Assembly: GCA_903857865.1 (NCBI GenBank)
Contig: CAIOGO010000014.1
Coordinates: 124,001-188,000 of the forward strand
Origin: an uncultured bacterium
Lineage (GTDB): Bacteria; Bipolaricaulota; Bipolaricaulia; UBA7950; UBA9294
DNA: 64,000 nucleotides
Reading direction: 5' to 3'
In this document: in pieces, positions 1-64,000 of the stretch
Layout of the letters: each line of letters opens with the position of its first letter
How positions within the stretch are numbered: position 1 is the first letter of the stretch
The notes under the pieces: model-generated
The model's input: only the letters and a program-made list of their open reading frames with translations
The model's database searches: none
What the model was told of the DNA's origin: nothing
Program-made: the position numbers and the translations under genes

Positions 1-204
1 TTCGCGCTCATTGAGACCCCCTATTGCAGCAGTGGGAGAGTATAGATCCCAAGAGCAGCAGGCGCAGGCATTCTCCTTGGCGCCACATAGTCACAGCCGG
101 CGCAGAGTGCAAGACCTCTGCGCACGCTGGTGTGCGGTCACTGAGGGCGGTCCGCAGCATTTGGTGACGAGTCCTGGAACTGCCTCAGCGCAGGAAGGCA
201 CCCG
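1..204. other. No gene seen at the left edge
   Basis: No convincing coding sequence was found in these bases. The short open frames have no family-like content and no usable ribosome binding site. This is probably the sequence beyond the end of the minus-strand FmdB-like gene. Confidence 0.5.
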
Positions 205-465
205 CTAGCTCTCCGAAGCCGGCACCGCAGGGACGGCCGCCTCACTCTCCGCCGGACCACCCTCTGGATCGTTCCCTCCGCTTCGCCGCGCATGGTCCGT
301 CCGATAGAACCCGCTCCCCTTGAACTGGATGGCGACACGAGGCAAGAGCCGACGCGTCTGGTGGCCGCCACACGCCGGACACGCCGCCACGCTTTCTATT
401 CCTGAGAGATCAAGGATACGGAACACGCAGCCGCACTTTGTACACTCGTTTCGATGCAGCGGCAC
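205..465 (-). CDS. FmdB-family zinc-ribbon protein
   Basis: Small 86-aa protein of the FmdB/CxxC-CxxC regulatory family. The N-terminal half holds a single zinc ribbon: CTKC near residue 8 and CPAC near residue 29, four cysteines arranged to bind one zinc. The family signature continues with a basic stretch and FKGSGFYRTD, typical of FmdB-like proteins. The C-terminus is low complexity and rich in Glu, Pro and Ala. The start is GTG, chosen because GGGGAGG lies about 6 bases upstream. Such proteins are proposed regulators or metal-binding accessory proteins, but the biochemical role is unproven. It stands alone, with no evident operon partner. Confidence 0.8.
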   Translation of the reverse strand: MPLHRNECTKCGCVFRILDLSGIESVAACPACGGHQTRRLLPRVAIQFKGSGFYRTDHARRSGGNDPEGGPAESEAAVPAVPASES

Positions 466-578
466 CTTGACCTCCCCGCGCTTCAGCGCGTTAGCACTTC
501 GCTACATTGACTGCCAACCATAGTAACCTCGGCGAGTAGCTCAATCAAGCCGCTGTGGCACCGCCGAGTGAGTTGCTC

Positions 579-1211
579 CTACAGAGTCGCGGGTCTCGGG
601 TATCCGAAACTGGCGAAGTCGATGTCTTCGCTGTTCTTGACCGTCATCCCGAGAACGGGCCAGGATGCGTTGTAGTAGGCAAGAACGTCCAGACTCCCAC
701 CTCCCGAGTGAGCATCGGCGATGACCCACGTGTCGTAGCCCAGTCGCACCGCGTTCTGCGCGGTTGCATCCACGCATCCGTTTGTCGCGAGCCCCGTGAC
801 GAGTATCCGGCTAGCGCCGAGCGCGGCGAGCACGCCAGCGAGCTCCGTGTCCCAGAAAGCGCTCTGGTGCGTCTTCCACACAACGGGGTCGCCAGCATGG
901 GGAGCAAGCGCAGACACGGTGTCGAGGAGCGGGTCGCCGGGCGCATAGCGAGGATCGCGGTGCTGGATGTAGACAATGGGGATGCCCGCGGCGCGAGCCG
1001 TCGCGAGGGCGGCGACCAATTGCGGAACGAGCTGCACGCCATCGATCGTCGTGAGGTCAAGGGCATTGATGTAGGCGCTCTGGACGTCGACAACGAGCAG
1101 GACCGTCGAACAGCCCGACGGGGCTGCAGTAGAGGAGTTCCCACATGCAGAAATGGCCAAGAGCGCCAGCACGGCGCCAAGGATCGTCGCGATGGTCCCA
1201 AATTGCTTCAT
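579..1211 (-). CDS. Isochorismatase-family cysteine hydrolase, predicted lipoprotein
   Basis: Cysteine hydrolase of the isochorismatase/nicotinamidase fold, 210 aa. The start at 1211 follows a strong GGAGGAGG site and gives a lipoprotein signal peptide: a hydrophobic stretch at residues 7-22 and lipobox ISAC with C23. The family triad is visible: D42 in LLVVDVQ, K113 in VVWKTH, and C146 in TNGCVDATA. Relatives hydrolyse amides or vinyl ethers such as nicotinamide, isochorismate or carbamates; the substrate here cannot be read. A membrane-anchored extracytoplasmic member is less usual than the cytosolic ones. The gene is monocistronic by spacing. Confidence 0.85.
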   Translation of the reverse strand: MKQFGTIATILGAVLALLAISACGNSSTAAPSGCSTVLLVVDVQSAYINALDLTTIDGVQLVPQLVAALATARAAGIPIVYIQHRDPRYAPGDPLLDTVSALAPHAGDPVVWKTHQSAFWDTELAGVLAALGASRILVTGLATNGCVDATAQNAVRLGYDTWVIADAHSGGGSLDVLAYYNASWPVLGMTVKNSEDIDFASFGYPRPATL

Positions 1212-1323
1212 GCCCTCCTCCTGACCTGAGTCGGCGGCCGCCCGATGTGGCCGCTCCTGGACGAACCTTACCTGAGCTCGACCTCGGCGTCCATGCGGTC
1301 TGTATCGCATGGCATCGAGGTTC

Positions 1324-2787
1324 TCAGAGGTAGACGAGGCGGCCTTCGACGCGGCTCGTCAGGTTCTGGTGACCCTGCAGGAACTCGCGAAGCACGTCCT
1401 GGAAGGACGTAGCGACTACCTTGGGCCGTCCGCGCGCCTCAAGCTCCTCTGGCGTGATGCCAAGGAAGTCCTGCGCGTTGCGAACGTGGTAGCTGGGAAT
1501 GACGACCGTATAGAGCCCATCGGCGTCGGCGGGCTCGCCGCGCACGTCAAGCGAGGCAAGCTGATGATCGGAGTCTCGATAGACGGCGCAGATGCCGCAG
1601 TTCACCTGGTAGCACTCCCCCTCCCCGGTCCGGTTCTCCGGCCGCATGATGTGCGCGAAGATGCGCAAGAGGTCGCGACCCGTCACCGTGAAGCGGACGA
1701 GCGATTCGTCAAACGGGAAACAAGCGGCGAAGTCGCCGAGCGTGACCACGGGGCCAAGCGACTTCGCACGGATGGACCCGCTGCCGACGAGCACGAGGTC
1801 GGCCTCCGCCCTCTCCACCAATGCGTCGGCCACGAGGTTCCCAAGCGGAGTCTCTTCGGTCCGCGTGCCGTGGGACAACGCCTCCTGGAACTTGCACAGC
1901 ATCGCGCCGTACTTGCGGTCGACGACCGCCTTGAACGAGTCGATATAGTCGCGCAGCTCGCGGTCGGGCTCGGCGATCGCCTCATCGATCGGCACGAGAC
2001 GCCACGACCACTCGACGATGGCGTTCGCGTCGTCGTCGATCACGAGGTCGAACCGGCCCACCTGGTCGGTGCCGACCCCGGCCTGCGCGATCAGGACTCC
2101 GTTGACCTCGGCGGGTCGCTCGAGCATCGTGTGCGAGTGTCCGCCGAGAATCATGTCGACGCCCCACTCAGGCTGGAGCAGCTGTGCGAGCTCCAGATCG
2201 GACTCGAAGCCGATGTGCGTGAGCAACACCGTCAAGTCGATGTCGTCATTCTTGTAGGCATTGGTGATGCGCCCCACCTCGACGCTCGCCTCTTCGAGGC
2301 TGATGAAGCTCGCCACCTGCTCGTCGCGCGACAAGTCGGAGAGGATCTTGTCGGTGATGATCCCGATGAACAACACGTCGAGCCCCGCCACGCGAGCGAT
2401 GTGGTACGGCTTCATCAGCCGCCGCTGGTACGGCCGCAGGTAAAGGTTGGCGTTGACGATCGGGAAACTCGCCACCTTCTCGAGGAACAGCAGGTGCGGA
2501 AGGCCGTAGTCGAACTCGTGATTCCCCAGAGACACGACGTCGGGCGCGAGGTAGTTCATGATCTCGATCGTCGAGATGCCGCGATACTCGGAGTCGATGA
2601 TCGACCCTTGGACCATGTCACCGCTGATCGCATAGAGGACGTGATCGACCTCGCGTCGCACGCGGCGGATGTACCCCGAAAGCAGAGCGAGGCCGCCGAT
2701 CAGCTTTCCCTCACCGCCACGCACCTCCGAGAGGAAGTCGCCGTGCATGTCGTTCGAGTGCAGGATCGTCAATTTCACCGGCTTCAT
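1324..2787 (-). CDS. 5'-nucleotidase / UshA-family metallophosphatase
   Basis: Two-domain metallophosphatase of 487 aa. The N-terminal calcineurin-like domain carries the metal motifs in order: SNDMHG near residue 10, SGDMVQGS near 55, GNHEFDYG near 80, LTHIGFESD near 190 and GGHSHT near 215. The C-terminal 5'-nucleotidase domain begins near residue 290 with NLVADAL. No signal peptide follows the chosen start at 2787, which has GGGAGG 6 bases upstream. That makes it look like the cytoplasmic YunD-type members rather than periplasmic UshA. It likely hydrolyses nucleoside monophosphates or related phosphoesters. The downstream gene in the same direction is unrelated. Confidence 0.88.
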   Translation of the reverse strand: MKPVKLTILHSNDMHGDFLSEVRGGEGKLIGGLALLSGYIRRVRREVDHVLYAISGDMVQGSIIDSEYRGISTIEIMNYLAPDVVSLGNHEFDYGLPHLLFLEKVASFPIVNANLYLRPYQRRLMKPYHIARVAGLDVLFIGIITDKILSDLSRDEQVASFISLEEASVEVGRITNAYKNDDIDLTVLLTHIGFESDLELAQLLQPEWGVDMILGGHSHTMLERPAEVNGVLIAQAGVGTDQVGRFDLVIDDDANAIVEWSWRLVPIDEAIAEPDRELRDYIDSFKAVVDRKYGAMLCKFQEALSHGTRTEETPLGNLVADALVERAEADLVLVGSGSIRAKSLGPVVTLGDFAACFPFDESLVRFTVTGRDLLRIFAHIMRPENRTGEGECYQVNCGICAVYRDSDHQLASLDVRGEPADADGLYTVVIPSYHVRNAQDFLGITPEELEARGRPKVVATSFQDVLREFLQGHQNLTSRVEGRLVYL

Positions 2788-2807
2788 GACGACCTCCCAG
2801 GCGCTGT

Positions 2808-3560
2808 CTAGGCAGCGGCGCCTTCTCCTTCGCCCCGCAGCGTGCGCAGGATGCTCTGGGCCCGATCCTCTTCGCCCTGAGGGATGGGGACCAACACCGT
2901 GTAGGTCTGCCGTCCGAGGAAGAACCTTCCGTAGAGGAAGGGTGCCGAGTAGGTCACACGCAGCACCGGCTTCTTGCCTTGGGCCACCTCCGCCCCTTCG
3001 ACCCGAGCACCAAGCAGTCTCCACGTGTGCAGCACTCCGAAGACGTAGGCACCTTCAGGGCTGACGATCGCCTCGGGGATCGCCCGCCGACGCTTTCGGT
3101 GGCGGACTCGCGGGGCGAGCGCAGCGACGAGCGCAAGCAGCGCCACAACGCCCAAGAGGAGGAGAAACACGAAACGCCCCGCGTCAGGATCCGCGATGAG
3201 GAAACCGACGCCGATGACGACCGAGAACGCCGCAATGATGAAGAAGAGCGTCCAGCTTCCCTTGCGCTCCTCCGCCAGCTCCTTGTCGACGTGCTCCGCA
3301 CGGTCTTCGGCAGGGTACGTCCAGTGAGCGAGGACGCCGTGGCCTGAGAGTAACCGCCCGAGCACGCGTGCCCGAGCCGCGAAGATCGCCGCGACGATGA
3401 TCCCGCAGAGCGCGACGAACCCACTCACGAAGGCGACGGCATAGCCGCCGCCCATGCCGTCCATCCCTAACGCAGTCGGGAGGATGATGCCGGCCGCTCC
3501 GAGAGTCGCGATCAGGACCCAGATCAAGGCGACGCGTGCTTGGGGGTTTCGCCGCTTCAT
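2808..3560 (-). CDS. Predicted membrane protein, unknown family
   Basis: A 250-aa protein with about four membrane segments: two near residues 10-60 and two near 105-155. The intervening hydrophilic loop is rich in Glu and Lys, and a soluble C-terminal domain follows a basic cluster (RVRHRKRRR). The start at 3560 puts MKRRN in front of the first helix, a positive-inside N-terminus; a longer upstream frame adds low-quality sequence. It lies 20 bases upstream of the nucleotidase gene on the same strand, so the two may be cotranscribed. I do not recognise a characterised family. Confidence 0.65.
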   Translation of the reverse strand: MKRRNPQARVALIWVLIATLGAAGIILPTALGMDGMGGGYAVAFVSGFVALCGIIVAAIFAARARVLGRLLSGHGVLAHWTYPAEDRAEHVDKELAEERKGSWTLFFIIAAFSVVIGVGFLIADPDAGRFVFLLLLGVVALLALVAALAPRVRHRKRRRAIPEAIVSPEGAYVFGVLHTWRLLGARVEGAEVAQGKKPVLRVTYSAPFLYGRFFLGRQTYTVLVPIPQGEEDRAQSILRTLRGEGEGAAA

Positions 3561-3663
3561 GCGAGCAGTGTAGCGCGCGCGGCCGGTCAAAGTCGCCGCC
3601 TCGCGGCGGCAGGGTCTTCGTACCCGACACCTTTGGCACAATCGGCGCGGCCGCCCCTGCCAG

Positions 3664-5592
3664 CTACTCGCCGCCCTGACGCACGATGACGGCAGACTGG
3701 CTGTCCAGGAGCACCGCGTCAATCACCCTCTTCAGGTTGGCGTACTGATCCGCTTCGACTCCGTCGGCGAAGATGACAAGTTCTCGAGTCGCCAGGATCG
3801 TCCCATCTGCGAGCCTTTCGTAAGTCGCGGAGTACGACGCGACAGGAGTCACAACCGAGACATCTGCTGGGACCCCGACGACCACGACGTCGTCCGGAAG
3901 CCCAAGTCGTGTCGTCCAGGTCTCGCGGCGCGGATCGGTCGGCGTCGTGCACGGCGCCGCATCCCTGACGACGGTATTCGGCAGCCCAGCCAGCGTCAGA
4001 TCCGTGTCGAACTGGATGGAGGGCAGGAACTCCACGGACATCTTGCCATCTTCCCACGTCCCGAACAGCGGACCTTCCAGCCGCAAGTCGATCGCCACGG
4101 AATCCATCGAACTCTGAAGGCTCATGGAGTAGCTCCGGACCCTCCAATCCGGGATCAGCAGCCAGCGAACCCGCTCCGCACATTCCGCGCTCGTGCGCAC
4201 GGATGCGATGGCCTGCCACTCGAGAGCCGCGGTGCCCCAAGCGATGTACTGCCCGCTTGTGACGACTGAACCATCCGGCGACATGGTCACGTCGTACGAG
4301 GTTTCCGTCTGCCAGTCGTCGGCGGTTCGCTCGGGCACCCAAACAAGTTCGCCGAGAGAGGAATCGTCGGACGCCGCGGACAAGACCCAGACGTGCGTGG
4401 CCGATAGCCCGGGCCCATCATCCGACGAGCAAAACCAGCACGTCGGATCCAGTAGCCGGAGCTCGCCATCATGAAGTCGAACGGCCGCCACGGCATGATT
4501 GATCCCATCCACGTGCCACGGCACTTCCCCCATCCCGAGAGCCAGATCGCAGGTTGCGGAGACAAGGGCCGGATGCGCTTCGATGTCCGCCTCCGCCAGG
4601 AGTGCAATGAGGAGAGCGGACTTCGCCTTGCAGTCTCCTTTTTGGGTTGCGAGCGTTTCCGAGGCCGGTTGCGACTGCCATCCATCAATCCCGAATTCCA
4701 TCGCGAAGTAACGGATCTCGTCTCGCGTGAACTCGAACAGGGTGCGGACGATCTCCTCCTCCTCAGTCACGCCCGCGAGGAGTTCTAGCGCCTTCGCGCG
4801 GATCGACGCCGTGTCATCGGACCGACCCGAGAGGAAGTCCCCGACCTCCCGCGTCAGCGCCCCCCAACTCGGATACTGCGAGACGACGATCGACGGAGCG
4901 CGGACGGCGGCGCAGGCACAGGAGTCCCCAAACGCAGGGAGGTTGAACCCTTCGACCAGGATCGAGGCCGGATCGGGCTGCGCTACCACGAGCGAGTTGA
5001 GACCGTCGCAATGTCTCAGTTCATAGCGGAGTCCAACCCCCGTCTCGTCAGTAAATGCCCACTTCAGCTCGACCTTCGGCATCTCCTCCTCAAGCGGCGC
5101 ACCGATCATGAAGGGGCCGGTCCAGGAGCGACTAACATGCTCCACCTCGTACTCCACGACGCAACCAGGCGCAACGCGCGGAAACCCGATCGTGAGGTCC
5201 CAGTCGTCCGTGATAATGTCATGCCGCTGCCTCGGCCGGGTGTGAGTGATGGCTGTCGCCTCGACGCTCTCCCCGCTCGGCAAGATGGTCCTCGCGAACA
5301 CGGCGCGGATATCGTCCGAAAGCTTCTGGTAGCGGATCCGCTTCGGACACGCGAGACCGATCCCCTCCTGAGTCCGCAGCCAAATGATCTCGTGAATACG
5401 CTCGACCACCTGGCCACCCGTCTGCACTGCGCACGTTACTTCGGACAAGAGGCAGACGGCAGGCGCGTCAGCGTACCCATCGGGGATCCTCGCGAGCACA
5501 TCGGCCGGCGCCTCCTGTGCGCTGGACGAGAACCCCAACAGCAGGACGCTCACAAGACAGGCGACGAAGCTCCCCGGGAATTCGCGCGCCAT
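3664..5592 (-). CDS. Secreted DUF3857/transglutaminase-like protein
   Basis: A 642-aa exported protein with a signal peptide at residues 1-28 (hydrophobic VACLVSVLLLGF, cleavage near SSAQEA). A DUF3857-type beta-rich N-terminal domain spans roughly 40-240. A transglutaminase-like domain follows with the triad in order: C321 in GDCKAK, H366 in INHAV and D382 in LLDPT. The remaining C-terminal part resembles the DUF2135/DUF3858-type beta region. Such proteins are common in Bacteroidetes and other envelope-rich bacteria and are presumed peptidases or amidases acting outside the cytoplasm. The start was chosen 8 bases after GGGGAGGA; ATG codons 6 and 9 bases upstream are also possible. Confidence 0.82.
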   Translation of the reverse strand: MAREFPGSFVACLVSVLLLGFSSSAQEAPADVLARIPDGYADAPAVCLLSEVTCAVQTGGQVVERIHEIIWLRTQEGIGLACPKRIRYQKLSDDIRAVFARTILPSGESVEATAITHTRPRQRHDIITDDWDLTIGFPRVAPGCVVEYEVEHVSRSWTGPFMIGAPLEEEMPKVELKWAFTDETGVGLRYELRHCDGLNSLVVAQPDPASILVEGFNLPAFGDSCACAAVRAPSIVVSQYPSWGALTREVGDFLSGRSDDTASIRAKALELLAGVTEEEEIVRTLFEFTRDEIRYFAMEFGIDGWQSQPASETLATQKGDCKAKSALLIALLAEADIEAHPALVSATCDLALGMGEVPWHVDGINHAVAAVRLHDGELRLLDPTCWFCSSDDGPGLSATHVWVLSAASDDSSLGELVWVPERTADDWQTETSYDVTMSPDGSVVTSGQYIAWGTAALEWQAIASVRTSAECAERVRWLLIPDWRVRSYSMSLQSSMDSVAIDLRLEGPLFGTWEDGKMSVEFLPSIQFDTDLTLAGLPNTVVRDAAPCTTPTDPRRETWTTRLGLPDDVVVVGVPADVSVVTPVASYSATYERLADGTILATRELVIFADGVEADQYANLKRVIDAVLLDSQSAVIVRQGGE

Positions 5593-5752
5593 ACACATCA
5601 TCCTCCCCGTTCTGCACATACATCCTGCTTCCTGCGTACCCGCCGCGACATGCTACACAGCTTGGGTTTGCCTGACGAGCACCGCCGCTCTCCAGTTTCC
5701 AAGCCCATCGCCCCCGTGAACCTGTAGAATAGGCCGAAGAAAGGAGGACTCA

Positions 5753-6328
5753 GTGAAACGCTCGCTCGGTGCTATGACTCTTGCGTTACCGGCGCCCGTA
5801 TGGGTGATCGGAACGTACGACTCCGCCGGAGCCCCGAACCTGATGACCGCCGCGTGGGGCGGCATCGCCTGCTCGAAGCCGCCGGCCGTCTCCGTCTCGC
5901 TCCGCGAGGCGACGTACACGTTCGCCAACATCGTCGATCGGAAGGCGTTCACGGTGAGCATCCCCAGCGTGGCGCAGGCGCGCCAAGTCGACTTTCTCGG
6001 CATTGCGTCCGGCCGCGACGTCGACAAATTCGCCGAGGCCGGTCTGACCGCGACACGAAGCGAGCTCGTCGATGCGCCGTACGTGGCGGAGTTCGCCCTA
6101 TCCCTGGAGTGCCGTCTGCTCCACAGTCTGAAGATCGGACTCCACACGCTGTTCGTCGGCGAGATTGTCGACGTCAAGGCGGACGAGGAGGTTCTCGTCG
6201 ACGGCATCCCGGCGATTGGCCTGGTCAAGCCGTTCGTCTTCTCCGTTGGCGAACAGGCGTACTACGCTGTGGGAGACCTCGTGGGCCCGGCATTTCGGCT
6301 GGGCCGCGACCTGCTCCGCGCCTCGTGA
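5753..6328 (+). CDS. Flavin-reductase-like FMN-binding protein (flavoredoxin type)
   Basis: A 191-aa protein matching the flavin reductase-like split-barrel fold. The N-terminal pattern is characteristic (PVWVIGTYDSAGAPNLMTA, then KPPAVSVSLR and FTVSIPS), and the C-terminal half resembles flavoredoxin-like proteins. It would bind FMN and move electrons or reduce flavin in the cytoplasm. The GTG start is fixed by AAAGGAGG about 6 bases upstream. A TAGAAT box at 5726-5731 may be a -10 element, but no good -35 is seen. It runs in the same direction as the MFS gene 114 bases downstream. Confidence 0.82.
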   Translation: MKRSLGAMTLALPAPVWVIGTYDSAGAPNLMTAAWGGIACSKPPAVSVSLREATYTFANIVDRKAFTVSIPSVAQARQVDFLGIASGRDVDKFAEAGLTATRSELVDAPYVAEFALSLECRLLHSLKIGLHTLFVGEIVDVKADEEVLVDGIPAIGLVKPFVFSVGEQAYYAVGDLVGPAFRLGRDLLRAS

Positions 6329-6442
6329 CTGCAAAGCATCGGGTAGTGGGTCATTGCCGGGGCGCGACGCGTCGCGTATCGTTCCGTCCATCCGCACAGG
6401 ACATCAACCCCTTGGGCCAATGAGGAGGAAGCTCTGCGCCTC

Positions 6443-7771
6443 GTGAGACCGTGGAATCCCGACCACTGGGTGCCGACGTTCACCGCCGTTTGGGGTGCGG
6501 AGGCCCTGTCGCTCTTCGGCACCCAACTGGTGCAGTTCGCCCTCGTGTGGTGGATCACGAAGTCGACCGGGTCGGCCACCGTGCTTGCGGGGGCGACGCT
6601 CGTTGCGCTGTTCCCTCAGATTGCCGTCGCTCCGCTCGCCGGCGCGCTCGTCGATCGCTGGGATCGCCGTTGGGTCATGATCTTTTCCAACGCCGGTATC
6701 GCGGTCACCACGCTCCTCCTTGCCCTGGTGTTCGCGCTCGGCAAGGTGCAGATCTGGCACGTCTACCTTGCCATGCTCATCCGTGCGACCGGCGCCGCGT
6801 TCCGTTGGCCGGCGATGCAGGCCTCCACGGCGATCATGGTGCCCCAACGCCACTTGGCGAGAGTCGCCGGGCTCAACAACAGCTTGTTCGGGCTAGCATC
6901 CATCGTTTCGCCGCCACTCGGCGCTCTCTTGATCGAGTTGTTGACTCCCCGCGGCGTCCCGGCGGCCGACATCGAAGCGGCGCGTCAGGCGATTGTCCCC
7001 CTGCTCGGGGTCGACTTCGCCGCGGCGTGCCTCGCCATCGTCCCGCTCCTCCTCGTGCGCATCCCCCTTCCTCAGCGCTCGAAGGTGGCCGCCGTGCGGG
7101 CCTCCATTCTGAGTGATCTCCGCGCCGGGTTCCGGTTCGTCACGGGCTGGCGCACGCTCTTCGCCATCGTCGCCGCGGCAGCGGCGATCACACTGTTCTC
7201 GAACCCCGCGATCTCGCTGATGCCGCTGCTCGTGACCAAGCACTTTCACGGTGGAGCCATCCAGTTGGGTGGATTGCAGGCCGCGTTCGGATTCGGCGTC
7301 GTAGCAGGTGGAGTCTTGCTTGGCATCTGGGGAGGATTCAAGAAGCGGATGACCACCGCGCTCCTGTCGCTCTTCCTTCAGGGAATCGGCTTCGCCGCCG
7401 TCGGCCTCGTCCCGTCGTCGGGCTTCCCGATGGCCGTCGGCGCCTTGGCTCTCGTCGGGTTGATGAATCCCATCTGCACGGGGTCGCTGTTCGCGATTGT
7501 GCAGTCCACGGTCCCCCACGAGATGCAGGGCCGCGTGATGTCGCTCCTCATCAGCCTCGCGACCGCCGCGGCGCCGATCGGCCTGGCCGCAGCGGGACCC
7601 ATCGCCGACCGATACGGAATCGGGATCTGGTTCCTCGTGGCCGGCATCGCCATGGTCGCGGTGGCCATTCTCGCCATCCTGACGCCCGCGATTCGCGACG
7701 TCGAAGCCCGAGGAGCTCCCGCGCACATTCGTACGCAAGCGAAAGACCAACAGCCGGCCCCTCACCGGTAA
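6443..7771 (+). CDS. MFS transporter, enterobactin-exporter/MefA-like
   Basis: A 442-aa membrane protein with about 12 predicted transmembrane segments. The loop after helix 2 carries the MFS motif A variant (GALVDRWDRRWVMI, residues about 66-80). The sequence type resembles the MefA/EntS group of drug and siderophore exporters (LFGTQLVQFALVWWITKSTG near the N-terminus). It probably exports a small molecule by proton antiport; the substrate is unknown. The start is GTG with GAGGAGG 14 bases upstream, longer than usual spacing but the only good site. The C-terminal tail is hydrophilic. Confidence 0.85.
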   Translation: MRPWNPDHWVPTFTAVWGAEALSLFGTQLVQFALVWWITKSTGSATVLAGATLVALFPQIAVAPLAGALVDRWDRRWVMIFSNAGIAVTTLLLALVFALGKVQIWHVYLAMLIRATGAAFRWPAMQASTAIMVPQRHLARVAGLNNSLFGLASIVSPPLGALLIELLTPRGVPAADIEAARQAIVPLLGVDFAAACLAIVPLLLVRIPLPQRSKVAAVRASILSDLRAGFRFVTGWRTLFAIVAAAAAITLFSNPAISLMPLLVTKHFHGGAIQLGGLQAAFGFGVVAGGVLLGIWGGFKKRMTTALLSLFLQGIGFAAVGLVPSSGFPMAVGALALVGLMNPICTGSLFAIVQSTVPHEMQGRVMSLLISLATAAAPIGLAAAGPIADRYGIGIWFLVAGIAMVAVAILAILTPAIRDVEARGAPAHIRTQAKDQQPAPHR

Positions 7772-7953
7772 CGCCAATCCACCCGGAGATCCAGGAGCGA
7801 CGGCCAGTCATCCTATCCCCGCGTTCGGAGCGACCTAGTGGCGAAGCCTGACGAGTATTAGCTCTGCGGTTCATCGAGACGCCGACCGCGTGGCCAAGAG
7901 CGATCCGTTCGACTCGCACCTCTCAAAGGGGTCCCGGGCGGGACGAGAGTCGC
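7772..7953. other. Convergent intergenic gap, nothing evident
   Basis: This lies between the ends of the plus-strand MFS gene and the minus-strand flavodoxin-ferredoxin gene. It should hold terminators for both, but I see no clean GC hairpin followed by a T run. Confidence 0.4.
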
Positions 7954-8739
7954 CTACCCGCGCTGCGAGGCGATGTCCTCGAGCGAGACGTCGGGGTGAT
8001 GGTACCGTCCGCGCTTCGCAGTGGGGCGTCCCCGGATCTGGATCGCGGCCACCGGACACCAGTGAATGCATGCGAGGCACTGCTCGCACCGATGATGCCA
8101 GCGCGGGCGCCCGTCGACGAGTTCGATGTTGCGGACGGGGCAGACGCGGGCGCAGGCGCCGCACCTCGTGCAGGCGTCGGTCACGACGAAGCGCGTGTCC
8201 CGGCCACGGCAGGAGTGGGCGAACACTCTCCCCAGCGTCGCATAGGCGAGCCAACCGAACGGGATGCCCCAGCTCGTTCCTCGCCGCCGCGTCCGTGCCG
8301 CCACATCCCGAGCCATCCGTGCGGCGTGTAGGCTCGCCCGCGCATGGAGTCGGTCCCGCGCTGCCGCCTTGGGCATATCGAGACCCGCGATGTAGTTGTC
8401 CGGCATCTTGACGGCGAACGCCGCGTCAAGCTCCTTTCCCGCCCGCCGCAGGAGGTTCCGCCCCTCCTCGGCCGCCCACCCGGAGAAGCCTCCCACAGTC
8501 ACAACCAGGAACGCGTAGGGGCATCGACTGGCATCAATCCGCTCCAGGAACTCGCGAACGATGAGCGGAAGTCCCTCGAAGTACACGGGGCAGACCACGC
8601 CGAAGTCACCGCCCACCGCGACGGGGGCAGGTCCGAGCGAGGCGATAGGCACGAGCCTCACATCGTCGAGGGTCCCCGCGATCTCCCGCGCCATGGCGAG
8701 CGAGTTGCCGGTCCCGGAGAACCAGTAGATGGTCGTCAT
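7954..8739 (-). CDS. EFR1-type flavodoxin / 4Fe-4S ferredoxin fusion
   Basis: A 261-aa fusion. The N-terminal flavodoxin-like domain starts with WFSGTGNS (FMN phosphate loop, residues 6-13) and spans about 1-160. The C-terminal part has two 4Fe-4S motifs: CTRCGACARVCP near residue 188 and CEQCLACIHWCP near residue 215. This order defines the EFR1 family of anaerobes, thought to carry electrons between ferredoxin and flavin partners. The gene starts 11 bases after the acyltransferase gene ends, on the same strand, so they are probably cotranscribed. The ribosome binding site is weak (AGGGCGG), which suggests translational coupling. Confidence 0.9.
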   Translation of the reverse strand: MTTIYWFSGTGNSLAMAREIAGTLDDVRLVPIASLGPAPVAVGGDFGVVCPVYFEGLPLIVREFLERIDASRCPYAFLVVTVGGFSGWAAEEGRNLLRRAGKELDAAFAVKMPDNYIAGLDMPKAAARDRLHARASLHAARMARDVAARTRRRGTSWGIPFGWLAYATLGRVFAHSCRGRDTRFVVTDACTRCGACARVCPVRNIELVDGRPRWHHRCEQCLACIHWCPVAAIQIRGRPTAKRGRYHHPDVSLEDIASQRG

Positions 8740-8749
8740 CGTCGCCGCC

Positions 8750-9802
8750 CTACGCTCGACTCCGTCCCCACGCGACGCGCCAGGGGAAGAAGAGCCACTC
8801 CAGAATGCGAGACCGGGCAGGTGGAAAGATTTCCTCGTAGTTCGCTTGCAGCTTCGCCGCGATCGCGCGCGCGTTGTCGCCCGGATTCACGAGGTCCGCA
8901 AGCCGCTGCGGCTCGGCGAATCGGACCCGAATTCTCGGGAGCCCGCCGACGTCACGACGGCGTCCGCCGCTTCGCCGGAGCCCCGAGTAGACGTGACCGC
9001 TCGAACTGCCTTCCTCCCGCATCGGCACGAGGAAGACCTCCGGAACCGTGGGATCGCGGGCCAGTTCGCCCGCAAGATGACCGATGCCCGGGTACCACGC
9101 CTTGTCCTTGCGGCCTCCACCGCTCGGGAAGATGACGACGCACCCCCCACCGGACACATGCTGCGCGCCCTTCCCTAGGATCTGGCGATTCGTCGGTTTT
9201 GCGTCCGCGCGCTCTCGCCCCTTCTCCAAGACCTGCGTCAACCAGTGGGCAATGACGCGGCGATTGCCGCCACGGCGCCACTCCACCCAGCTGCGCCGCG
9301 AAGGGATCTCGAGCGGCAGCATGTACGCGCGCAAGCTCGGGATGAGGTGCCCAACATAGCTCAGCATGAAGAGGCGGACGTCTGGGCGCCGAACGGCGGC
9401 CCCGACGAAGAACGGCGTGAGCATCGTCGGATGGTTGCCGTACACGATGACGGGCGACGCCGCGAGGGCTTCGCGCGTCGCCTCCGACATGACGAAGTCG
9501 CAGTCAAGACCGAGTCGCTCAACGCCGGCTGCGCACGCGATGGACAGGCCGTCCTCACGGATCCGCCGATCCATTTCCCCGGCAAGCTCGATGATCTCGG
9601 TCACCGGGTACATCCGGTCGGCCAGCGCGAGAAGCGGGCGAATACCCCGCGTGCGCCATCGCACGTCGGCGTAGGCCGCCTGAAGCCCACCTTCCCTACC
9701 TTCCGCATAGGCACGGCGCACGCGACGGAATGCCTGTCGCGAGGAGATTCGCCAGCGTCGACTGTCGGCGTCAGCCCGACGTCGGCCATCGGCCTTCTGC
9801 AT
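8750..9802 (-). CDS. Lysophospholipid acyltransferase-like protein (PlsC-type)
   Basis: A 350-aa protein resembling 1-acylglycerol-phosphate acyltransferases. Block I reads GNHPTMLTPFF near residue 125; the usual catalytic pattern is NHx4D, and here no Asp falls at the expected place, so the motif is divergent. Block III-like VIFPSGGGRKD near residue 230 carries the substrate-binding region. There are no clear transmembrane helices. The start at 9802 sits behind GAGGAGGGGAGG; an upstream ATG pair at about 9832 is less favourable. It probably makes or remodels membrane lipid, but the altered catalytic box leaves activity uncertain. Confidence 0.62.
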   Translation of the reverse strand: MQKADGRRRADADSRRWRISSRQAFRRVRRAYAEGREGGLQAAYADVRWRTRGIRPLLALADRMYPVTEIIELAGEMDRRIREDGLSIACAAGVERLGLDCDFVMSEATREALAASPVIVYGNHPTMLTPFFVGAAVRRPDVRLFMLSYVGHLIPSLRAYMLPLEIPSRRSWVEWRRGGNRRVIAHWLTQVLEKGRERADAKPTNRQILGKGAQHVSGGGCVVIFPSGGGRKDKAWYPGIGHLAGELARDPTVPEVFLVPMREEGSSSGHVYSGLRRSGGRRRDVGGLPRIRVRFAEPQRLADLVNPGDNARAIAAKLQANYEEIFPPARSRILEWLFFPWRVAWGRSRA

Positions 9803-10022
9803 CGCGTCCTCCCCTCCTCGCACCCGGCCCATCATCGCCTCCCAGGAGCCCGTTCCGCAAGGTCCGAGCCGGCCAGCCGCCAAGCCCCGATCGGCCGGCG
9901 GAACCGATTGCGGTTCTTGCAGTTCCGCTCCCTGAGGGGTCCTCGTGGGCAGAACTCGAGAGCGGCATCTCGGAGCAGCCGGCCCCAGCGCGGTCCCCGA
10001 GGCCCGACAGCCGCAGCGCATG

Positions 10023-10895
10023 CTAGAATCCGTACGTGCCCGGGGCGAAGCTCCCGAGGTTCGCGGAATCGAAGACGCTCTCCGCCAGGCCGCCGGCGGG
10101 CCGCCGCATTCCGGACAGGGTGATCGTCGAAACATCCCCGGTCTGTAGATCGCGCCCGACCATGACCTCGGGAATCCGCCGCTCCTCAAACGTGCCGAGG
10201 CTTGCCACCAGGATCTCCTTCGTCTCTACGCCCGAGGCGTCGTACCCCTCGAGTCTCAAGAAGAGATTCTCCGCCTTGTCGACCCAGAGCACCACCCGCG
10301 CGTACTCGACGTCAACGCCGGCCCTTGGGGTTAGTTCGAGGACCCACACAGGGCGCTCCTCGCTTCCGAGGGTGAGCGTCTCCTCGCGCAGGATCGTGGC
10401 GGAGTAATCGTCCCGCATGTCGCTGGCGCCGGCGATGTCCGCATACGTGAGTGTGCTCCCGGCGAAGTTGCCTGACTGGTCCTCGTCCGAAACGAGTTCC
10501 TTCGTCAGACCGAACGACGAGATGTAGAGCCACATCCGGCTCTTCTCGCTCTTCGCCTCGGGCGTTGAGAGCAGAAAGATCATCCCCTCGTCGTCGCCGC
10601 CGACGAAGTACATGAGCGCGTGGCTCGTCTCGTCGGCGTCCGCGGGACGGTTCGGATCGACCACGGTCTCCGCCGCGACGGCGAGGTTGTAGTCGGTCGT
10701 GATGCCCGACGCGTATTGGTTGACGACGGCGATCGAGAGCAGGATCCCTTCTCCGCTGTCGGCGCCTCCGATGCTGAACGTGTCCTGCATGCGGTTGAGG
10801 ACGTCGTCTCCGGTGACGGCGAACGCCGCCGTCGCGGCACAGACGACGATCGCGATCGCTGCGGCCGCCTTGAGGGTATGGCGAATGCTATTCAT
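10023..10895 (-). CDS. Outer membrane lipoprotein-sorting-like protein (LolA fold)
   Basis: A 290-aa exported protein with a signal peptide at residues 1-26 (AAAAIAIVVCAATAAFA). The mature region follows the LolA/LolB-like 'outer membrane lipoprotein-sorting protein' pattern: an initial helix (GDDVLNRMQD), a run of beta strands with MWLYIS near 125, an ADIAG block near 150, and a C-terminal strand pair. Genes of this family are very often placed next to RND/MMPL transporters, as here: it begins 11 bases after the RND gene. It probably works with the transporter in moving a lipid or lipoprotein across the envelope. The ribosome binding site is AAGGAG. Confidence 0.82.
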   Translation of the reverse strand: MNSIRHTLKAAAAIAIVVCAATAAFAVTGDDVLNRMQDTFSIGGADSGEGILLSIAVVNQYASGITTDYNLAVAAETVVDPNRPADADETSHALMYFVGGDDEGMIFLLSTPEAKSEKSRMWLYISSFGLTKELVSDEDQSGNFAGSTLTYADIAGASDMRDDYSATILREETLTLGSEERPVWVLELTPRAGVDVEYARVVLWVDKAENLFLRLEGYDASGVETKEILVASLGTFEERRIPEVMVGRDLQTGDVSTITLSGMRRPAGGLAESVFDSANLGSFAPGTYGF

Positions 10896-10905
10896 GCACG
10901 TCTCC

Positions 10906-13236
10906 TTATGTCTTCTTGGTTCTTGATTCCCAGAAACGACGCAGTCGGCTCCACGGGGGGGTCGTCACGAACCGCGGCCGCAGCGTCACGAGGACGGCGG
11001 GGGCAATCGTCAGCGCGGCCGTGCCGCTTGCCGCCATGGCGAGGCCGAGCAGTCCTCCGAGGCTGCGGAAGGCCATGAACTTCGAAACGCAGAGGACGAG
11101 GAACCCCGCCCCGACGGCTGCGGCGTTGAAGAGGATCGCGCGCCCAGCCGAACGGGCCGTCCGCTCCGCCGACCGGCGGCAGTCGCCGTCGGCGCGCATC
11201 TCGGTTCGGTAGCGGGAGACGAAGTGGATGGCGTAGTCGATGCCCGTTCCCATCGTGATGCTCGCGATCGCCGCCGAGGCGATGTTAAGGGTGGTCCCCG
11301 ACACGGCCATGACGGCGAAAATGGCCAGCAGCGTGAAGGCGAGTGGGATCAGACAGATCAGTCCGGCGACGAGCGACCCCATGATGACGGCGACGATCAG
11401 GTAGACGACGATCGCCGACGAGTAGATGTTCGAGATCAGGCTTCGAATGAGCTGGCGCCCCATCGAGTCAAAGAATTGCGTCGGTCCAACCATCTCTGCC
11501 TTTGCATCACCGGTGAAGTGCTCGCCGAGGTAGGCACGAATGTCGCGGACGAGCTTCGCCTTCGTCTCGCCGTCGGCGCGCGGGTAGTAGCCGGCGATCT
11601 CCCCGGACGAGAAGTCGGGGAGGGCCACCGTCCCGAAGTCCCCGCCCTGGAACGAGAACAGAGCGAGAAGCTGCGAGACCTGCTTTCGTTCCGACGGGAT
11701 GGCGTAGAACGCGGGGTCGTCGGCGTGGAAGCGGAGGTCGAGCTCGCGCACGAGGTCGGTGATCGACGACGTCTTCCGGACGCCGAGCGTGCGCAAGTAC
11801 GCCTCGAGGTCGAGCATCTCCCGAAGGACCTTCGGATCCTTGAGCCCGTCCCTCTGTCCGGTGTCGATCTCGATCATGAGCTGCTCGCTCCCCGAGAAGT
11901 GCTGGTCGAAGTCGGTCATGCCGAGGATCGCCGGATGCTCTTTGCCGAGGAACGCGGCCATCGACGAGTCCGTCTTCAAGAGTGGGACTGCGACCGCAAG
12001 CCCCGCGATAACAATCGCGATGACGAGGAAGAACCAGCGAGGGCGTCGCGCGACCCCGCCCACCACGGTGCCGAGCGTCCGCGCCAGTCGTCCGTTCGTG
12101 CCGGCCTCCGCGCGGACCCTCAAGCGCAGCTTCGGCGCAGGCAGCACAGCGAGAAGCGCCGGGACCACGAGCAGCGCAAGCACGAGGGCTAGGGCCACGC
12201 CGATGGCGGCGATGATCCCGAACTCCTGGAACAGCGGCATGTAGCAAGTGAGGAGCGACAGGAAGCCGCCGACCGTGGTTAGCCCAGCCATGACGACGGC
12301 GCCGCTAATCGCGGTCGCCGACTCGATTACCGCTTCGCGGCGGGGCTTCCCGAGGGCGATCTCCTCGTCGTATCGGTGCATGATGTGAATTCCGTAGGCG
12401 ATGCCGATTGCGAGCAGCAGCACGGGCAGGATGAAGGTCATTATCGAGACCTTGATCCCGAGGATTCCCAGCGGTCCGAAAAGCCACACGACGGAGAGCC
12501 CGACGACGAGGAGCGGGATCCAGACCCCGCGAACGGTCCGCGACGTCAGGAAGAGAACCCCGCACATCACGGCGAGGATGATCGGGATAAGGACCACGAG
12601 GTCGCGCTGAATCGATTCCGTGAGCGACAGCATCATGTACGGCTCGCCGGAGATCGAGAACCGCTCCGGCGGCGTGCCGACTTCGTTCATGACCTCTCGA
12701 ATCGCTCTGGTGACCTCGAACTCGGAGGCGTCCCGCTCCATCCGGATGAGAATTGCGGCCGCCGACCCATCCTCGGCGATGAGGAGTCCTCGGATCGACT
12801 GCATTCCCAGGATTCGCTCGCGATACGCCGCGATGCCTTCCGGCGTCGCGGGAGCTCGGCCGCCGGGCGCCGCGGGGCGCACATCGAGCGCGGTCTCCGA
12901 ACTCGTGATCACGTCTTGGCCGAGCGGTCCTTGGACCTCCTCGACGCCGGGAATCTCGGCAAGTCGCGTCTCCAGCTGCTCGATCTTCGCAAGGGTCGTC
13001 GCGTTGAAGATGTCGTCAGGTGCGATGACGGCGACCATCAGCAGCGTCTGCGAGCCGTATCGGTCCTCGGCGTTCTTCATCAGGATGTACGCCGGGTCCT
13101 TGGAGTTCATGTAGCTCGCGAAGTCGACGTTCGTCTCGAGCGAGAAGAGGGGGATGGCGAGCGCGATCGTCATCAGCCCAACGGCGCCGATGACCCACCA
13201 GGCGTGGTCGACGATCCAGGTGAAGATGCGTCGCAT
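10906..13236 (-). CDS. RND-superfamily (MMPL-type) transporter
   Basis: A 776-aa membrane protein with two repeats, each one transmembrane helix, a large periplasmic loop, then five helices. The first helix is near residues 10-30 and the helix bundles are near 200-370 and 590-760. The pattern is that of MMPL/HpnN-like exporters (ITMGTGIDYAIHFVSRYR near 690, a charged residue within the helix). Such pumps use proton flux to export lipids or hydrophobic drugs. The start at 13236 overlaps the previous stop by one base (TGATG), so translation is coupled. It belongs to the TetR-led operon. Confidence 0.9.
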   Translation of the reverse strand: MRRIFTWIVDHAWWVIGAVGLMTIALAIPLFSLETNVDFASYMNSKDPAYILMKNAEDRYGSQTLLMVAVIAPDDIFNATTLAKIEQLETRLAEIPGVEEVQGPLGQDVITSSETALDVRPAAPGGRAPATPEGIAAYRERILGMQSIRGLLIAEDGSAAAILIRMERDASEFEVTRAIREVMNEVGTPPERFSISGEPYMMLSLTESIQRDLVVLIPIILAVMCGVLFLTSRTVRGVWIPLLVVGLSVVWLFGPLGILGIKVSIMTFILPVLLLAIGIAYGIHIMHRYDEEIALGKPRREAVIESATAISGAVVMAGLTTVGGFLSLLTCYMPLFQEFGIIAAIGVALALVLALLVVPALLAVLPAPKLRLRVRAEAGTNGRLARTLGTVVGGVARRPRWFFLVIAIVIAGLAVAVPLLKTDSSMAAFLGKEHPAILGMTDFDQHFSGSEQLMIEIDTGQRDGLKDPKVLREMLDLEAYLRTLGVRKTSSITDLVRELDLRFHADDPAFYAIPSERKQVSQLLALFSFQGGDFGTVALPDFSSGEIAGYYPRADGETKAKLVRDIRAYLGEHFTGDAKAEMVGPTQFFDSMGRQLIRSLISNIYSSAIVVYLIVAVIMGSLVAGLICLIPLAFTLLAIFAVMAVSGTTLNIASAAIASITMGTGIDYAIHFVSRYRTEMRADGDCRRSAERTARSAGRAILFNAAAVGAGFLVLCVSKFMAFRSLGGLLGLAMAASGTAALTIAPAVLVTLRPRFVTTPPWSRLRRFWESRTKKT

Positions 13237-13736
13237 CACTGGAGCCACCCCTCCCGGACGTAGGCGGACGCCGTCAGCGCCGCCCATAAGTCGTCGAGCG
13301 GGCCGACGGCGGAAGCAATCCCGGCGAACGCGCGGCCGATCCCTCCGCGGAGGAGCTCGATCGCCTGTGCGACGAGCGGGTTCTCGCGGGGATTGCCCGC
13401 CACGAGGATCCAGATTCGTGTGGCGGTCCCATCATCGATGCCGCGCGGCACGATGAGGATGAGGTCAAACGGCGTCTCCGGGCGAGATCGGCCTCGCAAC
13501 GGGTCACCGAACGGGCCCAGGTCGTCGGCGAGGATCACGGTGACGTCCGCTACGCCGCTCTGGCGGATTCCTCCGGCCAGTCCCATGACACGCATCGTCG
13601 ACGCGAGAGTCTTCGTCCCGTCGACGACGAGCACGCGGTAGGGCGACGCGGACGAGGAGTCGGCGACCGCGGCGAGGCTCCCCCCGACAATGAGGCCGAG
13701 GAAGAGCGCAGCAATGATCGAGCGCTTCATCTTCAT
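13236..13736 (-). CDS. Small secreted protein in the TetR/RND operon, unknown function
   Basis: A 166-aa protein with a signal peptide (hydrophobic residues 6-26). The mature part looks like an alpha/beta domain: YRVLVVDGTKTLASTMRV, VTVILADDLGPFGD, DLILIVPRG, IWILVAG. I do not recognise a named family. Its ATG overlaps the TetR stop (ATGA) and its stop overlaps the RND start, so it is locked into the operon. It may be a periplasmic partner of the RND pump. The start at 13736 has AAAGGAG upstream; a second ATG two codons later is possible. Confidence 0.68.
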   Translation of the reverse strand: MKMKRSIIAALFLGLIVGGSLAAVADSSSASPYRVLVVDGTKTLASTMRVMGLAGGIRQSGVADVTVILADDLGPFGDPLRGRSRPETPFDLILIVPRGIDDGTATRIWILVAGNPRENPLVAQAIELLRGGIGRAFAGIASAVGPLDDLWAALTASAYVREGWLQ

Positions 13737-14323
13737 GCGGGCTCCTTTCGAACGCTCGCCCACATGAACTGAGCGAGCTGTTGGGTTACACGGGCCAGGG
13801 CGTCCTTCGGCAGATCGTCCGCGTACGCCGTGACGTAGAGCGGGATGGTGTCCTGCAGCGCAAGCATCGCACACGCGGCGATCCGGACGTCGAACGCCCT
13901 CATCTCGCCCATCTTCTCTCCGCGTTCGAGTAGGGTGGCGATGCGGTCGATCAGATAGCGCTGGAACTCGAGCATCCTCTCATCGCCGTCGCTCAGCGCG
14001 AGGAGCGAGCGACGGCTCAGAACACGCATCAGATCGGGCTCCTCGCGGAACATATCGATCTGTTTCTTGACGAACCCGGCCAGGATCTCGGGCACCGAGA
14101 GGGCCGAATCGAGGAGGCCGTCGACGAAGTCGAGCATCCCGTCGATGTAGCGGCGGAAGATGGCGATCAGGATCTCCTCTTTGCTTGAGTAGTAGAGGTA
14201 GATCGTTCCCTTGGCGGTTCCCGCCTCCTGCGCGATCTCGGCCACCGTCGTGCTGTGGAAGCCGCGCCGCGCGAAGACAACAAGCGCCGCTTTGCGGATC
14301 TGATCCTTCTTGTTGTCGTCCAT
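13733..14323 (-). CDS. TetR-family transcriptional regulator
   Basis: A 196-aa repressor. The N-terminal DNA-binding domain (residues 5-50) matches TetR: IRKAALVVFARRGFHSTT, then the helix-turn-helix VAEIAQEAGTAKGTIYLYYSS. The C-terminal ligand domain is all-helical. The start at 14323 has GGGAGGG upstream. It is the first gene of the operon with the small secreted protein, the RND pump and the LolA-like protein. A perfect palindrome lies 21 bases upstream, so it probably represses its own operon and is released by a hydrophobic ligand of the pump. Confidence 0.93.
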   Translation of the reverse strand: MDDNKKDQIRKAALVVFARRGFHSTTVAEIAQEAGTAKGTIYLYYSSKEEILIAIFRRYIDGMLDFVDGLLDSALSVPEILAGFVKKQIDMFREEPDLMRVLSRRSLLALSDGDERMLEFQRYLIDRIATLLERGEKMGEMRAFDVRIAACAMLALQDTIPLYVTAYADDLPKDALARVTQQLAQFMWASVRKEPA

Positions 14324-14343
14324 AGGCCCTCCCAGTCCGCTGC

Positions 14344-14361
14344 TGACTGACCAGTCAGTCA
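14344..14361. promoter_or_regulatory. TetR operator palindrome
   Basis: TGACTGACCAGTCAGTCA is a perfect inverted repeat of 8-base arms around a 2-base centre. It lies just upstream of the TetR start, and its form matches operators of many TetR-family repressors. It probably mediates autoregulation of the TetR-RND operon. Confidence 0.85.
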
Positions 14362-14430
14362 TTCTACCTCCATCAACAGCCTTTTCAAGGGACCAAGAGA
14401 GTGCAGACGCAAACCCGGCGGCGAGCCGCT

Positions 14431-15441
14431 CTAGGCTCGGGAGGGGCCCCCCATCCAGCGGGACGCAAGGGAGAGGATGCGAGTTGTCCAATCGGCGGCC
14501 CGCGAGTCCTTGGCCCTCCACGTCGTCGAGAGGGGGAGAACGGGCGTGAACGACGCGCGAGCCCCGAGATCCCAGAGTCCGTCGTCACGCCGGTACGCTT
14601 CCAGTGCGTCGAGGATCGGTCCTGCGGCGGCGTGGGTCGAGAGACTGGCGAGGATCTCGTGTGACCAGACCCAAAGCTCGATGAACCCGCTTGCGGCACC
14701 GCGGGCCGGGGCCGCGGCAGGCGGGGCGTTGAGGTAGCCGAGCCCCTTTGGGTGGTCCCAAAGCCAGCGGAAGAGCGCCGCGCGCACGTCGAGGTCCATC
14801 CGGTCGGCGCGCGACCCGAGGAGCGCGACTGCGTACCGGTTCCCGATTGTGAGGTACGTTCCGCGAACCGAGGCACCGGTGAGATCAAGGTGTGCGGCGA
14901 CCTCGGCGTCCGGGTCGTACGCTCCACTGCGGAACGTGCGCCGCGTGATCTCATGCCACAAGGTCCAGACGGGGTCTAACGCCAGGTGCTCGGAGTCGAT
15001 CAAGGCGAGGGTGGCGGCTGCGAAGAGCGTCACGCCGGTCGCCCAGCGATCGTTCTTCTCCGGGGGATCCGAAGGGATGAGTCGCCCGGTCACGACGCCG
15101 GCGAGGTACGCTGCCACCGCGTCCAGGACGGGGTGTCCCGCGTCGATGCCGATCGCGACGGCGCGCTCGACGGCCCACTCCGTCGTTGGAATGGACTGAC
15201 GCGCCGCAGTGTCGCGCGAGTGGAGTCTGCCCCAGCTGCCGTCGGCACGTTGCTGTTCGCGCAACCGCGCGACGTGGGCGGAGTCGTCAAGCGCCACGTG
15301 GGCCGCGCGAAGACGCTCGTCGCCGGGCTCGACGCACAAGACATCGCGCAGAAGCCGGACCCGCACTGCCGGATCCGGCTTCCCGCGAAGGATCTCGAAG
15401 CCGAGCGCGCGAACATCGTCGCGCGTGAGGCGACTACTCAT
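14431..15441 (-). CDS. Predicted alpha/alpha-toroid protein (prenyltransferase/squalene-oxidase repeat-like)
   Basis: A 336-aa soluble protein rich in helices and Trp. Blocks such as REQQRADGSWGRL (near residue 60) and LEAYRRDDGLWDLG (near 295) have the QxxDGsW flavour of terpenoid-cyclase/prenyltransferase toroid repeats. The catalytic DxDD or zinc residues of those enzymes are not seen, so it may be a non-enzymatic relative. It overlaps the end of the ABC permease gene by 8 bases and is the last gene of that operon, suggesting a link to the transporter. A specific function cannot be assigned. Confidence 0.6.
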   Translation of the reverse strand: MSSRLTRDDVRALGFEILRGKPDPAVRVRLLRDVLCVEPGDERLRAAHVALDDSAHVARLREQQRADGSWGRLHSRDTAARQSIPTTEWAVERAVAIGIDAGHPVLDAVAAYLAGVVTGRLIPSDPPEKNDRWATGVTLFAAATLALIDSEHLALDPVWTLWHEITRRTFRSGAYDPDAEVAAHLDLTGASVRGTYLTIGNRYAVALLGSRADRMDLDVRAALFRWLWDHPKGLGYLNAPPAAAPARGAASGFIELWVWSHEILASLSTHAAAGPILDALEAYRRDDGLWDLGARASFTPVLPLSTTWRAKDSRAADWTTRILSLASRWMGGPSRA

Positions 15442-16699
15442 ACCTCAATGCATCCACGACCGGCATCCGAGCGCCGCGGCGAGCCGGCCACAGACCCGAC
15501 ACGGCCCCAAGAGCGAACGCACCAAAGAGGGTGGCCAGGATCAGAGTGGGGCTCGCAACAAACGGGAAGCTAGCGCCCGCGGGCAGGCCGGCGAAGGTAT
15601 TGATCCCCCAGCACGCGGCCGCCGTGATGCCCAATCCAAGTGCCGTCCCAATCAGACCTCCGAGGAAGCCAATCAGGCCGGACTCGATGAGGAAGATTGC
15701 CAAGACGTGCCGGTTCTTCGCGCCCACGGCCTTCATCACTCCGATGTCCTTCGTCCGTTCGAGGACGGACGTGAACATCGTGTTCATCACCCCGACTCCG
15801 CCAACCAGGAGCGAGATCCCGGCCAGTCCGGCGAGGAAGATGTTGATGTAGCTCATCATTTGGTCGATCACGCTCGTGATGTCGCTCGACGTGATCGCGG
15901 AGACCCTCGATCCCTCTGCCTTGAGGGCGACCTCGGCTCGGTCGGCAACATCGTCGACGTCGTAGCCTGGGAGAATCCGAACGACGGTCACGAGGAAGTC
16001 GTTCCCCTCCGGCCACAACAGGTCCATCGTCGCGTACGGGACGTAGATGGTGTCAGAGCTCGACGAGCTCATGCTGCTTGCGAATCCCTGCTCCGCTTGC
16101 TTCTCGTCCGAGGCGGCAAGAATCCCGATCACCGTCGCCGTAATCTCGTTCGACTTCTCGCCGGCAATGAGGATCGTGTCGCCCAACTTGGCTCCGAGTC
16201 GGTCGGCGAGCTCTCTCCGGAGCACGGCGGCGTCGACATCCGTCCCCGTGATCTGTCGCCCGCCCTCTTCGAACACGAGATCGCCGGTGAACGCCGCGAA
16301 GTCCGTCAGGAGCTCGGGCGATAGTCCCATCACGGGCATGAATCCCTGCTGGACGTTGCCCTCTCCGTTCGTACCCCCTTCAACGAACGCCGTACGCTGG
16401 CGGACGGCGGCGACCGTCTTGACTCCGTCCACACCCTTCAGCGTCTCGAGGTTGAGACCGAACTCCTTCATCCCGCCGCTGTGTTTTCCGCTCATCACGT
16501 CCTGGTCCATGACCATGAATGTGTCGACGCCAAAGACTTTGGCGACTTCCCCGGTCATCAGGCCCTTTAGACTCAGACCGAACGAGATCAGAATCACGAC
16601 AGCCATGATCCCAATCAGGACGCCGAGCACGGCGAGGATGCTCCTCAACTTGCGGTGGAGCACGTTTTGTCCGGCAAGTCGGAAGAACTCCCTAAGCAT
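15434..16699 (-). CDS. MacB/FtsX-type ABC transporter permease
   Basis: A 421-aa permease. A first transmembrane helix (residues 17-42, ILAVLGVLIGIMAVVILISF) is followed by a large periplasmic MacB-PCD-like domain (about 45-275) and three C-terminal helices (about 285-410), the standard FtsX/MacB arrangement. With the adjacent ATPase it forms a mechanotransmission-type ABC system that exports or extracts molecules such as lipoproteins, peptides or drugs. It overlaps the ATPase gene by 8 bases. The periplasmic loop has a Ser-rich insert (SSMSSSSSD). Confidence 0.9.
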   Translation of the reverse strand: MLREFFRLAGQNVLHRKLRSILAVLGVLIGIMAVVILISFGLSLKGLMTGEVAKVFGVDTFMVMDQDVMSGKHSGGMKEFGLNLETLKGVDGVKTVAAVRQRTAFVEGGTNGEGNVQQGFMPVMGLSPELLTDFAAFTGDLVFEEGGRQITGTDVDAAVLRRELADRLGAKLGDTILIAGEKSNEITATVIGILAASDEKQAEQGFASSMSSSSSDTIYVPYATMDLLWPEGNDFLVTVVRILPGYDVDDVADRAEVALKAEGSRVSAITSSDITSVIDQMMSYINIFLAGLAGISLLVGGVGVMNTMFTSVLERTKDIGVMKAVGAKNRHVLAIFLIESGLIGFLGGLIGTALGLGITAAACWGINTFAGLPAGASFPFVASPTLILATLFGAFALGAVSGLWPARRGARMPVVDALRYE

Positions 16700-17378
16700 T
16701 TCGCACCTCCTGGACGACGCGCCCGTCGCGCAGTCGGACGATGCGGTGGGCGATCGCCGCGGCGTCCGGGTCGTGGGTGATGAGGATCATCGTCTTCCCT
16801 TCATCGATGCTCAGCTTCTTGAGAAGCTCGAGGATCGTCGCCCCAGTCTCCGAGTCGAGGTTTCCCGTCGGCTCATCGGCAAGAAGAATCTCCGGATCGT
16901 TCGCCAACGCACGCGCAATTGCCACGCGCTGGCGCTCACCGCCCGAAAGCTCGTTCGGCCGATGCTTCATTCGCTCTCCGAGCCCGACCTTCTCGAGCAG
17001 CGCGCGGGCCCGTTCGGCGCGCGCGCTCTTGCGCACGCCCTGGAAGATCATCGGCAACTCGACGTTCTTCTGCGCCGTCAGCGATTGGATCAGGTTGAAC
17101 GTCTGGAAGACGAAGCCCACTTTCTTCCCGCGCAGGGTCACGAGCTCGTTCTCGGAGAGCTCGTGAAGGTTGTGCCCCTCGAGTGACGCCGTGCCGGCGC
17201 TCGGTGTATCCAATGCGCCAAGAAGGTGCATCAGGGTTGACTTCCCGGACCCCGAGGGCCCCATGATGGCGACGATCTCACCACGATCAATGTTAAGGTC
17301 GAGTCCCCGCACCGCGTGGACCACCGTCTTTCCCAGTTCGTAGTCCTTGACAATTCCTTTCAGATCGAGAAGCGGCAT
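16692..17378 (-). CDS. ABC transporter ATPase, LolD/MacB family
   Basis: A 228-aa ATPase with Walker A GPSGSGKST (residues 40-48), Q-loop VFQTFNLI near 90, signature LSGGERQR near 143, Walker B ILLADEPTGNLD near 163 and H-loop ITHD near 199. The LNL-type sequence after the Q-loop and the TGNLD ending are typical of the LolD/MacB/FtsE group. It energises the permease encoded directly downstream. The start lies 3 bases after the stop of the secreted-protein gene, so all four genes from 17971 to 14431 form one operon. Confidence 0.93.
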   Translation of the reverse strand: MPLLDLKGIVKDYELGKTVVHAVRGLDLNIDRGEIVAIMGPSGSGKSTLMHLLGALDTPSAGTASLEGHNLHELSENELVTLRGKKVGFVFQTFNLIQSLTAQKNVELPMIFQGVRKSARAERARALLEKVGLGERMKHRPNELSGGERQRVAIARALANDPEILLADEPTGNLDSETGATILELLKKLSIDEGKTMILITHDPDAAAIAHRIVRLRDGRVVQEVRNA

Positions 17379-17380
17379 GT

Positions 17381-17971
17381 TTAGCTCCCGCTCACCGTGT
17401 ACTCGACAAGCTCGAGCGAGAACACCTCAACCCACTGGCCACTCCGGAGTTCCTCGACACGGATCAAGGGAGAAATGTAGACCGGGCTCGACAGGGCAAA
17501 CGCCACCGTCGTCCGGGTGTCCGGCTCGTCTGGATCGACGAGCGTTCCCTGGAGACACCACACGCCGGCCACCGTCGCGCCCGTAATGCTGGTGAACGCC
17601 CCTCCGCCCGGGAGCAAGTACTCCTGGCCCTCTTGGAGGCGACTGCGCTGATCCATCAGCGCTTCGAGCGACGTGTAGCTCACGTCGTGGCCGCTCGTGC
17701 TCACGGACGTCATGCCGCCCATGAACCCGAACGACCCCAACTCGTCTTCCGTCCCGGTTTCCTCGGTCACCATGCGCACGGTGTACGTGCCGTCGCCGCG
17801 CGCGGTCACACTCAGCTCGAGCGTCATGGCTTGCGTCATGTCCTCAGTCCGGATGTTGTAGACCATCTTCGTCGTCCCGATCGGGAAGACGCTCAGATCG
17901 GCCTGAGCGAACGCCGCGCCGGCCAGTGCAAACACCGCTACTACGCAAAGCAAACCTGCAATCCTCTTCAT
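17381..17971 (-). CDS. Secreted protein preceding the MacB-type ABC genes, unknown family
   Basis: A 196-aa exported protein with signal peptide residues 1-22 (ending AFAQA). The mature protein is beta-rich with a repeated strand pattern (MTLELSVTARGDGTYTVRMV) and resembles domains found in periplasmic or surface lipid-binding proteins; I cannot name the family. As first gene of the operon with the ABC ATPase and permease, it may be the substrate-binding or adaptor component. The start ATG follows AAGGAGTG. Confidence 0.65.
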   Translation of the reverse strand: MKRIAGLLCVVAVFALAGAAFAQADLSVFPIGTTKMVYNIRTEDMTQAMTLELSVTARGDGTYTVRMVTEETGTEDELGSFGFMGGMTSVSTSGHDVSYTSLEALMDQRSRLQEGQEYLLPGGGAFTSITGATVAGVWCLQGTLVDPDEPDTRTTVAFALSSPVYISPLIRVEELRSGQWVEVFSLELVEYTVSGS

Positions 17972-18053
17972 GTCACTCCTTCTCGTTCGGTACTTCCTCG
18001 TCCTATGCTACGGGACAACCTTGTGCAACCTGTGAAGTCTCTTTCACCCAAGA

Positions 18054-19907
18054 TCATCCGGGCGCTTTCGCCTGGTCGCGGAACTGACTCATGTAGAGGC
18101 GATAGTACGCCCCACGAGCTTCCATGAGCTCCTCGTGCGATCCACGCTCCACGATTTCTCCGCCGTCGATCATGATGACTTGGTTCGCGCCACGGATCGT
18201 CGAGAGACGGTGGGCAATGACGAAGCTCGTCCGCCCTTTCATCAACTCGAGCAGCGCCTCCTGAATGTGCACCTCGGTCCGCGTGTCGACGCTCGACGTC
18301 GCCTCATCCAGAATGAGAATGCGCGGGTCGGCGAGGATCGCGCGGGCAATCGCGATCAACTGCCGCTGCCCTTCCGAGATGTTGGCCCCCCGCTCGGACA
18401 ACACCGTGTCGTAGCCCTGCGGGAGATGTCGGATGAACCCGTCGGCTCGCGCCAAGGTGGCGGCACGGATGACTTCCTCGTCCGTCGCACCCAACCGGCC
18501 ATAGCGAATGTTCTCCATCACGCTTTCGGCGAACAGGAACGACTGCTGCAGCACGGTCCCCAGATTCCGTCGCAGGCTGGCGCGCGAGACCTTCCGGATG
18601 TCGATTCCGTCGATTTGGATCGACCCCGAGTTGAGGTCGTAGAACCGCGACAGGAGGTTCACCATTGTCGTCTTCCCGGCTCCCGTAGGGCCGACGAGCG
18701 CGACGCGTTGCCCGGGCCGCGCGTGGAAGGAGACGTCCTTCAGCACGGGCACTCCAGGCACGTAAGAGAACGTCACGTGGTCGAACACCACGTCGCCCTC
18801 CAAGCGTCCGAGTTCGACGGCGCCTGCTTCATCGGTCTGGTCTGGGACCGTATCGATGGTCGCGAAGATGCGCTCCGCGCCGGCCACGGCCGCCTGAACC
18901 TGGTTGTAGAGGTCGCCAAGCATTCGAAGCGGTTCGGCGAACCGCCCAGAGTACCCGATGAACGAGGCGATGGTGCCGACGGTGGCCATTCCAACAATCG
19001 TCATCCAGCCGCCGAGTCCGGCCACGATCGCGATGTTGGCGTTCGATAGGATGCCCATCATCGGCATGACGAGCAGCGAATAGGTCATGGCGTGCGTGCC
19101 GACCTTGCGGACCACCTCGTTCGCAACGTCGAACTTGCGCAGCATCGCGTCCTGTTGTCCGTACGCCATGACGACGCGTTGGCCGCTGTACGTCTCCTCG
19201 AGGATTCCGTTCAACGTCCCAAGATTCAGCTGGTAGCTGCGAAACGCCTTCCGCGTCTTCGACCCGACCAGGGCGACCAATCCGATCATCAGCGGGAACG
19301 CTACGAGCGTTCCGAGTGCAAGAAGCGGATTGAGGACGAACATGATGACGAGGACACCGACGAGGGTCAGGATGCCGGAGAAGAGCTGTGTCACATTCTG
19401 CGACAAGACGCGGCTCACGGCATCCATGTCGTTCGTCAGGCGGCTCATCAGCTCGCCCGAGGTTCGCGAATCAAAGAAGCGAAGCGACAGGGTTTGCATG
19501 TGGTCGAACAGCTCGCCGCGCAGCTTGCGCATCATCTTCTGCGCCACGACTGCGATGATCCAGCCTTGGGCTGCGCTCGCCAGCCATGAGACGGCGTAGA
19601 CGCCGATCATCGTGAGGATGATCCGGAATAGGGCATCCATCCCTGCCCTACCCATGGCGATCTGAATGATGGCGTCGATGCCCTTCCCCATGAGGTACGG
19701 ACCGCCAAGACCCATTCCAGTGCCGAGAGCGGCGAGGATGATGACGACCACGAGGGCCGTGCGATGCGCCCCAGCGTACGACACCAGCCGACGAAGCGTC
19801 CCGCGGACATTCTTCGCCCGCTCGACGGCCATCATGCCTCCGTGGCCGCGAGGTCCGGGGCCCGGCATACGCGGTCCCGCGCTCCTCTGCGTTCGGGCGT
19901 CAGCCAT
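18054..19907 (-). CDS. ABC exporter subunit with canonical ATPase site (BmrD/TM288-like)
   Basis: A 617-aa half transporter. A Gly/Pro/Arg-rich N-terminal tail of about 30 residues comes first, then six transmembrane helices (about 45-330), then the nucleotide-binding domain: Walker A GPTGAGKTT near 418, signature ISEGQRQL near 518 and Walker B ILILDEATSSVD near 540 with the catalytic Glu. The signature ISEGQ departs from LSGGQ. Together with the next subunit it should form a heterodimeric multidrug exporter. It overlaps the partner gene by 8 bases and starts behind AGGGAGG. Confidence 0.92.
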   Translation of the reverse strand: MADARTQRSAGPRMPGPGPRGHGGMMAVERAKNVRGTLRRLVSYAGAHRTALVVVIILAALGTGMGLGGPYLMGKGIDAIIQIAMGRAGMDALFRIILTMIGVYAVSWLASAAQGWIIAVVAQKMMRKLRGELFDHMQTLSLRFFDSRTSGELMSRLTNDMDAVSRVLSQNVTQLFSGILTLVGVLVIMFVLNPLLALGTLVAFPLMIGLVALVGSKTRKAFRSYQLNLGTLNGILEETYSGQRVVMAYGQQDAMLRKFDVANEVVRKVGTHAMTYSLLVMPMMGILSNANIAIVAGLGGWMTIVGMATVGTIASFIGYSGRFAEPLRMLGDLYNQVQAAVAGAERIFATIDTVPDQTDEAGAVELGRLEGDVVFDHVTFSYVPGVPVLKDVSFHARPGQRVALVGPTGAGKTTMVNLLSRFYDLNSGSIQIDGIDIRKVSRASLRRNLGTVLQQSFLFAESVMENIRYGRLGATDEEVIRAATLARADGFIRHLPQGYDTVLSERGANISEGQRQLIAIARAILADPRILILDEATSSVDTRTEVHIQEALLELMKGRTSFVIAHRLSTIRGANQVIMIDGGEIVERGSHEELMEARGAYYRLYMSQFRDQAKAPG

Positions 19908-21705
19908 GGCGCACCTCCCTAGCCGGCGCCGACTTGGCCTTGTCGGCCGCCGACGCCGATCGCCGGCCGTCTCCCAGTTGTGAGTTATAGATGTCGCGGT
20001 ACACAGGGCTCGTCTCCATCAATTCACGGTGAGTCCCCGCGGCGGCGATCTTCCCGCCGTCAAGGACGAGGATCTTGTCAGCCAAGAGTACGGTCGAGAT
20101 CCGCTGGGCCACGATGAAGCGCGTCGTCGTGTGCTCGGATTCGGAGATCAGCCGGTCGAGGGCATCCTGAAGCCGAACCTCCGTCTCGATGTCCACGGAG
20201 CTTGTCGAATCGTCGAGGATCAGCACCTTCGGTCGCACGACGAGCGCTCGGGCGATCGCCAGCCGCTGCCTCTGTCCACCGGAGAGAGTGACGCCGCGCT
20301 CGCCGATCACGGTGTTGTAGCCGTCAGGCAGAGCGCGAATAAACTCAGCCGCCTGCGCGGCCTCCGCCGCGGCTTCTACTTCCTCCTGCGACGCGTCGGG
20401 ACGTCCGTAGCGGATATTGTCGAGGATCGTCCCGCTGAACAAGACGGCTTCCTGCAGCGCAATGCCGACCTGCCCGCGGAGCGACGCGACCGTCACGTCG
20501 CGCACGTCCACTCCATCGAAGGTCACGCGCCCGGACGTCACGTCGTAGAAACGCGGAATGAGGTGGATGAGCGTCGACTTGCCCGATCCGGTGGCCCCGA
20601 GGATGGCCACGGTCTCCCCGGGCTCAGCCACGAAGCTCACTCCCTGCAAAACGGGGTCGCTGCAATCCGCAGAGTAGCTGAAGCAGACGTCCTCGAACGC
20701 GACGCGCCCCTCCGGCGCCGCGAGCGCCTTGGCTCCGGGGCGCTCGCGCACGTCTGGCTCGCCGTCCAGCACCTCGAGGATGCGGCTGGCCGAGGCGTCG
20801 GCCGCCGCCAGCGGGGCAACCATTGCAGCAAGCATCATCAACGGGAAGAGGGCCATCGACAGGTAGTTCACCGAGGCGACGACCTGGCCGACAGTCATCT
20901 TCCCGTCGAGCGTCATCGTCCCACCGAACCAGAGGGCGACGATGACGGCCGCATTCATGATGACCATCATCAGCGGCATCAGAAGGGCGAGGACGCGGAA
21001 CACGCGAATCGACTGCGCCGTCAGAGCCTCGTTGGCAGATCCGAAGCGCTCGATCTCCTGTTCTTCGCGGACGAACGCCTTGACGACGCGGACGCCGGCG
21101 AGATTCTCCTGAAGGACCGTGTTCAATCGATCCAACCGCTTCTGCACGCCGAGGAACATCGAGCGCGCCGGACCGGCGAACAGCAGGACGAACAGGATGA
21201 TCACGGGGAAAAAGGCGAGCACGATCCAGCCCAACTCGACGCTGGTGAGGAAGAGGAAGGCGATCGCGCCGAGCATCCAGATCGGAGCACGGGTCAAGAT
21301 GCGCAGCGACATCTGAACGATCATCTGTACGAAGTTGACGTCGCTCGTCGAGCGGACAATGAGCTGTCCGGTCTGCAGTCGGTCGAGGTTGCCGAACGAG
21401 AAGCTCTGCACTCGACGCACGAGCGCGCTACGCACGTCGGCGGCGAAGCTCTGCCCAACCCGAACCGAGAGCGCGTTGTTGACGATCGCGAAGAGCGCGC
21501 TCGCCAAGGCGGCGCCAAGCATGATGAGCGACGTGGTCCACACGACGTGGAGGTTCTTCGCGCCAATCCCTTGGTCGATGATTCGCTGCGACAGCCGCGG
21601 GATCGCCAGGTCAGCGGCCACCATGCCGAGGAGCAGGACAAGAGCCCCGATGGCTTCCCACTTGTAGGGACGCACGTAGCGGTACAGACGAATGAGCGAC
21701 CTCAC
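19900..21705 (-). CDS. ABC exporter subunit with degenerate Walker B (BmrC/TM287-like)
   Basis: A 601-aa half transporter with six helices (about 15-315) and a nucleotide-binding domain: Walker A GATGSGKST near 375, signature LSGGQRQR near 475, Walker B VLILDDSTSSVD near 497. The catalytic Glu is replaced by Asp (LDDS), the hallmark of the degenerate site in heterodimeric exporters such as TM287/288 and BmrCD. It overlaps the MarR gene's end (ATGA) and the partner's start, so all three are one operon. Substrate unknown, probably hydrophobic compounds. Confidence 0.92.
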   Translation of the reverse strand: MRSLIRLYRYVRPYKWEAIGALVLLLGMVAADLAIPRLSQRIIDQGIGAKNLHVVWTTSLIMLGAALASALFAIVNNALSVRVGQSFAADVRSALVRRVQSFSFGNLDRLQTGQLIVRSTSDVNFVQMIVQMSLRILTRAPIWMLGAIAFLFLTSVELGWIVLAFFPVIILFVLLFAGPARSMFLGVQKRLDRLNTVLQENLAGVRVVKAFVREEQEIERFGSANEALTAQSIRVFRVLALLMPLMMVIMNAAVIVALWFGGTMTLDGKMTVGQVVASVNYLSMALFPLMMLAAMVAPLAAADASASRILEVLDGEPDVRERPGAKALAAPEGRVAFEDVCFSYSADCSDPVLQGVSFVAEPGETVAILGATGSGKSTLIHLIPRFYDVTSGRVTFDGVDVRDVTVASLRGQVGIALQEAVLFSGTILDNIRYGRPDASQEEVEAAAEAAQAAEFIRALPDGYNTVIGERGVTLSGGQRQRLAIARALVVRPKVLILDDSTSSVDIETEVRLQDALDRLISESEHTTTRFIVAQRISTVLLADKILVLDGGKIAAAGTHRELMETSPVYRDIYNSQLGDGRRSASAADKAKSAPAREVRHG

Positions 21706-22199
21706 TTGTCCCCCCCTCCTTCGACGTCAGGCGACGCAGACTGCCTCCCCGCAGGGAGACGCTCAATGAGCTTCGCGTGGACCTTGACGAGAAGCGCATG
21801 CAGCTCGCCTTGCTCTCGAGCCGTGAGCACACCGGTGACTTCCCGCTCCAACTCGAGGAAGTTCGAGCGGGCCTCCTGATGAAGTTTCCTCGCTTTCTCC
21901 GTGAGGTACACGCGGGACACTCTCTGATCGTTCGGATCCGTCTTCCGCACGACCCAGCCGTCGCGCTCCATTCGCTGAAGCATGCTCGTGACGGACGCCG
22001 CCGAAAGGTGAAAGGCCCTGCCGATCTCCGTCTGAGGCGCTCCCTCGCTGTCCCCGAGGAAGAAGAGAGCGAACCCCTGTGCCTTATGAAGGCCAATCTC
22101 CTCCATCTTCACCCGCATGCGGTCGGCCGTCAGGCGGCAGACCTGCAACAGCAGTTGGCCGACCGTCTGCTGTTCAGGATTTCGTGTCTCTTGCCTCAT
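21702..22199 (-). CDS. MarR-family transcriptional regulator
   Basis: A 165-aa winged-helix regulator. The recognition region matches MarR: TEIGRAFHLSAASVTSMLQRMERDGWV (two helices and recognition helix, residues about 56-82), then the wing RKTDPNDQRVSRVYLT. It heads the operon for the heterodimeric ABC exporter. An inverted repeat 32 bases upstream is the likely operator. The arrangement suggests that a compound exported by the pump relieves repression. Confidence 0.93.
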   Translation of the reverse strand: MRQETRNPEQQTVGQLLLQVCRLTADRMRVKMEEIGLHKAQGFALFFLGDSEGAPQTEIGRAFHLSAASVTSMLQRMERDGWVVRKTDPNDQRVSRVYLTEKARKLHQEARSNFLELEREVTGVLTAREQGELHALLVKVHAKLIERLPAGRQSASPDVEGGGDK

Positions 22200-22230
22200 T
22201 CCTTAGCCTCCGAACCTTCAGCGTGCTGAC

Positions 22231-22246
22231 CGTTAGTTGGCTAACG
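22231..22246. promoter_or_regulatory. MarR operator-like inverted repeat
   Basis: CGTTAGTTGGCTAACG has perfect 6-base arms around a 4-base centre and sits just upstream of the MarR gene. TTAG/CTAA arms are typical of MarR operators. It is proposed as the self-regulated operator of the marR-ABC operon. Confidence 0.75.
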
Positions 22247-22520
22247 ATATACGAGGCAACACCCCTCGTCAAGGTGCAGTTCGATGACGCTCCCCGGTCG
22301 AAGGATTCGTGGCTAGTCGACGAGTTGTACCCCTCAGCATAGTCGAGTGGGCGTGATGCGACAGCCAGCTGCGACGCAGTCGTGCATCCCTCTCGTCCCT
22401 TGGTCGCGTCGTGCGGGCCGCCGAGGAGCCAGGCGAGAAGTCAGAAAAGACTGGCTGCCACGCTGAAGACGCTCCGCCAACTGGACAGCGGAGCCACGGG
22501 GGGCAAAGAGGAGGTTCGGA

Positions 22521-22778
22521 CTATCGCTTCTCGCCGCCTTTCAGCGCGTCGTGGATGCCGAAGATCGCCATGACGAGCTCGCAGGCGATGCGCACGAAGA
22601 TCGGGCCGACGAGAAGTGTCAGGATGCCGGTGAGGATCCCGACCCCGGAGCCAAACCGTCCAGCCGAGGACACGATGAGGGCAATGCCCTGCACCACACA
22701 AAGGCCGACGCCCAACCAGAACAGGAGTTCGATGACGATCGGCGTGATGAACTTGCGGAACAATAGGTAGTCGCGCAT
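22521..22778 (-). CDS. DUF4282-like small membrane protein
   Basis: An 85-aa protein with two transmembrane segments (residues about 11-33 and 43-70). The pattern RKFITPIVIELLFWLGV at the N-terminus and LLVGPIFVRIACELVMAIF near residue 50 is that of the DUF4282 family. The start at 22778 is set by AAGGAGG 4 bases upstream. Function is unknown in the family; it is likely a cytoplasmic-membrane protein. It is transcribed divergently from the broken FMN-reductase gene. Confidence 0.78.
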   Translation of the reverse strand: MRDYLLFRKFITPIVIELLFWLGVGLCVVQGIALIVSSAGRFGSGVGILTGILTLLVGPIFVRIACELVMAIFGIHDALKGGEKR

Positions 22779-22899
22779 AGCGCCTCCTTGGCACGGACAA
22801 ATCGGGAGCACGATAGCGGATCCCTCCGGCTCTGCCAAGGAACAGCACCTCTTCTCCTCCGCACCCGGTGCGGCGGCCGAGGACTGTCCAGCCGAGGCT

Positions 22900-22917
22900 G
22901 TCCAGCCCGGGCTGGAC
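22900..22917. promoter_or_regulatory. Perfect 18-bp palindrome in a divergent intergenic region
   Basis: GTCCAGCCCGGGCTGGAC is fully self-complementary. A direct repeat of CTGTCCAGCC precedes and overlaps it (22884-22907). It lies between the divergent starts of the DUF4282-like gene and the FMN-reductase gene and could be an operator. The 319-base gap from 22779 to 23097 otherwise holds only the stem-loops listed next. Confidence 0.45.
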
Positions 22918-22993
22918 GAGCCTAGACTAGACCCACGTGAACGAGACGGACGAGAGACGCTGCCCAGCGAAGATGAGGCGCAGCGAGAGGGAA

Positions 22994-23057
22994 CCCCGCC
23001 GAGGGTATGGCGGGGCCGCTGGGGAGGACGGCCGGCCCTGCGAAAGGGGTCGGCCGT
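22994..23057 (+). promoter_or_regulatory. Two leader stem-loops before the FMN-reductase gene
   Basis: CCCCGCC (22994-23000) pairs with GGCGGGG (23009-23015). ACGGCCG (23028-23034) pairs with CGGCCGT (23051-23057), extended by a CCC/GGG pairing. The second hairpin ends in TTTC, short of a classic terminator. The pair may act as leader structure; no known riboswitch class was recognised. Confidence 0.35.
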
Positions 23058-23097
23058 TTCCACTGACCGCAAAGGATCTCGGCACAGGAGGACTTCG

Positions 23098-23663
23098 ATG
23101 AAGGTTGTCGTACTGCATGGAAGTGCGCACAGAGGCGGCGATTCGGACGCGTTGGTCGACAGACTCCTCGCCGGGATGGGCCCCCCAAAGTGCATGAGGT
23201 CCGACACTTCTACGCTATCGACATGAACATCGCGCACTGTCGGAGTTGCGGAGCCTGTGGACTCGAGGGTGGCACCGGCGTCTGCGTGATCCGCGACGAC
23301 ATGCAGGACGTGTACCCGGCGTTCTCCGAGCCTCATGTCGTCGTCCTCGCGGCACCCATGTTCTGGGGCTACATGACGTCCCAGCTCAAGACGCTGTTCG
23401 ACCGACTGGAAGCCATCGCGTCCCCAAAACACTTCGGCGGCAGAGACTTCATCCTCTTGGTGACCTATCGCCACTACTACGGCTCCATGGTCGAGTGGCT
23501 CGGCCGGATCACGAGTGCGTTCGGGAGCCGGTTGCACGCCATGACGTGCCAGACCTACGATCAGGACGCGGACCGCGACGTCCCGATCGCCAACTTCCCC
23601 GGCAGGTTGCACGAGGCGTTCGAGCTCGGTCGGAGAGTTGGTGCGGCATCCGGCGGGGTGTAG
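23098..23663 (+). pseudogene. NAD(P)H-dependent FMN-reductase family gene broken by a frameshift
   Basis: The frame starting at 23098 behind AGGAGG encodes MKVVVLHGSAHRGGDSDALV, the classic FMN phosphate-loop start of the flavodoxin-like NAD(P)H-dependent oxidoreductase family. It then stops at codon 43. From about 23190 the other frame continues the family: HCRSCGACGLEGG, then DDMQDVYPAF, then APMFWGYMTSQLKTLFDR. One extra base in the C6 run at 23181-23186 would join both halves into a protein of about 188 aa (PPKVHEVRHFYAIDMN across the join). The gene is therefore either inactivated, decoded by slippage, or affected by a sequencing undercall. Confidence 0.85.
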
Positions 23664-23682
23664 GTTCGAAGCCCCGGCCGCT

Positions 23683-24573
23683 CTACCCCCCGAACGAGAC
23701 GAGGAGGACGGCGCCGATCGCGAGGACGACGCCCACGAGGGCACGCGGCGACGGCCGTTCGCGCAGGAAGACGACCGAGTACACCAGGCAGAAGAGGAGC
23801 GTCGACCCGCGCACGGGCGCCACGACGCTGGCCGGCGCGAGTTCGAGACTCTTGAGCCAAAGGAGCCAGCCGAGGCCGGCCCCGGCGATGCCCGACAGCG
23901 CCACGAAGAAGAACCCACGTCGCTCGACGCGCACAGGGATCCGCCGCCTCAGGAACGGGAGAAGAACCACCGCGCCAAGGCAGCCGGCACAGGCGAAGAG
24001 AAGCAGAAGCATCTCCGGCGAGAGACCCTGATCGAGCGCGAGCTTCGCCGGGACCGTCTCAGCAACTCCCCACAGGACTCCGGTCAGGAGCGCGAACAGG
24101 GTTCCCGAGCCGCCGCTTCGACGGCCCGTCGCGTCGTTGCGCTCGACGAGGAAGTACGCGCCGACCAGCACGAGACCCGCCGCCAAGACGAGGTCCCAGC
24201 GCAGCGGCTCGCCCAAGAGGAGCACGGCCCCGAGGACGCCCCACAAGGGCGCCGTGTTGGAGAGCGTTGTCGCCTGGTGAGTCGACGACCGTTCGATCGC
24301 CAGGAGGTAGAAGAAGCCCCCAGCCGTCGCATCAACGACCCCGGCAAGCACGGCAAGAGCCGCCGGCCCGAGAGCCGGCGCGACGAGTCTACCAGAGACG
24401 AGCGCAACGACGAGCGCGAACAGGGCGACGAGTCCCCACCGCACGACGAGGTACGTCAGCCGATCGATGTACCGGATCGCCGGCGTAGCGGCCGTCATGC
24501 CAATTCCCCACGCCGCCGACGCGGCAAGCGCAAGCGCCAAGGCTTCCGTCGAGATGGCAACCTCCTTGCCCAT
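23683..24573 (-). CDS. EamA-family (DMT superfamily) transporter
   Basis: A 296-aa membrane protein with ten predicted transmembrane helices in two EamA repeats (about 10-137 and 155-295). Family features include ATPAIRYIDRLTY near 30, NTAPLWGVLGAVLLLGEPL near 107, and the second-repeat equivalent VVAPVRGSTLLFCLVYSVVF near 250. Such proteins move small metabolites across the cytoplasmic membrane; the substrate is unknown. The ribosome binding site before the ATG at 24573 is weak. Its 3' end faces the broken FMN-reductase gene. Confidence 0.85.
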   Translation of the reverse strand: MGKEVAISTEALALALAASAAWGIGMTAATPAIRYIDRLTYLVVRWGLVALFALVVALVSGRLVAPALGPAALAVLAGVVDATAGGFFYLLAIERSSTHQATTLSNTAPLWGVLGAVLLLGEPLRWDLVLAAGLVLVGAYFLVERNDATGRRSGGSGTLFALLTGVLWGVAETVPAKLALDQGLSPEMLLLLFACAGCLGAVVLLPFLRRRIPVRVERRGFFFVALSGIAGAGLGWLLWLKSLELAPASVVAPVRGSTLLFCLVYSVVFLRERPSPRALVGVVLAIGAVLLVSFGG

Positions 24574-24735
24574 GGTGGCGCCTCAGGGCCGATGAGATGC
24601 GGGAACGATACCTGGGCGAGCCTGGGCTGTCACTCGATGCCCGCCACGCTCTCCTCACACGACCATCACGGGACCGACACGTCGACTGCGCATGCTCACG
24701 AACCTGGAAATCGAGAGAAATGAAGGAGCACCTAG

Positions 24736-25341
24736 ATGAAACCGTGGATCGTCATCGGAATCGTCGCCGTGGTCGCGACAGCAGCTCTGGCCGTGGGGCT
24801 CAGCCTCGCCGCCGGCCCGCCGGGAGCCGCGGACGAAATCCGCGCCGAGCTGATCCCACCCCAAGGAACGGAAACAGCCTACGGAATCCCGCTGTCCTTG
24901 GCATCCCTGCCGCAGTTCATCGGCTGGTGGACGACGCTTGTCCCGCCGGCCCAGGATCGGCCGGAGTACGCAGACGCCCTGAGGTCGCTCGTCGCCCCGT
25001 GCTGCGACGACAACACGGCCTTCCGCTGCTGCTGCGAGACGCAGCCAGGCCAGGCCTGCAACCTCACTCGCAGCGCCAAGGGTCTCGCGGCCCATCTCGT
25101 CCTCGATCTCGGGTTCACGAAGGACCAGATTCGCGAAAACGTTCTTCAGTGGCTCGAGTTCGCTCGCCCGGACTACTACGTGGCGGCGGAACTCGCCGCC
25201 CGCGGCCTAGACCCGGCGAGCTACGGGCTGACGACCCAGGGTTCCTGCTATCGCGGACTCTGCGGAGCCCCGATCAGCCAGGGCGGCTGCGGCGGGATGA
25301 ACGAACTCGTCGAGCCGACCATCGTGGGAGGGAGCGTCTAG
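24736..25341 (+). CDS. Cysteine-rich exported protein, unknown function
   Basis: A 201-aa protein with an N-terminal hydrophobic segment (residues 5-27), either signal peptide or anchor. The mature part has an unusual cysteine pattern: APCCDDNTAFRCCCET near residue 94, another Cys near 108, then CYRGLC and GGCGG near the C-terminus. A helical segment between them (AAHLVLDLGFTKDQIRENV) is reminiscent of small Cys-motif proteins such as the PCYCGC group, but the motif is not the same. The cysteines could bind metal or form disulphides. AAGGAG precedes the start. It stands alone between an EamA gene and a helicase gene. Confidence 0.6.
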   Translation: MKPWIVIGIVAVVATAALAVGLSLAAGPPGAADEIRAELIPPQGTETAYGIPLSLASLPQFIGWWTTLVPPAQDRPEYADALRSLVAPCCDDNTAFRCCCETQPGQACNLTRSAKGLAAHLVLDLGFTKDQIRENVLQWLEFARPDYYVAAELAARGLDPASYGLTTQGSCYRGLCGAPISQGGCGGMNELVEPTIVGGSV

Positions 25342-25370
25342 GCCGCCGGGCAGCTGCGCAGCCGAGCGAC

Positions 25371-27404
25371 TTACTCCCACATGTCGCGCATGCGCTGCTG
25401 GATGTCCGCGTCGGGATCGTAGAACGACCCAGGGTCGTCCTTCTCCTCCGGCGCAGCGAGCGCAACTTCCTCGACGGAGTCGAGCACGTCTTTGGTGAAG
25501 AAGCGACAGAGTTGGGCGTAGCTGTGTCCGTCCCCCAGCGCGTACCACTTGTGGTAGTAGCGCAGGGGCCACGTGACGTAGAGGTGGTCCTTCGCGCGGG
25601 TAAGCGCCACGTAGACCAGTCGCCGCTCCTCTTCGATCTCCTCCTGCGACCCTGTCGCGAGATCCGAGGGCAGGAACCCGTCCGCGGCGTGGATGACGTA
25701 CACGACGTCCCACTCGCAGCCTTTGGCGGAGTGGATCGTCGACAGGACGAGCCAATCCTCGTCGAGGTACGGCGAGGCGGCGAGGTCGCTCGTCGACGTC
25801 GGTGGATCGAGCTGGACGTCGGCGAGGAATTGGTGACGGGATCGGTACCCGCTCGCGATCTGTTCGAGGCTGATGAGGTCGCGCACGCGGGCGGCCGGGT
25901 TGTCGTACGTTCTCTCGAACACCGGATCGTAGAAGCGCCGGATCCGCTCCACCTGCGCCTCGGGGTTCTTGGCCCCCATGGGGACGAGGTCGTCGAACAC
26001 CTGCGCCAGGTCGCCCAACCCGGCGCGCGCGGCAGGAGGTCCGGCGAACGAGCGAATGGCGCGCGGGTCGCCGCCGGCTCCGTCGACGTGCTCAACGATG
26101 CGCGATGCGGTCGTCGGGCCGACGCCGTCCAAGAGCTCCAGAAGGCGAAACCACGCCAGCTCGTCGCGTGGGTTCTCGAGGACGCGGAGGAAGGCCAGAA
26201 GATCCTTCACATGGGCGGCTTCGAGGAAGCGCAGTCCGCCGTACTTGTGATACGGAATGTTCCGCCGAGCCAGCTCGACTTCGAGCGTATCGGACAGGTG
26301 AGAAGCGCGAAAGAGAATGGCCTGCCGCCGCAGCGGGATGCCCTCCTCATAGTGGCGCAGAACGCGGTCGATCACGTACTCATCCTGCTCCGTCGTGTCC
26401 TTGCACAAGACGAGGCGCGGCAGCTGGTCGCTCTCCCTTTCCGACCAGAGATCCTTCGTGAACCGCTCGCTCGCCCCGGCGATAAGTAAGTTCGCCGTGT
26501 CGAGAATCGGCGTCACGGAGCGGTAGTTTTGTTCCAGCTTGACGATCGTCGCCCCGGGGAACTGCGTGGAAAAGTCGAGCATGTTGCGGACCGTCGCCCC
26601 GCGGAAGCGATAGATGCTCTGAGCGTCGTCCCCGACCACCATGATGTCCCGGCACGTCTTCCTCATGCCGAGGAGGATGCGAGCCTGAACGACGTTCGTG
26701 TCCTGGTATTCGTCCACGAGAATGTGATCGAAGCGGCCGCCGATCTCCTCCGCCAGGCGGCCGTTCTCGAGCAAGGTCATCCAGTAGAGGAGGAGGTCGT
26801 CGTAGTCGAGGACGCTGCGTTCCTGTTTACGAACGACGTACTGTTTGAACAGCGAGCGAAGCTCGGTCTCCCACCCGTCACACCAGGGGAAGTCTCGCTG
26901 GAGGACATCCTTCAGGTCGTCGCCGGAATTCACGCATCGCGAATAGACGGCGAGACACGTCCCCTTGCGCGGGAAGCGCTTCTCCTTCTCGTGCAGACCC
27001 ATCTCGTGGCGGATGATGTGAACCAGGTTCTCTGCATCCCCCTGATCGAGCACCGTGAAGTCGCGGCTGATGCCGACAGCGTCCGCGTAGAGGCGAAGGA
27101 GACGGTGGGCGATCGAGTGGAACGTGCCTCCCCAGACCCGCCCGGTCGTCAAAGCGCCTCGAGCGACGATCGTCGAGGCTCGCTCGAGCATCTCCCCCGC
27201 GGCCCGGCGCGTGAACGTCAGGAGGAGAATTCTCGCGGGATCGATGCCCTGCGAAATGAGGTACGCGACGCGATACGCCAGCGTCTTCGTCTTGCCGGTG
27301 CCCGCGCCCGCGACGACGAGAAGCGGCCCGCCGCTGTGCATCACGGCCGCGCGCTGCTGCGGATTCAGGTCATTGAGCCAGGACACGTTCCCTTCGCCTC
27401 GCAT
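25371..27404 (-). CDS. UvrD/Rep-family ATP-dependent DNA helicase
   Basis: A 677-aa superfamily 1A helicase. Motifs in order: Q-motif LNPQQRAAV near residue 13; Walker A VAGAGTGKT near 31; motif Ia LLLTFTRRAAGEM near 60; motif II LVDEYQDTN near 230; motif III GDDAQSIYRFRGA near 258; motif IV LEQNYRS near 290; motif V STIHSAKGCEWDVV near 555; motif VI YVALTRAKDHLYV near 600. It unwinds DNA in repair or with defence genes. The start is ATG at 27404 without a clear ribosome binding site; GTG at 27386 with GAGG upstream is an alternative. It is the 3'-most gene on the minus strand of the island, 146 bases after Res. Confidence 0.9.
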   Translation of the reverse strand: MRGEGNVSWLNDLNPQQRAAVMHSGGPLLVVAGAGTGKTKTLAYRVAYLISQGIDPARILLLTFTRRAAGEMLERASTIVARGALTTGRVWGGTFHSIAHRLLRLYADAVGISRDFTVLDQGDAENLVHIIRHEMGLHEKEKRFPRKGTCLAVYSRCVNSGDDLKDVLQRDFPWCDGWETELRSLFKQYVVRKQERSVLDYDDLLLYWMTLLENGRLAEEIGGRFDHILVDEYQDTNVVQARILLGMRKTCRDIMVVGDDAQSIYRFRGATVRNMLDFSTQFPGATIVKLEQNYRSVTPILDTANLLIAGASERFTKDLWSERESDQLPRLVLCKDTTEQDEYVIDRVLRHYEEGIPLRRQAILFRASHLSDTLEVELARRNIPYHKYGGLRFLEAAHVKDLLAFLRVLENPRDELAWFRLLELLDGVGPTTASRIVEHVDGAGGDPRAIRSFAGPPAARAGLGDLAQVFDDLVPMGAKNPEAQVERIRRFYDPVFERTYDNPAARVRDLISLEQIASGYRSRHQFLADVQLDPPTSTSDLAASPYLDEDWLVLSTIHSAKGCEWDVVYVIHAADGFLPSDLATGSQEEIEEERRLVYVALTRAKDHLYVTWPLRYYHKWYALGDGHSYAQLCRFFTKDVLDSVEEVALAAPEEKDDPGSFYDPDADIQQRMRDMWE

Positions 27405-27550
27405 GGCGGGCAGGGTAGCCGATCCGGCGAACCTCCTCCACGGTCTACCTGGTTGTCGTCGCGCCGTAGGCCTACGTGCTACAAGCCACGAGCCCTCTCC
27501 CGCTTCGCGCGCCCATCCAGGCCATTTCGCCCTTACAGCAACGCGTAGGG

Positions 27551-30262
27551 CTAGCCATCCTGAGTCACCGTTCGCGCAGACTCCTTGTACTCCCTGAACC
27601 CGTCCACCAATTGCCGGAACGACGTAGGCCGATACTTCTCGAAGCTCTCTTCGTCCACGTACACGAAGTCATAGGCCACATCCGACTGGACCCGGTTGAT
27701 GTCCTCGCACCACTGACGCAAGCGGGCCATCTTCAGCGGCACGTCCACATCCTCTCGGCCCTTGGTTTCAACAACGACCACCCGCTTGCTCGACAGCTTG
27801 ACGAGGAAATCCGGGTAGTAGTTGGCAACGTCGCCATCGACGTTCACGTAGTCCAGTTTGAAGTGCACCGCCAGATAGTTCTTCCCGTAAGACACCACAT
27901 CGGCGCAGTCTTCGAGGAAGCTCGCGAACCGCAGTTCCAATGGGCTGTCTCCGATGATGCGGTTGAACACGCTCTTCTTTGGGACGAGGTAGCCCTGCTC
28001 TTTGGCCACGAACGGTCGCGTCTGCCGAAGCTTGATCGTGTCGCGGATCTCGGCGTCGCCCTTGTCCTGCACCGTGAGCGCGTTGATCGCCTTCTTGAAG
28101 GTGTCGATCAGCGTCTTCGTTGCCGCCACCTCCGACAGGTTACGCAGGGTGTTGGGGCTCTCGAGTTCCACCGGGCGGTCAAATAGCTCATTCCGCACGA
28201 AGTCCTTCACCTTGCCGTAGAGCACGTCGTAGCCGCTGACCAGCCGCAGCTCCTTCATGATGGTTCGCGCGAAGTAGCCGATCACGCTCCGGTAGTCGGC
28301 CACGCCGGCCGAGTCGAGGATCGTCGTGTGCGTCACCTCGCCATTCGCGATGTCTCGAAAGACGATCTCCCGCTGCTCTTCCTCAGTGAACTGCCGGTAG
28401 GCGACGCGCTGATGCCCGAGGGCGCCCGCATTCAGATCCGCGAGGTTCTTGTACTCGCGGTAGATGCGCGGCGTCAATACGGGGATCTCGATGTCCAGCG
28501 CTGCGATGTCCTTCTTCTCGTTTCCCTGGTCAACTTCCACCACCAGCGGCGCTTTGGGCTTGGTGCCTTCGCCCATGGGCTTGCGCTCCAGTTCGACGCC
28601 CTCCGCCTGGATCGACTCCACGAAGTCCATGAACGCGTCTGTGCCGACGACGCTCACGTACTCCTCGACGCCGCTCGGGTACATTCTCCGAAGACCTCGC
28701 CCCAGCGTTTGCTCGGGGAGGATGTTGCTCTGAGCCGAGTAGGCGCGCAGTCCAACAATGGTGGTGACGTTCTTCACGTCCCACCCTTCCTTGAGCATCA
28801 TCACCGAGACGATCGCCTTGTAGCGGCTGTCGGCGCCGTCGATCGTATTGGCCTGTTTGCGCAACTCCTCCAGCTCGTCCTTCGCTTTGCCGGAGCTGGC
28901 TTCGGAGATCTCGCCGTTGTTCTTGGTGTGGATGACGAGCACCGCGTCCGTCAGGTCCGGGTACGTGTTCTCCAGGTACTCGGCCACATCGTCGCAGTTG
29001 CGGGTGTCGTCAGTCATGACGAACAGGATGGCCTTCTTCCCCAGCTTCGCGTGCTCGGCATACGCCTTGCGCCATTCGAGCACGCCCAGGTGAAGGTAGT
29101 CGGCGTACTTCTCGGTGTACTTGGCGCTCTGACGTTCGGTAAGCTTCGCACGGCTCGCGGCGTCGGGCAGGACAGGATGCTTGACGACGTCCTGCGCGAT
29201 CGCTTCCACCAGCGGGTAGTCCGCAATGGTCTGTACGAAAATCGCTCCGTTGTTGTGCCTCGGAGTGGCCGTCACGTCCACCTGCAACGACAGCGCCGCG
29301 CCCTTTTGCAGCAGCCGATTGTGGATGTCTTCGATGGACTTGAACCAGGCCATGCTAGGGTCGTGGATGTGGTGCGCCTCGTCGTTCAGCACCATCAACT
29401 CGTCGATGTCGCGCACGATCATCCCGAGGTCCACCTTCGAATCCGTCGTCGTGCCCGACGGCCGCTTGCCGAGGAAGTACTCCATCGTGTTCTCATCGTC
29501 CGGCGAAGGCGGGATGTCGTCGCCGGCATAGACCCGGTGGATGTTGGTCAAAAAGATGTTGCCGGTAGGCCGCGTGATGCGGACCTCGTCCTGAACGTGC
29601 AGGGTCAGTTGGAAGTCGTCGCGCCAGTCGCGGCCGTCCACCCCGTTGTCGGGCAGGACCGGATCGTCTTTCAGGAAGATGCGCAAGCCCTGGAAGTCCT
29701 TGTAGATGCGATCGAGCACGATGATGTTGGGGGTGATCACGAGGAAGTTGCGAGCCAGCGTCGACTCCGGCTCGTAGAGCTTGTGGTAGAAGCTCCACGC
29801 CAGCACGAGGCTCAGGACCTTGGTCTTGCCGGAGCCGGTGGCCATCTTCACGACGAAGCGCCGCCAGGTTTCGTCGAACATCCCAGCTGACACCGCGCCG
29901 CTGCCGTCGAACCGCATGAGATCGAACTTGTCCTGTACACCCACGACGTCGCAGAGGTAGACGATCGTCTCGACGGCCTCGCGTTGGGCGAAGTAGTACT
30001 GGAACTCCGCCATGGTCCCGTCCGCCTGCAGCATGAGGTGCGGCGTGTCGAACCACCAACGCAGCAAGCTGCGGCTCGTCTCCGTGGCGCCAACGAAGCC
30101 GCTATCCCGGAACTCCTTCACCTTGCGACGCAAAGGAGAGACGAGCGGCGGCATGAGCTTCTCCATGCTGCTTTCCCGCAACGCCTCATCGGCGGGAAAC
30201 CAGCGGATGCTCGGATCGAGAATCGCGTGTGGGGATTGCGGAAAGTTCTTATGCAGTGCCAT
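27551..30262 (-). CDS. Type III-like restriction endonuclease subunit (Res, SF2 helicase-nuclease)
   Basis: A 903-aa protein with a DEAD/H-type SF2 ATPase and a C-terminal nuclease. Visible motifs: Walker A MATGSGKTKVL near residue 140; DEAH-type LNDEAHHIHD near 290; motif III VTATPRHN near 330; a helicase C-terminal region with LGRGLRRMYP near 520; and a PD-(D/E)xK nuclease core with YYPDFLV near 815 and VVVETKGRED near 830. It would translocate on and cleave DNA lacking modification by the partner methyltransferase. It follows dinD by 9 bases in the operon mod-dinD-res. Some annotations call this the BPTD_3080 restriction family. Confidence 0.88.
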   Translation of the reverse strand: MALHKNFPQSPHAILDPSIRWFPADEALRESSMEKLMPPLVSPLRRKVKEFRDSGFVGATETSRSLLRWWFDTPHLMLQADGTMAEFQYYFAQREAVETIVYLCDVVGVQDKFDLMRFDGSGAVSAGMFDETWRRFVVKMATGSGKTKVLSLVLAWSFYHKLYEPESTLARNFLVITPNIIVLDRIYKDFQGLRIFLKDDPVLPDNGVDGRDWRDDFQLTLHVQDEVRITRPTGNIFLTNIHRVYAGDDIPPSPDDENTMEYFLGKRPSGTTTDSKVDLGMIVRDIDELMVLNDEAHHIHDPSMAWFKSIEDIHNRLLQKGAALSLQVDVTATPRHNNGAIFVQTIADYPLVEAIAQDVVKHPVLPDAASRAKLTERQSAKYTEKYADYLHLGVLEWRKAYAEHAKLGKKAILFVMTDDTRNCDDVAEYLENTYPDLTDAVLVIHTKNNGEISEASSGKAKDELEELRKQANTIDGADSRYKAIVSVMMLKEGWDVKNVTTIVGLRAYSAQSNILPEQTLGRGLRRMYPSGVEEYVSVVGTDAFMDFVESIQAEGVELERKPMGEGTKPKAPLVVEVDQGNEKKDIAALDIEIPVLTPRIYREYKNLADLNAGALGHQRVAYRQFTEEEQREIVFRDIANGEVTHTTILDSAGVADYRSVIGYFARTIMKELRLVSGYDVLYGKVKDFVRNELFDRPVELESPNTLRNLSEVAATKTLIDTFKKAINALTVQDKGDAEIRDTIKLRQTRPFVAKEQGYLVPKKSVFNRIIGDSPLELRFASFLEDCADVVSYGKNYLAVHFKLDYVNVDGDVANYYPDFLVKLSSKRVVVVETKGREDVDVPLKMARLRQWCEDINRVQSDVAYDFVYVDEESFEKYRPTSFRQLVDGFREYKESARTVTQDG

Positions 30263-30271
30263 ATCGGTTGC

Positions 30272-31129
30272 TCATGGTTCTTTCTTGACGGGCGGCTCAA
30301 CCTTGCCGAGTCGCTTGCGCTGGTTGGTCTCGATCTTCTTGATGCTTCCCGCCACCGGCAACTCTTCGGGCATCGTGCCGCCCAATTCCTGGATCGTTTG
30401 CCGCACCTTCGCCCCGACTTCGCGATGCGTCCGGTTCGCGGCGTCTTTCCCCTTCACCTCGTCCCGGCGCAGCTTCTCCTCCGCCTGGGTCGCCCTGAAC
30501 AGGTTTGCCGCCAGTTCCGTGCTGCCCATGTGATCCAAGATCTTCTGGCTCTTCTTCAAGCCCTTTCGACGGTGAATGTCCTCCTGTTTCAACCCGCCAT
30601 AGAGCCCCATGTACCCGTGGTTCTGAAAGATGGCGTAGTCTATGGGTTCGATGACGCCCGCATCCTTGGCCGCGTCAGCCAACTGCACGTTGTGGCTGCG
30701 CACTTCTTCACGTAACAGAACCCGCCGATCTTCCTCGATGCGCCCGTCCGCCAATTCCTGCCGCCGTGTCTGGATGGCGAAGTAGGTTTGGCCCTGCGCC
30801 ACGATTTCCTTGGTGGGATCGGCGTTCTGAATAGCCAGGTAGCAGGCATAGCGGGACAGAAGAATGGTCCTGACCGGCCGCTGTCCACCCTTTCCTATCT
30901 CGATCATTTCGGTGACGTCAACGAAATGATCCTCGAGGCGGTGTCCACTGTTGAAACAGGCCAGTCTGGCCTTCTCAATGACCCCCTCAAAATTGCGGTA
31001 GTCGCCGTAGCCCAGGACCCTGGCAAATTCTCGGCTTGACCAGAATTCCATCCCCGCAGCGTTCGTGCGCTTGATCCGCTCGAAAGGCGAACCATTCCCG
31101 CCGGCTGTCTTCGCAAGGTCCTTCGCCAC
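30272..31129 (-). CDS. dinD: DinD-like DNA-damage-inducible protein
   Basis: A 285-aa protein matching DinD through most of its length. The N-terminal Bro-N-like region has EFWSSREFARVLGYGDYRNF near residue 28. The central part has LSRYACYLAIQNADPTKEIVAQGQTYFA near 90-120, and the conserved DYAIFQNHGYMGLYGG lies near 165. Enterobacterial DinD is LexA-controlled and inhibits RecA-related activities. Here the gene lies inside the restriction-modification operon, overlapping the Mod stop by one base with a GTG start and AAGGAG upstream. That links it to DNA defence rather than a free SOS gene. No LexA box was seen upstream. Confidence 0.9.
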   Translation of the reverse strand: MAKDLAKTAGGNGSPFERIKRTNAAGMEFWSSREFARVLGYGDYRNFEGVIEKARLACFNSGHRLEDHFVDVTEMIEIGKGGQRPVRTILLSRYACYLAIQNADPTKEIVAQGQTYFAIQTRRQELADGRIEEDRRVLLREEVRSHNVQLADAAKDAGVIEPIDYAIFQNHGYMGLYGGLKQEDIHRRKGLKKSQKILDHMGSTELAANLFRATQAEEKLRRDEVKGKDAANRTHREVGAKVRQTIQELGGTMPEELPVAGSIKKIETNQRKRLGKVEPPVKKEP

Positions 31130-33414
31130 TACTCCTTACCCCCGTTCTTCCCCACGCTCACGTCCACGATCGTCATCGTGTCGTTCCCGAAGATGTCGAC
31201 CACCTTGACCGCGATCTTGCGCCGGCCCACCGCGCATTCGTGATAGGCGCTCGTCAACTCCAGCGACCGGTCCTTCTTCGTGCGGAAGCTCTGCCACTCA
31301 TTCTCGAAGATGTAGTCGCCCGTCCAGCGTTCTTCCCACTCGCCGCTGTCCTCGTTCTTCACCCGGATGATCTCGCGCTTGCTCTCGAAGTTGAAGTCCA
31401 CGGCCCAGTAGTCGACCCAGTCGGTCCACTCCTTCGTGAGCACCTCGCGGGTGACGACGCCGTCCTTGTCCTTGCTCACTTTGACGATCTGCCCCTTCTC
31501 CACCACGATCCGGCTGCCCTTGTTCTTGATCTCCGCCTCGGCGTTGGCGATCGAGTCTTGGGAGTAGAACACCGAGAAGTCGGTCAGCTCCACCGCCACG
31601 GCCGGCCGATCGCCCTTCTTGCCGGCCCGGACCAGCGGTTTCACCTCGATGGCCGCCACATCGTGAAAGACGACCTGGTTCTTCTCCACCGCTCGCTTGT
31701 CGAACACCTCGGCGGGGATGTACTTCGGTGCGATGTCGATCCCCTTGGCGCGAGCTTCGTCGAGCACGTTCGGGAAGAGGCCCATCTCGAACTCGAAGCC
31801 CAGGATGTCGACCTTGGTGATGTGCTTCTTGCGACACTCGAGGATGATCTCCTCGATGAACAGCCGCGTTACCGGAAGGTTCACTGGACCCACCGCCACC
31901 AGCCGCCCCGCCTTCTTGCCGTGGAACGCAATGAAGCCCTCGGTCTTCTCCGCGCGGTAGGCACGCAGGATCAGATCGACGAAAGCGGCTTCCTTCTCTT
32001 CCAACTGTTTTTGCTGCTCGACTGCGCGCAGATTCGGATTGATCCCGATGTAGTGCTGCCGCTCGTACTTGCCCAGGTTCAGGATCTCGAAGGCGCGATA
32101 GTCCTTGCCTTCATCCTTGAGCTGCCGCTGCACGCCAATCAACCGCTTGCGCGTCGTGTGGACGGCGAACTTGCCCAAGTCGCAGACGATCCACTTGCGA
32201 CCCAGCTTCTCCGCCACAGCGGCCGTGGTGCCGGAGCCGCAGAAGAAGTCGGCGACGAGGTCGCCTTCGTTGGAGGAGGCTTTGATGATGCGGGCCGCAA
32301 GCGCCTCCGGCTTTTGAGTGGCGTAACCAGTCAGTTCTGCCGCTTGATTATGGATTTTGCTTATATCCGTCCATATATCTTGAAGTGGCACACCCTCGTA
32401 TTCACTTTCGTATCTTTTCAGGCGCGGAACCCCGCCTTGTTTCTTTGGCCAGTGCAGTCTACCTTCCGCATCGTGTCTTTCCAGAGTCTCGATCGGGCAA
32501 CGCCAAAGCGTGTTGACACCCTTGTATTCGTATCTATAGCCTCCTCCAGACAGACCACTCGCAGAGAGGCTGATTCTTTGATACCGTTCCTTCCGAACTT
32601 CATCGTATTGGTCAAAGAACGTCTCAATGTACTCTTTGTCCGGTGCCTGCAGAACTTGATTCCAGACTCTCCGGCCACTCTTGCCGTAGTAGAGAATGAC
32701 ATCGTGGATAATCCCGTATTTCGTCGAATCGCTGTGACCGAAAGCGCGTCGCCAAACCAGTTCGTTGGAAAAGCTCCCTATACCGAACACCTCATCGAGA
32801 ACAGATCTCACCAGATGATTCACCGTCGGTCCCATATGAACGTAAATACTTCCATCCTCGGCCAGCAGATCGCGCATCAGCACCAGCCGTTCGTAGATCA
32901 TGGCGATGAAGGAATCCGCACCCTTGCCCCAGGTGTCGCGGTAGGCAATCTCCTCGAGGATGTTGGGCTTCTTGGTGAACGTCTCGTCGCCGATCTCGAT
33001 GTCCATTGAGAAGTCGGCACCCACGTCAAACGGCGGATCGATGTAGATCAGCTTGAGGCCACCCTGCTTCTCGATTTCCTCGCGCAGCGGGCCGTTCTTC
33101 AAGCTGGAGAGAATGAGCTTGTTGTCGCCCCAGATCAGTTTGTTCGTCCAGCCCTTGAGCTGCCGCCCGCGCGCATCGAAGAGACCGAGATCCGTGGAAC
33201 TGCCCGCCGGCTTCTCCGCCCGCGGCTCGTCCACCTGCTCGATGACCTGGAACGGCAAGACGATATTGCAGACCTCGTTCGACTTTCCGTTCCAGACCAG
33301 CTCAACCTCGCGCTTCTCCTCGAACAACAGAAAGCGGTACTTGTCCGGAAGCGGCTTATCTGCTTCCAGATACCGGAGGATCTCCTGCTGCTCTTGCTCA
33401 GTCAGGCGTGGCAT
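31129..33414 (-). CDS. Site-specific DNA methyltransferase (type III Mod-like, beta class)
   Basis: A 761-aa adenine-type methyltransferase. Motif IV reads DPPF (residues 126-129) and the AdoMet motif FCGSGTT lies near residues 388-395; this order defines the beta class. The segment between them is the expected target-recognition domain, and its DNA (about 32340-32830) is visibly richer in A+T than the flanks, suggesting a swapped module. The C-terminal 350 residues are shared with Mod proteins of Res-linked systems. The start at 33414 has AAGGGAC upstream; an ATG at 33450 is possible. It is the first gene of the mod-dinD-res operon. Confidence 0.9.
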
Positions 33415-33558
33415 GACCGTCCCTTTTACATCTGCGGCTCTACGACCCAAAGCCGAGACGCGTGTTTCGCTGAAGGATACATCGCCATCTCGATCTCATC
33501 TTGCCCGCCGCAGACGGAACGTCCACTGGAGTTGGCCTCCTCGCATTCCAGGGCTCCT

Positions 33559-34179
33559 TCACGGTTGTGCAAGTCCGCTTACCACAACGTCGACACGCTG
33601 CACCAAATCCTTGGCGAAGCTAATGAAGGATCGAGCATGGGGGCGCCATACGCGGGGCGTCTTGCCTTGATGAACGATCTGGTGTCTCACATCGGTCCAC
33701 CGGTCGAGAGTCTCCTGTGGGCTATTGTGACCCTCTTGGACAAGAACACTCCACACGTCAGCCGGATCGCCGCCCAAACGCGAGACCGTGGCGGACACGC
33801 CCTTGGCGCCAAGCTGGCTGGTCTGATTCTCGAAGTACTCCACAATCGAGTCGTGTATGCGCGCGAGGCGCAACCGCTGAGTGTCCAGAAGGGCAACCTC
33901 CAGGGCTAGTCCCGGGACTTCCTTTTGAACGCGCGCCAGAACATCTCGCAAGCGCGCCGTCGCCGCAGTCTGCGAGACTTGCGCGATGAGGGTCTCGGCT
34001 GATACCTCGCATAGGTACGCATCTATTGCGCCGACCGCAAACACGATAGCGCCGCGCGGCAGTTCCCGCCGCGGCTTCGTGGGGGCACCAGCCCCGGATT
34101 GCGTCCCCTCGTGAACGTCCAGGAAGTAGCTTGCTCTGAGTATGTTGGCGTCGAAGGCTCTCTTTGCGTTTGTCACCAT
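33559..34179 (-). CDS. HEPN-domain protein beside the restriction-modification operon
   Basis: A 206-aa helical protein. Near residues 167-172 it has RHQIVH, which fits the RNase-type HEPN motif Rx4-6H (R, four residues, H). The N-terminal half includes GAIVFAVGAIDAYLCEVSAE, similar to RiboL-PSP-HEPN proteins. HEPN proteins in such islands are usually metal-independent RNases or toxin parts; here no MNT antitoxin partner is seen. It lies 144 bases upstream of Mod on the same strand, and the 71-aa protein precedes it. Assignment rests on the short motif and context, so it is moderate. Confidence 0.6.
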   Translation of the reverse strand: MVTNAKRAFDANILRASYFLDVHEGTQSGAGAPTKPRRELPRGAIVFAVGAIDAYLCEVSAETLIAQVSQTAATARLRDVLARVQKEVPGLALEVALLDTQRLRLARIHDSIVEYFENQTSQLGAKGVSATVSRLGGDPADVWSVLVQEGHNSPQETLDRWTDVRHQIVHQGKTPRVWRPHARSFISFAKDLVQRVDVVVSGLAQP

Positions 34180-34310
34180 CCGTTATCTCGTTCCTTACGG
34201 TGAACGTACTGCTGCGTGACAATCGGCAGATGGACCTCGGTGCGGACTAGAACGTCCCCGGCAATCTACTCCATGCACAGCCCGTCCTACTTCTTCTTGG
34301 CTTTGGCCTT

Positions 34311-34526
34311 CTATTCATCTCCCGTTTCCTCGAACCATGCGATGAGGTCCTCCCAGGTGACCTTGATGCCATTGCCTACTTGCGTCTTGCCCTTGCACCA
34401 TTCGATCTTGGCTTTTCCGACGCGGAGATCGCCCAGGTGACTGTCTTTGTTGTCGTAGACGTCAAGCTCGATTCCGTTGTTTCCGAGCTGCATTGTGACC
34501 TGGAAATCCTTGACGCTTACCTTCAT
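34311..34526 (-). CDS. Small protein of 71 aa, unknown function
   Basis: A 71-aa protein beginning MKVSVKDFQVTMQLGNNGIE. The pattern is beta-rich at the start (GIELDVYDNKDSHLGDLRV), then a Trp/Lys stretch (IEWCKGKTQVGNG) and an acidic end. The start at 34526 is strongly supported by AGGAGGG. It recalls short hypothetical proteins that accompany restriction-modification genes, but I cannot name the family. It is the first gene of the minus-strand group leading to the HEPN and Mod genes, with 131 bases between it and HEPN. Confidence 0.6.
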   Translation of the reverse strand: MKVSVKDFQVTMQLGNNGIELDVYDNKDSHLGDLRVGKAKIEWCKGKTQVGNGIKVTWEDLIAWFEETGDE

Positions 34527-35068
34527 GCGCAGTCCCTCCTGTCGTAGGCCTGGCGATCTGTGGTGCGCAAGCCCGCCACATAAAACGCTAGTCCGAGGCC
34601 GGACCCTCCCGCCCTTCTCATCCTTGTGCATCCCCCCTAGCACGACACATATTGGCATGTGTGCTCTTGCCAGACAGCCTACGGCCGTGGCCCTCCTCGG
34701 TCAAGTCAGGCAGGTGTGTTGCGCGAAGCACTACTCCCCACGCATAGAGGAGGGTCCCGTTCGGTGTTCGCTGGATCGAGCGGGCCCGTCGTTTCCTTGG
34801 AGGCAATCCGCGCCGGCCGCTTCCCCGCCGACCCGACCTTCCAAGCCTGTCTCTAGTGCCCCTACCGCTCGATCTGGCCCGAGAAGCGAGGGGGGGAGTG
34901 AGGCAGGCCGAGGAGGCCTCAGGTAGTGCACACGGGGCGATCAAAACGGACGGCAACACTCAAACCCACAACGACGCTGTCAACGGTGCTGAAGGACATC
35001 CCCTCGACGCCTCCAGCCGGCGCGATCCTGGGTGATTTGGCCTTCCCTTCGGTCCTTGCACGACGCTG
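34527..35068. other. Gene-free stretch between small protein and OLD nuclease
   Basis: I see no supported gene in these 542 bases. It holds a short repeat (34656-34711) related to one on the far side of the OLD gene, and a GC-rich segment with a G7 run near 34890. It may contain the promoter for the 71-aa gene, but no clean elements stand out. Confidence 0.45.
34656..34711. repeat. Short imperfect repeat, left copy flanking the OLD gene
   Basis: This segment aligns with 37076-37131 at about 80% identity by eye; both share CCAGACA/TCAGACA, CCTAC and GGTCAAGTC blocks in the same order and spacing. The two copies lie in direct orientation on either side of the OLD nuclease gene. Confidence 0.5.
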
Positions 35069-36928
35069 TTAGGCAACACGCGCAAGGAGACCATTTGCTC
35101 TTCTGAAAAGCTCCTCGAAGCGATCCATGGTCTCGCTGTCTATTTCCTTGAGCAGCTCCACCTGATGCTCGAGGAGGTAGCGGGCTGGTTGGTAGTGGTC
35201 AAATGACGCACTCGTCGCCATTTCCACCCGCTTCAGGATACGCCCCTTGGTCGTGAGCTGGCTCTCTTTGACTGATACGGTGCCAGAGCGGTTGAGCAGA
35301 CCGAGGTAGAAGTCCACCGCGAAGAGGTCCTCGATGTCCGCCTCGGCCGTGCGAGTGAGTTCGGTCAGGGGAATGAGCTTCTCACCGGCGATGATCCCTC
35401 GCTCGACGAGCGAATTCACCCTCTGGCTTCCGCCCGCGGATACCTCCAAGACGACCGCCACGTTGAGCTGCGCGCCAAGGAGGGCGATGAACGTCGGGAT
35501 CTTGTCCAGTCCGCCAACGGGCACAATGACCCAACGCGGATCGAGGTGCGTGCGCCTGACGCCCTGAAGGTGTCCGCTCATCACCTTGAGATACAGGTAG
35601 TCGGCCGGGCCCTCAACAACGAGGTTGTCCGGCCCTAGGAAGAGGGTCTGCGCCAAGTCGTACCCGAGGGCTGCCTGAAGCGGGAAGCGTGTGTCCTTTG
35701 ATGTCGAGAGCACGTCGGCGCTCACCTTTGTGCCTGCCTGGTCTACGTCCTCCACAGTACGCACCCGCTGAAGCTGATTCGCCTCAACCATGAATGGCGA
35801 GTGCGTCGTGTAGATAACCTGGTGTTCTGTTGCGAGCCGCTCGCTGATGAAGCGAAGCAGGTCAGCCTGGGCGGCCGCGTGCAGTCCCAGCCCAGGCTCA
35901 TCGAGTAATAGGACCATCTTCTCTCGGCTTCGGTATTCCGAGAACGCCGCAAGAAACGAGAAGAACCATATAAAGCCGTGCGACCGCTCACCAAAGTTGA
36001 GTGTGACCCGGTGCCGCTGGTTACGAACGCGGATATCGAGGAAGGGAGGCTGCCCGAGTTGATCGACAGGCGACTTGAAATCGACGTCCAACTCGATGGA
36101 GAGATCCTTGTTCTGGCTCCAGTACTCGAAAACCTCATCGGTGAGTTGGTTGGCGGCAGCTTCAAGCGACGCCTTCCGCGCCTCGTACTTCGCCTCGATG
36201 AACTCCTTGCTCTGAACACCGGCGAGCCGGAGGAGGGACAGGGTCGTCCGCTCGCCAGGTCCGAGTTGGTCCTCCGCGGTCTGCTGGAGCTTCGGGATCG
36301 AGACGCGACCAGGCATGATGTTGTACTCGTCGAAGTACAGGAACTTCGGGAGCCGCTTGGCCAGTGCGCTCTGGATCTCCTGAGAGAGGTTCCTCCCCTT
36401 GATCTCTCGTGCGAAGGCGGCAACTGCGTCCGGCGCGCCTGTCTGAGCTTCTAGCCGCTCCCTGAGCTCCTGGATCGAGGTGACTCCATCGGACAGGCTA
36501 GAGTCCAGGCCTGCGTCAACTACCAAGCGCTCGACCAATCGCTCCTCGTCGATTGGTGGACTACACACCAGCTTGTTCTCGTAGTCTCTGCGAATGATCA
36601 CGTCAACCCCTGACAGTGCCCCTTCGCCAGCCACCTCCTCTACTGCCTTGACGTCACCCTGCTCTAGCGTGAAGTTGGCCTCAACGACGACGGTGCTCGG
36701 GATGAATTCGCGGTCGCGCGTGTAGGTCCTGCGCGGGTAGTCGCGAAGCCCGTTGAACGTCTCCGGGTGGCCCATAGACAGGGGGTTCAACCGGTAGAGG
36801 GCCTCTAGGAACGCCGTCTTCCCGCTCTCGTTCTTCCCAACCAAGCACGTTTCCTTCCGGTCGAACTCCACCACGCCGGAGTCGGTGACGCTCTTGTACT
36901 GCCTTACGTGAGCTGACTTGAGCAACAC
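35069..36928 (-). CDS. OLD-family ATP-dependent endonuclease with altered TOPRIM site
   Basis: A 619-aa protein with an ABC-type ATPase and a TOPRIM-like C-terminal part. Walker A is GKNESGKT (residues 31-38). Walker B VLLLDEPGLGLH is near 340, followed by the H-loop region VIYTTHSPFMV near 370. The TOPRIM entry glutamate is present in NLVVEGPADYLYL (near 437). The usual acidic DxD pair is replaced by LEVSAGG near 491, so nuclease activity may be altered or lost. OLD proteins act in phage defence, alone or as GajA in Gabija; no UvrD-like GajB lies next to it. The GTG start follows GAGGAGG. Short repeats flank the gene. Confidence 0.82.
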   Translation of the reverse strand: MLLKSAHVRQYKSVTDSGVVEFDRKETCLVGKNESGKTAFLEALYRLNPLSMGHPETFNGLRDYPRRTYTRDREFIPSTVVVEANFTLEQGDVKAVEEVAGEGALSGVDVIIRRDYENKLVCSPPIDEERLVERLVVDAGLDSSLSDGVTSIQELRERLEAQTGAPDAVAAFAREIKGRNLSQEIQSALAKRLPKFLYFDEYNIMPGRVSIPKLQQTAEDQLGPGERTTLSLLRLAGVQSKEFIEAKYEARKASLEAAANQLTDEVFEYWSQNKDLSIELDVDFKSPVDQLGQPPFLDIRVRNQRHRVTLNFGERSHGFIWFFSFLAAFSEYRSREKMVLLLDEPGLGLHAAAQADLLRFISERLATEHQVIYTTHSPFMVEANQLQRVRTVEDVDQAGTKVSADVLSTSKDTRFPLQAALGYDLAQTLFLGPDNLVVEGPADYLYLKVMSGHLQGVRRTHLDPRWVIVPVGGLDKIPTFIALLGAQLNVAVVLEVSAGGSQRVNSLVERGIIAGEKLIPLTELTRTAEADIEDLFAVDFYLGLLNRSGTVSVKESQLTTKGRILKRVEMATSASFDHYQPARYLLEHQVELLKEIDSETMDRFEELFRRANGLLARVA

Positions 36929-37075
36929 TTCCGTCCTCCTCGAAAGAACAGCCAGCTTCGGCCGTGCTACCTAGCAGCGACTAGTGGGGGGATTCGCGAC
37001 CTGGCAAGTCGACCCGCTCGTCGCCTCACCTTCCCTCCCACCACTATTCACGATTCCCACATCCCTAGATGCTCA

Positions 37076-37131
37076 CATGAGTATTCTTGTCAGACACCCT
37101 ACAGCCCCGGGCCTCCTTGGTCAAGTCGGCG
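37076..37131. repeat. Short imperfect repeat, right copy flanking the OLD gene
   Basis: This is the partner of 34656-34711, in the same orientation. Together they bracket the OLD gene and may mark the edges of an inserted cassette. Confidence 0.5.
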
Positions 37132-37158
37132 GGACCAAAGGCAACGGGGTCTTGCGAT

Positions 37159-37510
37159 CACGCATCCTGGAGTCGCCCAGCGCCGTCAACTCACTGCCGG
37201 GGGCAGCTCTCTACTCTTGCAGTCCCAGTGGATGCTCGAAGGCGCACCCTTCTCGCGTGAATCGGCTCTCGCGCACGAGGAGCGCCAGGACGCGGCCGAC
37301 GATCGCACCATGACCAGCACTCTTCACCATCTCGCAATGGTCACACGCGTTCGCAGAACGGACCGGCAGGCCTCACCGCTGCCAAACGTTAGCCAGCTGG
37401 CGCTTACAGTTGCAGGCGACAACGCGCCCTTCGTTCGCACCAACTTCCCCGCACTTCCCGGTTCTCGTAGCCCTGCCGCGATGTGTGATGGCAAGCATCT
37501 GGCCCTCTCG
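37159..37510. repeat. Long direct repeat, copy 1 (upstream of SIR2 gene)
   Basis: About 350 bases, matching 40856-41211 in the same orientation at roughly 80-90% identity by eye. It starts with CACGCATCCTGGAGTCGCCC and ends near a CGCAAG/GGCAAG block. Neither copy has a convincing gene. The pair brackets the SIR2 gene. Confidence 0.85.
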
Positions 37511-37718
37511 CCCTCGCGTCCACTCAGGGCATCGCCAGGTGCACCCCAAGCCTGAGCTGCAAGAACAAGGCCTTGACGCCGACGGCTTCGGCAGAACTTG
37601 ACGGTGAAGCCAATCGTCGCAGCTGCTACGCTGCGACGTGCTTGCTTGCGTGCCTGGCAGCCGCTAGCCTGTCTTTAGGATTCAAGGTACGTGGGTTAGT
37701 CGGGCGGAGGAGGGGGAT

Positions 37719-40541
37719 GTGTTCCATTCCCGTGTCGTAGAGGTTCTCAATTCAGGCACCGCGTGGGCCTTCCTTGGAAGTGGGGTGTGCGCAGACGCAG
37801 GGCTCCCAACCTGGGGTGGGCTAGTCGACGCAGTACTTGCACGTGTCCCAGGTGGCGCTCGCGATGCAATTGAGCATGACCCCCTCTACCTGCGAGCAGT
37901 ACGCGATGGTCGCCATGATTCACGTTTTGCCAGAATCCAGGCACACGTCGGCAGATCCGACTTGGAGCACATCGTGGAGACCGTCCTTGAAGCGGGCCAA
38001 GAGCCTGGCTGGCTACATCAGACCCTCGCCGACCTTCCTTTCCGTAGCTACATAACCACGAATTACGATCCTCTGCTCGAGGCCGCTCTGCGGTCAAAGG
38101 GATTGCACGGCTGGGCATCAGTCGGCAACACTCCCGAAGAGATCCGGAAGCTTGCAGGAAACCCCGAGCGCGTCATATGGCACCTGCACGGCTGCCTCGG
38201 AGGCGACCCACGGATTTCGAGGCTAGTTCTCACCGACGCGGACTATGATGACGTCTATCTAGCAGAGGATTCACCGGCAAGCCTCGCGTTACGATCGCTG
38301 TTTCTGATGGCACCGGTCGTCTTCGTCGGCTTCAGCTTCACTGATCCCGAAGTCTCGCGGGTGCTCCGCCGTGTCGGGCGCCTTGCCAGTCCAGAACGTC
38401 CCCTCATTGCCTTCGTCCCGGACCTCTCTGGACCAGAACACGAGGCTGAGCGCGATGATTTCCTCACCAGGTACAACATCGATGTCATCCCGTACGAGGC
38501 GGCCAACGGCTCGCATGCAGCCCTCCGCTCCACGCTTGACCTCCATTCGGCCTTCGTGCTCAAGAGATCCCTACGATTCGGCCACCCACGGCGCGCTGTC
38601 CCGTCCTTCGATCCAGAAACGACGAGCCTCATGCTCTACAACGAGCTTGTCATCGGGCCGAGCTCAAACCATGCGAGCAGTGTGTTGGAGGGACTGCTCA
38701 GAGCGCGAGTCATTGCGCTGCTTACGCACCAAGGCTCACTGTCACTACTGGATCTTGACAGCGATCTTCGGGGCAGAACCTCGCTCTTGGTTGAGCCCGC
38801 GGGTTCGAATGGAGGCGCTTGCTCGTTCCTCGCCAACGTCGTAGGCCAGCTTGTGGCCGAGCGTGTCGTGTCAGTCGAGATGATGCCGGCGGGCCAGCGC
38901 TACGCTCTCACACCCGAGTGGCAGAGGAAGGCCGAACAACGTAGCGCCCGAGCAGCCCTTCTTGCTTCGCAGTTCGCCGAGTCACTGCGTGGTCGCACAT
39001 TGGCAATGGGCGGCGAGACCGGCGAACCCGTAGAGAGGGTCGTCGCCGTCGCTACAGCTTTCCTCGGAGAATGCGTGAAGCGGCGGGCAATTGGGACCGC
39101 AATGACCCTTGCCGCGCGAGAGGAACCACAACAACGCTTCCACATTGTCGCCCTGCTTCAGGCTCTTCCTGATTTCATGGCGCAGCTATCGTCTGCGGCA
39201 GAGGCTTATCTGCTCAGTCGGCTCGTCCGCGATGTCTTGACGTCGCCGAGTGAGGCCGAGCGCATTCACCTCGGCCTCGCCCTCCAGGCTGCCTTCGGGG
39301 CGCAACTCCTTGGGTGCGCCCCGGACGCCGTCCGGGCACGCCTCGACGACCTCTCATCGACACTCTTCCTGATTGATTCGACAACCCTGATACCGTACCT
39401 GGCGAAAGGATGTGTCGCCCATGAGGCGGCCCGCTTCCTCCTCCAACGGCTTACATCGATGGGCTGCGAAGTTGCGACACTGACGTCGCTCGCCGAGGAG
39501 GTCGCAGAGCACGCGCGCTATGCGATGCACAGAGTCTCGGCACAGACTGGCAGCCCCGATCTCTCCACTCTCAAGGCAATCACGGGAAGGGCGGGAGGCA
39601 GATCAAATGAGTTCTTGAACGGCTTCCTCACCGAGATCTCAAAGGGCACGGTGCAACCTGATCTGTCGGCCTATCTTGGCGCCTCCTGCCGTGTCCCAGT
39701 CTCGCGTACGAGCTGCTCTGCACAGCATGTTCAGGAAGCCTTGAGGCTCAATGGAATCGCCTGCTTGAGCTTTCAGGATTGGCCCGACTTCCAAGGCGAG
39801 TTCTGGGCGGAGCGGGAGGCTGTCGCTGGCGAGATCGCCCGTCGGCGTAAGCAACTTGGCAACTTCAAGCATGACCGCCAGACGCGCGCCGAGGCGGAAT
39901 CGCTGATCGTCGTACGGGAGTCGAGGAACCAACAACTAGGCACGTTGTCGGGCGCCGTGCCGCGTGCCGTCCGAAACGCCTACTTCGTCTCCCGCAGCAG
40001 GGTCATAGACGACGTTGCAAGGCCGACCTTGCCTGTGACAATGCGGCCTGAGGCAATAACCCAGTGGGTTGCAACCCTGGCTCCTTGCGACATGGCAGAG
40101 CTAGCTAGCACGTTCGACTTAGTACTCCTCGAACTGGCTGAGCAAGGGTTCCGCGTGATTGAGGATCGCACGCTCTTGACAGTCTTCGGTCCACTGGTCG
40201 ATGCATCCCGAGATCGCCTGCCCGAGATCAGACTGCGCTATTCCACGCTGCTGGCCAACCGACTTGGGGAGGACCCATCCCGGGCATTCGCCGAAGTTCC
40301 GGACCTTGAGTTGCCAGTAGCAACAGAGTCCTTCTATGCCCAACTCGCGGAGTCGCTTGAGCGGCGGGCACTCAAGTCGGAGGCCGTCGCGCCACTTAAC
40401 AAGAGCGAGAGGGCACGACTGACAAAGCTTGAGAGTGACGCGCGAGCTCGCACCCAGCGGAAGCAGCGGAGGAAGAAGACCCCTGAGGCACGTAAGAGAG
40501 CCAAGCGGAAGCGCAAGAAGGCGCGAAGGAAGCGAAAGTAG
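37719..40541 (+). CDS. SIR2-domain defence-type protein with probable PIN-like domain and basic tail
   Basis: A 940-aa protein. The N-terminal SIR2-like domain (about 1-265) shows FLGSGVCADAGLPTW (18-32), TTNYD (113-117, catalytic-type Asn115), WHLHG (154-158) and FVGFSFTDP (202-210). It fits the SIR2 NADases of anti-phage systems. A winged-helix-like stretch lies near 370-410. From 547 the pattern FLIDSTTLIPYL (D553), then EVATLTSLAEEVAEH (E593/E594), resembles a PIN nuclease core; this is weaker. The last 30 residues are almost all Arg and Lys, as in nucleic-acid-binding tails. The GTG start has GGAGGAGG upstream. It sits alone between two ~350-base direct repeats. Role in defence by NAD depletion and RNA cleavage is inferred. 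Confidence 0.8.
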   Translation: MFHSRVVEVLNSGTAWAFLGSGVCADAGLPTWGGLVDAVLARVPGGARDAIEHDPLYLRAVRDGRHDSRFARIQAHVGRSDLEHIVETVLEAGQEPGWLHQTLADLPFRSYITTNYDPLLEAALRSKGLHGWASVGNTPEEIRKLAGNPERVIWHLHGCLGGDPRISRLVLTDADYDDVYLAEDSPASLALRSLFLMAPVVFVGFSFTDPEVSRVLRRVGRLASPERPLIAFVPDLSGPEHEAERDDFLTRYNIDVIPYEAANGSHAALRSTLDLHSAFVLKRSLRFGHPRRAVPSFDPETTSLMLYNELVIGPSSNHASSVLEGLLRARVIALLTHQGSLSLLDLDSDLRGRTSLLVEPAGSNGGACSFLANVVGQLVAERVVSVEMMPAGQRYALTPEWQRKAEQRSARAALLASQFAESLRGRTLAMGGETGEPVERVVAVATAFLGECVKRRAIGTAMTLAAREEPQQRFHIVALLQALPDFMAQLSSAAEAYLLSRLVRDVLTSPSEAERIHLGLALQAAFGAQLLGCAPDAVRARLDDLSSTLFLIDSTTLIPYLAKGCVAHEAARFLLQRLTSMGCEVATLTSLAEEVAEHARYAMHRVSAQTGSPDLSTLKAITGRAGGRSNEFLNGFLTEISKGTVQPDLSAYLGASCRVPVSRTSCSAQHVQEALRLNGIACLSFQDWPDFQGEFWAEREAVAGEIARRRKQLGNFKHDRQTRAEAESLIVVRESRNQQLGTLSGAVPRAVRNAYFVSRSRVIDDVARPTLPVTMRPEAITQWVATLAPCDMAELASTFDLVLLELAEQGFRVIEDRTLLTVFGPLVDASRDRLPEIRLRYSTLLANRLGEDPSRAFAEVPDLELPVATESFYAQLAESLERRALKSEAVAPLNKSERARLTKLESDARARTQRKQRRKKTPEARKRAKRKRKKARRKRK

Positions 40542-40597
40542 AAACGTCGGGGTCACATCTTGAGATCCAGCGTTGGATTCTAGCGAATTCCGACAGG

Positions 40598-40691
40598 AAT
40601 CGGGGGACACATACCTCAATTCCGCAGCCCGCTCGGAGGAGTGGCATATGCGGCGGGAAGCAACTGGGAATAAGGTATGTGTCCCCCGATT
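40598..40691. repeat. Inverted-repeat element with 19-bp perfect arms
   Basis: AATCGGGGGACACATACCT (40598-40616) is the exact reverse complement of 40673-40691, leaving a 56-base loop with weak further pairing. The form and the GGGGGACACATACCT sequence recall hairpins tied to REP-associated (Y1) transposases in environmental genomes; no transposase lies nearby. It could also act as a terminator for the SIR2 gene, 57 bases downstream of its stop. Confidence 0.8.
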
Positions 40692-40855
40692 GTCATCGCC
40701 CACAGCACGTCCGGCCGGTGTCATCTCGGACCACGGGCCCGTTGTCCTCGACCTCTCGCTCTCTGCTGCGGTCGCAACCGACCGCGCCGTGGCCGTCTTG
40801 AGCCTGAATGCCCCCGAGGGGATTCGGGACAGGTGTGAGGTTCAAATCTTGAGAG

Positions 40856-41211
40856 CACGCATCCTGGAGTCGCCCAGAGCCGTCAACCCCCTGCCGGGGA
40901 CAGCTCTCAGCTGTTGCAGTCCCGCCGGATGATCGAGGATGTGCTCTTGTGCTTGCGTGAATCGACTCTCTCGTGCAAAGAGCGCCAGGGCGCGGCCGAC
41001 GATCGATCGCACCATGACCAGCCACTCTTCACCATCTCGTAACGGTCACACGCGTTCCCAATCGGTCTCGCAGGCTTCGCCGCTGCCAAGCTGTGGACGG
41101 ACGGCGTTTCCATCTGCAGGCGACAACGCGCCCTTCGTTCGCGCCAACTTCCCCACACTTCCCGGTTCTCACAGCCCTGCCGTGATATGTCATCGCAAGA
41201 TCTGACCCTCC
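40856..41211. repeat. Long direct repeat, copy 2 (downstream of SIR2 gene)
   Basis: Partner of 37159-37510, in the same orientation, with several small insertions and deletions. The most conserved part is the last 80 bases (GCAGGCGACAACGCGCCCTT onward). The distance between copies is about 3.7 kb and contains only the SIR2 gene and the inverted-repeat element. Confidence 0.85.
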
Positions 41212-41284
41212 GGCCGCGCAGCCCAACAGCCCAGGCTCGGTTTGCTGGGCGCCCGCCGTGTCGATAGAGTGGCCTCGAACCGCC

Positions 41285-41707
41285 ATGGCCAAGAGACTCT
41301 CCGTCATCGACGTCGACCGTTGCGTCGGCTGTCAGCTTTGCATCTATGCTTGCGCCCGCCGTGAGGGTCATGCCGGGACGGAGGGCGCGCGCATCGACGT
41401 GCGATCGGCCGGCGGGATGCGCCGCGGGTTCGTCGTCATCGTCTGCCGCGCCTGCGACGATCCCCCGTGCGCGCGAGCTTGTACGACGGGAGCACTCGTT
41501 CCGCGGGACGGCGGGGGCGTTCGATGGGCCGCCGACCAGTGCACCGCCTGCGGCGCGTGTCGTGAGGCGTGCCCGTTCGGCGCGATCCAACGGGACAGCG
41601 AGGATCACCCGCTCGTCTGCGTCTACTGCGGCACCTGCGCCCGCTACTGCCCGCACGGCGTCCTCGCGCTCGAGGAGATTGAGAGGTCAGACGATGCTGC
41701 CCGGTGA
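41285..41707 (+). CDS. Poly-4Fe-4S ferredoxin paired with AOR
   Basis: A 140-aa iron-sulphur protein of the DmsB/CooF-like type with four cysteine groups: CVGCQLCIYAC, CRACDDPPCARAC, CTACGACREACP and CVYCGTCARYCP, enough for up to four 4Fe-4S clusters. It overlaps the downstream AOR gene by 14 bases, so it is almost certainly the electron-transfer subunit of that enzyme, as in WOR5-type or YdhY/YdhV pairs. The start at 41285 is chosen by similarity; an in-frame GTG at 41258 would add nine residues. The ribosome binding site is weak. Confidence 0.88.
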   Translation: MAKRLSVIDVDRCVGCQLCIYACARREGHAGTEGARIDVRSAGGMRRGFVVIVCRACDDPPCARACTTGALVPRDGGGVRWAADQCTACGACREACPFGAIQRDSEDHPLVCVYCGTCARYCPHGVLALEEIERSDDAAR

Positions 41708-43463
41708 CCCCCTCGCGCGCGTCCTCACCATTGACCTTTCGGCGCAGCGTTTCGAGATCGCGGAGCGTCGTGACCTCTTCGAGGAGTCGCTCGGCGGGGC
41801 CGGCGTCGCCGTGCGGATCCTGGAGGAGGAGTGCCCGCGGGATGCCGATCCTCTGGGCCCGGAGAACCCCATCGTCTTCGCGGTCGGGCCGCTCGTCGGC
41901 CTCTTCCCGCTTGCGTCGAAGACGGTGGCGATGTTCAAGTCGCCGCACACAGGCAATCTTGGGGAGAGCCACGCCGGCGGCCGCAGCGCAACCTCCATCC
42001 GCCTCGCCGGCTACGGCGCCATCGTGATCCGCGGCGCCAGCCCGTCGCCGACCTATCTCGTGATTGACGGGGACCGCGTTCACTTCCGCGACGCGTCCGC
42101 GTTGTGGGGCCTCCAATCGAGCGCCACCGTCGGGCGCGTCCTGCGTGAGCGCGAGGCCGGATCCGGCCACCGCTCGATCCTGCGCATCGGTCCGGCCGGC
42201 GAACGCAGGGTCTCCTACGCCGGCGTGATCACCGAGACGTATCGCCACTTCGGCCGTCTCGGCCTCGGCGCCGTCTTCGGAAGCAAGCGGCTCAAGGCCA
42301 TCGTCATCGTCGGCCGTCGCTCCTTGCCCGTCGCCGACCCGGTCAGTTACCGCCGCGTCTACGACGCGCTGTATGAAGCGGCAACGGCTTCCCCGATGAT
42401 GAGGAAGTACCACGACCTCGGGACGCCGATGAACGTCCTCCCGCTCAACGAACTTGGCGCGTTGCCGACTCGCAACCTGTGCGAGGCGCGATTCGACGGC
42501 GCCGCGGCGATATCCGGCGAGGCTTTGGCCGAGGGGTTTCTCGGGAGACGCCTCGCGTGCAGCCACTGCCCCGTCGCCTGCATCCACCTCGCCGCCCTGC
42601 GCACGCCCCACCCTAAGGAGCCCTACTTCTACAAGACGTCGATGCTCGCCTACGACTACGAGCTGATCTATGCCCTCGGCAGCATGCTCGGCATGGGGGA
42701 CCCCACGAGCCTACTTCTCCTGATGGACGAAGCCGAGGCGCAGGGTCTCGACGCCATCTCGACCGGCGTGTCGCTCGCCTGGGCGACCGAGGCGCGCGAA
42801 CGCGGGTTGGTATCGGACCAGGATCTGGACGGCGTACGGCTCGCGTGGGGCGATGGGGTCGCGTACCGAGACGCGGTGCGACGGATCGTATCGCAGCCAA
42901 CCGACCTCTACCGCGCGCTTGCCCGCGGCGTCGATGCGGCCGCCGCGGCGTATGGCGGCGAGGACTTCGCCCTCGCGTTCGGCGGAAACGAGATGGCCGG
43001 CTATCACACCGGCCCGGCCGGCTACCTCGGATTCCTCGTCGGGGCGCGCCACAGCCACCTCGACAACGCCGGCTACGCGATCGACCAGAAGAGGCTGGCG
43101 ACGGGTCTTCCGGCTGCGGATGACGCGATCATCGATGAGATCGTGGCCGAGGAAGAGTGGCGACAGGTCCTCGCGAGCCTCGTCGTCTGCTTCTTCGCGC
43201 GCGGGCTCTACACGCCGGACGTCACTCGCGACGCCCTCGCCTGTGCGGGCATCGAGGCAAACGAGGCGAGGCTGCGCGAGATCGGCACGGAGACTCTGCA
43301 GCGCAAATGGGCGTTCAAGCGCCACTGCGGCTTCGACCCCGCCTCGCTGCGCCTGCCGGAGAGGATCTTCGAGACCCCGTCGCCGTCCGGCACCATCGAT
43401 CGAAGCGTCGTAGAAGCCCATCTCCGCCAGTTCGCCGAGCGGACGACCGCAACGCCGCCGTAG
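41694..43463 (+). CDS. Aldehyde:ferredoxin oxidoreductase family protein (ferredoxin-paired)
   Basis: A 589-aa tungsten- or molybdenum-pterin enzyme. The 4Fe-4S ligands are C289, C292 and C296 in CSHCPVAC and C499 in VVCFFARG, matching CxxCxxxC...C of the AOR family. The N-terminal domain has the usual IDLSAQRFE start, GPENPIVFAVGPLVG and RLGLGAVFGSKRLKAIVI. It oxidises an aldehyde, or carries out a related two-electron reaction, passing electrons to the ferredoxin encoded just upstream. It is divergent from the two AORs at 54.9-58.7 kb. GAGAGG precedes the ATG. Confidence 0.9.
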   Translation: MLPGDPLARVLTIDLSAQRFEIAERRDLFEESLGGAGVAVRILEEECPRDADPLGPENPIVFAVGPLVGLFPLASKTVAMFKSPHTGNLGESHAGGRSATSIRLAGYGAIVIRGASPSPTYLVIDGDRVHFRDASALWGLQSSATVGRVLREREAGSGHRSILRIGPAGERRVSYAGVITETYRHFGRLGLGAVFGSKRLKAIVIVGRRSLPVADPVSYRRVYDALYEAATASPMMRKYHDLGTPMNVLPLNELGALPTRNLCEARFDGAAAISGEALAEGFLGRRLACSHCPVACIHLAALRTPHPKEPYFYKTSMLAYDYELIYALGSMLGMGDPTSLLLLMDEAEAQGLDAISTGVSLAWATEARERGLVSDQDLDGVRLAWGDGVAYRDAVRRIVSQPTDLYRALARGVDAAAAAYGGEDFALAFGGNEMAGYHTGPAGYLGFLVGARHSHLDNAGYAIDQKRLATGLPAADDAIIDEIVAEEEWRQVLASLVVCFFARGLYTPDVTRDALACAGIEANEARLREIGTETLQRKWAFKRHCGFDPASLRLPERIFETPSPSGTIDRSVVEAHLRQFAERTTATPP

Positions 43464-43476
43464 CGCGCCGGACGTC

Positions 43477-44841
43477 CTATGGGACGACCAGGCGGTCGAG
43501 TCGGCCCGGGTTCGCTCCGTTCGGATCCGCAACCCAGAGGTAGACGCCGTCGAAGGCGAGGCCCGCTGGCGTGGGACCGGGAGCAGGAACCGACGCCAGG
43601 ATCGCGCCCGTCGCGGGGTCGACGCGGTAGAGCGTCGCTCCAAGAGACATCCACAGCGAGCCGCTCGCCCACGCGAGCCCGGCCGGAGCGATGGGCACGA
43701 TGCCCCGCGGCCCGACCGACGCAGCCAGAGAGCTTGGCGCAACGAACGAGCCAAGAACCGCGCCCGAGAAGGGATCCACCTTGAGGATTCGCCCCGTCCT
43801 CAAGTCGCTCACCCACAGCGCGCCGCCGCCGAACGCAAGCGCAAACGGAGTGAACGCATTGCTGTCGAGCACGGCAAGGACATGGCCCGGGTCGGTCGTC
43901 GGCACGTTCGGGTTCACCTGGTAGATCTTCCCGTCAGACGTGCAGGCCACCCAGAGCGCACCGCCGTTCCAGGCTACGCCTGCCGGCGTGCCGGCCGTCG
44001 GCCCAGGGACGATGTTCTTTGCATCCGCCTTCGCGCCCAGAATCGAGGCCGACCCACCAGGTGCGTCAAAGGAGGTGAGGACCTGGCCATCGCTCAAGCG
44101 GATCTTGTAGATGCGCTTCGCCGTCGAGTCGCTGACCCAGAGCGAGGAACCGTCGTAGGTAAGGCCAATCGGGTCACCGCCGGGCGCCGTGAGTGTCGCC
44201 GCCACTCCCTCGACGGTCACGGCATGCGTTGCGCTCGCGCTCGCTCCGTCGTTGTCCACGACCGTGAGCGTGGCAACTCGATAGCCGGGGGTCACGTATG
44301 TGTGGCTAGCGGGCGCCCCGATGCCTGTGCCGGTGGCCGGTGGTGTACCATCGCCGAAGTCAAGGCTGAAGGAAACGATCGACCCCGTCGGCGCCGGGAC
44401 GATTCCGGCCGGGTCGAACGAAGCCGACAGGTTGAACGACACGGCCAGCGGAGCGGGACCATGATCGGGCGTCGCCTCGAACTGCGGGACCGGCGCAGGA
44501 TTGACCACCGCAACAACGGCCGTGCCGCGGCTCGATTGGCCGTCGGCGCTGTACACGATGAGAGTCACCGCGTAAATCCCGTTCTCGCGGTACGTGTGTG
44601 TCGGGGACTGTAGAGTCGACGTGTTGCCCGTCCCGCTCGCCGGATCGCCGAAGTCCCAGAACCTCGAAGACACTGGCCCCCAGGACGCGTCGGCGAACTG
44701 CACGGAGAGTGGAGCAACCCCCGTCGCTGAGTTGAGGACGGCGATCCCGGCCTCCAGAGGCCAGAGCTGGTCGCATCCGCCGAGAGCCAATACCGTAACC
44801 AAGAAACCGACTCCAATCAGCGCCCATCTGAGCCTTCGCAT
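43477..44841 (-). CDS. Lipoprotein with PKD domains and NHL-type beta-propeller
   Basis: A 454-aa predicted lipoprotein (lipobox LGGC, C23). Two PKD-like domains follow (about 30-115 and 118-210), each with the WDFGD or LDFGDG turn and a THTY/SHTY strand before the end. From about 215 there are repeated blade motifs (GLTYDGSSLWVSDS, GVAWNGGALWVACT, ALAFGGGALWVSDL, GLAWASGSLWMS, GLAFDGVYLWVADP), five to six blades of an NHL/YncE-like propeller. It is an extracytoplasmic surface or binding protein of unknown ligand. GGGAGG precedes the start. The gene is convergent to AOR with only 13 bases between stops. Confidence 0.85.
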   Translation of the reverse strand: MRRLRWALIGVGFLVTVLALGGCDQLWPLEAGIAVLNSATGVAPLSVQFADASWGPVSSRFWDFGDPASGTGNTSTLQSPTHTYRENGIYAVTLIVYSADGQSSRGTAVVAVVNPAPVPQFEATPDHGPAPLAVSFNLSASFDPAGIVPAPTGSIVSFSLDFGDGTPPATGTGIGAPASHTYVTPGYRVATLTVVDNDGASASATHAVTVEGVAATLTAPGGDPIGLTYDGSSLWVSDSTAKRIYKIRLSDGQVLTSFDAPGGSASILGAKADAKNIVPGPTAGTPAGVAWNGGALWVACTSDGKIYQVNPNVPTTDPGHVLAVLDSNAFTPFALAFGGGALWVSDLRTGRILKVDPFSGAVLGSFVAPSSLAASVGPRGIVPIAPAGLAWASGSLWMSLGATLYRVDPATGAILASVPAPGPTPAGLAFDGVYLWVADPNGANPGRLDRLVVP

Positions 44842-45004
44842 CGTGCCCTCCCGCCAAGCGGCTCGTCATGCCGCCGTCCGGATGTACAGCCGTCCTGCGG
44901 CCGCGTTTCGCGGGCTGCGCCGCCAGCGCTGAAGACTACAGCGATCGCCATCCGCAAGAGAAGGGCCGTCTCGAGGCTCTTCGGCGGACTAAGATGGATC
45001 GGAA
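44842..45004. other. Divergent intergenic gap, no clear elements
   Basis: This separates the PKD lipoprotein and the dihydropyrimidinase-like gene, which are transcribed away from each other. It must contain at least one promoter, but I see no strong -35/-10 pair or palindrome. Confidence 0.35.
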
Positions 45005-46378
45005 ATGGGACGAGTCAACGGACATCACGAGACAGTGATCAGCGGCGGGCGCGTCTGGACGCGCGGCGAGTTGGTCGAAACAGACGTCGGAATCGACGGC
45101 GGGCGCATCGCCCGTATCGGCGGCCGGCTGGACGGCGCCGAACGCGTGGATGCGCAAGACTTGTGGGTTCTTCCCGGCGTCATCGACGGCCACACACACA
45201 TGGAGGCGGCCGCGTTCGGCCTCCATTCGCGTGACACGTTCGAGTCGGGCACGCGTGCGGCCGCCGCCGGAGGCGTGACCACCGTCCTCGACTTCACGGC
45301 CGGAAGCGCCGAGTCCACGCTGGCCGAGCAAGTCCAGGCACGAGTCGCCGCCGCGCGGCGCGCCGTCGTCGACATCGGACTTCACGCCGAGATCGTCGGG
45401 TGGCGATCGGACCGGGCCTACGAGATCGCGGAGGCCGTCCGAATGGGCGTGACGAGCTTCAAGTTCTACACCGTGTACGCCGAACCCTCGAACCCGAGCC
45501 AGCTCGCCGACGCCTTTCGCGTCATCGCCGCCGCCGGCGGCGTGGCGATGGTCCACGCGGAGGATGCTGGCCTCATCCAGACAGCGACGGAGGCTCTGCC
45601 TCGCGGCGCGCGACTGCACATGACCAGTTTTCCCCGGAGCCGCCCGGCGGCGAGCGAGGCTGCGGCCGTCTCGCTCGTGTGCCAGCTCGCGGAAATCGCG
45701 GGAGTGCGCGTCCACTTCGCCCACCTCAGCACAGGCGCGGCGGTCGACGTTGTCCGCAACGCGAAGGCACGTGGGCTCCAGGTGACCGCGGAGACGTGTC
45801 CCCACTACCTGCTTCTCGATGAGCGGGCCTATGCCACGGCCGATGGCCGCCAGTTCAGCGTCATTCCCCCTCTGCGGTCTCCAGAGGATCAGTCCACCCT
45901 GTGGGTGGCTCTCGCCGACGGCACGATCGACAGCGTGGCCACTGACCACTGTCCATTCGTTCGAGCGGAGAAGGACCACGGCGACGACGTCCTATCCATC
46001 CCGTGCGGGCTCCCGGGCGTCGAGACTCTGCTGCCTCTCCTGCACAGCGACGGCATGGTCGCACGAGGCTTGTCTCTTGACTGGCTCGTACGAGCGTTAT
46101 GCGAGAACCCGGCGCGCATCTTCGGCCTCGCACCGCAGAAAGGACAAGTCGAGGTCGGCGCCGATGCGGACCTCGTTCTCTTCGACCCGAGGAGGGCCTG
46201 GACGCTGTCAGCGGGCAACCTTCACATGGGCGCCGACTTCTCACCATACGAAGGACGCCGCGTCCGCGGCGCCGTGATCCGCACGCTCGTGCGCGGGCGC
46301 ACTGTCTGGGCGGACGGCGAGTGTTGCGTCGAGCCCGGCTGGGGGCGCTTCGTGCCCCGAAGCCAAGCACTCATCTAG
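45005..46378 (+). CDS. Dihydropyrimidinase/hydantoinase-family amidohydrolase
   Basis: A 457-aa cyclic-amide hydrolase. The binuclear metal motifs are present: H63 and H65 in GHTHME, carboxylated-Lys candidate K153 in SFKFYTVY, His in VHAED near 189, His in FAHLSTG near 240, and D314 in ATDHCPF. It would open a dihydropyrimidine, hydantoin or allantoin ring. It is transcribed toward the large minus-strand operon and its TAG stop shares a CTAG tetranucleotide with the ribokinase stop. Context suggests that it acts with the amidohydrolases and PreA-like enzyme on a nitrogen heterocycle. The ribosome binding site is weak. Confidence 0.9.
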   Translation: MGRVNGHHETVISGGRVWTRGELVETDVGIDGGRIARIGGRLDGAERVDAQDLWVLPGVIDGHTHMEAAAFGLHSRDTFESGTRAAAAGGVTTVLDFTAGSAESTLAEQVQARVAAARRAVVDIGLHAEIVGWRSDRAYEIAEAVRMGVTSFKFYTVYAEPSNPSQLADAFRVIAAAGGVAMVHAEDAGLIQTATEALPRGARLHMTSFPRSRPAASEAAAVSLVCQLAEIAGVRVHFAHLSTGAAVDVVRNAKARGLQVTAETCPHYLLLDERAYATADGRQFSVIPPLRSPEDQSTLWVALADGTIDSVATDHCPFVRAEKDHGDDVLSIPCGLPGVETLLPLLHSDGMVARGLSLDWLVRALCENPARIFGLAPQKGQVEVGADADLVLFDPRRAWTLSAGNLHMGADFSPYEGRRVRGAVIRTLVRGRTVWADGECCVEPGWGRFVPRSQALI

Positions 46379-47274
46379 GAGACCGCGCCCCCGCGATACA
46401 GCCGATCGACGTCGGTGCGACAAGGCAACGAGGGCTGGGCGCCCGCCTTCGTGGTCGCAAGCGCCCCGGCCGCACTGGCCCATCGGATGGCATCCATCAT
46501 GGAACGCTCCATGATGGCGCAAGCCAGGGCACCGTTGAAGGCGTCGCCTGCGGCCGTCGTGTCCACGACGGCGACCGGAAGGGCCGGAACGTGGTGCGCC
46601 GTCTCGCCGAACCAAAACGCACCGTCCTCCCCAGCTTTGCAGACAACACTGCCGACGCCGGCTCGTAGCAGCGCGCCGGCCGCGGACTCCATGTCATCCA
46701 TATGCGTCAGCGCGAGGAGTTCGGTCCGATTCGGCGTCAACACGTCGACGCGACGAAGCGGCAGTCTGGAGAGGTCCTGCGCCGGCGACGGATCGAGGAT
46801 GACCAGAGGACGCCCGCGCGGCAGACGGCCGAGGAGATAGACCACGGTGTCGAGCGGAATCTCCAACTGGAGAAGCAAGACGTCGGCAGCGGCCACGCGA
46901 TGGAAGATGCGATCGACGTAGTCGGCGTCGACCGTCCCATTCGCACCGGGAACACAGGCGATCGCGTTCTCCCCGCTCTCCTCGACCCAGATCGACGCCG
47001 TTCCCGTTGCTTCCTCGTCCATCGACTCGACGGCCGTCACGTCGACACCGTCGGCACGAAGGCCTTCGAGCAATCGCTCGCCGAACGGATCGCGGCCCAC
47101 TTTGCCGAAGAAGAACACGGACGCGCCAAGGCGCGCCGCGGCGACCGCCTGGTTCGCTCCCTTGCCTCCAAGGTAGTGGCGCATGCTCTTCCCCGCCACC
47201 GTCTCGCCAGGGCGTGGGATGCGCGACACTTCCGTGACCACATCCATGTTGGCGCTTCCGAGCACGACAATCAC
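46375..47274 (-). CDS. Ribokinase-family (PfkB) sugar kinase
   Basis: A 299-aa kinase. The N-terminal substrate region has LGSANMDVV and GGKGANQAVAAARLG (residues about 36-50). The C-terminal signature DTTAAGDAFNGAL near 240 holds the catalytic Asp; the usual form is DTTGAGD. It phosphorylates ribose or a nucleoside. The start is GTG, overlapping the previous stop (GTGA), with GGAG 7 bases upstream. It is the last gene of the 15-gene operon, right after the ADP-ribosylglycohydrolase, which points to phosphorylating the sugar released by N-glycoside cleavage. Confidence 0.9.
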   Translation of the reverse strand: MIVVLGSANMDVVTEVSRIPRPGETVAGKSMRHYLGGKGANQAVAAARLGASVFFFGKVGRDPFGERLLEGLRADGVDVTAVESMDEEATGTASIWVEESGENAIACVPGANGTVDADYVDRIFHRVAAADVLLLQLEIPLDTVVYLLGRLPRGRPLVILDPSPAQDLSRLPLRRVDVLTPNRTELLALTHMDDMESAAGALLRAGVGSVVCKAGEDGAFWFGETAHHVPALPVAVVDTTAAGDAFNGALACAIMERSMMDAIRWASAAGALATTKAGAQPSLPCRTDVDRLYRGGAVS

Positions 47275-48650
47275 GACGCACGCTCCATGCACTGCGTTTT
47301 GGAACTTCGCTGCTGAGGGTTCTCGCGCGCCGCCTCGGCCTCCAGGCGATCTCCCCAACGCGTTGTCCAGGCCACGAGATCATCGAATCCGATCTCCTCG
47401 AACCCTTCGACGTACGACTTCAGAGCCGCGCCGATGGGCTCGCTCCACCGCGGGGGGATCGCCTCGGAACCCAGCAAGCCCCCCATGACGGCCCCGACCT
47501 GCCCGGTCGTGCAATCGGTGTCATAGCCGCACTGCAGCGTCGTGAGGATGGCGCGCTCGAAGTCGCCGTCGCCGAGAACGAGCCCGACGACAACGCAGGC
47601 GATGTTGGGGATCGTGTGAATCCAGTGGTACCGATCGAGCTCCGGGCGCAGTTCGCCCAACGCCGACCGCCAATCGCCCCGCCGGCGGCACACGTCGAGA
47701 CTCCGCTCGACCGTGACCGCAAACGCGCCCTCGCTTGGCACGAACCGTAGTGCGGCTCGCAGGAGGTCCTCGATCGACCGCCCGGAGAACGCCAGACTGG
47801 CCAGGGCGGCGGCATAGATCGCCCCGTCCATCCCCTCGCGGAAGTGAGAGATCGCGGCGTCGCGAAACGCAAGCTCAGCCGCGCGCTCGGGCGCAAGAGG
47901 CGCCAGTAGCCCGTGAACCGTGGTTCGCATCTGGCCTCCGACCCACGCGCCGCACGGGTTGCGCGGCCAGCGACTCTCGGGCGGGAAGATCCCGGCCTTC
48001 ACGTTCTCGATCGCCGCCCACTCCGCGGTGTAAGCGAACGGCAGATGACCGACCCACTCCAGAGCGAGGTCCGCGCTCGTGAACGCGGGGCCGCACTCGT
48101 CGAGGGTGTGAAGCACGAGGAGGGGGTACGCCGTGTCGTCATTCTCCACCTTCGGCTGCGCCAGGTAGCCGGAGATCGGCGCGTGCCGGGCGGCGATCTC
48201 GGCGCTCGTCCAACCCTCGACGGGATCGCCGAGCGCGGTCCCGATGCACTGGCCGACCCACGCCGCGCGCACGCGGTCGCCGTAGTCGACGGGCACGCCC
48301 GAACGTGCCCGCGTCGGCACACCACCCGGCACGATGGATCGGGACCGCAACCCCATCGCGGCCGGGGTCTTCGCGCGGTACTCGCTCCAAGTCGAGGGTT
48401 CCTCGCCACGCACGTACGGAAGCGCCGCGGCGATGACGGCGTTCACCTGCGCGAGCACCATCGCCAGGCGACCCCACGACTGTGCCGCGTAAAGTGCCTC
48501 TGCCTCGCGCAACAGCGGCGCCGCGTTGCTCATGTCAGCGCCAAGGTTCTCCATCGCCCCCACGGCGGCTCGAGTGGGAAGGACCATGACTCCGGACGCC
48601 GTCGTCATCCTCCACATCGTCGCGATCTGGTTCGCCCGACTCTCGTCCAC
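47271..48650 (-). CDS. ADP-ribosylglycohydrolase-fold enzyme
   Basis: A 459-aa protein whose residues from about 130 on match the ADP-ribosylglycohydrolase family: GQCIGTALGDPVEGW near 138, metal-site ENDDTA near 167 and YDTDCTTGQVGAVMGG near 373. The N-terminal 120 residues form an extra helical region not usual in the family. Such enzymes hydrolyse N- or O-glycosidic bonds of ADP-ribose or of nucleoside-like compounds. The start is GTG behind GAGGAGGG. Being followed by a ribokinase-like gene, it may release ribose from a nucleoside-type substrate rather than act on protein. Confidence 0.86.
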   Translation of the reverse strand: MDESRANQIATMWRMTTASGVMVLPTRAAVGAMENLGADMSNAAPLLREAEALYAAQSWGRLAMVLAQVNAVIAAALPYVRGEEPSTWSEYRAKTPAAMGLRSRSIVPGGVPTRARSGVPVDYGDRVRAAWVGQCIGTALGDPVEGWTSAEIAARHAPISGYLAQPKVENDDTAYPLLVLHTLDECGPAFTSADLALEWVGHLPFAYTAEWAAIENVKAGIFPPESRWPRNPCGAWVGGQMRTTVHGLLAPLAPERAAELAFRDAAISHFREGMDGAIYAAALASLAFSGRSIEDLLRAALRFVPSEGAFAVTVERSLDVCRRRGDWRSALGELRPELDRYHWIHTIPNIACVVVGLVLGDGDFERAILTTLQCGYDTDCTTGQVGAVMGGLLGSEAIPPRWSEPIGAALKSYVEGFEEIGFDDLVAWTTRWGDRLEAEAARENPQQRSSKTQCMERAS

Positions 48651-48664
48651 ATTCCCTCCTCGGC

Positions 48665-49807
48665 CTAGATCGCGGTCGCCAGCCACTCGACTACGTCAAG
48701 CACGTCCACCGTCGACTTCGCACGTCGCTTGGCGTCAAGGAACGCAATCTGACACGCCGGGCAAGCGGAGAGAAGGAGGTCGGCCCCGGTGGCGACGGCC
48801 TCGTTCCACCGTGCCTGTTCGTTCTCGACCGCCATCGGCTCGTAGCCGAAGCGAACGAAGTCGCCGTTGCCGCAGCAGAACGAGCCCGCACCCGACCGGC
48901 GCATCTCCACGCGACGCGCCCCGGGCACGGCGTCGATGGCTCGGCGAGGCGCGTCGTAGATCCCGAGTCCGCGTCCCAGATTGCACGGGTCGTGATACAC
49001 GACGACGCGCGACTGCTTGCGGAGGCGGACGCTGCCAGCCGCCCTCCGCTCGCCGAGGAGCTCCGTCGCGTGGAGGACGCGGAATGGAAGCGGCCGGCCG
49101 AGCAGGTCGGGCACCTCTTCTCGGAACATCTGCAGACACCCGGGACAGGCGAACACCACCTGCGTCGCGCCCGACGCCTCGATCGCCGCAACGTTCTTGC
49201 CCGCAGCCTCTCTCGCCCCTTCGAGGTCGCCGACCGCCAGGTGCGGATGACCGCAGCAGACTTCGTCGTCGAGGAGCGCGAAGTCGACGCCGGCCGCCTC
49301 GAGCACCTGATATGCACCGCGCGCGATGCCGCGGCGCACGTAGGCGGGCGTGCAACCGACGAAGAAGACCGTCTCGGCCTTCTTCCCAACCCGGTCCGTG
49401 CCCGGCGCCCAACCGAGCCGCTTCCCGCGCGCCTGCCCGTATGGATTGCCGGCGTCGGCGACCGCGCGCCCGACGCCGGCGAGTTCTGCCGGAACGAGTT
49501 CGCGCTCCGCAAGATCGGCCTTCATCGCTCGATAGATGTCGAGCAGGGACAGATACTTGAAGCACTGCTCCTCGCACGCGCCGCACTCCGTGCACGCGTA
49601 GACGCGCATCGCCACATCGGCGTCGTACTCTAACACACCATCGACGAGCGCGCGAGCGATCGCCATCTTGCCCCGTGCCCCGTACGACTCCATGCCGTAT
49701 GTCACGTACGAAGGGCAGATCTTCTCCTGCCCTCCCACGGCGTGGTCGAAGCAGAAGCCGCACCGCAAGCAGCTGTAGATCTGGTTCGTGTAGACGGCCA
49801 GCCTCAT
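48665..49807 (-). CDS. Iron-sulphur oxidoreductase subunit, GlcF/HdrD-like
   Basis: A 380-aa protein. The N-terminal 4Fe-4S motifs are CLRCGFC...CP near residue 14 and CTECGACEEQC near 68. Two CCG domains follow, with CCGHPHL near 190 and CCGNGDFVRFG near 312. It pairs with the FAD protein encoded upstream; the genes overlap in ATGA. The pair forms a glycolate/D-lactate-dehydrogenase-type enzyme that passes electrons from an organic acid or alcohol to an acceptor. GAGGAGG precedes the start. Confidence 0.88.
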   Translation of the reverse strand: MRLAVYTNQIYSCLRCGFCFDHAVGGQEKICPSYVTYGMESYGARGKMAIARALVDGVLEYDADVAMRVYACTECGACEEQCFKYLSLLDIYRAMKADLAERELVPAELAGVGRAVADAGNPYGQARGKRLGWAPGTDRVGKKAETVFFVGCTPAYVRRGIARGAYQVLEAAGVDFALLDDEVCCGHPHLAVGDLEGAREAAGKNVAAIEASGATQVVFACPGCLQMFREEVPDLLGRPLPFRVLHATELLGERRAAGSVRLRKQSRVVVYHDPCNLGRGLGIYDAPRRAIDAVPGARRVEMRRSGAGSFCCGNGDFVRFGYEPMAVENEQARWNEAVATGADLLLSACPACQIAFLDAKRRAKSTVDVLDVVEWLATAI

Positions 49808-51222
49808 CGTTCCTCCTCGTCGATCAGGAGCCCGGGGTTCAGGATTCCGTTCGGATCCAGCATGCGCTTCATCGATTGGAGGAGTCCGTACGCCGTTCCC
49901 AGCTTGGGCATGATGTGAGGCGAGATGCCGGCGCCCAGCCCACCGGGACTCATCCGCCCTTCGGTGAACATGCGCTCCGCGACTTCGCTCCGAAGCTGCA
50001 TCCCGTACGCCCACGCGTCGGGCTGGCGCTCGTCGTAGAGCGTGTCGATCCACAGGTATGCCCCGTTGCGCGAGAAGTAGGCGTCGACGCCCTTCACGCG
50101 AATCCCGTGCGTCTCGAACTCGCGCTCGCGCTCCGCCTTCATCGTCCGGAAGAGCGCCACGGCGTCGGCGAGCCCGCGCGAGGAGACGAACCCGGCCACC
50201 TCGGGGCAGAAGAAGGGTCGATCACTGTAGTAAGGACCCGGAGCCGTATTGCGCAACCACGAGTACATGTGCTCTTGCCAGTAGTGGCGAGTCCCCTCGG
50301 CAGGACGCGGCCGCCCGCGGTGGGACTCGCAGATCGCCTCCGCCTCGCGGACACGTGCGTCGGCGGCTACCGCCCGATCGCGCACGACAACGTGCAGGAA
50401 GGCGTCGCCCTCCTCGCCCGTGGGCTTCGGCCCCCCGAACAGTCCGACGAGGAACGTCGCCGCACCCCGACCTTGGATGCCCGTCGCGGCCTCGACCGCG
50501 TCGCGATACTCGTCGAACGCGTAGAACCGGAAGAGCTCGCACTCAGGAATCCGCTGAATGCGATACACCACGCGCGTGATGATCCCAAGGATGCCGTAGG
50601 AGCCGATGAACGGTCCGGCCAGATCGGCGCCGTTCGCATTGCGTTCGATCGGCTCCGATGCCGGGTTGGCCCACGATCCGGTTCGCACCACGTCGCCGGT
50701 CGGCAGGACAACCTCGAGGGCGAGAACGTGGTCGCCCGTCATCCCGTACTCCGTGGCGCCGTGAGGTGTGGCATTGACCGCCACGGTTCCCCCGATCGTG
50801 CACGAGAACAGTCCTCCGCCACCGGGCACGCCAAGCTCCCATCCGTCGCGACGCAGATCGGCGTCGATTCCGTGCCAGATCGCGCCGGCCTGAGCCACCA
50901 CGAGGCGGGCGGCCGTGTCGATCCGCTCGACGCGGTTCATGCGCGTCGTCTCGAGCAGGATCACGCCGTCCTTCACTCCGCTCCCGAGGAACGTCGTCGC
51001 CCGCCCTCGCGTGTACAGCGGGTGCCGGTGGTCGTTCGCCCAGCGGACGATGGCCGACACCTCCTCCGTCGTCGCCGGGCGCACCACGACGCTCGGAATG
51101 CCGGCCTTGTCCGGCCCGCAATCCCGCGAGTAGCAGAGGCGGTCCACCAATCGGTCGGACACGTGCTCGGGTCCGACGATGGCGGCCAGCGCAGTAGCCA
51201 CGTTCTCACGCATACCGTTCAC
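49804..51222 (-). CDS. FAD-binding oxidase subunit, GlcD/D-lactate dehydrogenase-like
   Basis: A 472-aa flavoprotein of the VAO/PCMH family. The FAD-binding region has VVVRPATTEEVSAIV near 46, GRATTFLGSGVKDG near 73, PGGGGLFSCTIGGTVAVNA near 134 and GSYGILGIITRVVYRIQ near 208. The C-terminal domain ends with MLDPNGILNPG, typical of GlcD and Dld. The start is GTG at 51222 behind GAGGG; ATG at 51213 is an alternative. It overlaps both neighbours. Which alpha-hydroxy acid or sugar acid it oxidises is unknown. Confidence 0.88.
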   Translation of the reverse strand: MNGMRENVATALAAIVGPEHVSDRLVDRLCYSRDCGPDKAGIPSVVVRPATTEEVSAIVRWANDHRHPLYTRGRATTFLGSGVKDGVILLETTRMNRVERIDTAARLVVAQAGAIWHGIDADLRRDGWELGVPGGGGLFSCTIGGTVAVNATPHGATEYGMTGDHVLALEVVLPTGDVVRTGSWANPASEPIERNANGADLAGPFIGSYGILGIITRVVYRIQRIPECELFRFYAFDEYRDAVEAATGIQGRGAATFLVGLFGGPKPTGEEGDAFLHVVVRDRAVAADARVREAEAICESHRGRPRPAEGTRHYWQEHMYSWLRNTAPGPYYSDRPFFCPEVAGFVSSRGLADAVALFRTMKAEREREFETHGIRVKGVDAYFSRNGAYLWIDTLYDERQPDAWAYGMQLRSEVAERMFTEGRMSPGGLGAGISPHIMPKLGTAYGLLQSMKRMLDPNGILNPGLLIDEEER

Positions 51223-52537
51223 CCACCCTCTTCGCTTCGGCGAGCACGGCGCGCTCGTCGATCGTCACCATCATTCGGTCCTTCATCACCACGCGGCCAT
51301 TGATCACCACGGTTTCCACGTCGCCGGCACGGGCGCAATACACCAGCGCGGGCACGATCTCGTCCGTCAGCCGGAAGAGGTGTGCACCGCCCAGATCGAT
51401 CAGCACGACGTCGGCCAGCCGCCCTTCGTCGATCGTCCCCGAGTCGAGACGACACGCCTTCGCTCCACCTTCGGTCGCGAAGCGGAAGACGTCGCGCGCG
51501 CCGAGGACGGTCGGGTCCTGGGCGGCCACCTTCTGCAGCATGGCCGCGCAGCGCATCTCTTCGAACGGATCCAGGAGATCGTTGGATGCCGCGCCGTCCG
51601 TGCCAAGGGCGATGGCCGCTCCGGCGCGCCGCAGAGCCCCGATGGGCGCGATGCCGCTCCCGAGCTTCATGTTGCTCTTCGGGTTGTAGATCACGGCCAC
51701 ACCCCGCCGGGCCGCAAGCTCAATCTCCCCTTCCGTCAGGTGCACGCCGTGCGCGGCCGTGATCGGGCTCGCGAGGAATCCGATCGACTCGAGGTAGTCA
51801 AGCGGCGTCCTGCCCGTCAGCGACACCGATTGCTCCACTTCCCACGCCGTCTCCGACACATGCGTCTGGATCCCCAGGTCATGCTCGTCGGCACGCTCGC
51901 GGATCCACCGCAGGAGACCCTCGCTGCACGTGAACGGCGCCGAGGGGCCGAGGAACACGGTGACCAGAGGACTTTCCTTCGGCACCTGGTGCCACGTCTC
52001 GATCAGACGAACGGTGTCATCCTTCGTCTCGTTAAGCGAGACCATGACATCCTCGGGCACCCACTGGTCGACCAGGGTCATCGCCGCCACGCCGCGGATG
52101 CCGACCTCGAGCCACGCCGCGATGACGCCGTCCAGGTTCATGTCCATGTCGACGAACGTCGTGATCCCGCTCCGCACCATCTCGATCGTCGCCAGCATCG
52201 ACCACAGGCGACCGACCTCCTGCCGGCCGTGATGCCACGCGTCGTCCAGGACGCGCCGCACGAAGGGGAAGGTCACGGCGTCGCACCAATCGACAAGTGA
52301 GAGGTCGTCCCGCCGACCCTTGAGCATGGATTGATAGAGGTGCGTGTGGGCGTTCACGAATCCCGGCACGAGCGCACGCCCCTGCCCATCGAGCACGGTG
52401 GTCCCCGGCGCCAACCGGCGGGCATCGATCGAACCGATTCGAGCGATCCGAGCCCCATCGATCAAGACGTCGACGTCGCGCTCGACGCGATCCGCGTCCC
52501 GCACGAGATACGACACCCCACGAACGAGAATCATCAT
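51206..52537 (-). CDS. Amidohydrolase, SsnA/chlorohydrolase-like (first)
   Basis: A 443-aa metal-dependent deaminase or hydrolase of the SsnA/TrzN/MtaD group. Metal ligands: HTH in NAHTHLYQS near 68, His in QTHVSET near 235, His in AAHGVHL near 268 and Asp in LGTDGAASND near 318, all in place. It would deaminate or dechlorinate a purine, pyrimidine or triazine-like ring. It overlaps the PreA-like gene (ATGA) upstream and the FAD oxidase gene downstream, so it belongs in the middle of the operon. Unlike its paralogue at 53.6 kb its metal site is complete. Confidence 0.9.
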   Translation of the reverse strand: MMILVRGVSYLVRDADRVERDVDVLIDGARIARIGSIDARRLAPGTTVLDGQGRALVPGFVNAHTHLYQSMLKGRRDDLSLVDWCDAVTFPFVRRVLDDAWHHGRQEVGRLWSMLATIEMVRSGITTFVDMDMNLDGVIAAWLEVGIRGVAAMTLVDQWVPEDVMVSLNETKDDTVRLIETWHQVPKESPLVTVFLGPSAPFTCSEGLLRWIRERADEHDLGIQTHVSETAWEVEQSVSLTGRTPLDYLESIGFLASPITAAHGVHLTEGEIELAARRGVAVIYNPKSNMKLGSGIAPIGALRRAGAAIALGTDGAASNDLLDPFEEMRCAAMLQKVAAQDPTVLGARDVFRFATEGGAKACRLDSGTIDEGRLADVVLIDLGGAHLFRLTDEIVPALVYCARAGDVETVVINGRVVMKDRMMVTIDERAVLAEAKRVGERYA

Positions 52538-53586
52538 CCTCTCCCTTCCCAGACGAGCGCACCGGCGGGGCAGACAGAGACGCACAGGCCGCACTCGCGG
52601 CACGCCTCGCCGACGTCGGCAGGACTCCGCCGCGCCTGGTACGGACAGACGCGAACGCAAGCCTCACAATGGATGCAAGCCACCTCATCGAATCCCATTC
52701 GGACTCCTCGAGCTTCCTCCCATCGCGCGGCGCCGACGGCGTCCTCGATCGACGTGAGGCCGAACTCGTCCAAGCGATCGCTGAGATCGCCGCGCAGTCG
52801 GCGGAAGAGGTCGAGCCCGTGGACGAGCGCTCCGCTGCAGATCCCCACAGCACACGCTCCCGCGAGCAGCATTTCGACCGCCGTGTCGGCGTCCTCGACG
52901 CCACCCGTTCCGATGACAGGGACCGCCACGGCCTGGCGCACGGCGGCCACTGCATGGAGAGCGATCGGCAGAATGGCCGGCCCGGACAGCCACCCAGCCG
53001 TCGCGCCGAGGAGGGGGCGGCGGGTCCGCGGGTCGATGCGAAGCGCGGGTCCGACCGAGTCGATGACCGTGAGAGCGCTCGTTCCTCTCTCGACGCACGC
53101 GCGCGCCGTGCCCACGAGGTCACGACCGTTCGCGCTCAGCTTGGCAAACACCGGGATCCGAACGCGGCGCACGGCCGCATCGACCAGGCCGGGCAGCGTC
53201 GCCTCGTCGTACGAAACGACTTCCAGCGCGTCCGCGCCCGCCTCCTCGAGCGCCGCGGCAAGCGCCTCGACGTCGGCCGGCTCGAGCCCGACGCTCGCAA
53301 TCACCGGCACACCCGCATCCTTCGCGAGCGGGATCTCCCGCTTGATCCACTGGGCCGAATCGAGGTCCGACCAGCGCTCGGCGTTGAGGACTCCGCCTCC
53401 GACACGGACGAGGTGCGGCACCGGTTGAGTCGCCGCACGACGGCTGATCGTCTTCGTGACGACCGCAGAGGCGCCGGCGCAGTACGCGCGAACGATGGCC
53501 TCCCCATTCCAGGACAGCGGCCCCGACGCGAGAACCAGCGGGTGGTCGAGTTCGAGTCCACCCACGGCGGTGCGAAGGTCAGCCAC
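52534..53586 (-). CDS. Dihydroorotate-dehydrogenase-like oxidoreductase with two 4Fe-4S clusters (PreA-like)
   Basis: A 350-aa FMN protein with a TIM-barrel of the DHOD/dihydropyrimidine-dehydrogenase type. It has PLVLASGPL near 16, PVFAKLSANG near 146, VPVIGTGGVEDADTAVEML near 238 and GICSG near 265. A C-terminal double ferredoxin follows: CIHCEACVRVCP near 306 and CRECGLCVSVCP near 332. PreA, with PreT, reduces uracil and thymine; no PreT is seen here. The start is GTG behind AGAGGAG. Flanking amidohydrolases and the nearby dihydropyrimidinase gene suggest work on a pyrimidine- or purine-like ring. Confidence 0.88.
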   Translation of the reverse strand: MADLRTAVGGLELDHPLVLASGPLSWNGEAIVRAYCAGASAVVTKTISRRAATQPVPHLVRVGGGVLNAERWSDLDSAQWIKREIPLAKDAGVPVIASVGLEPADVEALAAALEEAGADALEVVSYDEATLPGLVDAAVRRVRIPVFAKLSANGRDLVGTARACVERGTSALTVIDSVGPALRIDPRTRRPLLGATAGWLSGPAILPIALHAVAAVRQAVAVPVIGTGGVEDADTAVEMLLAGACAVGICSGALVHGLDLFRRLRGDLSDRLDEFGLTSIEDAVGAARWEEARGVRMGFDEVACIHCEACVRVCPYQARRSPADVGEACRECGLCVSVCPAGALVWEGRG

Positions 53587-54916
53587 GGCTTTCTCCTCTC
53601 CAGAGCCGTTGGGCCTCGCGGCGCGCGCCCCCCCGCACCTCGACCTCGTCCATCGTCTGGACAACCCCGTCCCTCATCACATCCCGCCCCGCCACGATGG
53701 ACAACCTGACGTCGCCGCGACCGCGGAAGAGGACGAGCTGATCCAGGACGTTGCCTCGCGTGAGTGGGGTGTCGGTGGCAGCGTCGATGCCGATCACGTC
53801 GGCCGCTCGCCCCGACTCGAGCACGCCAACCTCGGGCCAGCCGACGGATGTCGCGCCCCACGCCGTCGCCATCGCGAAGACGGTGCGTGCGGGCATGACC
53901 GCGGCATCCGCGCGTGCACCCTTGTGGAGGAGAAACGCGCCGCGCATGACTTCGAAGGGATCGTTGATGTACCCGTCCGTCCCCAGCCCGGGCGAGAGAC
54001 CGCGGTCGATCATGCGCGGCACGGGGGCGATCCCTCCACCGACTTCGCAGTTGGAGAGTGGCATGTGGGCCATCCGGACGCGCCGCTCGGCCAGCCGCTC
54101 GATCTCTTCATCTGTCAGCGCAACGCCCTGCGAGGCGAGCACGGCTTCGTCCCACAACCCCAAGCGGTCGTACCAGAAGACAGGACGCTCGCCATGGCGG
54201 CGCAGGCACTCCTCAGGCTCGTAGGTGCTCTCCGAGAGATGGAGGTGCAGACCGCAGCCGGCTCGGGTGGCACTCTCCTTCGCCGCGAGGACGAAGCTCT
54301 CCGAACAAGTAAAACTCGTGTGCAAGCACTGCATGCCGCGAATGCGGCCGTCACTGCGCCGCGCTCGAGCGAACCGCTCGTTCTCGTCCAGCGCCCTCCG
54401 TCCAACCTCCGTACCGTGGCGCTCCGACGCTTCGAGGCAGAGCACGGCGCGCACGCCGGCACGCTCGACCACAGCGGCCTCCAGATCGAGGATGCCGGCC
54501 TCGGAGAACGGCGCCTCGAGCACGTCACAGAACGTCGTGAACCCCGAGCGGATCATGTCGACGCACGCAAGCGCGGTCGCCGCCCCGATCATGGCCCCGT
54601 CGAGACGGTCTTCGACCCGCGGCCACCAGAAGTCGGCGAGAAAGCGGTCGAAGCCCCTCGGCGGTTCCCCGACGAGCGGGATCCCGTGAGCAAGGCGGCC
54701 GTACGCGTGCTCGTGCGCGTTCACAAATCCTGGGCAAAGAACGAGGTCCCCCGCATCCGTGACCTCGGCGCCTCCCGCACGGGAGAGCAGATCCTCGTTG
54801 GGGCCAAGCGCGACGAGGACTCCGTCCTCGATCAGGATGCCCCAATTCTCTTCCAACGCGGCGCCAGCGCCCGCGAGAACCGCTCCACCGAGCACGATGC
54901 GCCTAGCCACCGCCAT
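53579..54916 (-). CDS. Amidohydrolase, SsnA/chlorohydrolase-like (second, altered metal ligand)
   Basis: A 445-aa paralogue of the 51.2-kb amidohydrolase. HEH in NAHEHAYG near 71, His in LHLHLSES near 235 and Asp in GTDGYINDP near 315 are kept. The third metal His is Gln (Q263 in ASQGVAL; the paralogue reads AAHGVHL), so metal binding or mechanism may differ. It starts behind a weak GGGGGT site and overlaps the AOR gene by 14 bases. It may act on a related ring or have a non-catalytic part in a complex. Confidence 0.86.
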   Translation of the reverse strand: MAVARRIVLGGAVLAGAGAALEENWGILIEDGVLVALGPNEDLLSRAGGAEVTDAGDLVLCPGFVNAHEHAYGRLAHGIPLVGEPPRGFDRFLADFWWPRVEDRLDGAMIGAATALACVDMIRSGFTTFCDVLEAPFSEAGILDLEAAVVERAGVRAVLCLEASERHGTEVGRRALDENERFARARRSDGRIRGMQCLHTSFTCSESFVLAAKESATRAGCGLHLHLSESTYEPEECLRRHGERPVFWYDRLGLWDEAVLASQGVALTDEEIERLAERRVRMAHMPLSNCEVGGGIAPVPRMIDRGLSPGLGTDGYINDPFEVMRGAFLLHKGARADAAVMPARTVFAMATAWGATSVGWPEVGVLESGRAADVIGIDAATDTPLTRGNVLDQLVLFRGRGDVRLSIVAGRDVMRDGVVQTMDEVEVRGGARREAQRLWRGESRG

Positions 54917-56816
54917 ACCCCCACAGCGCCCGGCCGGCATCTCCGAGGCCCAATCGATCGAGCGTGGCCGCCGTCGGCCACCCCGTCACCAAGTCCCAAC
55001 CGCGCAGGGCGTAGTACTCGTCGAGCATCTTCGGCGCGTGCGCAACCTGACCCCGCGCGCCGCGCGCCGGCGATGGCTCGGCCGTCATGCGCTCGGGCAG
55101 ACGGTCGTCGGCCCGCCCGATGCCAAGGCGCGCGTTATAGGCTCGCGCCAGGTTGACGATGCGCTCGCCGATCGCCCTCAACTCCTCCTCGTCCAACGCC
55201 CACCCGGTGGCCAGCCGGAGGCCGGCGGCGATCTCAGGCCAGTAGATCTCGGCCATCACGAACGTCCCGCCTGACTTGCACACGCCGACCGAGTCGACGA
55301 CCGCGCCGAAGTCCTCGCCATCCTTGACCAGAAATGGCTTGTGCCGCGTTGCGTGAGGATCCGCCATCTCGGGAAGGAACTGCGGGCCGTAGCGCCGCAA
55401 GACCTCCGCAGCGCTCCCCGTTTCATCGACCGTCGGGAACGCCTTCAAGTGGTCGGCGCCGCGATTCGACGTCATGTGCGCCAGGCCCATGGACTGCTGC
55501 GCGCGCCCGTCTTGCGCCGGGATCTCCATCCCTTTGACTTCCATCGCGTAGGGCCGCGCAGCGGCGCCGAACGCCGCGGCCGCCCGCCGCACGCCTTCGG
55601 CCAGCACGTCGCCGACGCCCTCGCGGGTCGCAATGCGCTCCACGAGAGAGAGGATCGTCTCGACGTTGCCCCACGTCGCGTCCAGGCCGTCGAGATCGCC
55701 GCGCGTCAGGATGCCTCGCTGGACGAGCTCCATCGCGAAACCAATCGCGCGGCCCGTCGAGATCGTGTCCATCCCCAAGCGGTCGCAGCGATCGCTCGCG
55801 AACAGGATCGCTTCCAGATCGGCGTTCCCGAGGCCCGCGCCGAACGCGTTCAGCGTTTCGTACTCCACGCTCGACGTCTCGAGGCCGGCGAAGCGTCCCG
55901 CGTCGATTCGGTACACCTTGTCGCACCGCACGGGGCACGCGAAGCACCCGGTGTCTCGAACGAAGTACCGCTCGCGCAGGGTCTCGCCGCTGATCTCCTC
56001 GGCCTTCGCAAACTCCCCATCCTGGAAATTGCGCGTCGGGAACCGACCGATCTCGTTCACGACGCGCACGAGACCCGGGGTCCCGAAGCGGGAGCACGCC
56101 GGGAACATGGCGTTGGCGCGAAGTCGCGCGTGCAGGCTCTGAGCCAGTTCGATGAATCCGGCGCGGTCCACGAAAGGCACGCGCTTCGAGCCCGAGACGG
56201 CGATCGCCTTGAGCCGCTTCGCGCCCATCACGGCGCCGAGCCCGCAGCGACCGAAGCTGCGATTCGGCGTCGCCTGGATGGAGGCAAAACGAACGCCGCG
56301 CTCCCCGGCCGGCCCGATTGACGCCACCTGAAGGGCGGGGGCAGCATACCGGTCACGGAGAGCGGCCTCCGTCTGAATCGTGTCGAGTCCCCAGACGTCG
56401 CCCGCGTCGTCGATCGCGGCCACGCCGTCGGCGATCCGCAGCACGACGGGCGCATCGGACGAGCCACGCACGACCACAGCGTCATACCCAGAGAACTTGA
56501 GACCCGGACCGAAGGTTCCACCGGCGTTCGAGTCTCCGTAGATGCCCGTGAGCGGCGACCGGGCGATGGCCTCGGTGCGCCCCGAGCACGGCCACGCCGT
56601 TCCCGTCAGCGGCCCGGTCGCCACGATGAGGACGGCGTCCGGCGACAACGGATCCACGTCGGGTCCCACTTCATCCCACAGGACCTTCGCGCCGAACCCG
56701 CTCCCGCCGAGGTAGGCGCGGGCGAGCGTAGGGTCGAGAGGCCGCGCCTCGAGGCGTCTTGAGGAGAGGTCGACGTGGAGCACCCGGCCGACGTAGCCAC
56801 CGCGCGCACGCGTCAC
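54903..56816 (-). CDS. Aldehyde:ferredoxin oxidoreductase (second of tandem pair)
   Basis: A 637-aa tungsten-pterin enzyme. The 4Fe-4S ligands are C291, C294 and C298 in CFACPVRC and C513 in VGVCKSGG. The N-terminal domain has HVDLSSRRLEARP, LTGIYGDSNAGG and GRCGLGAVMGAKRLKAIA; the centre has GLETSSVEYETLNAFG. It oxidises aldehydes to acids and reduces ferredoxin. The GTG start overlaps the upstream AOR's stop (GTGA) with GGGAGG upstream, giving two AORs in tandem that may form a heteromer or act on different aldehydes. Confidence 0.92.
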   Translation of the reverse strand: MTRARGGYVGRVLHVDLSSRRLEARPLDPTLARAYLGGSGFGAKVLWDEVGPDVDPLSPDAVLIVATGPLTGTAWPCSGRTEAIARSPLTGIYGDSNAGGTFGPGLKFSGYDAVVVRGSSDAPVVLRIADGVAAIDDAGDVWGLDTIQTEAALRDRYAAPALQVASIGPAGERGVRFASIQATPNRSFGRCGLGAVMGAKRLKAIAVSGSKRVPFVDRAGFIELAQSLHARLRANAMFPACSRFGTPGLVRVVNEIGRFPTRNFQDGEFAKAEEISGETLRERYFVRDTGCFACPVRCDKVYRIDAGRFAGLETSSVEYETLNAFGAGLGNADLEAILFASDRCDRLGMDTISTGRAIGFAMELVQRGILTRGDLDGLDATWGNVETILSLVERIATREGVGDVLAEGVRRAAAAFGAAARPYAMEVKGMEIPAQDGRAQQSMGLAHMTSNRGADHLKAFPTVDETGSAAEVLRRYGPQFLPEMADPHATRHKPFLVKDGEDFGAVVDSVGVCKSGGTFVMAEIYWPEIAAGLRLATGWALDEEELRAIGERIVNLARAYNARLGIGRADDRLPERMTAEPSPARGARGQVAHAPKMLDEYYALRGWDLVTGWPTAATLDRLGLGDAGRALWGYGGG

Positions 56817-58669
56817 GCCGTCCTCCCGTCCGAGAGCCCGAGCCGCACCAGGGTCGTCGGCGTCGGCAACCCGTCCTCGCCCCACCCGCGGAGCCGGTAG
56901 TACTCGGCCAGCATGTCCGGAAGCGAGTCGATCCGTCGCTCGTCGTGGGCCTCGCCGTGCGCGACGGGCAGCGGCTCCTGTGTGAATCGCTCCGGCAACC
57001 GGTCATGAGTGGCATCGACGCCAAATCGAGCGTTGAGCAACCGCTCGAGGTTGACGATGCGCTCTCCGACCTCCAGGAGCCCATCGGCGTCCAACGCGAG
57101 TCCCGCCGCGGTGACGGCCTCAGCCAAGTGCGCGGGGTCGAGCGCGTAGACCTCCGTCGTGGTGAATTTGCAGACACCGAGCGCGTCGGAGACCGCACAG
57201 TAGTCCTCACCGAACCGCACCAGCGCAGGCTTCGTCGCCTCGTCGGCGGGGTCGAGAACGCGCGGGTAGACGGTGGGCAGCAGGCGCCGAGCCGCCGCGT
57301 CCAGCCCGGCGACGTCGATCGTCGGCAGCGCGTACAGGTGGTCGGCGCCGCGGTTCGACGTCGCATGTCCCAGTCCGAACGCCTTGGCCACCCGCGGCTC
57401 CTGCCCAGGAATCTCGAGCCCCTTGACGTGAAGCGCGTAGGGAATCGCCGCAGACCCGATCTCCTTTGCCGCGGCCCGGACGCCGCGGCAGAGGAGTTCG
57501 CCGATCCCTTCGCGACGCGCGATCCTCTCGACCAGCGCGACAATCGTGTCTCCCCGCCCCCACGAGAGATCGACAGATTCGTCATCCAACAACCCGCGTT
57601 CGTGGCACTCCATCGCGAACGCGATCATGGCCCCGACGGAGATCGTGTCCAGCCCGAGTTCGTTGCACAGCGCGTTCGCGTGAAGAATGGCCTCAAGGTC
57701 GCCGCACCAGCAGTTGGCGCCCAGCGCGTCCAAGGTCTCGTACTCCGGCCCGGCGCTGCGTGAACGGTGCACGCCAGAGTTCACCTCGGAGATTCGGCCG
57801 CAGCGGATCGGGCAGCCGGGGCAGCCCTTGGTCTCAACCCGGTACAACTCGAGGGCGTCTGCATCGATCGCGTCGCCGAACGGGACTTGCCCGAGTCGAT
57901 GGTTCATCGCCGGCAGATCTCCGCTCGCGTTCTTGATCCCGACGAGGAACGGCGTCCCCCAGCGCAACAGGTCGCGCACTCCGGGCGTCGCGAGAATCCG
58001 CTGCGTCGCGGCCCGAGATCGCGCCAGGAAACCTGACGGAAACCGCGGCCAGCGACCGCCGTCGACCACGATGGCCTTCACGTTCTTGGCGCCCAGCACC
58101 GCGCCCCCGCCGCACCGCGCCGCGGCGCGCCCGCCGTCGACCATGACCGCCGCCAGCGGCACGCCGCGCTCACCCGCGGGCCCAATGCACGCAACCGCGG
58201 CCGCCGTCCCCTTGCGCAACGCTTCCGTCGCCTCAGGCACTCGGGACCCCCAGAGACGCCCCGCCGCCTCGAGGCGGATGCCGGACTCGTCGACTCTGAT
58301 CACGCTCGGTTCTGGGGCGCACCCCACCAAAACGAGGGCGAGGATCCCGTGCGCCGTCAGGCGCGGCCCGAAGGATCCCCCGGCGTTGGCGTATCCGTAG
58401 ATGCCTGTGAGCGGCGATCGAAATGCCATGTGAACGCGCGACGACGCGGGCCACGGACTGCCGTTGAGCAGGCCAGCACCCATGACGAACGGAGCCTCCG
58501 GATCGAGCGCATCGTGCTGCCAGAAGGCCCGTTCTTCGAGGAGGCGCACAGCCACGCCACGCCCGCCGAGGTACGCCCGGCGCGATGCCTCGTCTTGCCT
58601 CTCTTCGCGCAGCCTCCCGTCTGTCAAATCGACGGTGATCACGCGCTGGGGAAAGGGACTACCGCTCAT
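56813..58669 (-). CDS. Aldehyde:ferredoxin oxidoreductase (first of tandem pair)
   Basis: A 618-aa AOR-family enzyme. 4Fe-4S ligands C283, C286 and C290 in CPGCPIRC and C500 in LGVCKFTT. It also has TVDLTDGRLREE, LTGIYGYANAGG and the AARCGGGAVLGAKNVKAIVV block. It begins behind GGAGGGC and overlaps the Mch-like gene by 11 bases. It differs from its tandem partner in the region after the Fe-S cluster (NSGVHRSRSAGPEYETLDALG), suggesting a different substrate. It is directly linked to the Mch- and Ftr-like genes. Confidence 0.91.
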   Translation of the reverse strand: MSGSPFPQRVITVDLTDGRLREERQDEASRRAYLGGRGVAVRLLEERAFWQHDALDPEAPFVMGAGLLNGSPWPASSRVHMAFRSPLTGIYGYANAGGSFGPRLTAHGILALVLVGCAPEPSVIRVDESGIRLEAAGRLWGSRVPEATEALRKGTAAAVACIGPAGERGVPLAAVMVDGGRAAARCGGGAVLGAKNVKAIVVDGGRWPRFPSGFLARSRAATQRILATPGVRDLLRWGTPFLVGIKNASGDLPAMNHRLGQVPFGDAIDADALELYRVETKGCPGCPIRCGRISEVNSGVHRSRSAGPEYETLDALGANCWCGDLEAILHANALCNELGLDTISVGAMIAFAMECHERGLLDDESVDLSWGRGDTIVALVERIARREGIGELLCRGVRAAAKEIGSAAIPYALHVKGLEIPGQEPRVAKAFGLGHATSNRGADHLYALPTIDVAGLDAAARRLLPTVYPRVLDPADEATKPALVRFGEDYCAVSDALGVCKFTTTEVYALDPAHLAEAVTAAGLALDADGLLEVGERIVNLERLLNARFGVDATHDRLPERFTQEPLPVAHGEAHDERRIDSLPDMLAEYYRLRGWGEDGLPTPTTLVRLGLSDGRTA

Positions 58670-59660
58670 GGCGCCCTCCGTCAGCTCGCCCGAGAGCGGA
58701 AGCCAGGAGCTCAACGTCGACGGCACCCGCCGACGCCACTCGGCCGGTCGTACGGTCCACGAGCGTGATGCAGGCGACCTTGTTCAGATCGGATAACCCG
58801 GGGATGGCCTCGAACACGCCGCCGGCCTCTGCCAAGAGCTCCGAGAAGAGGCGCCCATAGGTGGGCGACGAGCGGAAGACGAGAGCCTCGGCAGTAGCTC
58901 TCAGGTCCCAACTCGGCGCAGCCTCGACGATCATCGTCACCCGCCCGGCGTAGTGGATCATGTCATCCTGCGTCACCACGGGAATGCCTCGACCGCCACA
59001 AGGGGCGAGCGGCACGGCGCCGAGAATGCTGACGACGCAGCGCGGATCCAGCCCGATGGACTGGTCGAGCGTGAACAAGACGCACTCGTTCAGCCGTCCG
59101 GCGAGCTGAGCCACGCCAGCCAAGCTGTTCGACGGGACCACGACGAGCGTCAGCTCCGCGGGCCGAAGTCCGGCCCGCCGCGCGATCGCCTCGACGACGT
59201 CCGCGTTCGGCAGGCGCGTCGCCTCAACGACGGCCACGCCCCAGGAGCAGACGCCGTCGACAAGGTCCGACGGCCGATCTAGTTGGCCGTCCATGCAGGC
59301 GCGCACGGGTCCGGAGACGCGAATCGCCGCGTCCACTTCGTCAAGAGCGAAGGAAACTTGCAGTCCATGGATAGAGAGGAAGGGTCGCCACGAGCCGCCG
59401 ACCAACTCGGGAAGCGGGATGCCTAGGACGTCCGTCATGCCCAGCGTCGCCTTCATCATGCCCCCATGCGCAAGCTCCGCGACGCGTCGTCCGGCCTCCC
59501 ACGACCCCCGCGTGGCGACGCCGCAGTCCAGGATGAGCGCCCCGGCGTGGCCTGGCCGGACGTCGACCTCGAGAACCGGCGCGTCTTCAACCAGCGACCG
59601 AACGAGCGCCGCAGTCCGGGCACCAGCCCACTCCTGTTCCGCGCTGCTCCAGCCCGCCAT
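58659..59660 (-). CDS. mch: Methenyl-H4MPT cyclohydrolase (Mch) homologue
   Basis: A 333-aa protein matching Mch along its length. LILDCGVATRGSWEAG (residues 42-57) corresponds to the family's DCGVxxxGSxEAG start; VSGPVRA (115-121) to the SGPARA loop; EATRLPNADVVEAIA (146-160) to the LPN helix; and VVPSNSLAG (174-182) to VAPTASIAG. The catalytic Arg and Glu, spaced RxxE in the archaeal enzyme, are present as R189 and E192. It should interconvert methenyl- and formyl-groups on a tetrahydromethanopterin-like carrier. It starts behind GGGAGG, 12 bases after the Ftr-like gene ends. The overall divergence suggests an altered substrate. Confidence 0.86.
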   Translation of the reverse strand: MAGWSSAEQEWAGARTAALVRSLVEDAPVLEVDVRPGHAGALILDCGVATRGSWEAGRRVAELAHGGMMKATLGMTDVLGIPLPELVGGSWRPFLSIHGLQVSFALDEVDAAIRVSGPVRACMDGQLDRPSDLVDGVCSWGVAVVEATRLPNADVVEAIARRAGLRPAELTLVVVPSNSLAGVAQLAGRLNECVLFTLDQSIGLDPRCVVSILGAVPLAPCGGRGIPVVTQDDMIHYAGRVTMIVEAAPSWDLRATAEALVFRSSPTYGRLFSELLAEAGGVFEAIPGLSDLNKVACITLVDRTTGRVASAGAVDVELLASALGRADGGRHER

Positions 59661-59672
59661 CTCGCCTCCCGC

Positions 59673-60587
59673 CTAGCGGTCCTCGGTCGGAACGACGTCG
59701 CGCAGGGCCAGCTTGCGGCCGCCCCATGCTCCCTCGAACGACGGGGCCGTGATCCCGACGATGCCCGACGTTCGAGCGAAGGCGTCGATGGCTACGCGCA
59801 GGCCGATTCGCATCGCGTCGACCGACGTCGCGACGAGGGGGAACTCGATGACGGAATCTACGTCCGCCGGGACCTTCGTCGCCACCCGCCCTCGAAGCGA
59901 TGGGCAGAAGGGCTCGTTGATCGTCACACCCTCGCCCTTGTAGCGGGTCCCGCCCACCTTGGCGCCGCTGATGCCGCCGACCGGGTAGTTGAACACCGCC
60001 ACGCCCGGCGCGTCCCGCACGACGCACGCCGCCGCTTCCATTGCGCCCATCAGGCAAGCCGCCTCGTTTTGCCCGAACACCTCGAGGACGCCGTCGGTTC
60101 CCGCCACGACGTGAACGCGTCGCTCGATGAACTGATTGCCGGTCATGATCGGGATCCGAACCACCTCGCGCTCGCCTACACGGTCCAGCGCCTCGTACCC
60201 GTCACCCCATCGCGACACCCGCGCAGCCAGGTCGACGACCCACTCCACCGGCCCGTTCGCACCGCCGTCGAAGAGCGAACACGTCGGAAGGTGAGGAAAG
60301 ATGTACAGACGGTCGAGCAGCGCCTTCTTGAACGTCTCCAGACCGACCGCCGTCGGGGCATTGAGTTGGAGCGCGACGCCGCTTCGCCCATCCGGGGTTG
60401 CGGACGACGCGACGAACCCATCGATGCACCCCTGGATCGGCGCCGCGGTGATGATCCCGAACCCGCACAGGTAGCTCGCCTCGGCCATCGCGACGGCTTC
60501 GGTCGCCGCGGTGAGAATGAGGCGGGCGGTGTACAAGTCGGTGCACTCGCAAAACGTGTCCTCAATCTCGATCCCTCGGTATCTCAT
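59673..60587 (-). CDS. ftr: Formylmethanofuran:H4MPT formyltransferase (Ftr) homologue
   Basis: A 304-aa protein close in length to Ftr (about 296 aa). The N-terminus has the hallmark GIEIEDTF (5-12). Further matches are TPDGRSGVALQLN (64-76), LLDRL (90-94), WGDGYE (127-132), ESQPAG-like GQNEAACLM (172-180), GGISGAKVGGTRYKG (204-218), INEPFCP (223-229) and a C-terminal RIGLRVAIDAFARTSGI (260-276). It transfers a formyl group between a methanofuran-like and a pterin carrier. No FhcA/B/C partners are seen in the window. The start overlaps the AcoX-like stop (ATGA) behind AGAGGAG. Confidence 0.9.
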   Translation of the reverse strand: MRYRGIEIEDTFCECTDLYTARLILTAATEAVAMAEASYLCGFGIITAAPIQGCIDGFVASSATPDGRSGVALQLNAPTAVGLETFKKALLDRLYIFPHLPTCSLFDGGANGPVEWVVDLAARVSRWGDGYEALDRVGEREVVRIPIMTGNQFIERRVHVVAGTDGVLEVFGQNEAACLMGAMEAAACVVRDAPGVAVFNYPVGGISGAKVGGTRYKGEGVTINEPFCPSLRGRVATKVPADVDSVIEFPLVATSVDAMRIGLRVAIDAFARTSGIVGITAPSFEGAWGGRKLALRDVVPTEDR

Positions 60588-61624
60588 CCGTTCTCCTCTC
60601 GCTCCATCTCTCCACGAGGCGAAGCCGCCCGTCGGATCGATACGACGGCACCCTCGACCGTGCTTAGCGACACTATCGCCGCGGGAGACGCCGCGCAACG
60701 CGGTGTCCCGTCAACCACGAGCGCGGATCCCAGCCGGAAGCCGCCCATCTCCACGACGTCACCGGGCGCCAGTCCCAGATGGAAGATCCGCAGAGGCTCG
60801 GCGGCCTCGAGATCGTTCCGACCGAGCCGGGTCCGAATCATGAGCGCACTCGCCGCCGCCACGACTCCCAGGCAGCCAACGTACGGCCCCCAACAGAGAA
60901 GCCCGCTCACGGCTTTGCCCCGGCAGGCGTCCGTGTCATTGAGCGGCGATGCGACGATCTGTCCCCCCTCGAGCTCAGCGCCCGCAAGTAGCCGTCTCCC
61001 GTTCTTCGCAATCCACGTCGCCTGTCCGCACGCTGAGATTGGATCAGCCGTTCGGTCCTCGCCGCGAAGCCCCGCCGCCGCATCCAGATCTACGCGCCGC
61101 CCGCAGCGCGTGCCGAAGAACGTGTTCGCAACCGTCGCATCGTGGAACGCCAGCCCCACCTTCACCCCGTCGAAGCGCACCTCGAGGGCGTGCACCGGGA
61201 CATCGGCCCACGACGAGGCAAGGAACCCATCGAGTTCCACGGCCGTGGTTCCGACGAGAGGCCCCACATTGGACGACCCGACGCCGACGCCGAGCAGGCG
61301 AACCACTGATCCAGCCGAGGAGAGAACGCTGCCGATGTCGCCCAGCGTGCCGTCGCCCCCAACGCCGATCACCGTGTCCACCCCCGCCTCAAGGAGTTCT
61401 CTCGTCAGGCCGCAGGCGTCGCCCACCGGGCCGCGGACCTTCCGACAATCCAGGCCGCACGCGTCCGCCGCAGCGGCCTCGAACGTGTCGGCAACGAGGA
61501 CCACGTCCCGCTCCCGGAGCGCAGGCAGCAGGCGAGCGAGGATGCCCTGCAGCGCGTCGGGCCCGGCGCCCGCGCAGGGGTTGGCGATGACGCCGATTCG
61601 GCCAAGATGCTGGCAGGCACTCAC
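60584..61624 (-). CDS. AcoX/ATP-NAD kinase-like protein (COG3199 type)
   Basis: A 346-aa protein with a kinase-type fold. It starts IGVIANPCAGAG near residue 10 and carries the diacylglycerol/NAD-kinase loop GVGGDGTLGDIG (87-98). The C-terminal domain is beta-rich, as in AcoX and predicted polyphosphate/ATP-NAD kinases. The phosphorylated substrate is unknown: NAD, or a metabolite of this pathway. The GTG start overlaps the permease stop (GTGA) behind GGGAGGAG, and its stop overlaps the Ftr-like start. Confidence 0.82.
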   Translation of the reverse strand: MSACQHLGRIGVIANPCAGAGPDALQGILARLLPALRERDVVLVADTFEAAAADACGLDCRKVRGPVGDACGLTRELLEAGVDTVIGVGGDGTLGDIGSVLSSAGSVVRLLGVGVGSSNVGPLVGTTAVELDGFLASSWADVPVHALEVRFDGVKVGLAFHDATVANTFFGTRCGRRVDLDAAAGLRGEDRTADPISACGQATWIAKNGRRLLAGAELEGGQIVASPLNDTDACRGKAVSGLLCWGPYVGCLGVVAAASALMIRTRLGRNDLEAAEPLRIFHLGLAPGDVVEMGGFRLGSALVVDGTPRCAASPAAIVSLSTVEGAVVSIRRAASPRGEMEREENG

Positions 61625-62448
61625 TTGATCGCTCCTCCCGTCAGCCCGGAAACCAAGTACCGCTGCCCGAGCAGAAACAGCACGAACACGGGAATCGTGA
61701 CCAGGAGGGCGGCAGCCGACAGCGGGCCCCATTGCACAACTCCGCCCGACCCGAGGAAACGGGCGAGATACACGGGCAGCGTCCAGGTCTCGTTCGTCCG
61801 CATGATGACGAGGGCAAAGAAGAACTCGTTCCAGGAGAGAAGCAGCGAGAACGTCGCCACCGCCAGGAGACCCGGCACGGAGAGCGGGAGGATGATGCTC
61901 ACGAGCGCCCGTAGGCGCGTGCAGCCGTCAATCCTCGCCGCCTCCTCCAAGTCGATGGGGATCTTGTCGAAGTACCCCTTGAGGAGCCAAATCGAAAACG
62001 GAAGAGCAAAGCTCGTGTGCATGATCACGAGCCCCGGCAGCGTGTTGATCAGTCCGTACACCTTCAAGACCGTGAACAGCCCAAGCACCATGATGATTCC
62101 GGGAAACGCCTGCGTCGCCAGGAGCCACATCGAGAACGCCGTCCGCCCACGGAACTTGAACCGCGACAGGGCGTAGCCGGCCGGCGCGGTTACGATGATG
62201 GCGAGAATCACGGTCGAGAACGCGACGATGGCCGAGTTCCGAAGGTTGATCAGGAACGTGCCCCCTGTAATGACCGTGCGGAAATTGTCCCAGGTCACTC
62301 CGTGCGGAATTCCCATCGGAGACTCGAAGATCTGGGTCTGAGTCTTGAGGGAGTTGAACACGAGGAGGAGGAGGGGGAACACGAGGAAGGCGATCATCAC
62401 GAGGACGGCGACGTGGAGGAGGACTTGCTTGAACGGATGCATCCTCAT
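61621..62448 (-). CDS. ABC transporter permease, MalG/CUT1 type
   Basis: A 275-aa permease with six transmembrane helices (about 12-34, 72-95, 105-130, 138-160, 185-207, 240-262). The cytoplasmic EAA loop reads EEAARIDGCTRLRALVSI near residue 185. It belongs to the carbohydrate-uptake (CUT1) family that imports sugars, glycosides or polyols, with a permease partner encoded upstream and overlapping by 4 bases. The ATPase and binding protein are not in the window and may lie beyond its right edge. Confidence 0.92.
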   Translation of the reverse strand: MRMHPFKQVLLHVAVLVMIAFLVFPLLLLVFNSLKTQTQIFESPMGIPHGVTWDNFRTVITGGTFLINLRNSAIVAFSTVILAIIVTAPAGYALSRFKFRGRTAFSMWLLATQAFPGIIMVLGLFTVLKVYGLINTLPGLVIMHTSFALPFSIWLLKGYFDKIPIDLEEAARIDGCTRLRALVSIILPLSVPGLLAVATFSLLLSWNEFFFALVIMRTNETWTLPVYLARFLGSGGVVQWGPLSAAALLVTIPVFVLFLLGQRYLVSGLTGGAIK

Positions 62449-63335
62449 TGCAGCACCTCACGGATGTACAGGACGACGACGCTCAGCAAGATGAGCAGGA
62501 TGATGATGCCGATCGCCGCGCCGTATCCGGCCTGCTGCGAGCCGTACGCCCAGGTGTAGGCGTAGAGGGGGAGCGTCATCGACGCGTTGGCCGGTCCCCC
62601 TCTGGTCAAGACGTAGACGATGTCAAACGAGTTGAACGTCCAGATCGACTCCAAAGTGAGAATGATGAGGATGACCTTCTTGATGCTCGGAACGACAATC
62701 CGCAATTGCGTCTGCAAGTAGCTCGCGCCGTCGATGGCCGCCGCCTCGAGAATGTCTCCTTCGAGCGACTGCAGCCCAGCGAGGATCATGATCGTGACGA
62801 ACGGAATTCCCATCCAGATGTTGGCAATGATGCACGTCCACAGGGCGAGGTGTGTATCGATGAGCCACGCTGGGAGGTGGATCACACCAAGCCCCGAGAG
62901 GGCGGTGTTGAGTGGCCCGCCGGAGAGAAAGATGTACCGCCAGATGAGTGACACGACGACGCCGGGCAGAGCCCAGGGAATAAGCGTGACGGTCCGGAAC
63001 GCACGACGGAAGCGAAGATGCCGCGAGTTGAGCATCGTAGCCAAGATGTAGGAAACGAAGAACATCGCGGCGACGCTGGTCACGGTCCAGACGAGGCTGT
63101 TGAGGAGTGCGCGGATGAAGACGGGGTCGCGGAAGAGAAGAACGAAGTTCTGCAGACCGGAGTAGACGTTCTTCCCCGTCAGCGCACGGAAGGAGTAGAA
63201 GACGCGGGAGATGCCCTGAGCCAAAGGATACAGGCTCACGAAGCACAGGACGGCGAGGGCGGGTGCCACGAACGGCAGGGCCCGCTTCTCCTCGAGGAAG
63301 GGTCGCCGCGCGTTCGCGGACCTACTGGTCTTCAT
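62445..63335 (-). CDS. ABC transporter permease, MalF/UgpA type
   Basis: A 296-aa permease with six transmembrane helices (about 22-42, 80-105, 113-135, 160-185, 210-232, 267-290). The EAA loop EAAAIDGASYLQTQLRIV lies near residue 197. It forms the heterodimer with the MalG-type partner encoded downstream. The start at 63335 overlaps the dehydrogenase gene by 14 bases. Context suggests uptake of the substrate of this operon, plausibly a nucleoside or other glycoside. Confidence 0.92.
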   Translation of the reverse strand: MKTSRSANARRPFLEEKRALPFVAPALAVLCFVSLYPLAQGISRVFYSFRALTGKNVYSGLQNFVLLFRDPVFIRALLNSLVWTVTSVAAMFFVSYILATMLNSRHLRFRRAFRTVTLIPWALPGVVVSLIWRYIFLSGGPLNTALSGLGVIHLPAWLIDTHLALWTCIIANIWMGIPFVTIMILAGLQSLEGDILEAAAIDGASYLQTQLRIVVPSIKKVILIILTLESIWTFNSFDIVYVLTRGGPANASMTLPLYAYTWAYGSQQAGYGAAIGIIILLILLSVVVLYIREVLQ

Positions 63336-64000
63336 CGAAACGGATCACCGTCTTCAGCGCGTCAGGCTCCGCGGCCCGAGCGAACGCCCCTGCGGCGTCG
63401 GCAAAGGGCACCGACGCCGTGACCACGCCGTCCAGCGCTCCGGGATGCTGTCCCATCCACGCCACGGCGTCTCGAAAGTGGCGAACCTGGAATCCGAAAC
63501 TTCCCGCGACCGTCACCTCGCGGTAGTGGATGGCAAAGGCGTCCAGCGCGAGCCGCTCGCCCTTCGGGAGGCCACCGAAGAGGAGCGCCGTGCCCCCCGA
63601 CGCCGTCCAGCCGATGGCTCCCTCAGCGACGGAACGGTCGCCCACGGCGATCAGGACCCGATCGGCCTCGGGCGCACCGAACGCCGCGGTCAGCGCTTCG
63701 CCCAGCGGCATCTCGATGGGATCGACGACCGCGAGTCCGAGGCGACGAAGATGCTCTGTTCGTGCCAAGCTCACCTCGCTGATCAGGACTCTTGGGGTCA
63801 GCGTCCGCGCCACCAAGGCCAAGAGAGCGCCCATGGGTCCACCCCCAACGACGAGGATTCGATCGCCCGAGCGCACGCACGCACGCTCGATCCCGTTCAT
63901 CGCACACGCCAGCGGCTCGGCCAGCGTGGCGACGGCGTCGGACATCCCGTCAGGAACCTTGAACGTACCCCGGGCGATCACGTCATGAGGCACGATCAGG
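63322..64000 (-). CDS. Zinc-type alcohol/sorbitol dehydrogenase-like protein, cut at the right edge
   Basis: The C-terminal 225 residues of a medium-chain dehydrogenase; the gene continues beyond the window. The visible part starts just after the catalytic domain: KVPDGMSDAVATLAEPLACA (typical substrate-side sequence), then the Rossmann loop GDRILVVGGGPMGAL and the last strands to FDEDQ. The N-terminal zinc-ligand part is outside, so metal binding cannot be checked. The type resembles sorbitol or threonine dehydrogenases. It overlaps the permease gene by 14 bases and is the first visible gene of the operon. Confidence 0.85.
   Translation of the reverse strand, partial: LIVPHDVIARGTFKVPDGMSDAVATLAEPLACAMNGIERACVRSGDRILVVGGGPMGALLALVARTLTPRVLISEVSLARTEHLRRLGLAVVDPIEMPLGEALTAAFGAPEADRVLIAVGDRSVAEGAIGWTASGGTALLFGGLPKGERLALDAFAIHYREVTVAGSFGFQVRHFRDAVAWMGQHPGALDGVVTASVPFADAAGAFARAAEPDALKTVIRFDEDQ

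Follow-up and report, generated by a model that had tools for sequence, protein, structure and literature searches.

A Bipolaricaulota-specific branch of Ftr and Mch that may have been recruited into an operon for N-riboside import and degradation

Ftr and Mch are one-carbon transfer enzymes of methanogens and methanol-eating bacteria, and the presence of either is widely taken to mark H4MPT-dependent C1 metabolism. In methenyl-H4MPT, Mch acts by hydrolysing a cyclic formamidine. On the tetrahydrofolate (H4F) side, the formiminotransferase FTCD is the logical counterpart of an Ftr–Mch pair (group transfer to H4F, then ring closure), and elsewhere it is able to stand in for 5-formyl-H4F cyclo-ligase. 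Purines can be degraded by the reductive uric acid pathway, which comprises XdhD, YgfK or UacX, SsnA, HyuA, YgeW/YqeA, YgeY and YgeX (PMC12507026). Here we describe relatives of Ftr and Mch in a setting that resembles this pathway in part; our literature searches on an Ftr/Mch pair in Bipolaricaulota/Acetothermia found no account of it.

The DNA analysed, a stretch of 64,000 nucleotides (the window), belongs to a Bipolaricaulota genome that is 91% complete. Its only Ftr and its only Mch are encoded by neighbouring genes separated by 12 bp:

59673..60587, minus strand: Ftr-like protein, divergent formyltransferase subfamily (304 aa, ATG start), assigned by Pfam FTR and FTR_C, PDB Ftr relatives and fold
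58659..59660, minus strand: Mch-like protein, divergent cyclohydrolase subfamily (333 aa), assigned by Pfam MCH, PDB Mch relatives, fold and R189/E192

Both lobes of the Ftr-like protein are covered, over the full length, by Pfam FTR (E 2.4e-23) and FTR_C (E 5.3e-19), with 83.1 and 69.2 bits against gathering cut-offs of 27 and 25. Among solved structures, M. barkeri Ftr is the best match (E 4e-35 in the PDB sequence comparison), and the AlphaFold model (pLDDT 78) has the Ftr fold, with a TM score of 0.81 to 1ftr/1m5s. The protein resembles Ftr/FhcD in its two-lobe fold throughout the length, at ~30% identity, in E248, which corresponds to M. kandleri Ftr E245 and is invariant in 10/10 family members, and in 28 of the 70 canonical-invariant positions. 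It differs in that 20 of these positions are changed to another residue that is invariant in the Bipolaricaulota family, and it misses the NCBIfam equivalog cut-off of TIGR03119 (146.8 vs 292.6). The motifs GIEIEDTF and GGISGAKVGG, which the first-pass annotation had pointed out, are present, though canonical-invariant residues flanking them are often altered.

The Mch-like protein matches Pfam MCH over its full length (E 2.2e-47; 162 bits vs a cut-off of 25) and the PDB relative 1qlm (E 1.5e-26); its structure model (pLDDT 89) has a TM score of 0.83 to the Mch fold. Pfam, PDB relatives and predicted folds thus bear out the adjacent, near full-length homologues seen at first pass, and the catalytic pair R189/E192 noted there aligns with A. 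fulgidus Mch R183/E186 and is kept in 12/12 family members. The likeness to Mch extends to 20 of 46 canonical-invariant positions. On the other side, the canonical SQ(K/Y)AGW stretch is altered and one residue shorter in 12/12 members, TND has become DD, and the TIGR03120 equivalog cut-off is missed (140.8 vs 228.8); the two proteins score approximately half to two thirds of their respective equivalog cut-offs. Judged from the alignment, the family signature of the Mch-like protein is the changed, shortened SQ(K/Y)AGW stretch and not the loss of Lys94, which we dropped as a mark in itself since proteobacterial Mch carry Tyr there.

Such replacements would be expected of paralogues that have left C1 chemistry, that is, of scaffolds whose ligands or substrates are now other ring compounds of the pathway and which no longer transfer formyl groups. 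Many canonical invariants are swapped for other invariants (20/70 in Ftr), the scores lie far under the equivalog cut-offs and the operon lacks partner C1 genes. However, the family does not vary at the catalytic residues that could be mapped (R183/E186 of Mch, E245 of Ftr), and the enzymes of two consecutive steps have been retained as a pair, so that both are less likely to have lost their common chemistry. We regard such a departure as unlikely, though worth keeping in view; the two proteins probably perform the same chemistry on a new substrate.

The Ftr-like protein occurs in 13 genomes, and every genome with Mch also has Ftr. Because the pair recurs, with its order conserved, in 13 independent MAGs, chance and contamination can be ruled out. 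In one genome (G032, 83% complete) Ftr is present and Mch was not found; the hydantoinase copy of this genome, which passes the TIGR02033 cut-off and was considered as a stand-in for Mch, may simply be a relocated AmH3 gene. In midpoint-rooted trees of 20-22 sequences, each protein formed a single Bipolaricaulota clade outside the archaeal and methylotroph enzymes with 100/100 support.

The first-pass annotation had found no Fae, MtdB or Fhc in the window and had placed the pair outside any Fhc or formaldehyde-oxidation cluster; across the genome and the family, too, the pair lies outside any H4MPT module. When 24 H4MPT/methanofuran proteins were compared with the genome, only the Ftr-like and Mch-like proteins themselves matched. 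Fae, MtdB, FhcABC, RFAP synthase, MfnB and MptN-type proteins gave no match as far as the assembly allows, 3.5% of the bases searched being N (72 kb of C18 and four tiny contigs). RFAP synthase and FhcC were each found in 0/13 Ftr-bearing genomes. The two observations named at the outset as speaking against the annotation, Fhc, Fae or Mtd genes elsewhere in the genome and placement in a methylotroph clade, were made neither in the genome search nor in the trees, and neither gene set nor tree placement is that of an H4MPT-linked formaldehyde oxidation or methanogenesis module. Family membership and fold would fit an ordinary H4MPT/methanofuran module whose cofactors are taken up from outside or produced by genes that escaped detection, but the gene content and the tree positions both argue against it, and we consider it very improbable. 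Since the cofactor biosynthesis genes were not found, a further difference from the setting of Ftr/FhcD, an H4MPT-type carrier for the pair appears unlikely, as does transfer of formyl between methanofuran and H4MPT by the Ftr-like protein in vivo.

The genomes are H4F-based: FTHFS is present in 12/13 and FolD in 11/13, and the window genome has both FolD and formyl-H4F synthetase. 5-Formyl-H4F cyclo-ligase was found in 0/13 Ftr-bearing genomes vs 11/14 control genomes, so that 5-formyl-H4F needs another exit. The pair could provide it by working on folate only. The Ftr-like protein would move a formyl or formimino group from an N-formyl catabolite to N5 of H4F, and the Mch-like protein, never touching the catabolite, would close 5-formyl-H4F to 5,10-methenyl-H4F, with the methanogenic order of steps retained as a counterpart of FTCD. 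The reaction type of both enzymes would be preserved. However, standard FTCD, which could fill in for the cyclo-ligase, is present in 8/13 genomes, the control genome of T. maritima likewise has FTCD without cyclo-ligase, and the SQ(K/Y)AGW stretch of Mch is changed throughout the family. We find this folate cycle rather unlikely. As FTCD can stand in, the missing cyclo-ligase was not counted as support for the model that we favour below. FTCD is unrelated in sequence to either protein, and its presence in those eight genomes led us to abandon the view that the pair makes up for a missing FTCD.

The pair is part of a tightly packed operon, conserved across 8 genera, in the order LacI, aldolase, sugar-type ABC transporter, kinase, Ftr, Mch, two AORs, deaminase-type amidohydrolases, PydA/UacX-like reductase, GlcD/GlcF, ADP-ribosylglycohydrolase, ribokinase, hydantoinase. 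Its remaining genes in the window are:

63322..63993, minus strand: zinc alcohol/polyol dehydrogenase, cut by the window end
62445..63335, minus strand: ABC transporter permease 1 (BPD_transp_1)
61621..62448, minus strand: ABC transporter permease 2 (BPD_transp_1)
60584..61732, minus strand: NAD-kinase/diacylglycerol-kinase-fold protein (weak Pfam DAGK_cat match; YegS only at E 0.07)
56813..58726, minus strand: tungsten aldehyde ferredoxin oxidoreductase family protein 1 (AFOR_N/AFOR_C)
54903..56885, minus strand: tungsten aldehyde ferredoxin oxidoreductase family protein 2 (AFOR_N/AFOR_C)
53579..54940, minus strand: AmH1, SsnA-related amidohydrolase, below the SsnA cut-off, with one SsnA active-site His changed to Gln
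52534..53664, minus strand: PydA/UacX-type reductase, dihydroorotate-dehydrogenase domain plus 2[4Fe-4S], without FAD domain
51206..52660, minus strand: AmH2, amidohydrolase of the MTA/SAH deaminase, 8-oxoguanine deaminase and triazine hydrolase group
49804..51222, minus strand: GlcD-like FAD-linked 2-hydroxyacid dehydrogenase
48665..50053, minus strand: GlcF-like iron-sulfur/CCG protein, ORF start probably further in
47271..48686, minus strand: ADP-ribosylglycohydrolase-family protein, proposed N-ribosidase (Pfam E 1.9e-46; metal motifs NDDT and DTDC kept)
46375..47358, minus strand: ribokinase (TIGR02152, 303.3 bits, above the equivalog cut-off of 299.65)
45005..46378, plus strand: dihydropyrimidinase/hydantoinase-like (HyuA-like) amidohydrolase, convergent with the operon, complete metal centre

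Upstream, past the window end, follow the binding protein, a metallophosphatase, a LacD/LsrF-type aldolase and LacI (L017). The kinase-fold gene is conserved upstream of Ftr, and its stop overlaps the Ftr start, the ATG at 60587, by 4 bp. The PydA/UacX-type reductase adjoins AmH1 wherever one contig holds both. AmH1 scores 237 with SsnA, far short of the cut-off of 455; the HyuA-like protein scores 385.9 with TIGR02033 (cut-off 393.25) and is 38% identical to E. coli HyuA. Orthologues of the ADP-ribosylglycohydrolase track Ftr with two exceptions, both contig ends: its apparent occurrence without Ftr/Mch in G006 and G011 was dismissed, as their operon contigs stop before the Ftr/Mch position. 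No riboswitch turned up when the window and four loci were compared with Rfam.

The operon looks like one for catabolism of an N-riboside (nucleoside-type) in which some components are relatives of those in the reductive purine pathway, and we infer that its ADP-ribosylglycohydrolase-family protein is a ribosidase. In genome G001, the genes found with a PnrA/Bmp nucleoside-type ABC transporter include a ribokinase (59% identical), a LacI (57% identical) and a related ADP-ribosylglycohydrolase. The binding protein of the present operon is of the sugar (MalE-like) type, not the nucleoside type. Together with the LacI regulator and the LacD/LsrF-type aldolase, this would suit an operon for a sugar or sugar acid, in which importer, polyol dehydrogenase, AORs, GlcD/GlcF, aldolase and ribokinase do the main work and Ftr/Mch act on an N-formyl sugar or in a minor side reaction. 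The three amidohydrolases and the PydA/UacX-like reductase, however, need a nitrogen heterocycle, and these genes recur with the pair; a sugar operon therefore seems improbable. The riboside character (ribokinase, ADP-ribosylglycohydrolase, hydantoinase, UacX/SsnA-like pair) went beyond the first-pass reading. It suggests that the Mch-like protein may act on the heterocycle being degraded and not on a cofactor.

We tentatively favour, at somewhat under even chances, a model in which the operon serves the uptake and breakdown of an N-riboside, most probably a nucleoside of the purine type. The ADP-ribosylglycohydrolase-family protein would release the base from ribose, which the ribokinase would phosphorylate. 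As happens in the reductive purine pathway, the amidohydrolases and the UacX-like ferredoxin reductase would remove amino groups from the base, abolish its aromaticity and open the ring. A C8 (or C2) bearing H rather than oxo would be left as a cyclic formamidine, which the Mch-like protein could open, at purine C8 for example, to an N-formyl amine. The Ftr-like protein would pass the formyl on to H4F, and FolD and formyl-H4F synthetase could convert it to formate with a gain of ATP. A nucleoside substrate is inferred with moderate confidence; a purine base and this order of steps are weakly suggested, and so is H4F as the formyl acceptor. Recruitment of an altered Ftr/Mch branch, one specific to Bipolaricaulota, into an operon for N-riboside import and degradation is similarly a possibility that we lean towards without assurance.

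We counted in favour of this model the catalytic residues kept amid changed surroundings, the lack of H4MPT genes beside FTHFS and FolD, the operon conservation, the ribokinase above and the hydantoinase just under its cut-off, the transporter context in G001, and the match of the UacX-like, SsnA-like and HyuA-like proteins to the module of PMC12507026. Counted against it were the sugar-type binding protein, the low AmH1 score and its lost His, G032 with Ftr and no Mch, the AORs, GlcD/GlcF and kinase that have no role in the model, and FTCD, which could already handle formimino/formyl transfer to H4F. The window genome also holds a separate urate-type cluster, closer to the reductive uric acid pathway, so that the operon may serve another base.

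That a branch of Ftr and Mch persists, both members together, where the H4MPT cofactor is lacking means that the two are fallible as markers and that their pair of folds can be put to new use. The first-pass annotation had proposed an undescribed catabolic route with a one-carbon unit on a pterin-like carrier: the pair does lie in a catabolic operon, of which we found no published account, and such a route is plausible, whereas the pterin-like carrier was not established. Its specific form, an undescribed anaerobic route for a purine (or similar heterocycle) riboside with Mch-type opening at a ring carbon and Ftr-type formyl salvage onto folate, remains doubtful. If true, the model would mean that enzymes of methanogenesis are re-used to dismantle a nucleobase, a new way of breaking purines, with the one-carbon unit recovered as energy, in a widespread uncultured sediment phylum. 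It offers a concrete biochemical test.

Among described operons, E. coli fbaB-yegTUV brings together the same family types (transporter, ADP-ribosylglycohydrolase, PfkB kinase, class I aldolase). Identity is only 23-24%, however; the two are probably not orthologous and we rejected yegTUV as an orthologous operon. To our knowledge, the function of yegTUV is itself unsettled. Compared with the reductive uric acid pathway (PMC12507026), YgeW/YqeA or UacY, YgeY and YgeX were not found among the operon genes (matches to YgeW and YqeA are on a different contig), the SsnA relative is divergent, and Ftr, Mch, the N-ribosidase candidate, ribokinase and AORs are additional. What the two have in common is the UacX type of the reductase, its position next to an amidohydrolase that in the operon is SsnA-related but falls below the SsnA cut-off and lacks one His, and a HyuA-like hydantoinase.

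Both genes of the pair are real:

60587-59673, minus strand, Ftr-like gene
59660-58659, minus strand, Mch-like gene

As the first-pass annotation had noted, they are neighbours of near full length: both are complete, with 12 bp between them, and the Ftr-like start overlaps the stop of the preceding gene by 4 bp. Pfam matches covered both lobes of the Ftr-like protein and the whole Mch-like protein, and AlphaFold models matched solved Ftr and Mch over their full length (TM 0.81 and 0.83, respectively); the closest solved structures of both were all genuine Ftr and Mch. The claimed catalytic RxxE pair of the Mch-like protein was borne out: by alignment, R189 and E192 occupy the positions of R183/E186 of A. 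fulgidus Mch, the catalytic pair, in 12/12 family members. The solved Mch set contains a Glu186 to Gln variant. In M. kandleri Ftr, Glu245 is a residue that matters. Known catalytic residues belong to the kept positions in both families. Among 70 positions invariant across ten canonical Ftr, the Ftr-like proteins keep 28, carry another invariant residue at 20 and vary at 22; for the 46 canonical-invariant positions of Mch, the numbers are 20, 5 and 21. This pattern fits the same reaction chemistry with altered partners, but falls short of proof. Neither protein reached its NCBIfam equivalog cut-off, which marks them as relatives and not standard members.

In midpoint-rooted trees with archaeal, methylotroph and proteobacterial sequences (and haloarchaeal ones for Mch), each protein formed a single clade of its own with 100/100 support, apart from the archaeal and methylotroph enzymes. 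The Ftr-like gene was found in 13/100 Bipolaricaulota genomes and Mch in 12, every one Ftr-positive. In G032, a relative 83% complete and without Mch, a hydantoinase occupies the Mch position; this is suggestive, but could also reflect relocation. A scan of ≈ 85,000 species genomes gave 12 loci, the same as those already known within Bipolaricaulota. Confinement of the subfamily to this phylum is provisional because the scan used two short subfamily patterns, which divergent relatives would escape.

The window contig measures 225 kb in a genome of 2.24 Mb (91% complete), assigned to Bipolaricaulota from named relatives, with one Ftr and one Mch. The pair indeed lies outside any known C1 module. 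Fae was absent from this genome, and MtdB, sought by tblastn in this genome only, gave no match. Searches with 24 H4MPT/methanofuran proteins from annotated Azospirillum and Azoarcus clusters, made against 96.5% of the genome, gave matches for Ftr and Mch alone, each at this locus; RFAP synthase and FhcC were found in 0/13 Ftr-bearing genomes. These genomes appear to have folate-based C1 metabolism, with formyl-H4F synthetase in 12/13 and FolD in 11/13. A rival to the base-catabolising role that we favour would confine the pair to folate. It is compatible with the absence of 5-formyl-H4F cyclo-ligase (PF01812) from 13/13 Ftr-bearing genomes, against its presence in 11/14 controls, but formiminotransferase-cyclodeaminase (FTCD), present in 8/13, also explains this absence. 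The FTCD formiminotransferase gene adjoins cell-wall/cell-division (mur/fts) genes in several genera (G000:C4:132338-133225 in the window genome; L212, L213 and L214 elsewhere).

The base-catabolising role draws on gene context. Wherever contigs permit the check, the pair sits in one tightly packed gene set, whose block order differs among genera:

First block: LacI, LacD/LsrF-type aldolase, metallophosphatase, sugar-type binding protein, polyol dehydrogenase, two permeases, NAD-kinase/diacylglycerol-kinase-fold protein, Ftr, Mch, AmH2 (amidohydrolase of the MTA/SAH deaminase, 8-oxoguanine deaminase and triazine hydrolase group), GlcD, GlcF, ADP-ribosylglycohydrolase-family protein, ribokinase
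Second block: two tungsten aldehyde ferredoxin oxidoreductases (AORs), AmH1 (SsnA-related amidohydrolase), PydA-like reductase; hydantoinase at the end

The ribokinase scored above its curated cut-off and the hydantoinase just under its own. ADP-ribosylglycohydrolase orthologues co-occur with Ftr by genome; two genomes apparently with the former alone (G006, G011) have contigs that stop before the Ftr position. We are confident that the genome is H4MPT-free and that the pair, set in a conserved operon, represents an Ftr/Mch branch that is divergent at the level of the phylum. The earlier expectation of a catabolic role was sound.

Several neighbouring loci were also recorded. A third AOR-family gene (41346-43463) lies near the operon on the opposite strand; G070 and G071 also have such a gene, next to that of the hydantoinase. 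Two xanthine-dehydrogenase-family complexes (L017:15359-19999, L045:3-3498) immediately precede the operon on its upstream side, adjoining genes for an ADP-forming CoA ligase, a HisC-like aminotransferase and indolepyruvate oxidoreductase-like proteins. An AAA ATPase (AriA/Old/GajA-like) adjoining a SIR2-domain protein (ThsA/Dsr-like) at 35069-40541 is possibly an anti-phage defence island; UvrD-type helicase, ResIII-type helicase and N4/N6 DNA methylase genes in succession at 25371-33450 might form a restriction-type locus.

G001, which is more distantly related, has a ribokinase and a LacI that are 59% and 57% identical, respectively, together with a related ADP-ribosylglycohydrolase, all next to an ABC transporter of the PnrA/Bmp type; members of this family are known to take up purine nucleosides. 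This gene set points to an N-riboside substrate, and N-riboside catabolism is a reasonably supported reading of the operon's genes, with the caveat that its binding protein is similar to those for sugars. At L211:7336-15616 in G001, GC3 is low (about 0.44) in the genes for the ADP-ribosylglycohydrolase, the ABC permease, the ATPase and Bmp, which lie between the high-GC3 ribokinase and LacI and are possibly a horizontal insertion.

By analogy, the base might tentatively be a purine. AORs could yield reduced ferredoxin by aldehyde oxidation and glycolate for GlcD/GlcF could arise from ribose cleavage; these enzymes and the kinase fit the model loosely.

The reductive uric acid pathway runs from XdhD to YgfK or ferredoxin-type UacX, together with SsnA, and then to HyuA, in a list of phyla without Bipolaricaulota (PMC12507026). 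In the operon, a UacX-type reductase combines a dihydroorotate-dehydrogenase domain with two 4Fe-4S sites and lacks an FAD domain; it adjoins the SsnA-related hydrolase wherever one contig carries both. The operon also encodes a HyuA-like enzyme whose metal ligands are all present. Unlike SsnA proper, AmH1 scores well under the SsnA cut-off and has one His missing. A separate, more standard urate-type cluster lies outside the window in the same genome:

C20 277673-295810: XdhD (43%), SsnA (36%), YgfK (39%)
C6 40526-48166: YgeW, YqeA (47%), HyuA-like enzyme, XdhA-family protein

Because of this cluster, the divergent AmH1 and the sugar-like binding protein, the operon may handle a different substrate. 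The urate pathway oxidises C8, which departs in a ureido group. After reductive opening, the C8-H base proposed here would still hold C8 within a cyclic formamidine, and methenyl-H4MPT contains a five-membered ring of the same sort, which Mch hydrolyses. We infer from this analogy a link between Mch and base breakdown, which would explain why Mch and Ftr are added to a UacX/SsnA/HyuA-type set: Mch would perhaps act before Ftr, and the formyl group would be passed to folate, with H4F a tentative acceptor.
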